Assembly: GCF_964275005.1 (NCBI RefSeq)
Contig: NC_092700.1
Span: 22,119,674 to 22,183,673 of the forward strand
Direction of reading: 5' to 3'
DNA: 64,000 bases
Source of the DNA: Diadema setosum
Taxonomy: Eukaryota; Echinodermata; Echinoidea; Diadematoida; Diadematidae
This document shows, piece after piece, positions 1 through 64,000 of this stretch. The notes under the pieces were generated by a model that made no database searches, was not told the origin of the DNA, and was given only the letters and a program-made list of their open reading frames with translations. The position numbers and the translations under genes are program-made. Every line of letters starts with the position of its first letter. The first letter of the stretch is position 1.

Positions 1-440
1 CAAAACCATAATACCTACAAAATTTCATTTCAATTACTTCAAAACTGAAAAAAAAAATCTTACACCTTTAAATCATCATAAATACCAATTTCAATGATTG
101 CTTAAACACTATGGGAATTATTTAATCCACAAAATTATAATAAAAATATAATTATCATGGCAATACTTTTTCCGACAAACACCCGGCAAAAATTATGTAT
201 TCTACATCTATACCTCAAAACCATAATGCCTACCAAATTTAATTTCAATTGCTTCAAAACTATGGAAGTTGTTCACTCCACAGATTTAAAAAAAAAAACC
301 AACAACAACAACATGCGTTTACCATGGCAACGCTTTGGCAAATACAAACACAAAAAGTGTCTTACATAACTACACCAATAAATCATCATAAATACCAATT
401 TTAAAATTAATCACTTAAATGCTATGAAAACTATTCAATC
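1..440. repeat. Degenerate AT-rich tandem repeat, unit about 155 bp
   Basis: At least three diverged copies of one unit can be lined up near 70, 221 and 383, with part of another at the window edge. Each has a block like AATACCAATTTCAAT, then CTTMAAMACTATGG, then TTYAATCCAC. Two copies also share CATGGCAAYRCTTT further on. Spacing is 151-162 bp. No coding potential is visible, and the array probably continues to the left of the window. Confidence 0.5.
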
Positions 441-1925
441 CACGAACGAACAACGAACGAACAAACCTGGGATATTCATTCATGAACGGAATTCCCTGAC
501 GGCATGGCGATTAAACGTGTGTATGGAATTTGGCACGAATGACTGGCGAAAACGTGTACGATTGGTGCGAGGCACGCGCATTCTGATTCCGGAGCGATTG
601 TACACATAGTGCACATTGAGAGGGTGCGTTTTGTCCCCAACGATCTTTTTGATTTTTGACAAAAGCCTTTGTTAAAAAATGTCTTTCATTGCAGGCAGTT
701 CCCTGCCTATTACCCTTTGTGCCACCCGTCTTATGCGATCAATGCGATTCTGGTTCTTTTGTGTTGTGTTTCCATAGCAACAGATCAAATTGTAAATAAG
801 TACACTCTGGATGAGGGCCTGGTAAAATGATTTCAGGATTGATCGATCAACATGCAGATTATTTAACATTCTCAGAAAGTAAAGCCTCTGATTTCCCTTT
901 TTACACAATGTTGTGACATTATCAGACCAATCAAGGGTGCCCGTGAGTTTTGTTCCTAAGTATGTGTATTCCTCCACTTGTTCAATCTCCCTACCATTTA
1001 TAACGAGAGGCGTATGTTGTCCCCTTTTCTTTCGAAAGTCGAACACCACTTCCTTGGTTTTTGACGTGTTTAGACGTAGGAAGTGTGAGTCGCCCCATTC
1101 AGAGAAAACCCTGACGGCTGACACGTACTCATGGGAGTTCTCTCATCTGTCAAAAATCCTGTGATTGCAGTGTCATCAGCATATTTGATTATGGTACAGT
1201 TTTCATTGTTGCTTACACAATTTTGCTAATGTACAAAGAAAACAATGCGGGGGATAACACACACCCTTGTGGTGCGCCTGTGCTACTTATTCTCGTGCTT
1301 GACTCAGTGACTCCCATCTTGACGGACTGTGGTCTGTTTAACAAAAAGTTATGCGTCCACAGCACAATTTGTGGGGGTACATTCATTTCTGCGAGTTGAG
1401 TTGCAAGGAGGTGCGGTTTGATTGTATCAAATGCGCTTGAAAAATCTACAAACAGAGTTCTCACAAAATTCTTATTAACGTCTAGATGCTGATATATACC
1501 ATGAAGAAAAACTAAAACGGCATCATCTACTCCTCTGTTTTGGCGGTAGGCAAATTGGAGATTATCAAGATGACTGCCAGCGTGGTTCATGAGGAGTTTT
1601 AACATGAGTCTTTCTAGACATTTCATAACACTGCATGTAAGGGATATCGGCCTGTAATCCGTGAACTCAGCATGTTTGCTACTTTTAGGAATAGGCACAA
1701 TTGTGGAGGTTTTCCACAAGGTTGGCACCGACACCTGGTCAACAGAATTTTGGAATAGTTTTGTATAAATGTGTGAGAGCTGGTCCTTACAACATTTCAA
1801 CACTTTGTTACACACTCTGTCCGGGCCTGGGGCTTTATGTGGTGATAAGCTACCGAACAATCTCCTCACTTCATGTTCTTCGAAATCAATAAACAGTTCT
1901 GCGCCGTCAGTTGGAGGACACGCCC
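441..1925 (-). mobile_element. 5'-truncated non-LTR retrotransposon (LINE), reverse transcriptase and C-terminal part
   Basis: Reading on the minus strand from about 1920, the translation carries reverse transcriptase blocks: SPHKAPGPDRVCNKVLK (fingers), TDYRPISLT, LFVDFSSAFDTI (first catalytic Asp region), STGAPQGCVLSP, and then KYADDTAITG (the YADD catalytic pair, around 1165-1185). Next come the thumb (EYTYLGTKLTG, LDWSDNV) and the C-terminal tail SFVPNSIHTFNRH, which is typical of CR1/L2/Rex-like LINE ends. The reading frame changes at least twice (around 1125-1213 and 662-672), so the copy is dead. The 5' half (endonuclease and the start of RT) is missing, as usual for aborted reverse transcription. 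The 3' end near 441 carries a short TTCG/GTTC-type repeat tail. The 5' breakpoint lies against a host-type exon at about 1925. The family is placed only to the Jockey/CR1 group level. Confidence 0.85.
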
Positions 1926-2415
1926 CGGTAAGTGCGACGAAGACTGCGTCAAATACAAAGAGTACTGTGCAGACGTAGATGAAGTCGAGGCTTTTCATGA
2001 GCAGTTATTTCCATTCCCAAATGATCCCCTCCTCGAGAGAACGGCTTGGGAAGACGATTACATCCCGTACATGTCTTGCGTGGAACTTGTCAACATTCGG
2101 ACATACAGTGCTTTGTATCAGCTGATATCCCGTTGCCCGGACGACGTCCCGCAGGGAAGCCGTCTCCGCATCAACTGCGAACATCCCACCTCCGAGGAGA
2201 AACATTTCACTACTCCCGTGACGGTGCGAAGCATCGGCCATTTTCGGAACGTGTACTGCGCCCTGTGTCACAAAAGATCCTATCTTGAAATGGAACCATG
2301 GCGTGTTGTGTGGCAGTGCAAAATACATCCATTTCCAGATCGAGCATCAAGCTTTGACTATGAGGCGTCGAGTGCAGTATTACAAGACACACAAGAATGC
2401 TATGCTGTTTATTAG
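1926..2415 (+). pseudogene. Cysteine-rich receptor ectodomain exon, truncated by a LINE
   Basis: A plus-strand open stretch encodes a Cys-rich sequence with features KCDEDCVKYKEYC, YMSCVELVN, LYQLISRCPDD, RINCEHP and FRNVYCALCHKR. This spacing, with the pattern 'Y-x-N-x-YCALC', resembles the extracellular Cys-rich region ahead of the GAIN/7TM part of many invertebrate adhesion-type GPCR-like proteins. That family assignment is from memory of the motif, not from a search. The open frame upstream of about 1925 belongs to the antisense of the LINE, so the true 5' part is gone or lies elsewhere. The frame ends at a TAG at 2413-2415, just before a MITE that begins at about 2435. No transmembrane segments follow. 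It is most likely a relic exon. An exon of a live gene with an unseen donor site is possible. Confidence 0.45.
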
Positions 2416-2434
2416 CCCCCTGAAAATATACCGG

Positions 2435-2613
2435 AAACCTGGAAACATGAAACTGCACATTACTTGAATATGAGACCATTCTGAAGCAAATAATTTTCAC
2501 ACAACAATAGATATATAATGTACTCTCAAATGAATCCCACAAGCATTGGAACAATAATCCCCCAGCATTTCCACTGATTCTCACTGATCAGTTAAGCGAG
2601 CCATGCCCTTTAA
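2435..2613. mobile_element. MITE copy, partial (same family as 18250-18508)
   Basis: The stretch aligns by eye with the MITE at 18250-18508. Shared blocks are CCTGGAAACATKAAACTG, CACATTACTTGAATATGAG, ATGAATCCCACAAG, GGAACAAT and CACTGATCAGTTA. The outer end AGCCATGCCCTTTAA matches the other copy's AGCCATCCCCTTTAA. One terminus is lost on the left. The element lies directly after the relic receptor exon. Confidence 0.65.
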
Positions 2614-2744
2614 GAGTTGCATATAATTATACTCTTAGCAAGAGCGTGCATTCGTTGGGGGGAAACAATCGAAGTCTGACACGAGAGAACTGATCCCGAT
2701 ATGAATGTGAACGTGTTCCACCAATACACACTCGAAGTCATTGA

Positions 2745-2868
2745 TATGTGGCTTCCCTTGTCAGATATGAAGAGGAAACCAAATACTCGGCAAACTGTGT
2801 AGAGATACGCGACGTGACCAATCAATGCCACTGTTCCCTGGCCACCATTGTTGTAATTCATTATTAGT
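2745..2868 (+). other. Possible GPS-like exon relic
   Basis: One plus-strand frame reads YSANCVEIRDVTNQC followed by HCSLATIVVIHY and a stop. The Cys-x-Cys arrangement ahead of a short hydrophobic run recalls the GPS region of adhesion-type receptors. It would fit a receptor gene whose ectodomain relic is at 1926-2415 and which was split by the MITE. The frame is short, has a TGA upstream and no clear splice sites, so this is only a suggestion. Confidence 0.15.
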
Positions 2869-3134
2869 CCCTAAAGGACACAATTCCAGAAAGAAAAGTC
2901 CCTTGACAGGATCGCTTTAAATTCATGACACGAATTGTAGAATTAAAAAAATGTAACAACAATCAAGACGCAGATGAAATTTACCCAAATAGCAAAATCA
3001 GTATCATCATGTTATATTTTATATATCCATTGCACTCCTTCTCCTTCGTTATCTCTATTGACATAATTTCATTTCATTTGCCACAAATTGCATGTGTGAC
3101 GTATAATATATATGCAGATCAAACAGCATTTATA

Positions 3135-3138
<4 letters not shown>

Positions 3139-3184
<46 letters not shown>

Positions 3185-3425
3185 GAGTTTGTTCGCAAAA
3201 ACCGATAAGTCCATTTTTGAAGATTTTGAAGTACGGTCTCTGTCATAAAGTACAAAATAATACCTTTTAAATGATATATTGGTCACTACATATAAAGGTA
3301 CATTTTTAAAGTTATGGTCAAAAGAAGCAAAATTTTTCTTATTATTCTCTTTATTTTTCTCGACCTTTAATCGCAAATATCTCCATTTGGCAAATATGGA
3401 CTTATCGGTTTTTGCAAACAAACTC

Positions 3426-3468
<43 letters not shown>
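3139..3468. mobile_element. 249-bp MITE (3181-3429) inserted in a TA microsatellite
   Basis: The core 3181-3429 begins TGAAGAGTTTGTTYGCAAAA and ends with its complement TTTTGCAAACAAACTCTTCA. The terminal inverted repeats are about 35 bp, with CCGATAAGTCCAT shared by both ends. Both sides are (TA)n tracts (3139-3180 and 3430-3468), consistent with a TA target. The length equals the copy at 38943-39191. It has no coding capacity, so it is a non-autonomous element. The TA target suggests the Tc1/mariner group. Confidence 0.8.
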
Positions 3469-3472
<4 letters not shown>

Positions 3473-3671
3473 ACAAGCTAGCTTGGCCTCGTACGTTGTG
3501 GGTGCTGCATTATCTTTGGTATGTGTGAAGGAGGAATGACTCGCAGACGTTGAAGTAACGTTCACTCTGGCCTTTTATTCTCCCAAGCTCTCGATTGTGT
3601 AACCAGTCTTTTTTCAAGAGCTTGATGAGACATAAACATAAAAGCAAAAAAGCAACCAATATATATATATA

Positions 3672-3911
3672 CGAAGGGTTTGTTTGCAAAAAACGATAAG
3701 TCCATTTTTGAAGATTTTGAAGTACGATCTCTGTCATGAAGTACAAAATAATACCTTTTAAATGATATATTGGTCATTACATAAAATGTCTATTTTTTAA
3801 GTTATGGTCAAAAGAAACAAAAATTTTCTTATTATTCTCTATATTTTTCTTGACCTTTAATCGCAAATATCTCCATTTGGCAAATATGGACTTATCGGTT
3901 TTTGCAAACAA
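3672..3911. mobile_element. MITE copy of the TGAAGAG family
   Basis: This is a near-complete copy: CGAAGGGTTTGTTTGC at the left, the same internal order (GATATATTGGTCA, AAGTTATGGTCAAAAG, CGCAAATATCTCC), and GTTTTTGCAAACAAA at the right. The last bases of the right end are missing, where it abuts an inverted second copy. Confidence 0.75.
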
Positions 3912-4067
3912 AACCGATTAAGTCCATATTTGCCAAATGGAGATATTTGCCATTAAGGTCAAGAAAAATAAAGAGAATAATGAGATTTTTTTGGGCTTCT
4001 TTTGACCATAACTTCAAAAATGTACCCTTATAATTTTTATGTAGTGACCAATATATCACTTAAAGTG

Positions 4068-4908
4068 GGTCTGCACTAGAAAGAAACATGTCTAGGGCCA
4101 TCATTAGGCTCATTTTTCTCTGTGGTGCCAAGCATTTCTCCCATAATGCCGAGCGGCTTGTAGTAATTAACCCGTTCCATACTGAATTCTGATATCCCCA
4201 TAGACTGTAAAACACACAGATCACCAGGTTCCCGTAAACGTAGGAGTTGGCCTAGCAGCGCAGCGGCTCGCCTCGATCCCGCACTTTCTTGCGCAGTCCA
4301 GTGCATACGTACGTATAATGTATACCACGTACCATAGTACCATTGTACGTACCACTATACGTTGTCACTTATCACTTCGCGATCTGTTCAGTGCTTTCAA
4401 ACACTGTCTTCAACATTTCAGATCGTTTATTCTGATCGTTGTGTCGAACTTCAATCTGCGATTATGTCGCGGATACGACTTGGTAAATGCTGGATCCAGT
4501 GGGAGGAGATGCGAGCTGCGCTGGTGTATAGCGAGTACAAAGTCTGTACTCGCTATACACCATTGGGCTGAGTGAGTGGATTGTCGTGGATCTCTCTCGC
4601 GACAAGTAACCCGTTTCCTCGCGATCGGCCGAAAAATCGAGGCCGCGCCGGGCGGGCCGCGCTGGGCTCTCGGTACCCCACCATATTATGCACTGATTGT
4701 GCGTGTTTTCTCGGCTCTGCGCACAGCTGCTGTGAGATCGTGCGCTGACCGGCAGGCGGCGATCAGCCACAGTATAAAATAACCATGTAACCACAGAACT
4801 AGAGTTCTGTGGATGTAACCCGGCCACCGAAAGTTTTGATAGATGGCGCTCTTTACAAAAAAAAAAAAAAAAAAAATTCTGGCATCAAAAGAATGGCTAG
4901 TGCAGACC
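4068..4908. mobile_element. Nested DNA transposon, about 840 bp, non-autonomous
   Basis: It begins GGTCTGCACTAG and ends CTAGTGCAGACC, a perfect 12-bp inverted repeat. It lies exactly in the middle of the MITE at 3912-5002. A TTTAAA-like sequence on both sides may be the target duplication, but its exact length is unclear. No transposase frame is seen. Inside are a perfect hairpin (4522-4562), a palindrome CCACAGAACTAGAGTTCTG (near 4791) and a poly-A run (4858-4876). Confidence 0.6.
4522..4562. other. Perfect 18-bp inverted repeat with 5-base loop
   Basis: The left arm TGGTGTATAGCGAGTACA (4522-4539) and right arm TGTACTCGCTATACACCA (4545-4562) are exact complements around the loop AAGTC. It lies inside the nested element at 4068-4908. 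It could be a structural part of that element or a recent fold-back copying event. Confidence 0.8.
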
Positions 4909-5035
4909 GGCTTTAAAAGGTATTATTTTCTACTTTATGACAGAGACCGTACTTCAAAATCTTCAAAAATGGACTTATCGGTTTTTGCAAACAAACTCTT
5001 CAAATGTACATATATATATATATATATATATTCAT

Positions 5036-6725
5036 GTGTTTAAAAAAAAATGACCGTTATCATTATGTGAAAAACAAACGTTCATTTATATCCTTAAAGG
5101 TAATACAATGAATTCCCCTTGACACAGACGGGAACAAATTTTGCTACTCTTTATTCTACCTTTGCTGCCATTAATTTCGATTTTCTCGATGATGGTACAA
5201 TGGTATAAAAAGATTCGTTTAAAAATATATATATGTATGTATATCACTTGAAAACCTTCATTTCTCTCCAAATTTCATTTAGTTTAAAAAAAAAAAAATC
5301 TTCTCTCTATACTCCGATGAGCACACACACCACATGCACACACTCTGCTGGAAGCAAGTACACCTTATTTTTAACAACCTTTGTGATAAATTCTCTTACA
5401 TTGGACTGCCATTTACAAAATTGATTATATACATTTGTCAGAGAGAAAATTTAACACTAACAGCTCAATTAACAATCACGCAAATTGCAAATTTTTCAAG
5501 TTGACAACTCGGACCTGATTCAGCGTGGAAAAGTGCGAAATGATTTTGCATACTTCAATTTTGCTAAGCATAAACAGGTAAAATGAGACAGGTTATGAAT
5601 GGTCGAGAGGGAAACTGAAAGAAATGTAATCTTGATTCCTTCTGACGACAAATCTAGTGTCTGCTCTACTAACGGATTGCCTCTTTTTTTTTTTTTTCTA
5701 GCTATAGCAGCTAGAATCAATACACTATTTACACACAATTAAATAATACAAATTTATCATGTCTTTACTGTAATACATGGATGACTATGATGATGTTTAT
5801 TTTCTTTAACGATATTAACAATCTAAAATAATTTCATGAAATTTCTGACTCTTTAAACAGGAGCAACAATTCTCAAAATACAATACGACAGCTAAGCTGT
5901 CATGTCATAAAGGTTGTAAATTGCAGTGTAGTATACCGAAATTGCATTCAAATTGGTCTGCTAAACCACCTGATATGACTTATACAAAGAAATCATTGGC
6001 AATGTCAAAATATTGTCATAAGGAAAAAAAAAATGTTTCCCTTTACATTAGGGTGACTTATAGTCATGTATCATTTCGGAAATCGTTGTGGAGGGACGGC
6101 AGTATGTTATGAACAAAGTGATTTTTTAAAGACATTGTGATTGTCCTCGGGATTATGTTAATGAATCCTGTACCTATTTTTAGCTTGATACGTTTTTTCT
6201 ATGCCATGAAGTAATCCTTACGATAAAAATATTTGCAGGCAATCACAAGATCTTCAAACCATTTTGAGCGCTTATCTTACGTAAGATACGTTATTGTGCA
6301 CCATTTCTTCTTTACTGATCCCTACGAGCCTTAATACTTATTCTATAGGATTTGTATATTAACTATGGTGGCAATGTCATTGTTTTGAGCAGCAGTTTTC
6401 TAACTTAAACTTAGTTTTTTCGACAAGTTTCATATACATTACTACATTTTGCGGCTTGTAAGTAGTGGTATGTGATTACAGATACTCAAGTGATAACTAA
6501 GTAAGGTACTTCTGTACATCATATCGATTGCGGGATAAATAAATTTGCCTAGAGGCAGTACAATCTATAAAGAAACGTGCAGTGACTGTGTCATATACCT
6601 TTGACTGAGCATCAGACAACGTGTTTGCATCAAAGTATCAAAACAGAAACATAGCAGTGAGAGTGCGATGTTGTCGGACACATCTTATTTGTCTTCCAAT
6701 GACAGCCGGTCTTTATATCCACCAA
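5036..6725. other. Downstream flank of the NRF-6-type gene, no gene seen
   Basis: The stretch is AT-rich and has scattered poly-A/T runs. It probably includes the 3' untranslated region of the minus-strand gene ending at 6726. I see no exon, RNA gene or mobile element with clear ends. Confidence 0.5.
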
Positions 6726-9700
6726 CTATTTGAATCTTCCAAACATGACCTTCTCTAGACCCAGAGTAGGTCCCTCAATCAGGAGAGAGAGAACCAGCGC
6801 AGCAGTGTAGGAGACGACGACGTTACCTATGAAATGGTAGGCCTTGGGGTAGAGAGAGATTGGGAAAATTAAGGTAGAGATAGAGGTTGTATGTTGTTAT
6901 TTTCAGATTCCTATACTTCTTCACTTGTGTAAATAAAATTGTTATGACAAAATTAATGAAGATATCATCGAAATATAAAGAAGAATACATAAAGAATTCT
7001 CCAGAGAAAAGATACAAATGAAATAACTGTGACAAATCAAATAACTTTCTCATGAAAAAAAAAGAATTTTAAGACTAGTTTAAACAAAATAATAGTTACG
7101 TGCTATAAAAGAACATTATTATCTTGAGGCAGAGGTAAATATGACCGTCAAGATAAGCATTTCGATTTCTGACAAATGATTAGAATAACGGCCTCCTCTT
7201 TCCCAACAATGCGGATGTGGGAATTGCAAATTTGCGGATATTTCACCAAAGCAAGGAATTATCAAAAACAAATACATAGCCTTTATCAATATTCAGATAT
7301 GATTACAAACATATCAGTAAGAGAGTGAAAAGGGAAAAAAATACAAATATAGATTGACAATTACACGTACATAGGTTTACAGTTCTGCTATGGTAGGTAG
7401 CAGCCAGAAAGGAGATGTCCCTTATTTTTAGCTGACCTAAAATTATTCATATAATTTCAATTATCTATGATGTGTCCAAATGAAAGTAAAACGTAAGAAC
7501 AGGACCAGACAAGACAAAACAAAACACACGATGACAGCAACAAAATAAAGGATGTCTCGAAACATAAGGAATGAAAAATTATACTCTTGACCTTAATGAA
7601 TTCGGCAGTAATTATAGATGAGAGCTTTTTTGTAACCAGATTTAAACGTATTCAAAGAGCTAGCATTAGGAATTGTACAGGGGAGAGAATTCTACAGGGT
7701 AGGACCAATGTAAATGATAGATCGTTGATAAGAAGAATTACGGGATAGAGGTATGTGAAAATCATTCGCGGATCGCGTGCTATAATTATGAATTTGATTA
7801 TCAAAAGTGAACAAATCTAAGAGAGTCTTTGGTAATAAAACGATTTTTACACAAATACATACAAAATTCCAGCTTGATATTATTTGTACATATCATTCAA
7901 CTGCAATATCTTCAGGGAAATAAAAGTGGTTGTGTATGGGCAAGAAAGGTGGCCTGGGAAATGATTCGTATTGCACTAAAAGTCTTTGAATGTAACATTC
8001 GTTAGCATTGCCCCAAACAGTTATTTCATAGTACAAATGAGGTAGAATCACAGCATTATAAATTGATTTTGAAACAGACTTTGGGAGAAAACTAAGTTTG
8101 TACATTACACCAATATTTTTTGATAATTTATTACGAACAGAATTAGTATGATTCGACCAATCCAATTTATTATCTACATGAACTCCAGGGAATTTCAGTG
8201 AAGACGTCTGCATGATTTGAGAACCACACATGTTAATGCATACAGTGTCAATGTTACATTTTTTCTTTGAAAATATCATGAAGTATAGTAGCCTATTATT
8301 ATACTTACGATGGTTACGTAGGTTATGTTGTACAGGAATTGGGTGGTGTAGACATTATTCGTCATAAGGACCGGGTGAATGAGGTAAGCCGCGTAGGAGA
8401 GACGAGCCATTGGCACCCAAAAACTCCAGCCGAGAAATTCTCCTATGGGACCTTTCGAAAGAGAAAGAAACCCACGCACACAACATCAATGAATGGCGAA
8501 AATTCCATTAGTATCATAAATCATTATGACAAATGTTTTAGACAGACTTCATCACACTGTAATTTACTTTTTATACTATGGTGATTGTATCATTTTCAAT
8601 TATTCCGGGAAGGTATAGCACGAGTTTATTTGTTTGTATCTGCTAGTGGCATTTCCATATCATCACTTTTCCTTTATCTTTTTTTTTTTCTTTTTGCCTT
8701 TCTTTGTGCCATAGGCACGTGGTCATGATGGACACTGGCGCATTATTGGTGTATTATTACAAAGGTAATTAGAAATATATCCAAAGCTGTATCGTTAATG
8801 TGTTTGGTAAAAATCTTTGAAGGTAATCATACAAATAAAAACGTAACGCAAGCAGTAGGACAATACTAAAATCATAATCACAAGATTTAGCAGAGGTAAA
8901 ATATGCTGGGGGTGGGAGTAGGGAGGGGAGGGGGATGGACTCTTTTACAGGCTTACCGGTGCCTGACTTGGCTTTATCAGTCCCGTGATCGGCATTAGAT
9001 CAATTCCTCGACAATCGTGTAATCTTATCTTCGTTTATGTCTTGTTTGTTTCCTTTTTCTTTTATTGTATATACAAGGTGTATCTATTCTTTAAATATAT
9101 CTCCCGTTGTCATTGGTCAGTTGTGTATGTTCGATGATTCGAATCGAAGAAAACTCTCTCTTCAGAGGGAAAGCTTCCGCTTGGCAGACTTCTGTATATG
9201 GTCCGACAGCAGCAGTCAGCATTATTATCACATTCCTTGAGGGACTAGGCATACTATACGGAAATTTGACGGTATTTTAAGGGATGTAATTACTTTAGAA
9301 AACGGTTCGTGTGTACATACATGCGTGTGCGTGTTTATTAAAGAATAAAGGTTACCTCCAGCGCCAACCAGACAGGCGAAGATGACCCAACCAATGGCCA
9401 CGCCCCACGCCAGGCGAGAGAAAGTCAGATATATCAGAGCTTCCGCAAAAGGAGAGTAACGGCCCTGGGCCCAGTAAATGCCGTAAATGACCTGGGACAT
9501 TATCCCAAGTGCCACCAACCAACCGACACAAGCGACGACCTGTAGAGATCAGTGTACAGCAAGCATGTAAAAAAAAAAAAAAAAAATGAGTGCGTCTAGA
9601 CACTGCTAGATGAATGCAATTTTCATTTTTTCTCAAAGGAAGATCAAAACTGAACAAAAGAAATTAAATCTTTTCGATGACACTGCATTCGTTACACTGC

Positions 9701-11303
9701 AAGAAATATTTTCCTGAAGATATTATCAAATTTTCATACATATATTCTTCTTTTTCTTCTTATTTCAAGTGAATATAAATGGATATGATCATTTTTATTC
9801 AAATGCTTCTATTTTAATTGCTTCTTTATCGTCTAAAGCCAATCAGTAAAAATGTAATAAAGAATCTTCTGACAATAGTCACTTGGTGGCAGTCTTTCAA
9901 AAATTGAATATTGCCCAATGCTAACAAAACACATTCTTATATTACTAAAATGCAAATAGAGCTCTGGAAGTAATTCATACAAGCTTCTTTCTTCAATTTT
10001 ATTAGTCAGTCTTTTCGCCTTTGCTCTTCTGATCGTCACTCAAATGCCTTGCAAAGTACATCAATTTTGTTAAGTTGTTCATTTTATTCCGTCTTCATTT
10101 TACAGCGATACGGTGTTTCACAGACGTACACGATCTACACGGCTACGTCTTTGTATAGCAAGTATGCTTTTGTAAACTTACAAGTCTATGCAAAAATGAG
10201 CAATGTTGACATTCTGTATGTTTTAGGATGACCCTGAAGTCAACGTGACACCGAGGAATTATTCAGCCATGAGTATGAGTATCATGATTATGAAGAAACA
10301 CGTCCGGTTGTTCAATTAATTTGCTAGCTTTCTATTGATGTGTGTTTCTATTAGATACGTGTCTAAGTTATTTGAGGAAATAATCTCTGTTTCGAAAGAT
10401 TTTGCGCTTGCGTTGTGCAATCCGCTTGTGGACCACTAATGTACTTGAATAAAGTACAGTCGTCATGTACCTATAGGTTTCGTGAAAACACACACACACA
10501 CACACACACACAGAGACACACACACACACACACACAAATAATGGCGTTTCAACTTCCATCTCCTACTTATCTATAAGTCGTTTGTCATGCAGACTTTTGT
10601 TAGGTTCAGTCATTAATGATTTGTTTTGACGTTTGTATTTCGACATTGTCAACACCCTGTACATCATGCCAGGGATGTCTCGCTTGAAATTGAAATTACT
10701 CGTGAAAAGGAAATAGAGAGCAATTGGATGAAAAAAAAAACAAAGAGTACAGTATGAATTGAAGAACAGTAAAAAAAAAAAGACAGTATATCAATGAATT
10801 AATATGTAGACGAAGAAATGAAGAGAAAGGTTAATTAATCAGTACAGATCAAATTGAATATACCTTATTTAGTTTGAAGTCCTTCTTATCTTTAAGTCTG
10901 AACATGACGTAGCCAACTACCATGCCGACCAGGTAGGTAGGGATTCGGGTGTACGGCTTGGCGTATGTGATGTCGGCATTGCTTGGTTCCAAAGGCCTGC
11001 CGGTGTAGGACCTATGAAAAAAAAACAAAAAACAAACAAACAAACAAACAAAAAACATGCAGAAAACAAAGAAAACATGTGCAATTGCAAGATTAGCCAT
11101 AAAACATTATCTAATTACTGTAAAAACTGTCTAGTCTACAGGGTAAAGTAAGAAATTGTTTCCATTGCCAATTATACAAGTAACGTGAATGAAGAGAGTA
11201 ACAGCTGCAACAACTATCTGATAACAATGATCCTTAATGATGTCGACATTGTGCAGCCGAGAATGACGCAACACGTGCGTCATTATGGGCGAACATTGTT
11301 TTG

Positions 11304-11354
<51 letters not shown>

Positions 11355-14300
11355 TTGCCATCAAATCATTTCATTCTCAAAATGCCCGTAAAGCTCGATT
11401 TACGAAGACGTGCAGCTTTGATTCAGTATGAGTAATGACAGAACACCAATAACCGACAGTACATCTGCGATCGTACCATCAAACATTCACACACACACAA
11501 AAAAACACACACACACACATACACGCGCGCGCACACACACATCACACATTTATAACACACATCTCCACGTAACACCGATGCTTTTCCCTTACTCTTGTCC
11601 ATTGATCGAGAACCCGTAGTAATAGTTCAGACCGAACAAGGCTGATAAGGAAACCACAAGTAGTGATATGATCAGAGCGATTCCAGCTTTCGCATTCCTG
11701 CGATGAAATGAGAAAGCAGGGGAAAAACAATAGAAAAGAAATCGGGGAAAATCAATCTTAAATAATCTATTTTACGATCAAGCACATCAATAATAACCTT
11801 GGACGGTACTGTTAGTACAGTTATCAAGGAGTGAGAGACATACTCGATTTAAAAAAAAAAAAAAAATGTGTGGGTTAAAGTCAGTAAGTAAGTTATGATA
11901 CTTCGTTATCAACGTTAAAATTATGATCCTTTGTTGTGTTGTGGGGGGGGGGGGGGGGGGAGGAGCGGAAACGAACAACTATTCTGAATATTGATTCCTC
12001 AGCCCGAAACGGCAGAATACAAAAATCGTCATAAATAGAAGCATTCAGTAGAGTTTACATGCACCATTGATTAAAAAAAAAATACATTTGGTAAGTAGGT
12101 ATCTAAATTCATGAGTAAAATTGGCCTTCATATTTGAAGAGTTCGATTTCAAAATGGGTTAACTCGGTATTTGTCAATTTGAGATAATTGCAATTAAACC
12201 TGCTAAAAAAAGAAAAATAATGAGATAATATCGTATATTTCATTAATAACTTCAAGAATACTTTAACTCTTGTTGTACAAGTAGTGCAGGTAAAATTCAA
12301 AGGGTTTTATTTTGGTCTATGTGATGGCGGACTTAATGTTGAAAATGACGCTTCGCCCGTTTTAATGATCAAACTCTTCATTTCATTGGAAAAAGGAAGT
12401 CTTACTTGTGTAATATAACCAAAATCAGCGGACTTATGATGAAGAATTGCATATCATTGGCCAAGTACCAGGACCATCCCATGCACTGCAGAAAGATAAA
12501 GAGATGAGTTGAATATGATATATAAACATAGTTTTTAAAAAAAAATTATTGTATATCGTCTACCTTTCCAAAAATAAAAATAAAAAGATTAAATGAGTAG
12601 ACAGGCCCCCAACATGAATTGTTGGAAGGTTTCATTGAATGGTATTCATTGTTTCCAGAATACATTTTCTGCCCTAGTGGCGATGGAATCGAAACAACAA
12701 AATAAGATAACGTGAGAACAAATTCCAATCAGAAATTAATTTATACATCAGTAAGAATTAAAAGTAATGTTTCCTGTATGCAAAAAGATTAAATACAAGT
12801 AATTGTTGATGACATTAAATATTCAAATTCAATGATATGACTGATAAACTTTAAGGCTTGATGCAGCCGTATGTTTCATACTGGAAGGTAAATATTCCTC
12901 GGAGTCTTATCATCACAGTTTGTTTGTTTGTCTGCTTGTTTTTTTGTTTTTTTTTTTGTTTTTTTTTTTTGTTTGTTTTCAACCTAAGAAGATGGCTGGA
13001 TATAGAGCCCATATTCAGTTATGCTAAGCTGGTCTTCCATGGAGTCCACTTGGATGTGAGTCGGGACCACTTCACCGGGTTAAACACCCTGCCCTTTGCG
13101 ATGAATGAATAAAGCGGGATCTGTTACATGCACGAGTTGTGACTCTTTCACACACGGGACCTCCATTTTATGTCCTATCCGAGGGACAGAGTGTTTTTAC
13201 CTCGTGCAGTACTGCTAGAGGGGGCGGTATAATTACACACAACATTGCTCAGTCCAGACTCGGGTTCGAACCCGGGCCGTTTGGTTTCATGTTTGATATT
13301 TTATTAGGCCCGTAATTTGCCTGCAAACCAACAGATCTTGATCTCTACGTGCTGTTGCTGTAGGAAGAACGTGAATTAGGCTGCTACTTAAAATTTTGAG
13401 TAATTTTGTTTTTAATGGACTTTCAAAAACAGGTCATGTATGAAGGACGATCGATACGCGAAACGCAGTCTCTCCAAACTGGCTTAATTAAAGTGCCCCT
13501 TTTGGCCATATCAAAATTAATGCCAAATGACTTGTTTGTGTTTATTATTTGTCAACTTGTTTTCCTTTTTTTTTTTCTGCGTTTGATATTATCTGCGTGT
13601 ATTATTCTGTGCAATCCAAAACCAAGGTTTGAATACCGAATCTTCGACGGAGCCTGGGAACGGTAAAAGGTTGTTGAAGTACAAGAGATGGGTCCACCAG
13701 TATCTCCTGCAGAAGGACTTGACGAAATCCCCAAGGCCTTCTTTCAGGAAGCCCTGGCCAAAGTGCGGCATCAGAAGAGCCCATATCCCCAAGGCAACCA
13801 TGTACACGGGTGTGAGGCGCCACCATCGGTGAAAATAGAAGAGACACCAGCTCAAAACGCTGTTCAACTTCTTACTGTCGATTTGCTTCAGGGTGAGGTA
13901 AGTGACGAGGAAGCCACTGCGATTTTTCCACAACAAAAGATATGATTATGCACAAAAAAAAAACGTATTTACTTCAGCAATCCAGAGTTATATAGTGTTT
14001 GTTTTTCTTTTGAAATTGCCAATATGAATATTATATAGTCACATTTATCATCTGTATTTTGAGAAATTTACCTAAAATATTGTTTGATTGGTGGTGCATA
14101 TAATACAAGAAATGAGTAAAGGTGATGAGAGAGAGATAGAATAGAGGTCAGTAGAAATGTGTGACAACATAAGAACCTAAACAAACTGAACTATATCAAA
14201 CTGGGACTGGAAAGAAGGAGATAACCAAAAGAAACTCTATAATATCAACTTGCTGTTTTACAGATGTGAAGTTTGTTTTGTTATTTCTAACAGTTATATT

Positions 14301-17300
14301 CTTCGACCAGATTTTGCTTCAAGACTTGGATAATGTTTCGTGTAAATCATATTTAAACTTACCTAAGGACAAAGAATGTATCCACTGAGAAAGTACCATT
14401 CAAGATCGCGAGAAATCCCGCGTTTCCTGCCATGGCATAATACTGAGATGCATTAGCTACGAAAAGGAAAGAAAGGAGACGTGGCAAAACAAGGGCTCGC
14501 GACACGAGTTTGGCACCCACGAGTCATACAGCCCACGAGTCACAATGCCCACGAGTTATACAGCCCATGAGTCATACTGCCCACTAAGTCATACATCCCA
14601 CGAGTCATACTGCCCACTAGTCATACAGCCCACGAGAAATACAGCTCACAATTCACAAAGACCAGATACTAAGTGAAGACGGGTCATGTGCTTGACATCA
14701 ACTATAAAAAAAAATAGGTCCACAAGATGTGACGTTAAGCAAATAAGGCCCAAGAGCTCTTTACTAGGTGAAGAAAAAAAAATATAAAAGATCTCCAAAT
14801 TTTGACATTTCAGCACAGAGCTAAATATACTATACGCATCGCCTAGTTTGTGGGCCTTTTTTTTTTTTTTTTTTTTTTTGCAAAGTGTCGACCGTGTGGG
14901 CTTTATTTGCCTAGTCGAGCGTATGGGCCTTATTCGCCTAGGTACACAAGTTCGTTGATCTGTAGAATGTGTCTATAGTCAGTAGGTCTGTTGTACTTAG
15001 TACATGGTATCTAGCTCATAGGCTGCATGACTCGTGGGTGTATGACTCATGGACCTTTTTCCCCCATGTCAAGCTCTTGGGCCGTATGACGAGTGGGTGT
15101 TGAGCTCTTGGAATGATCCAAAACATCACATAAGTAATACAGGCGTACATTCGAAATGAATCACTGCTAAAGACAATATCTTTAATCCCGAATTCGCAAT
15201 AACTGAGGATATTGTTCTGACGATGATTCATAAGATGAACAAGAAAGTACATCATTCGAAATGAGGGAGCATTGGACGACTTGTATAGAACAGAATCCTT
15301 ATTTACTTATTAATTGGAAAGTGTTCACCAGACAAGATGGAAAAAGAAGCTTAGAGTCGTTCGCGGTTGGGAGAAGAGGAGAGGGTCATTTAATAATGAT
15401 CACGTCTCAAGCTATTCTTTGGCGATTGTTGATTGAGACACAATTTGCTGGGCGAACAATTTTGGTGTCACGTCTGCAAAGTCAACAAGAATGTGATATT
15501 TGAATAACGGGAAAGAGACAAAAAAAGAGTAAACTCGTCTTGATAAAGTTTTATACCTTCAAATCGTTTTGACAAGCCTCTGAGCCCGGTGTAAGAGTAC
15601 TAAACAATGTAAAGTTGGTGTCACTCATGGCATTCATTTAAAAGAATCTCTGACCTAAGTATCATAGAACTAATCATGTAAAAGTGGACATAAAAAAAAG
15701 ACATGATTTAGTGATCGTTGACGTCGATATACTCACAGACGAAGCCGAGAATGAACTGGCAGGAATGACCAAGAATGACCCAGAACATGCTGAGGACACG
15801 CAGGCCGTTGAGGACAGCCATGGTGTTCGGTGTCTTCTTGGCGCTGAGCAACTTGCCGAGGTTGTTATAGATGGAGAACGACATTAGAACACCGTGCAGG
15901 ATTGCTATAATAATGCAAGTGGAAAGAAATCTGTCGTCTAAGACATAAGGAATGAATAATTTCATCATGATTACATAACAGAAGTAATCAAAATGAAAAT
16001 AAACATATTGATTATCGTTAGCCGTGATGATGTTTTTTACCATGAAAATAAAAACTGCTGTTGAGGTATGAGTTTTCCTCATTTTTCCCCCGCTCTACAA
16101 ATTAAATTTGCAAGATCGTAACTGCTAGTCTACATTTTCAATATAGCAAACATGTCGAGAAAAAAAGGGAAAAGGCGAGGTCGAACTTATCATCTAACTG
16201 CTTTCCGGGACCCGATACAAATACCCCCAGGCTATCCCTGGTTGCCGACAGTGACACGATGAACTTGGAAGAAATACCAAGCTCCGAATTTTCGACATTA
16301 TCATATGTGAAGTAGTCCAAGGCTGACATGACATACTAAAAAAAGAAAACAAGAGATTATTATGCAGAGGCGTGTTGCGATCTCGTAAATTTTGCTTGTA
16401 CAGAGGGAGACAAAATCGAAGAAAACTCATACCTAAATCTTCAACCCTCTACTTTATAGTCTCTCGCTTTCATTTAAAACTGTCGCTGGTGTTGATGAAG
16501 ATGATGATAATAACAATGATGTTATATACTTGTTATAACAAAGAAACAATGATGATATTGCTAATGATACCATTTTCTATCCACTGTGGAAAACCTCTAT
16601 TAAGAGTTCCTCTTACAAAAGGCCCTGTTATTATTACTGCTAGCAAAGCATCGCCGAGTTCCCAAGTTTACACCTTGGTGACATTTTGGTCTAAAAGGGT
16701 GAGCATGCAAAGCTCGTTGTTTGGAGCAGGAAAGAGAGGGAGAGAGACAGAGAGAGACAGCATCATAAGAAACAAACTATTTGTCTGTTTTATTTCCATC
16801 TGAGAAGAGGGCTGGAAAGCCCATATTCAGCTGCAATAGTTGGTCTTCCATGAGGTCCAGTTGGATGTAAGGTGAGACAACTTCTTTGGGTTAAACACCA
16901 TGCTCTTATAGCATAGCGATGAACAAATGAGGCGGGATCGTTTACGTGCATGAGTTGTGACTCTCTCACACGCGGGACCGTTTATATCCTATCCGAGGAC
17001 AGAGAATTTTGCCTCTCACTAGAGGGGACGGTATGTTTACACATGACATGGCTCAGAGGGACCCGGGAATCGAATCCGGGTCCTTGGAATTGAGAGGCAG
17101 GCGCTACCGACTGAGCCAACTCGCCGCCCTATGACGTAAGAATCTCTGTCTACCCCCCCCCCCCCCCCACACACACACACACACACATACACTGCTGGAA
17201 GCAGTTTTGCATCTCACCCCATCCTAAGTGAGTGTATGTCTTCTTTTTTGACCCTTGCGGTTGCCTCTCGGAGAATTCTAGGCGCAGAGCGGCTTTATCC

Positions 17301-19304
17301 ACGTCAGTCGGTCCTTCGACCCCCTTCTCGTACCCTTCATTGATCTCTCCGGCTCCTTCGTTGGTGTCCACCGAGCATCTCTCCCTCGCCTCCTCCCCGT
17401 CGTCGAGGGATGATGTTGCTATGGCGGAATCCCCATCCAATCTATCCGGATCTTCGTAGATGTTTTCTTTTTGAGCGACAGGTGTATTTTTCTCCTTCTT
17501 TTTCCGGCTCATTTTTTCGAGGACGAGAGCTTTCAGGTACACGTCGTAAAAAGTGCCGATGACAACAAGCAACGCAAAAAAGGCGAGGAGAGTTCTGCGG
17601 AGCAGTCAGAGAACACAATAAGGAATTATTTGTAACTAAAATAATGATTTTTTTACGTTGAAATCATGACAAAAACGTGGATATTCATAATAACAATCAG
17701 TTTTATCGTCATCACTGATATCAGTCTGATATCTTCTCTCTTTTCACTAATCGCACTTGAACTGAGAATGGAAATGTCCTTACTACGTTTTAGAAATGAG
17801 CTACAGACCTAAGTGCCTCATATTTTTATTTTATTATTTTTTTTTTTTGCATTCTTGGTTTCTCTTAGAAAGATTTGATTTTATAATCTTCTGCTGGCAG
17901 TATGCTAGAAAAGCAAATTGACAATATATAATATCTGATTTATTAAAAAAAAAAATCCAACGCTTACGTGAAAGCTATTTCAGAGGTTAACCACGGAGCA
18001 GGATCCACGCAATCCAAATACAGGAACGGTGTCGTTTGACCGATGATGATCCAGACTATATACAATCATTATACAAAAAGTGGGAAAAAAAAAAACAAGT
18101 GACAACATCAAACTGCCTGACGTAAAGGACTACATTCGACAAAGCTGTAAATTTCTTACTTGTTCTTGCACGAGTAGGCCAAGGCCCTAGTACACATGTC
18201 TTTTTACTTGGAAACAATAATGGGAAGAACTACTGATTTGGCTCGGCTAAAGGGGATGGCTAGTAACTGATCAGTGGGAATTAATGGGAATGCTGGGGGT
18301 GATTGTTCCAATCCTTGTGGGATTCATTTAAGAGTACATTACATATCTATTGCTTCAAATTGGTCTCATATTCAAGTAATGTGCAGTTTAATGTATGCGA
18401 TCGCCCCGTCACTGTACAGGTTTGCTGACCTGGAAACATTAAACTGCACATTACTTGAATTTACTTTACCCACTGATCCCCACTGATCAGTTTCTAGCCA
18501 TCCCCTTTAAGCTCACTACTTGCTCTATACGCCGTGCTCTATAGGGTCCCTACTAACATTTCAGATTTCGTGTCCCTTTTTTTCGGGAGAGAGGGGTGGG
18601 GGTACTTATCAACAAGAGTTCTTTATCCCCCGCGGTTCCGCCCCCCCCCCCCCGCAGTCATTAAAGACACCTAAGTAGTGGTCGAAACTAGCAAAGGTAT
18701 ATGGTTAATAAGGATGTCATTTTAAACTTGAACAAGCACAAGAACAAAAGATAATGCAGAAATTATTGTTTTATTACGTTTTCGTTTTGGATAATCTTGC
18801 CCTACATCTCGTGCAATGCAATCAGTACAGTTCCGAGGTGTTCTTTATCTGTTTGGACAGGGTAGTCTTGAAGAAATTAACTTTAATCACATTAGATTTG
18901 ATTTTCTTCCTAGGTCATATGTGCGGAAAAGGTGATCAGCAAATCGTGCTTTACCACACGTTTTAACAGAAGAAATGGATGGAATATCTTTATTGATCTT
19001 CCCAATGTTTTGCCTTCTCCGCCATCTTCATCTTATTGTCTGCGCTGTATATGACATCCGGCCATCAAGCTTATTGATTAACTTGTCGGTGCCTTAATAA
19101 AACGGGATGTCACTCACACTGTCTCTAACAGGCGCAATACTTACATAGAAATGATACGGTGTTCACTTCTAGCTCTGTACACGTGCTCGGCCAGCAAGAT
19201 GCCCACCCAATGCCCTGTAAAAGATATAGATAAATATACACATGGATGAGTAGACAGATAAACAGGCAGAAAGATAATCATAGAAAATATAAGATGTAAG
19301 TATT

Positions 19305-19340
<36 letters not shown>

Positions 19341-20396
19341 CATACATACATACATACATACATACATACATACATACAATGTACATACCTACAGTCATAG
19401 ATACATGTTTTTTAGTAATCTTGATTTGATCTCTATAATTTCACGTGACAGAAACATTCATCTTAAATGTATAAGCACAATTATAACATCAGCATTATTT
19501 GATTAAAAAAAAACAAAATCAATCGGTGCGTGACTCGAATTGCATACAACTTACATTAAGCACATAGACTTACACGTAGATGAAAAAAAAAAAAACCCTC
19601 CCTACCTGCCCTCTTACCCATACGTCCTCCCCCCACCCCCCCCCCCCCCCACCATGCAGGACCAGCACGACTATAGGGTCACAGCTCACATCTCAATCTA
19701 TGCACTTCAATAAAGTATTTTTCAACCAATCAAATTCCACAATATATTCATATCTTGTTTATGCATCATCTCAAACCACTGGCATTAACCATATCAATAT
19801 TAGAGAACAGAATTAAGAGAGCAGAAAAAAAAAGAGAAAGAGAGAAAGAAAGAATGATAGGTGTTAACAGCAAGCCCCAGAGAGAAGGGCAGGAGTTTTT
19901 TTTTTTAATGAAACTAATCTATTTTCTTACAGACCCCCAGTCGCACTGTTAACATCAAATAAGTAAACAACACTAATTTCTTTAATCATATCAATTTATT
20001 AACGTATTCCCACTTCGGTGTACATGGTGTAATGCAAAACTAATTTTCCTCTCTTAGTTGCCAATTTCTTTTCTTCTTCAGTACTTTCCTTTATTCTCTT
20101 CTGAATTATGTTGAATGATGATGAAAAATCTGGGGAAAAAAACGTGGTGAAAAAATACATACATACATAAACACACACTTACACTGTATTTTGTACACAC
20201 ATACATACATACACACATAAATACATGCATGCACACTCACATACACATGCATGCATACATACATACATACATACATACATACATACATACATACATACAT
20301 GTACATACATACATACACATATACGTACATACGAAAGGCGGTTGGTAGGTAAGTGGAATAGACAAACAGACAGATAGATAGATAGATATCTTAGAT

Positions 20397-20437
<41 letters not shown>

Positions 20438-23400
20438 CTGACAAAATGGGTATCAAAATGGGGAAGAAGGGCGTGGTATGCAAGAAAGCAGACGATATGG
20501 TTCTTGTTGGCAAAAAAAAAAAAAGAGGTCGTGTCGGATGTGTGAAATGTCTCACAATAAAAGGGGATACTGCGTAACGCACACGTGAAAGGGGTTGTGC
20601 ACACACGTACTATAGTGACTTTGAACATTTTGATAGAATATAGGGCGTCGACACGTTTTGGTATAGCTGGAATCGGGATGGCAGTTATTAAAATTTCGCC
20701 ACCAACCGATGTCATATAATGAGTACAAATGATATCCCCTGAGAATAGCAGGATGAAGGGCTGCTCAAGGGAGATGACACATCTTCTATATCCGTGTATT
20801 TTGATCACTATAACCCACACGGTTCATTTTAAGACTACATTTCATTTCACGATTTATTGTTAAAGTAACCAGTCAATTGTTATTGACTAAATCGACAAGG
20901 TTTTGCCGAAAATCGGGCCTCATTATTTTTTCCGTACATGGCAGGAAAGACTTCCAATTGAAACCTAAGATCATCATTCAGGAGTGTCGTAGTTCATTTA
21001 TATCTCTCTATCTATCTATCTCTAACACCAAGACAGGAGCTCGATATTCTATAGGGTTAAAGGGAGGGTACAGTATTGGTGGAGATGAGGATTGGGCTTT
21101 TAACTTTTTGCGAGATATCAAGAAAACACTTGTGAAATAGTAGAGAGCATACCATTCTAAGAGGAATTCAAAGTTTCTTTGATAGAAGTCGGTTTTGGAA
21201 TGGTTGAAATATCCAAAACCAAAGTAAAACAAAGAGATTGTGATAAAAGGTGGGTCTCACCTTTTATTAGGATTGCTCTGTTTTGGGTACCTCAGCTATT
21301 TCAAATTTTCATTAAATAAATGTTGATTTCCACTTGGAATTACATGCGCTTTCGTATTTCATGAGAGGTTTCTCATTATTTCACCCAAAAATGTTATAAA
21401 CCTGAAGTTAGGTCTCAACCAAAACTATACAATCCCTTTAACTAAAATACGTGATATCATCTGGACAACAGTCAACTCAATCCTCTGAGCAAATTGAACA
21501 TTGCACTCTCTTGGGGTGCATTATTTGTACAGGAATCACAAGGCATTCTGGACCGTCGTTACAAAGATAAAACGAAATAGAGAGAATGGGAGGTAGATAA
21601 AGAGAAAAGGGTAGATATCGAGAGAGATATAGAGACAATCAAACATACATACAGACAGACAGACTGAGCACACCATTTTTGGACAGATCATCAGATAGCA
21701 TGCATATCAGCTTGCGCAACTTACAGTGTATGGGATGTCGGCGTAGCACGACTTTCCGTCGAAGGGCGGCACACCGGATGTCAAATTGGCTTTGGTCGAT
21801 CTGCATAACCAGGGAAACCCATAATCCCTCGCATTTAGAGTGAACTCGGCTTCCTCGGTGGGAAACTCGCCAAAAGATGCCGCCACTGACACAAAAGAAA
21901 AGAAAAAAAATGAAAAAGGAGAGAGAATAACAGTGATATTTAGAACAACAATGATAACGATGGCACTGTATTACTTAAATGATGATGATGATGATGATGA
22001 TGATGATAATGATGATGACATAGTGATAATGATGAGAGCCAGGTCGTAATGCCGATAACGACGGCACTCCTTGACAACAGCAATATGGTGGCACTATAAT
22101 CAAGGTTAGCCTCTTCTGTATGAATTGGCAGGAGAACTTCCATTACAAAGACGAAAGCGAGTAGCCCCGCCTAAAAACACAACTTTCCACAAAGACTACG
22201 TAATTGTTAATGAAGATGTTTGATCAGAAATTAATAGAAATGGTAATAAATTCAGTAGCAATGAGAAATGAAAGCCGAATCAATCTGCATGAGTAAGGAA
22301 ATGCATAATACCGCTTGTGTGGAAAAAAGGAAAGAAATATCGATGTTGTTACATCGATTATCTCTTAATGAAATGTCTAGTTAAAGTGACCACCCTACAT
22401 AAACACACAAGTTCATTGCCCACAATCTTCAAAGGTTGAAGCTTGGGTCACGGTATTTACACGTAAAAATACAAATTCGGATGAAAAGTACTAATATAGA
22501 ATTAGGCCCTTCATGCAAAAACAATGTGCCCCGTCTGGTTTGTGACTGTACGTTCATAATTAATGCGTTTTGATGAATAATAGCTTCAAAATACAATCAA
22601 CGTTTGAATGACTTGAATCATGTTACAGTAATCCAGAATTTTCGACTGCTTTTGTACACTAATTACTTCATGCATGGTTGTCCAAGAAAGTACCAGCACT
22701 AAAATCATCAGCAAATACAGTAATGTTATGTTTGTGTTTAGTTTCTCATTATTTTGTTCCGTCTTTTTTTTTTTTTTTTGTAATTACATGTAGGCCAAAG
22801 TTATTTCCTACAGAAAACGAATCCGTTACTTACTTCTCCGTGCGTAATATTCGTTGAATATCAGGTCGCGAAGAAAGAGGCGGATGTGGTCAATGCATAT
22901 TTCGGAGACAAGCTGTTGCTGGTCTTCCTCGTTGAAGCTGTAAAATCGATCGCCTGATTCATTTTGAGTAATCGTGGCGCCGTCGACAAGCTCGGTGAAT
23001 TTCTCCCTAACGAGCTTCACAGAGTAACATATAAACACAACAAAGAAAGGAGTTCAAACCCGGATATTGAAAACTGTCTTTTCATGTAGACAAAACAAAA
23101 TTGGGGGAAAACTGTACGTATCTCAATCATGATATCACAAAATGAAAAATGCACATCATAATGATGCGCTTTCGCATTGCGTCAAACGCAATTTCTGAGC
23201 CATTTAAGTCGAGTAGTTGTGTGCAATTCAAGGATCATAGGATATTAAAATATCGAACAAATTATTCAAACAGAGGACTTCATGTGAATACTTATAGTAA
23301 TGAACACATATATTTCTTAACAAGGTTTGGAAAGATTATTCCTATACAATTTCATCTCCTAGCCGATTTAGTAGTTTGAATTAATAAGCCAGGATGATCT

Positions 23401-25126
23401 AGTGATGTCATATCATAATACAGTGATTTTTTTCTTAACAACTATTATATTGATGTCATCGCCGTATTCTGCAATAGAGCTAGAACCCGTATATGAGCTC
23501 AATGATTCTACCATGGTAGTGAGCAGGAGCGGATCAAGGAATTCCGCTAAAAAAAAAAAAAAAGGGGGGGTGAAAAAAAATTCCGGTGCCACTTCCAGGT
23601 TTCATAGGCTGACAAGAAAATAAAAAGGAAGAGCAATTGGATATGGTTTCTTATAAAGGGGAGCGCGAACACCGTTTACCTTTGTTTTCTTTTGTTTAAA
23701 AAAAAAATGAGGGGGGAGGGCGGAACGCCCCGCCCTGTGCGCCCCCCCCCCCCCCATCCGCCACTGCTGAGAAAGAAGCTCAACCTCCCTCCCTCTACTC
23801 TAAAAATAAAAAGTTTCAGAAAAAGAAATCATGTTTTTACACAACAACAACAGCACACCTTGAATACTCTCTTCTTGTCGGAGAGAAGTTCGACACCCTC
23901 TTCAAAGGTGAGTCCATGTTCAGCAAAAAGGTTCTGAACACTTTCCAGCCCCCTTTTATCTGAGAAAATAAAATAACATGATGAAGACGAAATATGGGGA
24001 CTTGGCTTGGGTAAATACCATCAAAAAGCTTTCACTAATCAGAATGGAAAATTTCTCCAGAAAAACGCAAGGAAAATAGTAATATCAACCAACATAATGC
24101 CTAGGGTCTTTGCAACTAAAGTATATTCAAAAAGTTCAAACATTTACAAGAAGATATTATAAGAAATCAACCACATTTATCAATTTTACTAAACTAAACC
24201 AGGGAGGAAAACACTACACAAACAAACACAGATTATATTAATGCAGAGTTATTTTATAGGCAAAAACTCGGTGGACGTAAGAGGAAAATTTAGAAATCCT
24301 TTCAAAACTCGTCAATTAAATGTTATCTTTAATTTAAGTCCCCCGCCCCCCCCCCCCTCCCCACCCGCTCTTTATAATGTTTGTCTTTCAAATTGAGGGA
24401 CTGCATATTTTCCATGCATTGAAACAATGAATTATGTTTTCAATTATTTAACTTGCTTTTTTTTCTGAATGTATAAACTGTTGTAGAGGTCAAAATCTAT
24501 TTAATGTGAAGCAAATGAAATATGGAATTAAACAATAGTCAAAAAAGTTCTTTACTATCGGATTTTTTGACTGTCCTCAAGTGTTCACCTTTTCTTCAAT
24601 TTTTCGGGATTAACACACGCTTCTTCATACTTCCCTGTAATGTCAGCTAAAAATAAAATGCTCCTGAAAATGAACCGAGCCCCATGTGCACGTTAATTTT
24701 AAATAATAAAGTACAGAGGAACAATTTGCTCGATCTCATCAATTATAACCATCATGACTACGCATTGCATGTCATAGATGAGGCAATGTGGTACTAGTCA
24801 CCCTATCGCTGAATTGACTTTCATATCTTTCAGCATTTTATAATTTGGTGAGTTTGGTAAGTCGAAGTTAGATACTGCAGTACCTCCAATATAGAATTGC
24901 CATCAAGGCTGCATTCCAAAACGTTTAACATGAGTTTGAAAAAAAAAAAAAAAACATGTTCATTAACGAAATTAGAATATTATGGAGAATTTCGACGCTT
25001 ACCCAATGATTTCGTCTTCCAGAATTTGTCGAGCTCTGGCGAAAGCTGGCCAAAAATCGGACTCGCACAATGGAGAACGGTGCCAAGGAAGAGCAATGAC
25101 GTCCACAAAGACTTCGCCATCTTCAT
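6726..25126 (-). CDS. NRF-6-type (nose resistant to fluoxetine) membrane acyltransferase, 16 exons
   Basis: Exons (minus strand, 5' to 3'): 25003-25126, 23859-23959, 22834-23014, 21725-21885, 19145-19214, 17968-18055, 17218-17594, 15737-15904, 14363-14456, 13637-13916, 12406-12485, 11593-11697, 10864-11011, 9356-9539, 8309-8451, 6726-6842. All borders are GT/AG and all phases agree, totalling 2421 bases: 806 aa plus TAG. Residues 1-27 are a signal peptide (MKMAKSLW...FGQ). About 60-215 form the extracellular NRF domain with paired Cys, including CWPSTC. A membrane segment follows (LLAFFALLVVIGTFYDVYL), then an acidic cytoplasmic loop of about 100 residues. From about 395 comes the acyltransferase-3 domain: LRVLSMFWVILGHSC (His 413), GTFSVDTFFVLSGFL, RLTPVYMVALGI, YWWTHLLYFNNLLPF, CMGWSWYLANDMQFFIISPL, PYTRIPTYLVGMVVGY and MARLSYAAYLIHPV. 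C. elegans NRF-6 relatives act in lipid/yolk transport and drug response; the substrate here is unknown. Of two in-frame ATGs (25126, 25120) the first was chosen. The gene looks intact. Confidence 0.93.
7893..8279 (-). mobile_element. LINE reverse transcriptase fragment in the last intron of the NRF-type gene
   Basis: The minus-strand frame encodes a LINE thumb/C-terminal region: LKFPGVHVDNKLDWSNHTN, then SVRNKLSKNIGVMYKLSF, then YNAVILPHLYYEITVWGNA. The sequence after it down to about 7600 may be its 3' part. The catalytic region and everything upstream are absent. It sits in the same orientation as the host gene, just past the splice donor of exon 15. The family differs from the LINE at 441-1925. 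Confidence 0.7.
10490..10537. repeat. CA microsatellite
   Basis: A run of (CA)n with one GAGA interruption, in intron 13 of the NRF-type gene. Confidence 0.9.
11306..11351. repeat. TA microsatellite
   Basis: About 23 TA units in intron 12 of the NRF-type gene. Open frames over it are simple-sequence artefacts. Confidence 0.9.
11488..11545. repeat. CA/CG-type microsatellite
   Basis: An imperfect (CA)n tract with a short CGCGCG interruption, just downstream of exon 12 of the NRF-type gene. Confidence 0.85.
12917..13290 (-). mobile_element. tRNA-derived SINE, head truncated
   Basis: The body shares many blocks with the SINE at 16783-17130: GCCCATATTCAG, TGGTCTTCCATG, GGGTTAAACACC, GAGTTGTGACTC and TCCTATCCGAGG. 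A tRNA-type B box GGGTTCGAACCC is at 13262-13273, but the A-box end is missing. On the minus strand it ends in an A/CAAA-rich tail (plus-strand GTTTGTTTG near 12918). It lies in intron 10 of the NRF-type gene. Confidence 0.8.
14500..15115. repeat. Fold-back minisatellite (CCCACGAGTCATACAG units)
   Basis: From about 14505 to 14650 there are about eight imperfect units of 17-19 bp of the type CCCACGAGTCATACAGC. From about 15020 to 15110 the complement appears (ATGACTCGTGGGTGTATGAC, then TATGACGAGTGGGTG). The spacer has further related words on both sides (GGCCCAAGAGCTC and its complement GAGCTCTTGGGCC-like) and a poly-T run at 14858-14879. The whole forms an imperfect inverted structure within intron 8 of the NRF-type gene. 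Confidence 0.7.
16783..17130 (-). mobile_element. tRNA-derived SINE, near complete
   Basis: Read on the minus strand from 17130 it starts GGGCGGCGAGT. It has a tRNA A box TGGCTCAGTCGG (17107-17118) and B box GGATTCGATTCC (17066-17077), so an internal RNA polymerase III promoter is present. A body of about 230 bp follows, shared with the copy at 12917-13290, which sets the family length at about 350 bp. It lies in intron 7 of the NRF-type gene, about 90 bp from the end of exon 7. Confidence 0.88.
18250..18508. mobile_element. MITE with GGGGATGGCTAGTAACTGAT termini
   Basis: Left end AAGGGGATGGCTAGTAACTG and right end CAGTTTCTAGCCATCCCCTT are inverted repeats of about 28 bp with few mismatches. 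The inner halves are also partly self-complementary (CAAGTAATGTGCAGTTTA and its complement TAAACTGCACATTACTTG). TA lies on each side as a possible target duplication. It is in intron 5 of the NRF-type gene. A partial relative is at 2435-2613. Confidence 0.8.
19305..19378. repeat. TAGA then TACA tetranucleotide repeats
   Basis: A compound microsatellite of about nine TAGA units followed by about ten TACA units, directly after exon 5 of the NRF-type gene (in its 5' intron). Confidence 0.9.
20155..20436. repeat. Compound microsatellite: ATAC/ATGC, TAGA and AG tracts
   Basis: ATAC-type tetranucleotides run from 20155 to about 20330, TAGA from 20369 and (AG)n from 20399 to 20436. The long frames over them are repetitive Tyr/Cys/Ser-Leu strings, not genes. 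Confidence 0.9.
21054..21444. mobile_element. MITE of about 390 bp with imperfect GTTAAAGGGA ends
   Basis: The left end GGTTAAAGGGAGGGTACAGT and the right end ACTATACAATCCCTTTAAC are inverted with mismatches. The interior is AT-rich and non-coding, and is partly self-complementary. It lies in intron 4 of the NRF-type gene. Confidence 0.5.
21979..22020. repeat. GAT trinucleotide repeat
   Basis: About eleven GAT units with one interruption, in intron 3 of the NRF-type gene. Confidence 0.9.
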
Positions 25127-26659
25127 TTCAGTGGATTATTGGCTCATCTACTCGCTAAGAGCATCCAATCCCGGACGAAGCAGTCTGTATGTCTGGTCGA
25201 CATGCAGGACAGTCGCTATGACTGTCGACAATGCATTACTCACCAGAAGTAACCTACAATGTAGTACAGTAGATGCTTTCCAATCTAAAGCTGGAGTTCA
25301 CTCTAGAAACAGTTCAATGTTTTTATCATCCCAATCCTGTGTTTCTACCTTGGGTGACGTCAAACATTGAACACTGCTGCAGATAAGAAGGGTGATTATG
25401 CTTTAAGATACACAAAGCAGGCAAAACACAGCCAAACCAAGCCAAAAAAGTCTTGTAGCTCAGTTACCATGTTCATCGTCCTTGATCTATGAAATGCATT
25501 TTGTTAATGATCAAACCACAACTATTTCAACGAAGCTGTACTTTGACTGGATCAAAATATGCTTATCCAATGAGATTTCCCGAGAGAAGCAGAAGATTCG
25601 TGATTCTGAGGAAAATTAAATGGCATGACTAGGATGGCGATACTTTATCTATCTCTTCTAATAGGTTTCTTCGTGCCACTATTTTTTTCCCTCAAATCTT
25701 CCATTTTATGTCATATTTTGAAGGTGGCATACTTTTTACATATCGAATTCTTGACGTTCTGCATTAAACGTACAAATGAAACTTAGACCTCGGTTGCCAA
25801 TATTTCTGTTGATAACAGCACCGACCAGAGTACCTAAGTTCAAGTGGTAATCTAAACTTCGTACTGTGAAATCAAAAAATATTAATATCAAATCGTTATT
25901 ATAAGGTTCGTCAGTCTTTACGTTTATCACGTCCGTAGGCCTACTGTTAATTTGGCGAATAAATGGGTGTGATAGTACAGTATCATGAATGTCATATGCC
26001 AATCCGAAAAATTGATGTGGTTTTGCATGATTACATGCGACATGTACAGTATGTTTTAAGAGAAGTTTGGAACAATCACAACACTCACACACACACACAC
26101 ACACACACACCCTAACACACACAAACACACAGTCATAATTTTTTTTTCTTTTGTTCTCATTGTGCAGTGATTCTTAGGTCATTAGCGCTTCCTAGGAAGA
26201 ATGTGCAATAGGCTCAGAGCGATCCATTTGACGCGCTTCATGCTTTCATAGCTTCCTCAGCTTGCCAGCATTCTAGAGGAAGACCTGTTTGTCGTGCACA
26301 AAAGTACATTGTTGGTGTCTATCTTAAGTCATTTTATTCGTAATGCATGTGTTGTTATCAGATTACAAACAGCTCCCTGTACCCTGGTAACGGGAGAAAG
26401 GTCAATCTACACAATTTAGGGCTTGAACAAAGACAAGTGACCATTCATGACCTCTGTTTCACCCTATACAATGTGGGTTGGCCGATCACTGCTGCCAATA
26501 CACCTGTCATAAATGATATACAATGAAAAGTTCTTTGACATGTTGCCAGGTTGCGCAGAATCCCGGGGATGTTGACAACACAATAAAGGCATGTAGCTTG
26601 TAATGGCCATGGTGTGAAAACTATGCACAGTGTGGTTATGGTGCTGCCTTAATCTGATA
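25127..26659. promoter_or_regulatory. Shared upstream region of two divergent genes
   Basis: About 1.5 kb separates the start codon of the minus-strand NRF-type gene (25126) and the plus-strand BTB gene (26660), so both promoters should lie here. I see a CA microsatellite at 26089-26110 and no clear TATA boxes, mobile elements or exons. Untranslated first exons could be hidden in it. Confidence 0.4.
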
Positions 26660-27790
26660 ATGGCCACATCGCATGTCGGACTAAACGTTGGTGGCAAAAT
26701 CTTCCGGACGTCGAGAACGACGCTGACTCGAGACCCCGACTGTTTCTTTAGTCTAATGCTGAGCGGGAGGATCCCATCAGCGAAGGACGACGACAGCAAC
26801 TACCTCATCGACCGCGATGGCGACATCTTTCGTCACGTGCTCAACTACCTTCGCTGCGAGCAGCTGCTCCTACCTACGGGATTCAATGAGCTGCACCAAC
26901 TCATGGGCGAGGCGGATTTCTTCCAGCTCAAGGCGCTGAAGGGACACGTAGAGGGGCTGATCGAGGTTGAATCCCCCCATCCGGGAATTGTCGGCCTGAA
27001 TGTTGGCGGCAAGCTCTATCAGACCACAGGGGAGACACTAGCGGGACTGCCGAATTCGATGCTGAGCGACATCGGGAAGGGTAAAGTGGCACCTCTGCGG
27101 GACAAGAGTGGGAATTACTGGATCGACAGGGATGGGGAAATATTCCGACATATCCTGAACTTCCTGCGGAATGGTCGTCTGGTTCTTCCAGACACTTTCA
27201 GGGAGCTACGCATGCTCGCTAGTGAAGCCGACTTTTATGGAATGAGCTTACTCCGGGAACACGTCGAGAGCTTGGTGGCTATCCTTCAGCACGACGAACG
27301 ATCGGCCACTGTCCTTGATCTCTACTACCACCTCGGGGAAGACGCCTACACGGTCTACACGAATGCCGGTGACTTGCACTGCTTCTTTCCATTCCTTCAA
27401 AATCCCGGGCACTCGCGAAGGGTTAAGGCAGTCCGTCAAGATGGCGTCGATACCATGTTCGGGGTGATACAACCGTTTTCATTTTCAATGCAATCACCTG
27501 TCGATCACGATGAGTCCATCGATGGTTCCCGATGGATCTACCTCAACGCCCCTCCTGTTCCCATGTACCCATACCCGAGGGGACCGGGAGACATTCGACG
27601 GTACGTCTGCGACTCCTGCCGCATGGAGGTCGTTGTAGAGAGGAACATGGAGTCCATAGGCTGCACGAAGCTTCGATTCATTAAGGATCCGATGGTTCAG
27701 CGGAGGAAGACCGCTGGCAAGGCGGGTTCCTCCGTGTCAGGTGTCCCGCAAGTCCCTGTTCCTTGGCCTGCGTTTGTATCCGACGAATAG
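26660..27790 (+). CDS. Intronless protein with two tandem BTB/T1 (KCTD-like) domains
   Basis: The 376-aa frame starts at the ATG giving MATSHVGLNVGG, chosen over an in-frame ATG 30 bases upstream because the T1 fold begins at residue 6. Domain 1 (about 6-105) has VGLNVGGKIFRTSRTTLTRD, YLIDRDGDIFRHVLNYLR and EADFFQL. Domain 2 (about 111-207) has VGLNVGGKLYQTTGETLAG, YWIDRDGEIFRHILNFLR and EADFYGM. Both are classical potassium-channel-tetramerisation type BTB domains and clearly arose by duplication. The C-terminal 160 residues include LYYHLGEDAYTVYTNAG and a CDSC pair (Cys 317 and 320), and I do not recognise them as a named domain. Family members oligomerise through T1, and many act as Cullin-3 adaptors; that role is inferred. 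No intron is seen, which suggests a retrocopy origin or intron loss. It is divergent from the NRF-type gene 1.5 kb away. Confidence 0.9.
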   Translation: MATSHVGLNVGGKIFRTSRTTLTRDPDCFFSLMLSGRIPSAKDDDSNYLIDRDGDIFRHVLNYLRCEQLLLPTGFNELHQLMGEADFFQLKALKGHVEGLIEVESPHPGIVGLNVGGKLYQTTGETLAGLPNSMLSDIGKGKVAPLRDKSGNYWIDRDGEIFRHILNFLRNGRLVLPDTFRELRMLASEADFYGMSLLREHVESLVAILQHDERSATVLDLYYHLGEDAYTVYTNAGDLHCFFPFLQNPGHSRRVKAVRQDGVDTMFGVIQPFSFSMQSPVDHDESIDGSRWIYLNAPPVPMYPYPRGPGDIRRYVCDSCRMEVVVERNMESIGCTKLRFIKDPMVQRRKTAGKAGSSVSGVPQVPVPWPAFVSDE

Positions 27791-28100
27791 CAAACGATGT
27801 GTTCTTACTGCAGTACAGCTGTACTTGTGAAACTTGGATTTCTGTGGGGCTGTGAACTATTAGTATGGACCCATCTTCCTCAATTGGTTTCGACTAATAA
27901 GAGTAACTCCATTATTTATACAATGCAATTTTGTATCTACCCTGCCTGGGAAAACTTGTTACTCAGTTTCAAAACAAGAAGAAGCTGGTCTGAATACACA
28001 ATGGAATTGGGTAAAATAAGTTGACACAAAATACTGTTGTACACAATAAGGCGTGCATATTAAAGGAATTATTTAATACTAGTTTAGGTGAGAATTTAGC
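27791..28100. other. 3' flank of the BTB gene
   Basis: Ordinary AT-rich sequence, probably the 3' untranslated region. No further gene is visible. Confidence 0.4.
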
Positions 28101-28103
28101 TTT

Positions 28104-28432
28104 TTAACAACAACCACCACCACAACAACAACAAGAGGTAAACACTTAATTAAGCGATGGTACAGGGTCGGTTGAGATGGGCTTGAGATAGATATTTAGA
28201 AACCACTTTGTGAAATGTCTCAGCCATTTCAAAACCAAGTTTAGTCAAATCAACTTTCAATTCCTCTCAAAATCATATGCTCCTTTATACAGGTATTTCA
28301 TGAGGTTTCTTTTTATCTCAAAAAATCATCAAAAAAAAAAAAAATGTAAGAAATCTCAAGCCCATCTCAACCGACCCTGTACCATCGCTTAACTAAGTGT
28401 TTACCTCTTGTTATTGTTGTTGTTGTTGTTGT
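28104..28432. mobile_element. MITE with inverted repeats of about 80 bp
   Basis: The left arm (AAGAGGTAAACACTTAATTA, GCGATGGTACAGGGTCGGTT, GAGATGGGCTTGAGAT) is repeated in reverse complement at 28353-28432 with very few mismatches. CAA repeats on the left and TTG repeats on the right extend the symmetry outward. The interior of about 160 bp has no coding capacity. Confidence 0.85.
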
Positions 28433-28777
28433 ATGACTAAAGTGAAAGCGAAATGGATACATTGCTTTTGGGGATCATTTCAAAAAATATTCCACAATGC
28501 AGAAAATACCGTCAGAGGGAACGTATAATGGATAATGACAGAACAAGACACGCAGTGAATATTAGTCTTGGGATTGTTTCATCACAATGAAATAGAGATA
28601 TGAGAACAATTGCGATGAAAGTATGAACTATAAGGTCCACCAATGCGTGGAGAGACAATGTAATGTGATATACTGTAATAGCTACGAGACATGCTGACAT
28701 TGGAAATATAATGTACGTATGTTGTCGCAGATGGAAAAAAAAAAGCAACAAAGCGACAGTGACAATCACTTTGTGAA

Positions 28778-29351
28778 GTTAAAGGACAACGTTCACCTTC
28801 ATATACATGTGGAGTGAGTGAATGCAGCAATATTAGTAGAACACATCAGTGAAAGTTTGGGGGAAAATCGGACAATCCGTTAAAGTTATGAATTTTTAAA
28901 GTATCTGCGTAGTCACTGCTGGATGAGAAGACTACTACAGTGTATGATGTCATATGCGTACAACCATATTAAGAAAATAAAAAGAGAATTTCACAAAACT
29001 GTACTTTTTTAATAAAGTGCACATTTCTTCGACTGGTTACTGACATATGTTCAGGGTAATATCATTCCCCCTGCCTTCTGAGAGAGAGAAGTCAAGTATT
29101 CTTTTGTTATGCGAGAAAAGTGAAAATATGTTGATTTTTTTTTATTCTTTCTTTTATCGTTGTACTCATCTGACATCACAAGCTATAGTAGTCTTCTCAT
29201 CCAGCCTTGAGTGAGCAGAAACTTCAAAAATTCATAACTTTTGAACGGATTGTCAGATTGTCCTCAAACTCTCAATGATGTGTTCTACTAATATTGCTGC
29301 ATTCACTCAACCCACAGTCATGTCTATGAAGGTGAACTTGTCCTTTAACTG
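28778..29351. mobile_element. MITE of about 575 bp with inverted repeats of about 150 bp
   Basis: It starts AGTTAAAGGACAACGTTCAC and ends GTGAACTTGTCCTTTAACT. The arms share GAGTGAATGCAGCAATATTA, GTAGAACACATCA and AATTTTTGAAGT-type blocks. TTAA at each end may be the target site. There is no coding frame. Confidence 0.85.
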
Positions 29352-32111
29352 CCTGTATTCGATGTGTACATAATGTACAAACGGATTCGTTGGACCTCCG
29401 CCGGCCGTCAAACTACATTGTGATTACATGTTTGACCAAGCTCATTGTGCTGATATCTACATCAAATATTATGCTTGAGTTATCGGTTATGAATAGGTAT
29501 ATTGCATGTCTGCACGTATGCATGTACGCGATTGTAGGCATGTGGTAAACTATTATGCGAGTGTGTGTCCATGTGGGCGAGGCTGTCTGTGTGTGTGTGT
29601 GTGTCCATGTATGTAGGTTCGTATGATGGACAGGTATGTGTATTACATTATATCAGTAGAACCTTATGCTATGAATAGTCGTGTACTTTCCAGTTTAACC
29701 GAAAAAATGAATACGTTGTACCAAGAAACGAAGAAAAACAATTGTTGAGGTCATCACGCGGAGCAACTGCACAACCAGAATGAGCATATCATAACATTGT
29801 ATACACATTAATTTTGTTATTATAATAAATATATGTGTGAGGGCGTGAGTGACTACATGCGTCATAGAAATAGCATTCAGTATCGATACATCTCTATAAA
29901 ATTCATAACAGCCTCTATATCTACTTGACTCTGACGGTATGTCATGAACAAACTTCACCATTGCTTTCCCCAAAAGATATACGCTATAAATCAGATCTTG
30001 CCCATGTTATCCATACTTGAGACACACACAAAATGCACACACACACACACACACACGCACAACCCCCCCCCCCCCCCCGCCTTTCAGAATACGAAGAGTC
30101 ATTGTGACGCAATACATTGTACATGTATACACAGATCATGTTGGCACACGTATACAGATCAGTCGGTACAGCTGTATTTTATCAAACCCTAATCACATGC
30201 ACGCAGGACAAGAGACAACAGACTTTGCCCATTCAATCACAAAATGGTGTGTACATTGCGGACGAAGAAAAATATAAACAACTGGAATGGGGTTTATTAT
30301 TTATGCAAATTTTGCCTGATCTATGCTCGAACAATGGCGAGCATATGCTTGGTTTGACTACAGTGTGTGATCGAAAAAGAAAAGAAAAAAAAATAGAAAA
30401 GAAAACCAAATCACTCACAGGCAGCAACGACAATGAAAGGATTATGTACAACACTTCAAGGCTGACAGTGTTCACGTGTTACAATCAGGTTGATTCAAAT
30501 GAGCAATCATGGAAATACCTGCACGTTTTACATCTCAATTTTGCAAAAGCATTGCCAAAATCAGGAAAACAATTATATTCTCTTGCCCGTGTAATAAATA
30601 CATACATATATTAGAAGTTTTCAAAAAACTTAAAGTATCAAGGAGATCATATGCAATATCGATTCATTTTACCCAGAATGCAACATGCGAGAAGTTGAAT
30701 ACCAGTTCTGATACAAAATGTATCATTCTCTTATTAAACATTTCAGGTAACAGCTCATTAGCCTTTGAATGTATTGAGCTTCTTGTTTGTATTTGCACAC
30801 AGCATGGAATTGAACTTAGACTATGTGAACGATACAAAACTGAAGGTAGAAAAACATTAATGAGCTTGAAGCTTCTCAGGTTAGTAAATACACTGTGGAA
30901 GGATAGTTTCCTCAAAATCAGTAGCAAAGTCCACTTTTCTCTGTGAAAATGCATGAAAGATGTCAAATGTCAATCATTGTAAATGCTAACATCTCATCTT
31001 TGTGTATTTCTTCTATAAAGTCATATTGTAACAGTAAAAGGGGAAAAGAAACAACGTGTGAAACATAAGATGTACAGGTAGTGACATTTGATTATCACAT
31101 TGTATTTTCTGGACCAGTGATGCATGCCCTATCATTGGGAAATTAAAAAGTCAAATTGTATGTTTGCACCTCACAAACAGAAAACACTCACTGACAAGCA
31201 CTATAATAATCATTTGGGCATCTAGTGTAACAAAAACTGAACAATTATTTCTCTTCTATTATAAATTCTCATTCATTTCTTATGTTGGATTTATTTGTTA
31301 TGTAAAATTTACATTTGTGCAGTAAATTTCATTCCATAAAATTGTATACCTATTTATTCAAAATATAAATTATGTCCATCGACTGAGATTGCTATGTGTT
31401 TCATTTCAAGAAGGAAAATCCTTCCCTGATGCATGACCTCACAATCAGTCATATCGATGAATAGCACTTTCATTTATTTCACTGAAACTACAATTGTATT
31501 GTACATGCATGTTTGCCGACAAAAGTGGCTTCTGCATGTAGACTGCATTGTCTCTGTGCAGTACAATCTTCCCACACACAATCCGAATGTCTCCCTCTAG
31601 TGTCAGATGTAAACATAATACACCTAAAGTGAAAGAGCCTTTGCCTCTACAGTGGAATCTCAATATAAAGAGGCCAGATATAACAAAATCCTCTTATGAC
31701 AAGGCGATTCTGCAAGTCCTGAAAAAAAAGAAAAAAAAAACAGGCAGTTTGAACGCAAATATGAATCATTCAAAAAAACAAAAACAAACAAACAAACAAA
31801 AGAAAAGAAAAGTGACACATTCTGTCCACATGCCATTTGCTCTCTCCAGTTGAAATGTTGGTGGAATCTTGGGAGATATCTGCATGAGAACACCGGTACA
31901 TTGATACAGCTGCCATTATGGCAAGTCAATGCAGACTGACAAATATCCAAGGCATAATGATCTACTGCCCAGCTCACTGAGCCATTGTGCACAGATGGAG
32001 GTATGACAAAGTTGAAAGAATGTTCCTTCCAAGGGTACGCTGTACCAAGCACACTCCGACCTGGAGTGTGTGTGGTGGGGGGGGGGGGGGGGGATTTCCA
32101 CAGTAAGGGTG
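29352..32111. other. Gene-poor stretch downstream of CHRAC1
   Basis: It holds a CA microsatellite with a poly-C run (30035-30078), A-rich runs (31720-31810) and a Tigger-like end fragment at about 31649-31720 (ACAGTGGAATCTCAATATAA). Open frames of 145-165 codons near 30.1-30.9 kb have no recognisable features. The part next to 32112 is probably the 3' untranslated region of CHRAC1; TTTATT, an AATAAA signal on the minus strand, occurs near 31287 and 31351. Confidence 0.4.
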
Positions 32112-35100
32112 TCACCGTTCGTCACCCTCGGCCTGTTGCTGTTGTTCCTGCAGCTTCATCATCTCCAGGTACTCCGAGACGCGGATCTTCTTCGGCACCA
32201 CGTCTAGCGAGATAAGGAAGCACAGCGATAGGATAAAGAGAAATCTCTGCTAAGTTGTTACTAGCTTGTTGAGTCCTGAATAAAATATTCATATTGTATT
32301 AAATCGTCGCCGGTCACACGAACCGACGAATCCCTCAGGTTTGCGTAAGAATGACAATTCGAGAAAATCGCGTTTGAAGTTAACCCATTTTTGACTTATG
32401 GTTGCTACACTTTCATGTCGATAATTTCCAATTATTTTTGTAGTACATCAGACTTCAATTCTTACTCTAACTTGTGAAGTTTTTATCAAATTGTATTGTT
32501 AACAAATAAGCGGGAAATCGTCGAAGAGCTGCATGCATGTACAATGTATTTTCGGTCTGCAAAGAACGTTGTCATTTTCCATGTGTGTCCATATGTACAT
32601 GTACATTGAGCGTTGTCATTGTCAACACAAGTATTACATAGTACGCGCACTGTGCGCGCGGTCAATGAACTGTTGAATCTCAAAAATTACAGGCAAGTCA
32701 ATGCGCACTGATTCGTCGCTTCGGTGACCGTGCGTACAGTACGCGCGGTCACCAAACTGTCGAATCGCCTGATTGTTTAACACACGCGTCTATGGGGAAA
32801 ACAAAAAATTTTCACAAATGGAATTACATACTTCTACAAAAGTGATAAATACGTAAAAATTACACCGAATTACACACTGAGAATTTCAGAATATGTAGTA
32901 TGGAATATCTACTATCGAAATGATTGAAAATCTCAAAATCGAAAATTTGACCCAAAATCGAGTGATTCGTCGGTTCGTGTGACCGACGACGAAATGTTGA
33001 TAGCATCAATTAGTTGATACCATCAATGACTCAAAAATATCTTATGCACCACACCATGAAGATGAGGTACATTGTATTGCTCGCCTGTTTGCTAGTATGA
33101 AAGATGAGCACACTACACCACCAGAGAATTCCAAACTCTGCTTAAGAGAGCGGGATCTTTTGTGTGCAACAGTTTATCTGCATTACACAAGGGACTACAT
33201 ATTTGTAGCATTCTGTGAGTGCCTGGCCTGTTAAAGGAAAAGACATAACAACAAACACTGGCACAGCCACCTTCTCATATCACCAACCTCTTACATGTGA
33301 AGCAGAGACACTGACCCTGTTTACAGCGCGGGGCTGGGCCGAGCCGCGGCCGAGCCCAGCCTCAATTTTGTCCGTTTACACTGCCAGGCTCGGCCGCCCT
33401 TTTAATTCAACCCTTTCAATATTTTGTCGTAGTGGCGCTCTGCTTGTACACAAACGCAATTTGGTATAGCCTGGTTTTCAGACCCTTTGCCAACTGGATT
33501 CCATGGTGACGAAGTCGCCGTTCGGGCAAAGGCCTTTGCCGAAGGAAAAATCCTTTGCAGGACAAAACCACCTTAAACTATACTAGTTTTCGACGTCGAG
33601 GGGGTTAATATCGTGAATAGCGAAATAGTACGGGCAGAGGGTCTGGAAGCCAGACTAAAATTGGCCGCGCATTTGGCCCAGTTTGCGTTTACACCAAGAA
33701 GAGGCCGGGTTCGGCCACGGCCGAGCCGCGGCCGAGACCACCTCCAGAGCGTGGCCAAATGCGCGGCCAATTTTGGCCTCGCATTTGGCCTTTTGCGCGT
33801 TTACACTGAAATAATGAAGGAGGGCCTCGCACTGTAAACGGGGTCACTGTGCTGGCTTGTCACTCTTCAGTGTTGTTGTACCCAGTTTTGTCTTCTAAAG
33901 TTTCTAAACTTCTTTCTCTTCATAAATTTGGTATATACAGTGTATTACACTTACTTGATATACCACATATCCCTCCCTGACAAGGAAATGGATTGACCAC
34001 AAAAGTTTGTTATGCCATGGGAGGTACCAATTTTGGCGCTCTTTCAAGCCATCAAAGCAAAAAGGCAATACGACTCTGTATCTATTTTTTATAGTTCAAT
34101 AAGTAGTCATTTTCAAAGTTACACCATTGATCTGAAACAGGACCATACACTGTATGTCATATTCAATCAAAAGTATGCTTATCTGTGCAATATATACAAT
34201 ACAAAATGAATAGTGGCAACAAATTCACTATTCTCAGGTGTGCCAGAAATAAATACCGCTAAGGTACCACAATGAAATAGATCTTGAGCAAAGTATCAAA
34301 TACCAGTACTAAATATATTACAAATTGTTTCTACACAAAATCTATTTACATAATGGATGACTGGAAATTCACCTGCAAGAAACTGAAACTCCTCCTGATC
34401 ATTGACAACATTGGCAAGATCCCCATAGGCCAGATTCTTTGGTGTGCCATTTCTTTTCAGCGATTCCTGGGCGAGGCAACCTACAAACAGCTCCTGAAAA
34501 TAAACAAGTGACAACTGATGATGGCATTCAGTGGGCAAAAACTACTTGAATGAGAGATCTCAAAATGGTCAATATACAAAGACAAATATACAAAGACAAA
34601 TAAGGCGTGAATCGCTGTCACCAAGAGTCAAAATAATTATTTGTGTTCCTCCCGCAATTCTCTGAGAACCTCAAATACTGTACCCTCAAGTGAGATTCTT
34701 TTTGCCCATCCATAAATTTCTGCCTGTGCATAACTAGTCAAGTAGCACATATGCCTCCCTTTTCCATGGTCAACTGTGCATGCCATCAAACAATATGATA
34801 TACATTGATTATTGATCAGATGTGAGACATACAGTAACTACAGCATGCGTGGAGTGCTCACAAGCTCATACATTACATAGTACTTGTAAGGGAAACCAAA
34901 TGGGGTCAGCAAATGTCAACATAATAGTGAGCTCCACCTTGATTGCTACATGATGTACAGTATGGATTCATACCAGAGTTATTGCAAAAGAACAACGCTA
35001 CACCGTATTACACTGGGAAAACGTAAATTAGACAAGTAAGGACCCATTACATGTACAGTGTAGGAATGGGTTAAGGTACACGTAGTCAAACATGCAATCA

Positions 35101-37518
35101 TCCTTCAGAATATATTCAAATGAATTTGTCACAGTGTCACTTGATTCTACTGCAACTGATTTGTCCTACATGTACATGTACATCAACTTTATTGGATTAA
35201 ACAGCCTTCGAAATCTGCCCACCTGTAAGTACAAGACTTAGCAGTCGCATTCAAACTGCAGAACTTATATTTGCACAATACTAGATTCAATTACACATCA
35301 CACAGTCCGCACAGTGCACAGCAGAGTGGATTGATCTGTCTGCAGTAAGCATGGTAAGGGGCCGGGCCATCGACCCTAATTGTTAGTAATACTAATACTG
35401 TAATAGGTAATACCTACATGTACCAATGATATGACACAGTTTACAAGAAGGCACCGAACAAGTACCGAGTAGAGGCAGATATATTGTTTTACTGGTACAT
35501 TATCACTCTAAATGATGCATCGTTTCACACTTGGAAGTTAATTATTAACCCTGCAATCCAAATGCTGTGTGTTCCGCCCGGTCAGTGCAGTTAATACACC
35601 GCGTAGATTCTACCTTTCTCTGGTTACTTACCAAAATACCATGTTTACATACATGTATGGTATGTTAGAGTTGGGTCTACGTAACTAAATACTGTGAAAG
35701 TGCACTAGACTTAACCCCGGCATAGGTACAAATTTGTATGTGTTGGGGTCGATGGTGCGGTTACACTAACCAAGTTAGACTCTACTCTAAACACGTTAGT
35801 TCTGCAGTGTGCCTACGTCGTGATTATCATTAGTCATATAGAGTAAAAGCCCCAATTTTTGGACACTTAAGCTTTTTTGCAATATTTGTTCAACTCAAAT
35901 AATAAATTATAGATCTATAATAATGTATGTTAAATATATAAACCTACTTTTTCCCAATATTGATTTTGTTAAATAGATCATAACATTTCACAGAATCCCC
36001 AATTATTATCACCTTGTCAATTCCCCATAGTTTGGACAGCCTCTCCTAAATTCGGACACGCGCGCAATGTCAATATGCATACAAGGCCGCTGAAAAATCC
36101 ATGTGCGCCATACCTTGTTGGCACAAGGTTGCATCGGAGACGTTGCCGCGCCCGTTCATGTCCGAATTTTGGGGACTCTGCACTTGCATTCAGCCCCTGT
36201 ACATACAATTTACATGTGTATTCACTGCATCGGCACATAGTACGGAGATTTTGTTCTTCTTTTGAGTTTTTGAGGATACCATCACACTCTGAATTTGCGA
36301 TAAGCGAAAAATCTCGCAACAGACAGTGTAATTTTTCAATTTTTAGCGTTTTTTCGCCGACAAGATGCTTTACACCATAGTGTACACAGGACCTAATTCG
36401 TGCACGCTTTGGAAAAGTTGCAGTGATTCTGCGTTTTTGATGGCAAAATTTGGGATTTTAGTGGATTTTTTTTTAGGTGACTCGGGCACTTTCCTGTGGT
36501 GAACGAGTGACTGTGCCAGTATGTGAAACGATGTGATATGCGTGTGTTGTGACAGCAGAATTTGCTGGCTTGTGATAAGTGGTAAGTGTCCGGATTTTGG
36601 AGGCCGGCCGAAAATTGGGGTTCTTTATAGTAGGCCCTACTCTAGACAGCATCTGTGAATTGATTGTGATATGACTTAACCGTTAACGTTAGAGTCTATT
36701 TTGTCTGCCTTAGGGTAACATCCCCAGTATTCGGTCACTTAAGCTTTTTTGCAATATTTTTCAAACTAAAATAATACATACATACATCATATCTACAGCA
36801 ATGTATGTGAAATATATCAAATTTCTTTAATCTCAACTTTAATTTCATTAAATATCTCACAGAATTGCACAAAATCGTGAAATATTTCACCTTGAAAATT
36901 CCTCAGTATACGGTCATCAGCTCCAGTATTCGGTCACGCGATGTGCGCGTTCAAAGTCAATGCGTGTTCAAGGCAGCTGAAAAACGCGCGCGCGCTACCT
37001 TGTTGGCACAAAATTGCATCGGGGAAGTTGCGGCGACCGTTGGTGACCGAATACTGGGGCCTCGGCACCTGCATTCAACCCTTGTAGACTCTACGTACAT
37101 TGGGACACTGTATCGGCACGTACGGACATATTATTTTTCTTTTGCGTTTTTGAGGATACCATTACACTCCAAGCTTGCAATAAGCGAAAAATCCCGCGAG
37201 AGAATGGCGTATTTCTCGATTTTTAGCGCTTTTTTGGCGACCCGTACTCTTAAAATTGGGCCTTATCCGCGCGCGCTTTTGGAAAGTAGCGCCGATTCTG
37301 CACTTTTGACGGTAAAATTTGGGATTTTGGATGGATTTTTGGAGGGGGCTAAGGGAGTTTCCTGTTGTGAATGAGTGTGCAAGTATGTGAATTAGTGTGA
37401 TTTGCGTGTGTTGTGATAGTTGAACTTACTGGCTGGTGACTAGTGATAAGTGACCGAATACCGGTGCCTGACCGAATAACGATACTGGTGCCCTTACCCT
37501 ACCCTTAGTTTTAGTGAG

Positions 37519-37550
<32 letters not shown>

Positions 37551-38020
37551 CCCTTTCATTTATCATACTCTTGAAAACGACAACACAGTATCAGAAGTAT
37601 ATACGATCATAATGCTTGCTACTGCTTGGAGATGTTCTTACATTTGCGTCCTGTATACTCTATGGTTAGTTGTGGAGATCTATCGTTCTAACGTTAACGT
37701 TTACACCCGGTGCGGCGGTGGGAAAGTGGTGTCCTTTCAAACTTACAGCAGACCTAATGAGTGGGACTACAATATGGCAGTTCTTGGTGTAACCTGGTCT
37801 AGGAACTTAATCCTACGACAAACGATCACAGAATGAAGAAACTTACCGTCGCTCTGGTAATGAGATATAATGACTCTTGGCTAATGGCACTAATCTCGGG
37901 TGAACTCTTCATAATTGTGCGAATTCTCACTGCAGGGAGAAGGGTCAACTTTCCAACTTTGCTTTCCGCCATTTCGCTCTTCTGTTGTGCTCGCTGTTGA
38001 ACTCTGTGTATTGACGCCAT
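32112..38020 (-). CDS. CHRAC1: CHRAC1 (CHRAC-15) histone-fold protein, three exons
   Basis: Exons: 37847-38020, 34373-34493 and 32112-32203, all with GT/AG borders and matching phases (0, then 1). Together they are 387 bases: 128 aa plus TGA. The protein has the histone-fold order known from human CHRAC1 (131 aa): LPAVRIRTIMKSSPEISAIS and LYLITRATELFVGCLAQES, then NLAYGDLANVVNDQEEFQFL, then DVVPKKIRVSEYLEMMKLQE, with a short Gln-rich acidic tail. CHRAC1 pairs with POLE3 in the CHRAC/ACF chromatin-remodelling complex and binds DNA in the nucleus; this role is from the family. Two ATGs are possible: 38020, used here, or 37972 (MAESKVG), which is nearer to the human N-terminus. Introns of 2.2 and 3.4 kb contain at least five mobile elements. 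A Tigger-type MITE begins 105 bp upstream of the start. Confidence 0.93.
32305..32991. mobile_element. 687-bp MITE with 28-bp ends and 4-bp target duplication
   Basis: The ends CGTCGCCGGTCACACGAACC (continuing GACGAATC) and GATTCGTCGGTTCGTGTGAC (continuing CGACGACG) are inverted with one mismatch. AAAT flanks both sides (32301-32304 and 32992-32995). Inside, the end motif recurs: GATTCGTCGCTTCGGTGACC and GCGCGGTCACCAAACTGTCG. No transposase is present. It lies in CHRAC1 intron 2. Confidence 0.85.
33309..33849. mobile_element. GC-rich MITE, GACCCYGTTTACAGYGCGRGGC ends, with a nested MITE
   Basis: Left ACTGACCCTGTTTACAGCGC and right GCACTGTAAACGGGGTCACT are inverted repeats. Internal GTTTACAC words repeat the terminal motif (33373, 33688 and 33809). 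The interior is CpG-rich (GGCCGAGCCGCGGCCGAG) unlike the AT-rich surroundings. The exact end is uncertain: ACT on each side could be a 3-bp duplication, or CACTG/CAGTG could be the start. It lies in CHRAC1 intron 2. Confidence 0.65.
33467..33657. mobile_element. Nested 191-bp MITE (TAGCCTGG...CCAGACTA)
   Basis: TAGCCTGGTTTTCAGACCCT at the left and AGGGTCTGGAAGCCAGACTA at the right are inverted repeats of about 25 bp. It sits inside the GC-rich MITE at 33309-33849 and so is younger than it. Confidence 0.7.
34494..35849. other. CHRAC1 intron 1, 3'-side part without elements
   Basis: I see no exon or clear mobile element here. Short ACATGTAC-type words are frequent (for example 35167-35180), but they form no array. 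Confidence 0.4.
35850..36620. mobile_element. 771-bp DNA transposon relative, GGACA version
   Basis: It starts CCCCAATTTTTGGACACTTA and ends with CCGAAAATTGGGG, an inverted pair. It aligns over its length with the element at 36722-37500: shared ACTTAAGCTTTTTTGCAATA, CTTGTTGGCACAA, TTGAGGATACCAT and GCGAAAAATC. No transposase is seen. It is in CHRAC1 intron 1. Confidence 0.7.
36722..37500. mobile_element. 779-bp DNA transposon relative, GGTCA version
   Basis: It starts CCCCAGTATTCGGTCACTTA and ends with AAGTGACCGAATACC, an extra TGACCGAATAACG and ATACTGG. Its layout is the same as the copy at 35850-36620 but the recurring motif differs (GGTCA for GGACA). It is followed by a 29-base poly-A run (37519-37547). 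Confidence 0.7.
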
Positions 38021-38124
38021 CTACGTTTGGGTTTCTGTAGTTTTCTTATTTTTGGTTTATAACAGAGTGCAGTTGCGTTGGTCCCTCCTGACCAAAGAGA
38101 TATCTCTTTGCTCCTGACCTATTA

Positions 38125-38553
38125 CAGTTCAACCTCGATTATCCGGCCATGTCGGGACCGGCGCTCATCCGGATAAGCGAATTGGCCGGATATGGGAGAC
38201 ACACTGTTAATGTATATAGCTGCCGTCCAAGCTGCCGTCCCAGTGCACTGGCAGCAGCTAGGCAGGTAGCGTACCCCGCAAACGGTGGTGTAATCTATGC
38301 TAGCCTGCGCAAAATTGTAGTCCCTTCTTCACAAAAATAAAGTATTATCTTTATGTGAAAATCATACATGTTTTACCTCGTTAGATATTGAGAAACCTAT
38401 CATGCACATCTTATGAAATTAGTGAAATAGATCCATGAAAGTCACTGTTTTTTCTCAATTTTTGGATGAAAAAAATAGTCCTTCACTGCGTGAACGCGTC
38501 CGGATAATAGAGATTTCCGGATAAAAGGAGGCCGGATAATCGAGGTCGAACTG
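38125..38553. mobile_element. Tigger/pogo-type MITE, 429 bp
   Basis: It begins CAGTTCAACCTCGATTATCC and ends GGATAATCGAGGTCGAACTG, inverted repeats with one mismatch over 20 bp. TA flanks both ends (38123-38124, 38554-38555), the target of pogo/Tigger elements. The interior has further TCCGGATAA words and no transposase. It lies 105 bp upstream of the CHRAC1 start codon. Confidence 0.9.
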
Positions 38554-38942
38554 TATATAGTTACTTTCCATGCGAGGCTTGTGAGTGAAACTCTCCTCCC
38601 ACTTGATTTTTTTTTTTTTCCAGGGATTTGCACATCGTCTGGACATTCCGGCTCTGTGCGTGGGGCAGATTTCTCAGGCTTGAGAGATTTAAGTCCAATC
38701 CGATCCTTGAGAGGGGTTAATAAAACTGACGGGGTAGATTAACCGCGCTAAAACCAACTACGACTCTTCTAATCCATCATATCGATAACCTTTAAAAAAA
38801 AGGAAGTCAAGAACAGAACAGTAGTATATACATGTACCCGTTCGCACCTCGTGGAGCAGTGGAGCTGTGGAGCGGTGGAGCTCCACAGCAAATGAATATT
38901 AATGAGCTCATGAATAGTAATGATCATGAATATGTATGAATA

Positions 38943-39191
38943 TGAAGAGTTTGTTTGCAAAAACCGATAAGTCCATATTTGCCAAACGGAGATATTTACG
39001 ATTAAAGGTCAAGAAAAACAAAGGGAATAATAAGAAAATTTTTGCTTCTTTTGACCATAATTTCATAAATGTACCTTTATATGTATTGACCAATATATCA
39101 TTTAAAAGGTATTAATTTGTGCTTTATGACAGAGACCGAAATTGAAAATCTTCAAAAATGGACTTATCGGTTTTTGCAAACAAACCCTTCA
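38943..39191. mobile_element. 249-bp MITE of the TGAAGAG family inside the left inverted repeat
   Basis: It is the same family and length as 3181-3429. Ends are TGAAGAGTTTGTTTGCAAAA and TTTTTGCAAACAAACCCTTCA-type, with a TA duplication at 38941-38942 and 39192-39193. The right arm reads straight through the empty site (complement GTATGAATATGTATTTATG near 58390), so the insertion came after the two arms existed. Confidence 0.92.
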
Positions 39192-40865
39192 TATGTATTT
39201 ATGTAAGTGTACATGCATTATGTATGAGTGTGAGATATAATGGGTGTGGCAATAGCAATAATGAATTGTGGAGCAGTGGAGCTCTATGACCTAGCATATC
39301 ATGTTGGTGAGCTTAATTTATGAATATGTATGATTATGCAATTATGTTAACATTGTATAAACTATGCGTACGCGGTGGAGCTATGGAGTTGTGGAGCGGG
39401 AGTGACTCTCTTGCAACATGGCTAGTGTGGAGTGTATGTTGTGGAGTCTATGATTTTTGCACGTATATAGTTGATGCGAATATAATTATGCAAATGCGTA
39501 TAAAAGTAAGGTGCGAAGAAATGAACATTATCAATAATAAATTGTGGAGCTGTGGAGCTTCAAGATGACCTAACGTATGAATATTAATGAGCTTAACCAT
39601 GAATATGTATGATTATGTATTTAAGTAAATACACATGAATTATGTATAAGCTGTGGAGCTATGGAGCTGTGGAGCTGTGGAGGTGTGGAGAGTGACTCTT
39701 TGCAACTGAAGGTATGCCTGGTGTGGAGTGTAACTTTGTGGTGGAGTCGTATGATTTTACACGATGATATGAAAGGGTAAATTAAATCAGCATCATATGC
39801 AAGATTAAATGTATGACACAGATACGTTTAGCTTGTGAATGGGCGTGACAGTAACGCAAGTGGGCTTAAGTACATTTCATACTATTGTGGAGCTGTGGAG
39901 ACTTACATTTTTTTTTTTCTTGCAACGGATTGTATGGCTTACAGTGTGGAGTGCATATTGTGGAGTCTAGTTTTTTTTGTTTGTTTGTTTGTTTTTTTTT
40001 TGCTATGTTTTTTTTGTGTGTTTGTTTGTTTGTTTGTTTTTTTCTGGCACGATGATACGAAAGGTTGATACAAAGTAAATGCAAATGCATATACCGGTAA
40101 CGTATGAAGGATTAAGCATCATCTATAGTGAATTGTGGAGTAGTGGAGCTCCAAGACGACTAATATATGAATACTGATAAGCTTTATTCATGAATATGTA
40201 AATATATAAATTATGTTTGGGCTAAGGGGCTGTGGAGCTGTGGAGCTATGGAGCTGTGAAGGGGTCTCTTTTTTTCCAATTGATTGTATGGCTGGTGTTG
40301 AGTGTATGTTGTGGAGTCGTATGATTTTGAGCGATGATACGAAAGGTTGATATGAATATAGGTATGCAAATTCTTAGGATAAGGATAAGTCATCACCAAA
40401 AGCGAATTATGGAGCAGCGGAGCTCCAACAAGATGACCTAGCATATGAATATTAATGTATGATTGTAAGATTAAGCACGCTCAGGTGAGACTTGTGGAGC
40501 TGTGGAGAGCGAACCTCTTGATACGATTTCTATGGTTATTGCGAAGTTAGGTTGTAGAGTCGTATGCTTGCACGATAATACATACAGAAAATTTCATATC
40601 ATTACCGGTATTCGTGTAAATGTGTAAACACGACGTAGGATCATAAGTCGTGAAGCAGTGAAGTTCCAAGATGATGCAAAATGTATGAATATTCATGAGT
40701 TGACATCGCATGAACTTGAGGGTTTATGTGGAGTTTATGGTGTGATGGGGCTGTGCGCGTTTATATATGATGCAAGATTTTATATGAATTTGCATGACGT
40801 AATCTCATGGTGTGAATAAATGACATCAAAGGTGAGAATGGATTAGGATAGCAATATTCCTTTTT

Positions 40866-41180
40866 TCGTCGTTTCATCGTTTTATCGTTTCATCATTTCA
40901 TCGTTTCATCTATTATTTCATCGTTTCATCATTTCATCATTTCATCGTTTCATCATTTCATCATTTCATCATTTCATCGTTTCATCATTTCATCGTTTCA
41001 TCATTTCATCGTTTCATCGTTTCATCATTCCATCGTTTCATCATTTCATCGTTTCATCATGTAATCATTTCATCATTTCATCGTTTCATCATTTCATCAT
41101 TTCATCGTTTCATCATTATTCATCATTTCATCGTGTAATCATTAACATTTGTCATTTCATCATTTCGTTAGTTTATCACG
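40866..41180. repeat. 8-bp minisatellite TTTCATCR, left arm
   Basis: About 37 units of TTTCATCG/TTTCATCA with a few irregular units (CTATTATTTCATC, ATGTAATC, ATTATTCATC). The mirror array in the right arm is longer. Confidence 0.9.
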
Positions 41181-43000
41181 TTCATCATTGTATCGTACTA
41201 AATTGTGAAAGAGATTTAAGTCAGTTTTCTACACAATGTTGGAAAAGCAAACATGTTGAAACACAAACTTGTATATAGTGTTTACAAGTGTGAAGTAACA
41301 GATAGTGTTGTGAACAATAATTGCGGAGTCGTATGTTTACCCCATAATACGGAAATGTGATATCATTGAAGGTATATTCATGTTTAAATGTGTACACACG
41401 ATTTTCGCAAGATAACGATCGAGTACCCACTGAGCAGTGGAGTTCCATCATGGTGGATGACGCATGAAAGAGTGCTCATAGATGCGACTGTGACATGTGG
41501 GTTCTTTATCATGGTCACGACATCGTACATTGACCCAATGAGGTTTATATGCATGGTGTGATCAATAACTTATCTATTTCTTAATATAACGAATAGGGGT
41601 TCAAACAACTCGAAGTCTTTCAAATATATTCGTGAAAGAATACGCAGGAAAAAAATTACAAGAAAAAAAAAATAAGTGATTGATGTAATCGACGTTTTGA
41701 TATTTCCCATGTTCATGATACAATTTCTTTCTTTTGTTTCACTCTAATTAAAAGTCGCACCTAGCTTCAATAGCTTACAAAAAAATGTATTTTTTAATAT
41801 CGTGTTATGTATAGTTGAACTTGATGAACAAAAAGATATTTCACAACAACATTTTGACATCGTAGTGTTTTCTCTCATGCATAACAAGCTGGTACTTGTA
41901 TCTTGTACAATTTTCTCTCTCCCTCTCTTGTTGTCTTTCTCTCTCTCTCTCTCTCTCTCAAAAAAAAAAAGAAATCCGCAAACCATATGGTCATTAACAT
42001 GCAATCATGTTTCGAGACGCAAGCATATCAGACGTTACACAATGATATTGAAGACATAAAAATTATTTGTTAATTTTGTTTAAGAATGTGTTGCACAACA
42101 TTTTAACATTTTTTTTTTCCGGTTTCGTTAAAGTTCAGCATGTTGAATAAACAAGAACAAGAAAAAAGTTAGTACAAACTATTTACACATTGAATAGTAG
42201 AAATGTTGAAATGAAGAATATTGATAAATAAGTAACATATTACGATGTCAATATTAATTTTGTCACAAATACAACGTAGAGAACCGTTAATCAAGAAAAT
42301 GAACATTCGCTGACCATATGGCGTATATATTCGCTATATATACAACCGTCGAAGCTATGTATACTGTAGCTAAAGAACCTCCAAGGGAAAAGAAATACGC
42401 AAAACATAGTCATGAAATGGTAACACAAAAATATTAGTCTGGTTTTGCGCAGCATTATCGACTATTAGAAGAGAGACCCTGACCATGAACCGACAAACAG
42501 ATTTCACCTGTTGAGACTCGTCTGCATGAGTCATAACTCTTACGTAAGAATGACCGATTGCAGAATTCCCCAGTCTAATGACGTCATTGTTAATTTAAGT
42601 ATCGCTGGCGGGTGATTAGCAATAGCTTGTGTTATGCGGGCATAATATTCTTTGACAAAGAATGTATAGTGAATTAAGTATGTGCAGTAGACCAAAAGTC
42701 AGAAACAATCGCGTTCAACGGACTTGTTTTGTTTTTTATTGTTTTTCATCTTGTCATTTTCTAGTTTTGTTCTGTTGTTGTTGTTGTTTTCGCTGTTGAG
42801 ACTGTGATTCTGCACGTAATTTAGTGCTGTGGAATAAAACGAAATTTCATCACATCGAATGGAAAGCAAACGACAAAAGCGATTGATATCCTACAGAAAC
42901 ATCCAAAAATTTTAAGGTATACTCGTTCAAGTTTAAATATAAACTCATAACATTTGCCCACTTTCCGTCAAGGACTTTCAGTGAACACAATGTCAGATGA

Positions 43001-43815
43001 AGTATAGTCCATTATGTTCAATCGAAATGAGGTTTAACACAGTCTTCTTTTACAATGGAATCACCTTTTTCGTATTTTTTAAGCTAAATATACCCCCTCT
43101 GTTTCCACGTCTATAGAGCATGATAGAAATTACAATGGACGTACTTACGTAGTTTGAAATATCCCAATGATAATCTGTAACATTGCGTAGAAATAAAAGA
43201 ACAGTAAAAGCAATTCTCATTTCAGAATTATATTCTACATAATTCAAATCAAATTGTTATACATGACCAAATGACTATACACAAAATAGGAAGTGTTCGT
43301 TAACACGATGATACGGACACGAATAGGAGTCACGAAATGAAACAAGTGAATAGATAACTTAAATTGGAGGAGACATCTTTTTAGCAGTCGCCTCCATTTC
43401 CGACTCTTTATTTGTCATGATCTATTCAGTTACATGTTTGTCCATGCATTTCTTCATCTAGTATTATCATTTTCTTCTATCATTATTATTTTCCTGTAGA
43501 AGAGCTCAATAAGAAATAGTTATTATTATCATTATTATTATTATTGTCTCATTGTAAACAAATGACATACATTTAAATCTCATTCTGAGATGTAAAAGTC
43601 ACGTTGTACTTTATTTCGTTTATATGCAATTGTCATAGTGTATACTTTCATCGATCGGAAGTGAAATAAAATAAAATGACTGAATGATAAATGCGTATTT
43701 TTTTTTGTGTAATTAGATTATCAATTGATTGTAAGTAGTTTTCATTTGAATGTTATAATGATGAGTGTCAATATAATCACCGACTCTACAGTCTCTTAGG
43801 CACGAATTAAGACCA
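43001..43815. other. Non-coding stretch between left inverted repeat and polymerase gene
   Basis: AT-rich sequence with short ATT and TTATTATTATTA runs (43480-43545). No coding frame of note. Regulatory sequence for the polymerase gene would be expected here. Confidence 0.4.
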
Positions 43816-45793
43816 TTGTTTGTTCGTTTGTTTCTAGCACGGTGCCCTCAGTCTGACCAACAGTCCGACCTCAGTACGGATATCAAGCTGCCCCCGCACG
43901 TGGACCCGGAGGGATGTGTCGCCAGAATGTACAAGGAACACTGGTACAATATCAAGGACGGGCAATCACAAGGACGAGTACATAGATGGTACAATTTTCA
44001 CCTCCAATCACTCGACAACACCATCTTGAAAGAAAAGGCTCGAAAAGTGTTTGAACTACAGTCCACTGCCTTTAAAATTAACGCTTCGTATGGATTTGTT
44101 TTGTTTAACAATGAAACGGAAGAGTGTAGGTACTATTACGCGAGTAGAAACACAATTTTCAACGAACCATACGTTATCACAAATCACGCTTCGTTTGAAG
44201 GTTTCATTAACACATTCATTCACGAAGATGTTCTTGAATATGCCAGGTCCCTGCGCCCAGATTCCAAATGGGTGATTCAACATATCACGAACGTCACATT
44301 CTACGTATTTTCCCTCATTGATCATCCCATCGGTAGGGGAATGGAGCTCCCACTGTACGTGCTAGATAACAAAGCGATCGTATCATTGGTCAAGAACCGA
44401 ATGACTGGTAAAACGTACGACGACAATTTGTGCCTCTATCGATGTATTGCTCTTCTTCGTGGTTGTAGTTCAAAATGTCTGGAAACAACAACGAAAGAAT
44501 TGTTAAAGAGTTACAAACCAAATGAAGAAATAAACAAATTCCCAGGTGTTAAACTCAGCGAACTGAGTGACATCGAAGAATTCTTTCAAATTAATATAAT
44601 TGTTTATCAGTTAGTGCCTGTAGGTGATGAATCAATAGGTGGAGATTGTGGAAAGGAAATCAACGATGTCTGTACCCCTACTGTTAGTTCGACTGAAACT
44701 GAAAAAGATTTATTCAGCAGTGAACAGACAGTGGCTGCTACACTCATTCGTCGAGGTCTGGATAAGTTTGCCGAGACACTGTACGTTAATCTTCACGACA
44801 GTCACTTCAGTTGTATCATTGACATCGAGAGGTATTGCCGTAACTATCAATGTAGACAATGCAACAAATTGTGGAAATCTCGAAAATCACTTCACCGACA
44901 TGAAAAACTCTGCAGCGCAACAGCCACCAAACACGTTTTTCCTAAGGGGCTTGCAACATTTCACAACTCAGCCACAATATGGGAGGAACTAGAGGCTGAG
45001 GGAATTTTCGTAGAGGGAAGTAGGAGATTTTTCCCATATTTTGCTACATTTGACATAGAGAGCTATCTTGAAAAATCTAATGAAAGTGAATGCAAATCTG
45101 ACGGTAGCCTACAGTATACATCTCGACACATACCTTTGAGTGTTAGCGTGAACTCAAATGTACCAGGTTACAACGAGGCTTATTGCATGGTGTCGGATGG
45201 AAATCCCCAGACATTAATCGACACTATGGTGGCGTACTTAATAGAAGTCAGCCAACGATCTTTCCAACTTCTGGAACCACTTTATCAAGACGTCCTGGAC
45301 AAGATTGACGTCAAAGCTGAGGAGATACGAAGTAGATTCTTGACTGATGGGGAAATATCTCCTGTACCCAAATACTTAACGAGACTGCGACAAAAAGTCT
45401 TAAACTATTTACAAGAGTTGCCAGTTGTCGGATTTAACTCGGGTAAATACGACATTAATGTCATCAAGGAGTTTCTATACCCAACCCTTCTCGAAAAGGA
45501 TCCTATCAACTACCTAGTAAAGAGAAACCACAATCACATGGCTATCAAAACTCAGCACCTACAATTCGTCGACATTTTGAACTTTCTTGCCCCAGGATTC
45601 TCTTTAGATTCATTCATGAAGGCCTATGGATGCAAGGAAACAAAGGGGTATTTTCCGTACGAATGGGTAGACTCTCTCGCTAAGTTGAATGAACCACAAC
45701 TTCCACCCATAGAAGCATTTAATGACACTCTTCATCGCACTGCATTGACCCCTGAACAATACAAGCAATGTCAGCGTGAGTGGAAAGACAACC

Positions 45794-45932
45794 AGGGGGG
45801 CGTTTCATCAACGAGTTCGTCGGAGGTTTTCACCGACAAATCTGCTATCAGCCAATCAGACGCAAGGATTTCAGTAGCTTTTAACAGTTGTCGGTGTAAA
45901 TCACTGACAAAAAGTTTCATGAAACACCCCCC
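45794..45932. mobile_element. MITE of about 139 bp nested in the polymerase gene
   Basis: It starts GGGGGGCGTTTCATCAACGA and ends AAAGTTTCATGAAACACCCCCC, inverted ends of about 17 bp. A second inner pair (TTTTCACCGAC and GTCGGTGTAAA) adds to the fold. Target duplication is not clear. It has no coding capacity of its own. Confidence 0.75.
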
Positions 45933-46318
45933 AGATGTCCACTTTCCGTAACTACCTCGTCTGGTATAATAATCGCGATGTAACCCCATTCATTGAGGCT
46001 GTAGAAAAGATGCGTGCTTTCTACGAGCATAGAGGTATTGATTTATTTAAGGACGGGATTTCTGTTCCGGGACTTACCATGAAATATCTGATGAAATGTA
46101 GTCCCGACGCACATTTCGGTTTGTTCTCAGAGAAGGATAAAGACCTATTCTACACTTTTCGCGAAAATTTAGTCGGGGGTCCATCGATTATTTTTCACCG
46201 CCATCATGAAAAGAACGTGACGAAGATTCGGGGAGTTAAAACGTGTTAGAAAGTGGTTGGCTTTGAAGCGAACGCTCTGTATCTATGGGCAATCATGCAA
46301 GACATGCCTACTAGACAC

Positions 46319-49300
46319 CATGGGCGTAAATCCCGGGGGGGGGGATGGGGGGGATATATCCCCCCCTGAAATGGAGGAGGGGGGGATGGCCTGTACAATC
46401 ATCCCCCCCCCCCTGAATTTTGAGGGGAAAAATGGAGGAAGCAGAAATGTGATTGTATCAATTTTGGCATATTGCATGACGTTTGTACGCCGGCCTTCAG
46501 ACAGGTAACAGAGCTGAACAGTATTCTATCTTGTAGGAAAATGTATAATTTTCTCAAGCGCTCGCTCGCTTCGCTCGCTCGCGAAGAAAGTAACATCGAC
46601 ATACACTGTAAGGTATGGCTCAGGCGTTGACAGCGTCAAATAGTATATAGGTCTACATGTAAACATGCTATGACGCGAGTAACTGGGGACCATCTGCAAA
46701 ATATGTACGAAAACATACAAACAAACAATAACAACAACTTTATCGCCATAATTGAATCCCCTCCATTTCCTGAATCATTCCTGAGAAACGACAGTGACTG
46801 ATGACTCAGTCAGGATACATCTATGGGCATACCAAGGGAAGATCAGGGACGTCGAATCTATATGGGGGGGGGGGGGGGGGCAAAGGGCATTTGCCCCGCC
46901 CCAAAGGAAGTGTTTAGACAGACAAATCATTATCCCCCAAGCAATTCCCGAGATGAGGACAAATCTCGAACTTTCTTAATGGAAAATTGTCCAAATATCG
47001 CCAGAACTATACATGCACCAGATCGTTGTATTGCAATCATGAACATGCAAAAGGTCCGCTATACAGGATAAGGGATAAACTTTGTACACTTTTGACATAG
47101 ACATAGAGTGTGCAGCAGATCTTTCACTTAACAAAAGCAACCTAATATGTATAGAGGCGTCGATGGGGGGGGGGATGGTTCTCAAATAAAAGTGGGACAA
47201 ACAAAAGCGAAAAATATAGCTACAAACGGCAGTTTTTGGAGTGTAGAATGTTAAAATTTTAAAGCTCGCTCGCTCCGCTCGCTCGCATTAACCGCTATGC
47301 CATTCTCCTGATGTTGCTGCCAGTGATTGACAGCAGGTGCACCCGGTGCGCCCCCCTTAATTTCCAAAGCGAAAATATAGCTACAAACGACAGTATTTAG
47401 GACTGGAAAATGTCAAAATTTTCAAACTCACTCTCTTCGCTCGCTAGCATTTAATCAGTATGCCATTCTCCTGATGTTGCTGCCAGTAATTGCCGGCAGT
47501 TGCACTCGGTGTGCCCCCTAAATTTCCAAAGCGAAAAAGTATAGCTACAAACGGCAGTTTTTAGACTGTAAAATGTCAAAATTTTCAAGCTCACTCGCTC
47601 CGCTCGCTCGCATTTAATCGCTATGCCATTCTCCTGATGTTGCTGCCAGTGATTGTGAGCAGGTGCGCCCCCCTTAATTTCCAAAGCGAAAAATACAGCT
47701 ACAAACGGCAGTTTGGGGACTGTAAAATGTCAAATTTTTGAAGCTCGCTCGCTTCGCTCGCTCGCATTTAATTATTATTCCATTCTCCTGATGTTGCTGC
47801 CAGTAATTGCCAGCAGTTTTCGCCCGGTGCGCCCCCTTAATTTCCAAAGCGAAAAATATAGCTACAAACGGCAGTTTTTGGACTGTCAAATGTCAAAATT
47901 TTGAAGCTCGCTCGCTTCGCTCGCTCGCATTTAATCATTACGCCATTCTCCTGATGTTGCTGCCTGTAATTGCCAACAGTTTTTGCCCGGTGCGCCCCCT
48001 TAATTTCCAAAGCGAAAAAATACAGCCACAAAGTACGACAGTTTTTTAGGACTGGAAAATGTCAAAATTTTCAAGCTCACTCTCTTCGCTCGCTAGCATT
48101 TAATCAGTATGCCATTCTCCTGATGTTGCTGCCAGTAATTGCCGTCAGTTGCGCCCGGTGTGCCCCCTTAATTTCCAAAGCGAAAAAATACAGCCACAAA
48201 CGGCAGTCTTTGGACTGTAAAATGTCAAAATTTTCAATCTCGCTCGCTCGCATTGAACCGCTATGCCATTCTCCTGATGTTGCTGCCAGTAATTGCCGGC
48301 AGTTGCACTCGGTGTGCCCCCTAAATTTCCAAAGCGAAAAAAACAACCAAACGGCAGTTTTTAGACTGTAAAATGTCAAAATTTTCAAGCTCGCTCGCTC
48401 CGCTCGCTCGCATTTAATCGCTATGCCATTCACCTGATGTTGCTGCCAGTGATTGTGAGCAGGTGCGCCCCCCTTAATTTCCAAAGCGAAAAATATAGCT
48501 ACAAACGGCAGTTTGGGGACTGTAAAATGTCAAATTTTTGAAGCTCGCTCGCTTCGCTCGCTCGCATTTAATTATTATTCCATTCTCCTGATGTTGCTGC
48601 CAGTAATTGCCAGCAGTTTTCGCCCGGTGCGCCCACTTAATTTCCAAAGCGAAAAATATAGCTACAAACGGCAGTTTTTGGACTGTCAAATGTCAAAATT
48701 TTGAAGCTCGCTCGCTTCGCTCGCTCGCATTTAATCATTATGCCATTCTCCTAATGTTGCTGCCTGTAATTGCCAACAGTTTTTGCCCGGTGCGCCCCCT
48801 TAATTTCCAAAGCGAAAAAATACAGCCACAAAGTACGACAGTTTTTTAGGACTGGAAAATGTCAAAATTTTCAAGCTCACTCTCTTCGCTCGCTAGCATT
48901 TAATCAGTATGCCATTCTCCTGATGTTGCTGCCAGTAATTGCCGTCAGTTGCGCCCGGTGTGCCCCCTTAATTTCCAAAGCGAAAAAATACAGCCACAAA
49001 CGGCAGTCTTTGGACTGTAAAATGTCAAAATTTTCAATCTCGCTCGCTCGCATTGAACCGCTATGCCATTCTCCTGATGTTGCTGCCAGTAATTGCCGGC
49101 AGTTGCACTCGGTGTGCCCCCTAAATTTCCAAAGCGAAAAAAACAACCAAACGGCAGTTTTTAGACTGTAAAATGTCAAAATTTTCAAGCTCGCTCGCTC
49201 CGCTCGCTCGCATTTAATCGCTATGCCATTCTCCTGATGTTGCTGCCAGTGATTGTGAGCAGGTGCGCCCCCCTTAATTTCCAAAGCGAAAAATATAGCT

Positions 49301-51377
49301 ACAAACGGCAGTTTGGGGACTGTAAAATGTCAAATTTTTGAAGCTCGCTCGCTTCGCTCGCTCGCATTTAATTATTATTCCATTCTCCTGATGTTGCTGC
49401 CAGTAATTGCCAGCAGTTTTCGCCGGGTGCGCCCCCTTAATTTCCAAAGCGAAAAATAATATAGCTACAAACGGCAGTTTTTGGACTGTCAAATGTCAAA
49501 ATTTTGAAGCTCGCTCGCTTCGCTCGCTCGCATTTAATCATTACGCCATTCTCCTGATGTTGCTGCCTGTAATTGCCAACAGTTTTTGCCCGGTGCGCCC
49601 CCTTAATTTCCAAAGCGAAAAAATACAGCCACAAACGACAGTTTTTGGGACTGGAAAATGTCAAAATTTTCAAGCTCATTCGCTTCGCTCGCTCGCATTT
49701 AATCATTATGCCATTCTCCTGATGTTGCTGCCAGTAATTGCCAGCAGTTTTCGCCCGGTGCGCCCCCCCCCCCTTAATTTCCAAAGCGAAAAAATACTAG
49801 TACAGCCACAAAGGACATGTGGGACTGTAAAATATCAAAATTTTCAAGCTCACTCGCTTCGCTCGCTCGTATTTAATCGTTATGCCATTCTGATGTTGCT
49901 GCCCGATTGCCGGCAGTTGCGCCCGGTGTGCCCCCATAATTTCCAAAGCGAAAAAATACAGCCACAAACGGCAGTCTTTGGACTGTAAAATGTCAAAATT
50001 TTCAAGCTCGCTCGCTCGCATTTAACCGCTATGCCATTCTCCTGATGTTGCTGCCGGTAATTGCCGGCAGTTGCACTCGGTGTGCCCCCTAAATTTCCAA
50101 AGCGAAAAAAACAACCAAACGGCAGTTTTTAGACTGTAAAATGTCAAAATTTTCAAGCTCACTCGCTCCGCTCGCTCGCATTTAATCGCTATGCCATTTT
50201 CCTGACGTTGCTGCCAGTGATTGTGAGCAGGTGCGCCCCCCTTAATTTCCAAAGCGAAAAATATAGCTACAAACGGCAGTTTGGGGACTGTAAAATGTCA
50301 AATTTTTGAAGCTCGCTCGCTTCGCTCGCTCGCATTTAATTATTATTCCATTCTCCTGATGTTGCTGCCAGTAATTGCCAGCAGTTTTCGCCGGGTGCGC
50401 CCCCTTAATTTCCAAAGCGAAAAATAATATAGCTACAAACGGCAGTTTTTGGACTGTCAAATGTCAAAATTTTGAAGCTCGCTCGCATTTAATCATTATG
50501 CCATTCTCCTGATGTTGCTGCCAGTGATTGACAGCAGCTGCGCCTGGTGTGCCCCCTTTAATTTCCAAAGCGAAGAATATAGCTTCAAACGGCAGTTTTT
50601 GGACTGAAAAATGTCAAAATTTTCAACGCAAAGAGATTTCACCGTAGGAGGGGGAAACCCCCCTACCGTTACCCTCCCCCCTCGCTTGATTCGTTCCCTC
50701 ACATAACCGCTCCTCCTAGATCAAATCCTGTCTACGCCGATGATAGGCCCCATTATTTATTAGGCCTTCACAGTGATGTCGCACAGCAAGAGCTGAAATA
50801 CCACGATTTTGTCATTCAATGATAAATTGTGAATATTTCATTTTCTTATTGTTTTTTTAAAGAAAAGAAAACAAAATTTTCACCACAAGTGAGCACCAGA
50901 TCGCTGAATTACAGGCCTGAAAATGCAAAATCTTCCTTGTGTGGGAGAGGGATACCCCCCCCCCCCCCCCATAAACACACCCTTCCCCCGTTCGGTCGTT
51001 CCGCTCCCTGTCACAGATATTTCCCCCCCCCCCAAAAAAAAAAAAAAAAAAAAAAAAAATGTTTTCATACTTTTAAGGTCTGATTTTCCGCCGAAAGTCG
51101 TCTGACAAGCAAAAAAAAAAAAAAAAAAAAGCAACAAGAACAAAAAGTCTTTATGTTGTTGCTGCCACTTTTCTCCCACTTTATATTTCATGCAAAAGAG
51201 TGGGGCATCCGATCCCTGTAAAGTGTGTGTGGGGGGGGGGAGGGGGGCACAAAGCTTCTCCCCCCCCCCCCCCCCCCCAAAAAAAAAAAAAAAAGGCTGC
51301 GCCGGTCCGGTTATGGGCTTGTAATCGTGATGATGGTGACCATCCCCCCCACTCCTCAGTATGGATTTACGCCGTTG
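46319..51377. mobile_element. 5.06-kb satellite-bearing non-autonomous DNA transposon, hAT-like
   Basis: The ends are CATGGGCGTAAATCC (46319-46333) and GGATTTACGCCGTTG (51363-51377). Reverse-complemented, they agree at 13 of 15 bases. The 8-bp duplication CTAGACAC flanks it exactly (46311-46318 and 51378-51385). An 8-bp duplication with short ends starting CA is typical of hAT elements. Inside, G- and C-homopolymer-rich flanks surround a satellite array (47195-50620). No transposase is visible, so it must have been moved in trans. It lies within the polymerase gene of the Polinton-like element. Confidence 0.85.
47195..50620. repeat. Satellite array, about 22 monomers of 150-170 bp, with higher-order repeats
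   Basis: Each monomer has TTTCCAAAGCGAAAAATA, CAAACGGCAGTTTTTGGACT, TGTCAAAATTTT, then the CpG-rich palindrome GCTCGCTCGCTTCGCTCG, TTTAATCATTATGCCATTC, TCCTGATGTTGCTGCCAG and CCCGGTGCGCCCCCTTAA. TTTCCAAAGC starts at 47361, 47523, 47678, 47841 and 48004, then on to 50561. Groups of five monomers recur at 47678, 48478 and 49278 (exactly 800 bp apart) and again at 50246. Open frames of 60-190 codons over it are repeat artefacts. Confidence 0.93.
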
Positions 51378-52997
51378 CTAGACACTATGTGAGACGAAGA
51401 GCGGAAAACAATTTCAAACCGGAGAGCAGACATCCTATTGCGCAAGAATGGCTCCAGTATGAAAGTTTTAGAAGAGACATTAAAATCCGACACAATGGCA
51501 ATCACTCCGAAAAAAGAATCGGCCCTCTCCAATTCCCCGTAGATGGCTTCTGCGCGGAGACTAATCAGGTCTTTGAATTCAATGGGTGCTATTTCCACGG
51601 GCATTCTTGTCATCTGACCAAAGGGGAAACACTAAACAAAAGACTGGGGAAACCTATGGAAGAATTACGTCAAAAGACTGAGGAGAAAATGAAATACATT
51701 CAACAAATGGGATATCGGTACATTTCCATTTGGGAATGTGAATATCGAGATATGCGCAAGCACGACTCTACGCTCAGTGCGTTTCTCTCAGAACATTTTC
51801 CCCAAACCAAGCTTCGCCATGGAGCGTCACAAGCACAACTTCTCTCCGCTATGCAGGAAGGACACCTCTTTGGGTTTGTTGTATGCGACATACACGTGCC
51901 AGACAAGTTTAAAGACTATTTCTCAGAGATGTGCCCTATCTTTAAGAATACAAACATATCGCGGGAGGATATCGGAGATGTAATGCGGAACTACGGAGAA
52001 AAACATGGCATTATGCAGACACCTCGACGTAGCCTCATTGGAAGTATGTTCGGGAAGAACATTTTGTTGTATACCCCTCTTCTTCGTTGGTACCTTGAAC
52101 ACGGTCTCATTGTTACCAACATCTCACAATTTGTAGAATACAAACCAAATGCTTGCTTTAAAACATTTGGGGAAGCTGTGTCAGACGCACGTCGTGCGGG
52201 GGATAGCGATCCGTGCAAGAGCATCATTGCTGATACAATGAAACTGATCGGAAACTCCTCCTACGGGAAGACAATTACAAACAAGGAAAAACATCGCAAT
52301 GTGAATGTGTGCGATGAAAATAAGGCACAAAAACAAGTCAATAGCACTCTGTTTCGGGATCTCAATCCTATCGGAAAAGACTGCTATGAAGTGGACATGG
52401 CCAAACAAAAAAATCAAAATGGATCTTCCGGTTGAAATTGGACACGCCGTGTACCAAATGGCAAAACTTCGAATGTTGCAGTTTTATTATGATTTCCTCG
52501 TGAAGTATGTTGATCCTTCTGATTTTCAGATGTGTGAAATGGATACGGATTCTGCGTATATCGCCATCTCTTCGAAAGATTTTGAGGATGTGATAAAACC
52601 GAACATGAAAGAACAATACGAAGAAGACAAAGGCAACTGGTTTCCTCGAAAAGACTGTGTGGAAAATGCTATGTATGATAAACGAACTCCGGGTTTGTTC
52701 AAAGTGGAATGGGAGGGTGACGGAATAGTTGCTCTTTGTAGCAAGACGTACTACTGTTTTGGCCCAACAGACAAATTCAGTTGCAAAGGCGTCAGTAAGA
52801 GACAAAATGACATCAACAAAAACACTTACCTAGAGGTTCTCCATTCAAGAGTGTCGGGCGGTGGAACCAATTTAGGATTTCGTGTTGTGAACAATGGTGT
52901 CTCTACATACTCGCAAACAAGAAATGCCTTCACTTATTTCTATCCAAAGCGTAAAATCTTGGATGACAACATCTCCACGACGTATTTAGATATCTGA

Positions 52998-54284
52998 GTA
53001 GAAAATACGCAGTATCATCAGTCATTGCATACAATTATTTTCCATTCATACGTTTTCCTCCCGGTAGTCTAACGAGAGAAAAAAAAAATGATACAGATGC
53101 CTTCATCGTACACTCAGTTATGATATCATTATGAATGTAATACTGCAAAGATTGTTGTAATTTTCATGCAAATTACTGTTTGCATCTCAAAAGATTATGA
53201 TTTTGGCTTTTTTGTATCTACGGTTGAAGCGAGTTACTAGAGAATGTCTGTTTACCTGTATATGTTTATTGCTGGTCTAGTTGTTATTCATTGTACATAT
53301 AAATCTTGCACAGGATCAGATTACATACACCGCGGAATGAGCGTATAGTCATCAACATGTTAAAAATGTTTGAATTTGAAGGGGCATTCGAGACGTTATT
53401 CATAATTTTACATCATGTAGTACATAAATCAACAGCTCCATGTATAACTTCTGGACTTTATTGTGGCCTTTGAGCAGGAGAGAAACCAATAATCTTAAAA
53501 TCTTAAAGAAATTACAATGAACAGTGTTGATATCATAGGAGCCTCACATATTTCAGAAATGTAGCAGTGTAATTCCAGTACCGCTTGATTAACAAGTTCA
53601 CAAGTGTAGAATCTATACATGCCTTCTTCTTTTCTTCTGCTTCCTTGAGCCCCAAGTCATGTATTCTTATGGTGAGGCTGTCATTTCATCGTCTTTGTAC
53701 ATTGTCATTTGTTGTAAATTTTGAAAACAATATTATTCTTCATCCCAGTCACTATAAATTTTGAAACTCTGTACTCAGTATACCTGATTAATAGTTGTTC
53801 AAATGTAAAACTCAGAAAATCTTTCGGAGGTCTCCTTTGATTTAGATTTAGATGCTTGGTACAATGCACGTTATTGTATGAACGTACACATCATGAATAT
53901 GGATTGACAAACATTTAGGTAGTGGTTTGAATTTTGTCAAAAAAAAAAACACACCCAACAACAACAACACATGGGTTTCATTTTATTTGATATGGTGCTG
54001 TGTTTTTACTGAGCTTTGCAATAGAGATATTTATAATTCCGTGTTATCAATTCAGTGTATATCCACGTTAGTTGCATAAACTTATGTACACAGCAGGGCG
54101 TTGCATAATATGCATATAATTTATGTTTGATTTTCTCAACTGTTTAATACGGAGCACGTGTGTAAGAAATTGGCCTTATCTTTTTCTAAGATTTTTTTTT
54201 TTTCAATTTCACTTGGATTCGACTAGATTTCGCAAGTAATATTGTTGGTAGGGTCTAAATCATGTAACAAACTACTCAGCAGCT
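52998..54284. other. Non-coding stretch between polymerase gene and right inverted repeat
   Basis: About 1.3 kb of AT-rich sequence. I find no frame resembling integrase, ATPase, protease or capsid proteins, although other Polintons keep genes on both sides of the polymerase. Confidence 0.45.
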
Positions 54285-57200
54285 TTCTTCATTGTCTATT
54301 GTGTAAACTGAAAGTCCTCGATTGGAAGTGGGCAAATATTGAGTTTATATCTAAATTCAAACGCAGACCTTAGTTGGTGGAGTGTTGCTGTAGAATATCA
54401 ATCGCTTTGTACATTTGTTTTCTATTCGATGTGATGAACTAATACTGAATTTAACAACACTAAATTACGTGCAGAATCGCAGTCTCAACAGCGAAAACAA
54501 CAACAACAACAAGAGAAGAAAACAAGAAAATGACAAGATGAATAACAAAACAAAACAACACAAGTCCGTTGAACGCGATTGTTTCTGACTATTGGTCTAC
54601 TCAACATAGTTAGTTCACTATACATTTTTTTTTTTTTTTGTCAAAGAATATTAGCCCGAATAACGCAAGCAATAGCTAATCACTCGCCAGCGATACTTAA
54701 ATTAATAATAATGACGTCATTCAACTGGAGAATTCCGCATTGGCCTTTCTTACGTAAGAGTTATGACTCATGCAGACGAGTCTCAACAGGTGAAATCTGT
54801 TTATCGGTTCATGGTTAGTGTCTCGATTCTAATATTCGATAATGCTGCCCAAAACCAGACTAATATGTTCGTGTTACCATTTCATGACTACTATGTTTTG
54901 CGTATTTCTTTTCCCTTGGAGGTTCTTTAGCTACAGTTTACACAGTTTCGATGGTTCTTTGTATGTATAACATCGTAATATGTTACTTATTTATCAATAT
55001 TCTTCATTTCCCACATTTCTACTATTCAATATGTAAATAGTTTGTATTAACTTTGTTTGTTTGTTTGTTTATCAAAGCATTGAAGGTGTATATGATACCG
55101 AAAGACTAAATGTGTATTTATTTCTCCTTGCGTAGCTGTGTAGAGTATGCGCGTATGGACGATTATAAGAGTAAAATTCAATCGTGGTCCTCTAAAGGCA
55201 AGAATAATTGTACTCATATTCGTCAACTCTCCGTTTCGCCGTTTCGTCATTTCGCCATTTTGTCATTTCGCCATTTTGTTTAAATCTATGTACTAGTGTG
55301 CGACTTCTGTTGTTGTTCTTGTTCTTGTTTATTCAAAATGCTGAACTTTAACGAAACCGAAAAAAAAAGTTAAAATGTTGTGCAACACATTCTTAAACAA
55401 AATTAACAAATAATTTTTATGTCTTCAATATCATTGTATAACGTCTGATATGCTTGCGTCTCGAAACATGATTGCATGTTAATGACCATATGGTTTGCGG
55501 ATTTCTTTTTTTTTTGAGAGAGAGAGAGAGAGAGAAAGACAACAGGAGAGGGAGAGAGAAAATTGTAAAAAAAATACAAGTACCAGCTTGTTATGCATGA
55601 GAGAAAACACTACGATGTCAAAATGTTGTTGTGAAATATCTTTTTGTTCATCAAGTTCAACTATACATAACACGATATTAAAAAATACATTTTTTTTTTG
55701 TAAGCTATTGAAGCTAGGTGCGACTTTTAATTAGAGTGAAACAAAAGAAAGAAATTGTATCATGAACATGGGAAATATCAAAACGTCGATTACATCAATC
55801 ACTCATTTTTTTTTCTTGTAATTTTTTTCCTGCGTATTCTTTCACGAATATATTTGAAAGACTTCGAGTTGTTTGAACCCCTATTCGTTATATTAAGAAA
55901 TAGATAAGTTATTGATCACACCATGCATATAAACCTCATTGGGTCAATGTACGATGTCGTGACCATGATAAAGAACCCACATGTCACAGTCGCATCTATG
56001 AGCACTCTTTCATGCGTCATCCACCATGATGGAACTCCACTGCTCAGGGGGTACTCGATCGTTATCTTGCGAAAATCGTGTGTACACATTTAAACATGAA
56101 TATACCTTCAATGATATCACATTTCCGTATTATCGGGTAAACATACGACTCCGTAATTATTGTTCAAAACACTATCTGTTACTTCACACTTGTAAACACT
56201 ATATACAAGTTTGTGTTTCAACATGTTTGCTTTTCCAACATTGTGTAGAAAACTGACTTAAATCTCTTTCACAATTTAGTACGATACAATGATGAACGTG
56301 ATAAACTAACGAAATGATGAAATGACAAATGTTAATGATTACACGATGAAATGATGAATAATGATGAAACGATGAAATGATGAAACGATGAAATGATGAA
56401 ATGATGAAATGATTACATGATGAAACGATGAAATGATGAAACGATGGAATGATGAAACGATGAAACGATGAAATGATGAAACGATGAAATGATGAAACGA
56501 TGAAATGATGAAATGATGAAATGATGAAACGATGAAATGATGAAATGATGAAATGATGAAATGATGAAATGATGAAATGATGAAACGATGAAATGATGAA
56601 ATGATGAAATGATGAAATGATGAAACGATGAAATAATAGATGAAACGATGAAATGATGAAACGATAAAACGATGAAACGACGAAAAAAGGAATATTGCTA
56701 TCCTAATCCATTCTCACCTTTGATGTCATTTATTCACACCATGAGATTACGTCATGCAAATTCATATAAAATCTTGCATCATATATAAACGCGCACAACC
56801 CCATCACACCATAAACTCCACATAAGCCCTCAAGTTCATGCGATGTCAACTCATGAATGTTCATACATTTTGCATCATCTTGGAACTTCACTGCTTCACG
56901 ACTTATGATCCTACGTCGTGTTTACACATTTACACGAATACCGGTAATGATATGAAATTTTCTGTATGTATTATCGTGCAAGCATACGACTCTACAACCT
57001 AACTTCGCAATAACCATAGAAATCGTATCAAGAGGCTCGCTCTCCACAGCTCCACAAGTCTCACCTGAGCGTGCTTAATCTTACAATCATACATTATTGA
57101 TAAGCAATTGCATACATTAATATCCATATGCTAGGTCATCTTGTTGGAGCTCCGCTGCTCCATAATTCGCTTTTGGTGATGACTTATCCTTATCCTAAGA

Positions 57201-57579
57201 ATTTGCATACCTATATTCATATCAACCTTTCGTATCATCGCTCAAAAATCATACGACTCCACAACATACACTCAACACCAGCCATACAATCAATTGGAAA
57301 AAAAGAGACCCCTTCACAGCTCCATAGCTCCAGAGCTCCACAGCTCCACAGCCCCTTAGCCCAAACATAATTTATATATTTACATATTCATGAATAAAGC
57401 TTATCAGTATTTATATATTAGTCGTCTTGGAGCTCCACTACTCCACAATTCACTATAGATGATGCCTAATCCTTCATACGTTACCGGTATATGCATTTGC
57501 ATTTACTTTGTATCAACCTTTCGTATCATCGTGCCAGATAAAAAAAAACCAAACAAACAAACACACAAAAAAAAAACAT

Positions 57580-57613
<34 letters not shown>

Positions 57614-58515
57614 AGACTGCACAATATGCACTCCACACTGTAAGCCATACAATCCGTTGCAAAAAAAAAAAAAAAAATGTAAGTCTCCACATCTCCACAG
57701 TAGTATGAAATGTACTTAAGCCCACTTGCGTTACTGTCACGCCCATTCACAAGCTAAACGTATCTGTGTCATACATTTAATCTTTGCATATGATGCTGAT
57801 TTAATTTACCCTTTCATATCATCGTGTAAAATCATACGACTCCACAACAAAGTTACACTCCACACCAGGCATACCATCAGTTGCAAAGAGTCACTCTCCA
57901 CACATCCACAGCTCCACATCTCTATAGCTCCACAGCTTATACATAATTCATGTGTATTTACATAAATACATAATCATACATATTCATGGTTAAGCTCATT
58001 AATATTCATACGTTAGGTCATCTTGAAGCTCCACAGCTCCACAATTTATTATTGATAATGTTCATTTCTTCGCACCTTACTGTCATACGCATTTGCATAA
58101 TTATATTCGCATCAACTGTATACATGCAAAAATCATAGACTCCACAACATACACTCCACACTAGCCATGTTGCAAGAGAGTCACTCCCGCTCCACAACTC
58201 CATAGCTCCACCGCGTACGCATAGTTTATACAATGTTAACATAATTGCATAATCATACATATTCATAAATTAAGCTCACCAATATGATATGCTAGGTCAT
58301 AGAGCTCCACTGCTCCACAATTCATTATTGCTATTGCCACACCCATTATATCTCACACTCATACATAATGCATGTACACTTACATAAATACATATTCATA
58401 CATATTCATGATCATTACTATTCATGAGCTCATTAATATTCATTTGCTGTGGAGCTCCACCGCTCCACAGCTCCACTGCTCCACGAGGTGCGAACGGGTA
58501 CATGTATATACTACT
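54285..58515. repeat. Right terminal inverted repeat of the Polinton-like element
   Basis: It is the complement of 38820-43000. Compared with the left arm it lacks the 249-bp MITE, has about 250 bp extra near 55066-55312, lacks about 90 bp near 54965, and has a longer TTTCATC-type array. The part from about 55320 to 58515 is nearly identical to the left arm; the innermost part (54285-54900) is clearly more diverged. Confidence 0.9.
56300..56690. repeat. 8-bp minisatellite GATGAAAY, right arm
   Basis: About 47 units, the complement of the left-arm TTTCATCR array but roughly ten units longer. Confidence 0.9.
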
Positions 58516-58521
58516 CAGAAC

Positions 58522-61481
58522 AGATATAAAAACAAACAAACAAATGAACTATATTATGTAAATGTAGCAAGACAAACAAAACAAAACAAAATAATGGGCT
58601 GACGTTATATACAAACGTGGGAATGGAACTGCTCAAACAAAACTGTGCACGTAAGGTAAAAATCGAAATTCGGAACATAAACGGAAGGGAGGAAGAGTGC
58701 ACAGTGCAATGTGTTTATTGATATTTAAATAGGTAAAAATATAACCAGCAGAAATGTAACATGACTTCCAGAAAATTAGACATCAACAGGACTGGTAGGC
58801 CTACAAAAAAAAAAGAAAAGAAAAGATGAAACCCACTGTTACAATGCAATACATTTTCAGTAAGTTTGATTCAAAGAGATTTTCATAGGCACAAAATTGT
58901 AAGCCCTACGCACTGGCCATACACGTGCGTACAAAATGAGAAATCCAAAATAAAATCCCTTTAGTTGGAGAATTAAAGACCTAGATTTTGAATACCGCGT
59001 ACGTCTGTTGCCAATTTGAAAGATCCTCATTGCTTTAACTGCATAGGTCTACTTGTATTTTAAACTCGACTCAGTATTCCAGTGAGTTGGTATTTCTTCA
59101 CATCTTTCTTGTCACAATGCTCGAGGACTGAAAAAAAAAAGGAACGTTGAGATCTCATAAAGTAAGAAAATCATTTTGCGCACTATTTGTGCAAAATTCT
59201 GTTTAGCAGTTGGGGCCGGTTAGCAATAGATGTTAGATATATATATTTTTTTTTTAGGCCTATCACTAGTAGATAAATCACCTAATGGATACCTTTAAGT
59301 GTTGAGTGACATTTACAGTAACGTTAGAGCAGTAAGGTTTTATTGATCAATGTTTTCGTTCGCCTTTACTATTTTCTGTATGCACAAAATAGTTGCTGAA
59401 AAAAATTTGAAAGAACAGGGACCTGCTAGGTTTGTTGTAATATGAGGAATGACGCATAGGCCTACATGTAGGCCCTACATTAATTTGACACTACACTGTA
59501 TTTTTTTTTTTATCAATGGATTAAAGCAGTTATTGACTCCGCATTTAACTGTTTACTTTTAAACGAAGAAATGAAGAGAAAGACATACACACGCCCAACA
59601 TCATTTTCAGGAATGACCACCCAAGCCAGCATTCAGAGCCCAAATTTTCTTCAACAGATTCAAGAAGGTCGAATGTCACAAGGAGAGCTAGGAAAACATC
59701 CCTTTCTACCAACCCTCAAAATGACGCAATCTTTCCTTGCCGTGTACGGTTTGTTTCGAAGTTACGCAATGAAACGATTTTAAGCCCTTAAAGCTCATGT
59801 GACCACTGCACTTTGAGAACACGTGATCACCATTCTTATTGAAGCAGGCTAATTGCTGCACGTTGATTGTCGTGGTTACTATTTTGCTCGAGTGCAACTT
59901 AAGACAATCAGCAAATGAACGCACCTATTTGGCACACTGTTAGTTCTTCACATTGTTACAAGGTTAAAGGCAGATACCATGCATAGTAGATTTGACATAC
60001 TCATTATCGCCGTATCAGAGTTGAAGCAGAGGAAAACGCATTTTATATCATCCATCTCTCATAGTAACTCCTACCCTTTCCCCGTCGCTCTCGTTAAAGG
60101 TAGTGTTTACCATTTGGAGCATTGATTTAAAAAAAAAATGTTAGAGACGTTACATTTATTTTGATGCAGATGTGTGTATCAGTAATTGTATCACAAAATA
60201 TCCTTTCATGTAAAATAATTGAATGAATTCAATGAAGCCTAAAATAAAACGGGATATCACTATTTTTCTCAATAAAGTATTACTGTAGACAGTTTTGTGT
60301 AGAAACATTTGTCTCCAGTTTTGTTCATATTTTTTTACACCTGTCAAGTCATATCATAATGAATTAAAGAAAGATACATTCGTTGTTTCTATTCCTATCT
60401 CACATCCTAGTACTATTTGTAAGCACTAAAGCTGGGTTTTTGTTTCATCTGCAAATGATAAATAATGCCTTAAATGGGTCTTCGATATTAAGTCTATGGG
60501 GAAAATAACGACAATGGTCTTACTATAGATGGATATGAAAGGAGCTGAAGAGAGCAACTGAAGGTGAAACTTTCATGTATTTCACATATGTTTTTTCCTC
60601 TCTACTGATTATCCTATTCGACAATGAAATGAATATTCCGTGGAAGAATGATGTCTTGCTTCATGAACTTTTAGACAGTAGAAATCCTCAGTGTTAATTA
60701 AACGGCAAAAGTAGAACATGTTCAACATGAGTATACAAGAGATGTAGGTTCTATACGGGTTCTATAACCTGCTCATCCGCATAGACGGAGAGCAACATTG
60801 ACTCACTGGTTGGAACGTTAAGACGAACGAAACTATTATCTTTGTCATTATTTTGCCTTCACAAATATAGTGCATGCCTACGTCAAAGTTAAAACAAAGA
60901 TATCTTGTATGGTTAAAGGAGGAGAAATACTGTTTGCTTGTGTGATCGCAAATGATAATTATCTGTCCCATCTCTACCCCATATCTGGTAAAAGGAGGCA
61001 GCGGACAAACGTGCAATGCATGTGAGTATTTCTCTTCAAAACTTGACAAACATGGAGAACGAAGACAACCTCTCAAACAGAGTATTATACCTCTGATTTT
61101 GATAACTTGTCATTTGTTACCTTTTGTGATATGGTTGGAGAGAACATTTCTTGCCCCCCCCCCCCCTCCCGCCTCCACCACCTTTTTCCCTCACCATGCT
61201 GTAGAGAGATGTTCCTTAATCCTTTGTGTATTTTGAGTGACGATTAGCACAGAAAAACCTAGAGCGATTGACTGTCCAAAGTCCCTGGCATAGAAAGGGT
61301 TAACCAGGATTACCGAGCGTTACATAAAAAGACCGGAGTAGCCGTATTTGCATTGATGTACAGGAAGGTGAATAAGCTCTCTGAGCAGAGCGAGCCAGAT
61401 TCTGTATCGGGTCTAGCCGCGTCTCTCCTTCTGCAACAGTCATGCAACAGTTTAACTGTTGGCGGTGCAGGAAACTTCAAG
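58522..61481. other. Upstream flank of the second NRF-type gene
   Basis: AT-rich sequence with short homopolymers and no exon I can support. The last few hundred bases should contain the promoter of the gene starting at 61482. A 70-codon frame at 59571-59783 has no recognised features. Confidence 0.4.
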
Positions 61482-62280
61482 ATGGCTGCAAGAGCGACTT
61501 CCGGACTTTCCTTACCTTTGCTTTTGATTGTCATATTCGGGATAGCGTGTAACCTGGACGTGGTGGTAGGACAACTGAATCCACATGCGGACAAGTTTTT
61601 CTCAAGTATTCCCAAAGGTTGGTTTCAAACTGCTTTGAATTATTATCATGTCCGGTATTTTTTTTTTCAGTTTTGTTTGTTTGTTTGTTTGTTCGTCGCT
61701 GTTGTTGTTGTTTTTTTTACAGGATCTATCATAATCATACAATAATTGGAGCAAACTTACATCTATATTCAGAAAACAAAACACAAACTTACATCTATGC
61801 AGCAAATGAAAGTGTAAAATTCATCGATAAGGAAGTTACATTGATTCGTTTGAATGGTCGCTCGTTTTCAATGCATCGAATAGTACTGGCAAGCCTCTCT
61901 GAAAAAAAAAAATGTACAATATCGAAGCATGTCGTCAGAAAAAGACAGAAACAGAAGTCATGTAAATAGAACGACTGAAGACAAAATGCCATGAAAGCCA
62001 ACGTGGGTAAAATAAAGCATAGGTATCGATGGTTAAATAACATCATCAAGAACAACAAACACAACAACAAAACATCCATGTGACGAAAATAATAATCTTA
62101 CAATACTTCAACAAGCATCAATGCAGAAAGAATCACAATTTGATGGTACATTCTTCACGTATGTCTTTAGCGCAAGATGGCTATGAAACTATGTCCGCTC
62201 TGAAGCAGCATTTCGCCGAGAACGGAATGGACTATGACAGCGTTGCTGAGCTCATGAGCGATGACGTACGATTTGTAGAG
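61482..62280 (+). CDS. Second NRF-6-type gene, first two exons only
   Basis: Exon 1 (61482-61617) encodes a signal peptide, MAARATSGLSLPLLLIVIFG through VVVGQ, followed by LNPHADKFFSSIPK. Exon 2 (62171-62280) encodes DGYETMSALKQHFAENGMDY and DSVAELMSDDVRFVE and is followed by GTAAGT. Exon 1 ends in phase 1 and exon 2 in phase 0, exactly as in the gene at 6726-25126. Its matching residues are GQLSPELDKFWKT and GLESVQNLFAEHGLTFEEG, then VELLSDKKRVFK. The two genes are therefore paralogues with the same early exon plan. Later exons (rest of the NRF domain and the acyltransferase-3 membrane domain) lie beyond the window. The start was chosen because the hydrophobic leader begins there; the frame is open further upstream. 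Confidence 0.8.
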
Positions 62281-64000
62281 GTAAGTCAGGAATAAATTAT
62301 CCATGGGACATATTTTGTTGCTTGTTGATAATGCACAATCGACAATAGTTTGAATGGATGGACATATGCACTTGTTTCATGATGAAATTGTTGGTTCTTG
62401 CATCGTGTTGAAGATGAATGGGAATACACACAAAAAAAAATCGACAATCATGCAGCAACGGGATTGGCATCAAAACTAATTAAAACTAAAACTGGAACAT
62501 TCGTAGAGAAATCGTTAATTACAGCCGCATCTTTGTCAGCCAGATATCGTGGAAAGTAATTATTAAACGACAAAGATTTACTTGAAAATTAGACTTGTTT
62601 TTTTTTTTCACAAAACCTTTTTCAGATAGGTTCACGGTTTTATGCATTATACGTTTATTTTTCCTTGTACGTCCTTTCAGAAGTTTTCATTTGCGTTATC
62701 CTTTTTTTTTTCTAAAGTGATTTGCTACGAGAGAGTGAATAATATTGTTCCATCCAATATTTCGGAACATTTTCCGGCAAAACTGGAGGGTTCCACTTTT
62801 AGCATTAAAAAAAAGTGTTGTTACTACCGATGATGATCATGATGATGTTGTTTGCAATGATTATATTGGTACAGTTGACGATTATGATGACGGTGATACT
62901 GCACCACTTAAAATGATTATGATGATACGTTAATCTAGCATCTTTTGATATTACTATTGCATGTCGTGATTACGATTACTATTTAGTGTGACATGATGAA
63001 TAATCATGATTATCAATTCGCAGTTAGAACATAACAAGTTAATCTTTCTTTTGGAAGTCCTTAAGTGAGCACACATAATGGAGTTCCGAAGTTTCAATCA
63101 TGACCAATTATTACCAACACCTATCAATGTCGATAAACCAATATAATAATCCTCTTGTTCAAAGAAGTCCTGGGAACCAACACTTTTCATTTGTTATATC
63201 AACATTTCGTTATAGTCCAACAATGAAACAATTTATGAAGATATACTGATATACAGATGGTAATATTTGGGACCTGAATAAAGTATATTCCGTTGTTACG
63301 AGAATGTCATTATTTCAGTCTTCGTCCTACAATCTGGAGTGCAATGAATTCATTGGTATTGCCCCTACATAATGTAACGATGTGCACTTAAGCCAGATTG
63401 CTATGAATGCATGTGACTATAGGATATACTGAGATTGAGACGTGTGAGATTAGACGAGGTGCTACAGAGATTTATCGAAAATTCCAGACTCTGGACTTCT
63501 GAATATCTGTTCTCTCAAAATTCTTACAATAATCACACAGGTTTACTTTTTTTTTGCCAGTTTCCTTCAAATGGCTATCAGTAATCATTATTGTGCACTT
63601 TTAAAACAAATGTCGACGAGATGAATGTCATTTAACTCGTGATTGTACTTCAGTCTTTACATATTTTGTGTTACTGACAGTTTACATTAAAAAAGAAGAC
63701 GTGGTATCCGCTCTTTACGTATATCAAGGATTTTAACTGTATTACGTGTGGGGGTGGGAATGCGCATTACAATCATTGTTTTTAAGCATTCCTCGGTATG
63801 TATAGAATTCATCTATACCAAATTTAAAGCATTTTGCAAACTTATGAACTTCCTTTATTGATGGCCTTTATTGCAATGTAATTTATGGGTTAAATATCTT
63901 CTGCAAAGATATCCATGTTTCTGTTAGAAATGCAAACGTAAATTAATTAATAAATGAATAAAACTATGGTCTCTTTTCTTCTGTTTTTACGTGTTCCTTT
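62281..64000. other. Intron 2 of the second NRF-type gene, to the window end
   Basis: No third exon is found. It has GAT-type trinucleotide clusters (62829-62920) and AT-rich sequence without clear mobile elements. Confidence 0.5.

What the first reader, a model, noticed from the sequence alone, without database searches (positions are those of the whole stretch)
38820..58515. Polinton-like element reduced to a polymerase gene between 4.2-kb inverted repeats
Seen: AG...CT tips, 6-bp duplication CAGAAC, inverted arms of about 4.2 kb, and one family B polymerase gene. Known: typical Polintons of 15-20 kb have inverted repeats of roughly 0.1-1 kb and also carry integrase, ATPase, protease and capsid genes. 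Inference: this could be a distinct lineage of long-armed, polymerase-only elements, or a reduced derivative mobilised by a full relative.
Basis: partly seen in the sequence, partly recalled or inferred. Interest (0 to 1): 0.75.

Follow-up and report, generated by a model that had tools for sequence, protein, structure and literature searches.

The report
Capsid-less Polinton family with long arms
The window holds one dead copy of a family of virus-derived jumping genes that appear to keep only a DNA-copying enzyme and a DNA-binding protein between very long mirrored ends, and probably rely on fuller relatives in the same genome to insert themselves.

Summary
Observation confirmed: AGTAGT...ACTACT tips, CAGAAC duplication, 4.2-kb inverted arms, a family B polymerase. 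This copy is dead: nested inserts, a stop and a frame break. The source genome (912.7 Mb, unnamed) holds better copies. Five read copies (15.0-15.3 kb, exact 6-bp duplications) have arms of about 4 kb and two recognisable genes: a six-finger C2H2 protein and a polymerase (open frame 1,170-1,338 aa) with the Vsr insert of group I Polintons. The window copy lost the finger gene. Profile scans of the window and one intact copy found no integrase, ATPase or capsid gene. An exact tip pattern gives 31 hits; 28 pair into 15 elements, 13 with polymerase. Inverted arms also flank lineages at 76% and 47-56% polymerase identity. A Polinton-type integrase lies within 20 kb of 11 of 19 distant polymerase loci but 1 of 31 in this clade. 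Outer arms evolve in concert and carry GTGGAG repeats the fingers might bind. I read it as a capsid-less, integrase-less Polinton lineage that copies itself and integrates with a borrowed integrase. Mechanism inferred, untested.

The parts
38814..38819 (.). target duplication, left copy (CAGAAC)
58516..58521 (.). target duplication, right copy (CAGAAC)
38820..43002 (+). left arm (terminal inverted repeat), 4183 bp including a 245-bp nested insert
54287..58515 (-). right arm, 4229 bp
38820..40864 (+). outer left arm: degenerate ~280-bp units with GTGGAG repeats (31 on the + strand, 1 on the - strand in the whole left arm)
56715..58515 (-). outer right arm: the same repeats (28 GTGGAG in 1.8 kb, shuffle mean 0.66)
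40864..41189 (+). 8-bp TTTCATCA array in the left arm
56288..56685 (-). 8-bp array in the right arm
38945..39190 (.). 245-bp nested insert in the left arm; family also at 3167 and 3661 and at many places genome-wide
43340..43341 (.). point where the window copy lacks about 1.18 kb present in copy C4a (L048 4970-6148), which there holds the zinc-finger gene
43777..45795 (+). polymerase piece 1: N-terminal region, OTU-like Cys/His motifs (44419-44445, 44788-44808), one C2H2 finger (44851-44913), Exo I (45040-45063), Exo II (45424-45453); motif names recalled
45796..45930 (.). ~135-bp nested insert in the polymerase gene, absent from the five relatives
45931..46322 (+). polymerase piece 2: Exo III (45953-45979), in-frame TAG at 46247, motif A region (46265-46288)
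46323..51377 (.). ~5.05-kb nested insert with a tandem array (47204-50626, period 154), flanked by a near-duplicate of about 12 bp
51378..52390 (+). polymerase piece 3: Vsr-like endonuclease insert (match 51563-51787) and motif B (52244-52270)
52399..52994 (+). polymerase piece 4, in another frame: motif C (52539-52559) and C-terminus

Best explanation
The window carries a decayed copy of a family of about 15-kb elements derived from group I Polintons (Mavericks) that have shed capsid, packaging and integrase genes. Each of the five longer copies read has a Vsr-bearing family B polymerase, a C2H2 zinc-finger gene just upstream, and inverted arms of about 4 kb. Proposed cycle: (1) the element is copied as linear DNA from its tips by its own protein-primed polymerase (inferred from the family); (2) the finger protein binds the GTGGAG repeats in the outer arms and marks or opens the ends (inferred); (3) template exchange between the two ends during copying keeps the outer arms identical (end-anchored concerted evolution is shown, the cause is inferred); (4) an RVE integrase supplied in trans by resident integrase-bearing Polintons inserts the copy with a 6-bp duplication (duplication and presence of such loci shown, their use inferred).
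For: Five same-arm copies on contigs C22, C4 (two), C13 and C1 have AGTAGT...ACTACT tips, exact and different 6-bp duplications and lengths of 14,984-15,323 bp. Open polymerase frames are 1328, 1328, 1338, 1338 and 1170 aa, plus a 249-257-aa finger ORF in 5 of 5. In one of them (C4b) the only Pfam matches at E<=0.01 among 52 ORFs of 65 aa or more are polymerase, zinc fingers and a marginal Peptidase_M7 (0.0047). dN/dS between the two subfamilies is 0.06-0.12 among intact copies for polymerase pieces (0.03-0.23 with the window copy) and 0.22 for the finger gene. The same layout occurs at 76% polymerase identity (C1:5423290-5438819, duplication AGAAAG, arms 99.5% identical over 3,450 bp, finger ORF), and inverted arms flank lineages at 47-56% (three loci, seven). 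Exact tip pattern: 28 of 31 hits pair into 15 elements, 13 with a polymerase match. A Polinton-type integrase is within 20 kb of 1 of 31 polymerase loci of this clade versus 11 of 19 distant loci. Finger matches lie by or in the polymerase frame at 22 of 31 versus 0 of 19. Left and right outer arms differ by 0-0.6% within each of the five copies while subfamilies differ by 5.4-8.8%; identity is highest at the tips and falls inward. GTGGAG: 23-29 per outer 1.8 kb, nearly all on one strand, versus shuffle means of 0.6-0.8, in two lineages.
Against: No transposition, replication or binding was observed. The integrase comparison uses one query, with 150 of 1,141 candidates scored. The 50 polymerase loci were merged by hand from 67 rows, and two of the 19 'distant' loci (C10:23055708, C17:24098967) may be decayed members of this clade. 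Nothing shows that resident Polintons share these tips; no exact tip hit lies at their loci. The inside of the 47-56% lineages was not read, so further genes there are not excluded. Arm probes also hit places without a polymerase match, among them an inverted pair on C2 at 19.57-19.59 Mb and one on C12 at 2.21-2.22 Mb. The finger/repeat match rests on a recalled recognition code and was noticed after the fact; the 72% C12 lineage has fingers but no GTGGAG array. Nine of 31 loci, the window copy included, show no finger match of their own. Genome-wide capsid and ATPase negatives are weak, also for the loci I call Polintons.
Confidence: 0.7

Rival explanations
1. Ordinary decayed or internally deleted Polintons: the window copy lost its other genes after insertion and the arms happen to be long.
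For: The window copy is decayed and lost a gene. 96% of vertebrate Maverick loci are eroded (passage of PMC8097293). Short two-armed copies exist.
Against: Five copies share one gene content with open frames, exact duplications and low dN/dS. Diverged lineages show inverted arms round the polymerase too.
Confidence: 0.1
2. The elements integrate without any Polinton integrase, for example through the Vsr-like nuclease domain of the polymerase or a host pathway.
For: A nuclease-like domain is present (Vsr structures at E 2.6e-5 to 3.6e-5) and no integrase profile matched in the window or in copy C4b.
Against: The distant, integrase-bearing class matches the same Vsr part, so the domain is not special to integrase-less elements. 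AGT tips and 6-bp duplications match those of integrase-bearing vertebrate Mavericks (passages of PMC8097293).
Confidence: 0.12
3. A foldback-type element whose long repetitive arms captured a Polinton polymerase and fingers.
For: The arms are long and internally repetitive, as in Galileo/Foldback (start of the abstract of PMC3573991 in the listing).
Against: Tips and duplication length are Polinton-like; inverted arms go with the polymerase in lineages down to about 47-56% identity; no transposase profile matched among the ORFs scanned.
Confidence: 0.06

Closest known systems
Polinton/Maverick, group I
   Same: Family B polymerase with a Vsr-like insert (group I mark per PMC10328495, passages); (AGT)2//(ACT)2 ends and 6-bp duplications as in vertebrate Mavericks (PMC8097293, passages)
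   Different: No integrase, ATPase, protease or capsid gene found in the window or copy C4b; arms about 4 kb against 46-1,447 bp (mean 402) in intact vertebrate Mavericks; an extra zinc-finger gene
Cytoplasmic linear plasmids
   Same: Described as Polinton-derived and having lost the morphogenetic module (PMC11071308, passages)
   Different: Those are yeast plasmids with capping-enzyme, helicase and RNA polymerase genes (PMC10328495, passages); these are integrated, in what looks like an animal genome, with 6-bp duplications
Transpovirons and PLVs with fused PolB
   Same: Transpovirons are capsid-less (PMC10328495, passage); polymerase fused to another replication domain (PMC12721341, passages)
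   Different: Those fusions are with helicases; here the partner is a C2H2 finger protein, separate in the near lineages and matching within the polymerase frame in some 51-52% lineages
Foldback/Galileo elements
   Same: Long, internally repetitive inverted arms
   Different: Other enzymes; no transposase profile matched here

Membership tests
Polinton/Maverick group I | family B DNA polymerase with exonuclease and palm motifs | tested here: met
   Pfam DNA_pol_B_2 E 9.9e-17 on an intact relative; motifs located in the window (motif names recalled)
Polinton/Maverick group I | Vsr-like insert in the polymerase | tested here: met
   Vsr structures 1odg, 1vsr, 1cw0; PHROG endonuclease 1e-6; NCBIfam vsr only 0.0075, below its cut-off; criterion from PMC10328495
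Polinton/Maverick group I | AG...CT inverted ends and 6-bp target duplication | tested here: met
   Exact duplication in 10 of 11 elements with both tips read; the C12 outer copy matches at 5 of 6
Polinton/Maverick group I | RVE integrase gene | tested here: not met
   No rve match among 101 window ORFs or 52 ORFs of copy C4b; the same Pfam model detects a resident Polinton-type integrase (E 4e-18). Not scanned by profile in the other four read copies, whose ORFs of 110 aa or more were only listed
Polinton/Maverick group I | packaging ATPase, protease, major and minor capsid genes | tested here: not met
   None; roughly 2 kb of unassigned interior in the 15-kb copies; profile sensitivity for capsid genes is untested (rang in no control)
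Polinton/Maverick group I | TP-vOTU-EXO-PALM polymerase layout | tested here: inconclusive
   OTU-like Cys and His motifs seen by eye; no OTU profile matched and the structure model was useless (pLDDT 35)
Cytoplasmic linear plasmid | extrachromosomal, with RNA polymerase, helicase and capping genes | tested here: not met
   Integrated with target duplications; no such profiles among the ORFs scanned

The most novel reading that the evidence does not exclude
A separate class of animal mobile DNA: self-copying linear elements that dropped virus and integrase genes, recruited a zinc-finger protein which reads repeats in their own long ends, and live as satellites of the integrase-bearing Polintons in the same genome, with finger and polymerase joined in one frame in some lineages.
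Probability: 0.45. Interest if true: 0.82.

Novelty: new variant of a known kind. Interest (0 to 1): 0.7.

Why it matters
Polintons are held to be a root of many eukaryotic DNA viruses and plasmids. An animal lineage that keeps only polymerase-based copying, with an added end-binding protein and apparently a borrowed integrase, would be a nuclear counterpart of the linear plasmids thought to descend from Polintons. It would make it testable how a virus loses its capsid and integrase yet keeps spreading, and how inverted ends are kept identical.

Tried and rejected
Scans of IMG/VR gave no relative (the seven pattern loci are unrelated), nor did the phage records. Structure predictions were useless (pLDDT 35). 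Pfam A32 ATPase and DJR capsid profiles gave nothing in the genome; these are weak negatives. Tip-pattern hits with up to one mismatch (72) do not exceed the reversed control (91), so only exact hits and their pairing are used. A GAGGA excess in the C12 lineage is weak (5 against 1.2 expected, 1 of 300 shuffles as high, one of many motif/strand tests). The first arm query was swamped by the 245-bp nested insert. An intron was considered for the ~135-bp polymerase interruption; its inverted ends and its absence from the relatives favour an insert. Weak profile matches among the 101 window ORFs (best Rad54_N 8.9e-4) were taken as chance.
Full report
Observation. The element at 38820-58515 begins AGTAGTATATACATG and ends with its inverse, between two CAGAAC copies. 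The arms run 38820-43002 and 54287-58515. The outer 3.3 kb is 95-99% identical, the inner 0.7 kb about 84%. Between them lies a family B polymerase gene in four pieces, interrupted by a ~135-bp insert, a ~5.05-kb insert that contains a tandem array, an in-frame TAG and a frame break. The third piece carries a Vsr-like nuclease insert (PDB 1odg, E 2.6e-5; PHROG endonuclease 1e-6; NCBIfam vsr only 0.0075), the mark of group I Mavericks according to PMC10328495 (passages read). Of 124 ORFs of 48 aa or more outside the tandem array I scanned 101 together; the ones left out are polymerase piece 1, scanned, and mostly right-arm frames. No integrase, ATPase, protease or capsid profile matched; the best Pfam match was Rad54_N at 8.9e-4.

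The family in its genome. The window lies in a 912.7-Mb assembly of 102 contigs, unnamed; a BTB/KCTD-type gene nearby suggests an animal (inference). Searching with the outer 901 bp of the right arm gave paired inverted hits. Five copies were read in pieces: C22:19978091-19993298, C4:18915889-18930879 (C4a), C13:14894031-14909353, C4:38890622-38905624 (C4b) and C1:24642405-24657388. All five have the same tips and exact, different 6-bp duplications (GACCAA, CACGCG, CGCGTG, GCTGTC, CAAGAG). Their arms align over about 3.8-4.0 kb; the C13 left arm is longer through a terminal duplication. Three short two-armed copies without a polymerase match also have exact duplications. With the window copy and the 76% lineage, 10 of 11 elements with both tips read have an exact duplication; the C12 outer copy matches at 5 of 6.

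Gene content. In 5 of 5 copies a 249-257-aa ORF lies upstream of the polymerase on the same strand and matches zf-C2H2 (Pfam E 1e-19 to 5e-22); six fingers were counted in the two copies parsed. Open polymerase frames are 1328, 1328, 1338, 1338 and 1170 aa. In copy C4b, 52 ORFs of 65 aa or more gave only polymerase, zinc fingers and a marginal Peptidase_M7 (0.0047) at E<=0.01. In the other four copies ORFs of 110 aa or more were listed and only the finger ORFs and the C4a polymerase halves were scanned. The window copy lacks about 1.18 kb that in C4a holds the finger gene. Nei-Gojobori dN/dS between the two subfamilies is 0.06-0.12 among intact copies for polymerase pieces (0.03-0.23 including the window copy) and 0.22 for the finger gene (C4a against three copies). 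Polymerase pieces of C13, C4b and C1 are 99.7-100% identical, so movement was recent.

How far the layout reaches. The polymerase piece matched 67 places, which I merged by hand into 50 loci. At 76% identity, C1:5423290-5438819 (15.5 kb) has an AGAAAG duplication, arms 99.5% identical over 3,450 bp and a four-finger ORF. One-kilobase arm probes from a 52% lineage (C17) and a 56% lineage (C3) recur inverted on the other side of the polymerase at three loci and seven loci (polymerase identity 47-56%). Both probes also hit places without a polymerase match, including an inverted pair on C2 (19.57-19.59 Mb) and one on C12 (2.21-2.22 Mb). Tips and interiors of these lineages were not read. An exact tip pattern, chosen after seeing three lineages, gave 31 hits: 28 pair inverted into 15 elements (two partners have one mismatch), 13 of them with a polymerase match; three hits are unpaired. 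Hits with one mismatch are noise: 72 in all against 91 for the reversed pattern.

Integrase-bearing Polintons are a different class. An rve hit lies 9 kb from a distant polymerase on C11 (150 of 1,451 candidates scored). A 199-aa piece of it (L071) found 11 loci, itself included, at E<=1.3e-61; 10 of the 11 lie 7.7-9.8 kb from a distant-class polymerase in convergent orientation. Within 20 kb: 1 of 31 loci of this clade (that integrase is nearer to a distant-class locus) against 11 of 19 distant loci. The distant class matches my query only over 28-39% identical stretches, mostly the Vsr part, and I did not read those loci beyond 601 bases of one integrase, so 'Polinton' rests on the integrase-polymerase pair; A32 ATPase and DJR capsid profiles rang nowhere in the genome. 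Finger matches within 8 kb: 22 of 31 (23 counted by the script, one belonging to a nested neighbour) against 0 of 19. The finger list in that script was picked by eye from the 116 matches (150 of 438 candidates scored); I checked its other rows by eye against the 19. In some 51-52% lineages the finger match lies within the open polymerase frame (1449 aa on C17, 1435 aa on C10), about 2.3-2.7 kb before the Vsr part, farther out than the single finger built into the polymerase itself (about 1.3 kb); this suggests a fusion.

Mechanism. Left and right outer arms differ by 0-0.6% within each of the five copies and 1.7-1.9% in the window copy, while the subfamilies differ by 5.4-8.8%. Identity is near 100% from the tip for 1.6-3.6 kb and then falls. 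This end-anchored homogenisation fits template exchange between ends during protein-primed copying; gene conversion in the genome is an alternative. GTGGAG occurs 23-29 times in the outer 1.8 kb of the three arms tested in this family and 27 times in the 76% lineage, with one on the other strand, against shuffle means of 0.6-0.8, and is the first or second most enriched 6-mer. Fingers 1-2 and 3-4 carry Asn/Arg and Arg-Asp-Ser-Arg contacts, which by the recognition code as I recall it would suit GTGGAN; fingers 1-2 keep them in the 76% lineage. In the 72% C12 lineage finger 2 has Asn for Ser and the arm has no GTGGAG. This was noticed after the fact and is suggestive only.

Known and new. Intact vertebrate Mavericks have arms of 46-1,447 bp, eight conserved ORFs (seven in one species), AGT-type ends and 6-bp duplications (passages of PMC8097293). 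Polinton polymerases have a TP-vOTU-EXO-PALM layout, and cytoplasmic linear plasmids are said to descend from Polintons by loss of the morphogenetic module (passages of PMC11071308). I found no description of long-armed elements with polymerase and fingers but no integrase in the listings or in the passages read of six papers; these cover open-licence PMC papers only, and Repbase and Dfam could not be searched. It fails the Polinton definition on integrase and capsid genes while meeting it on polymerase, ends and duplication, so I file it as a derived variant.

Noticed in passing
window 46323-51377: A ~5.05-kb insert with ends GGCGTAAATCC...GGATTTACGCC, a near-duplicate flank of about 12 bp and a 154-bp-period tandem array of about 21 copies.
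   Followed up: partly
window 38945-39190, 3167-3442, 3661-3912: A ~250-bp repeat with inverted ends inserted in the left arm; the genome search with a query containing it returned 138 matches.
   Followed up: partly
G000:C13:2856503-2865616 and C24:30802338-30810564: Polinton-type integrase fragments in inverted pairs 8-9 kb apart, as if an integrase piece lay within inverted arms.
   Followed up: no
G000:C12:147379-178516: A 13.4-kb element of the 72% lineage (151454-164902) lies inside a same-arm copy, its left tip within that copy's polymerase gene.
   Followed up: partly
G000:C18:764965-830075: Three tip-paired polymerase elements within 65 kb.
   Followed up: no
G000:C10:37069399-37073317: An arm-probe hit and a finger match in a 316-aa frame about 2.7 kb apart, with no polymerase match there.
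   Followed up: no
G000, nine places: The one-mismatch tip AGTAGTAGCACGATGTACCGG recurs nine times unpaired; perhaps another repeat family.
   Followed up: no
window 1213-2004 (-) and 26618-27787 (+): A reverse-transcriptase fragment (RVT_1, 2.4e-23) and a BTB_2/KCTD-type single-frame gene (1.2e-39).
   Followed up: no
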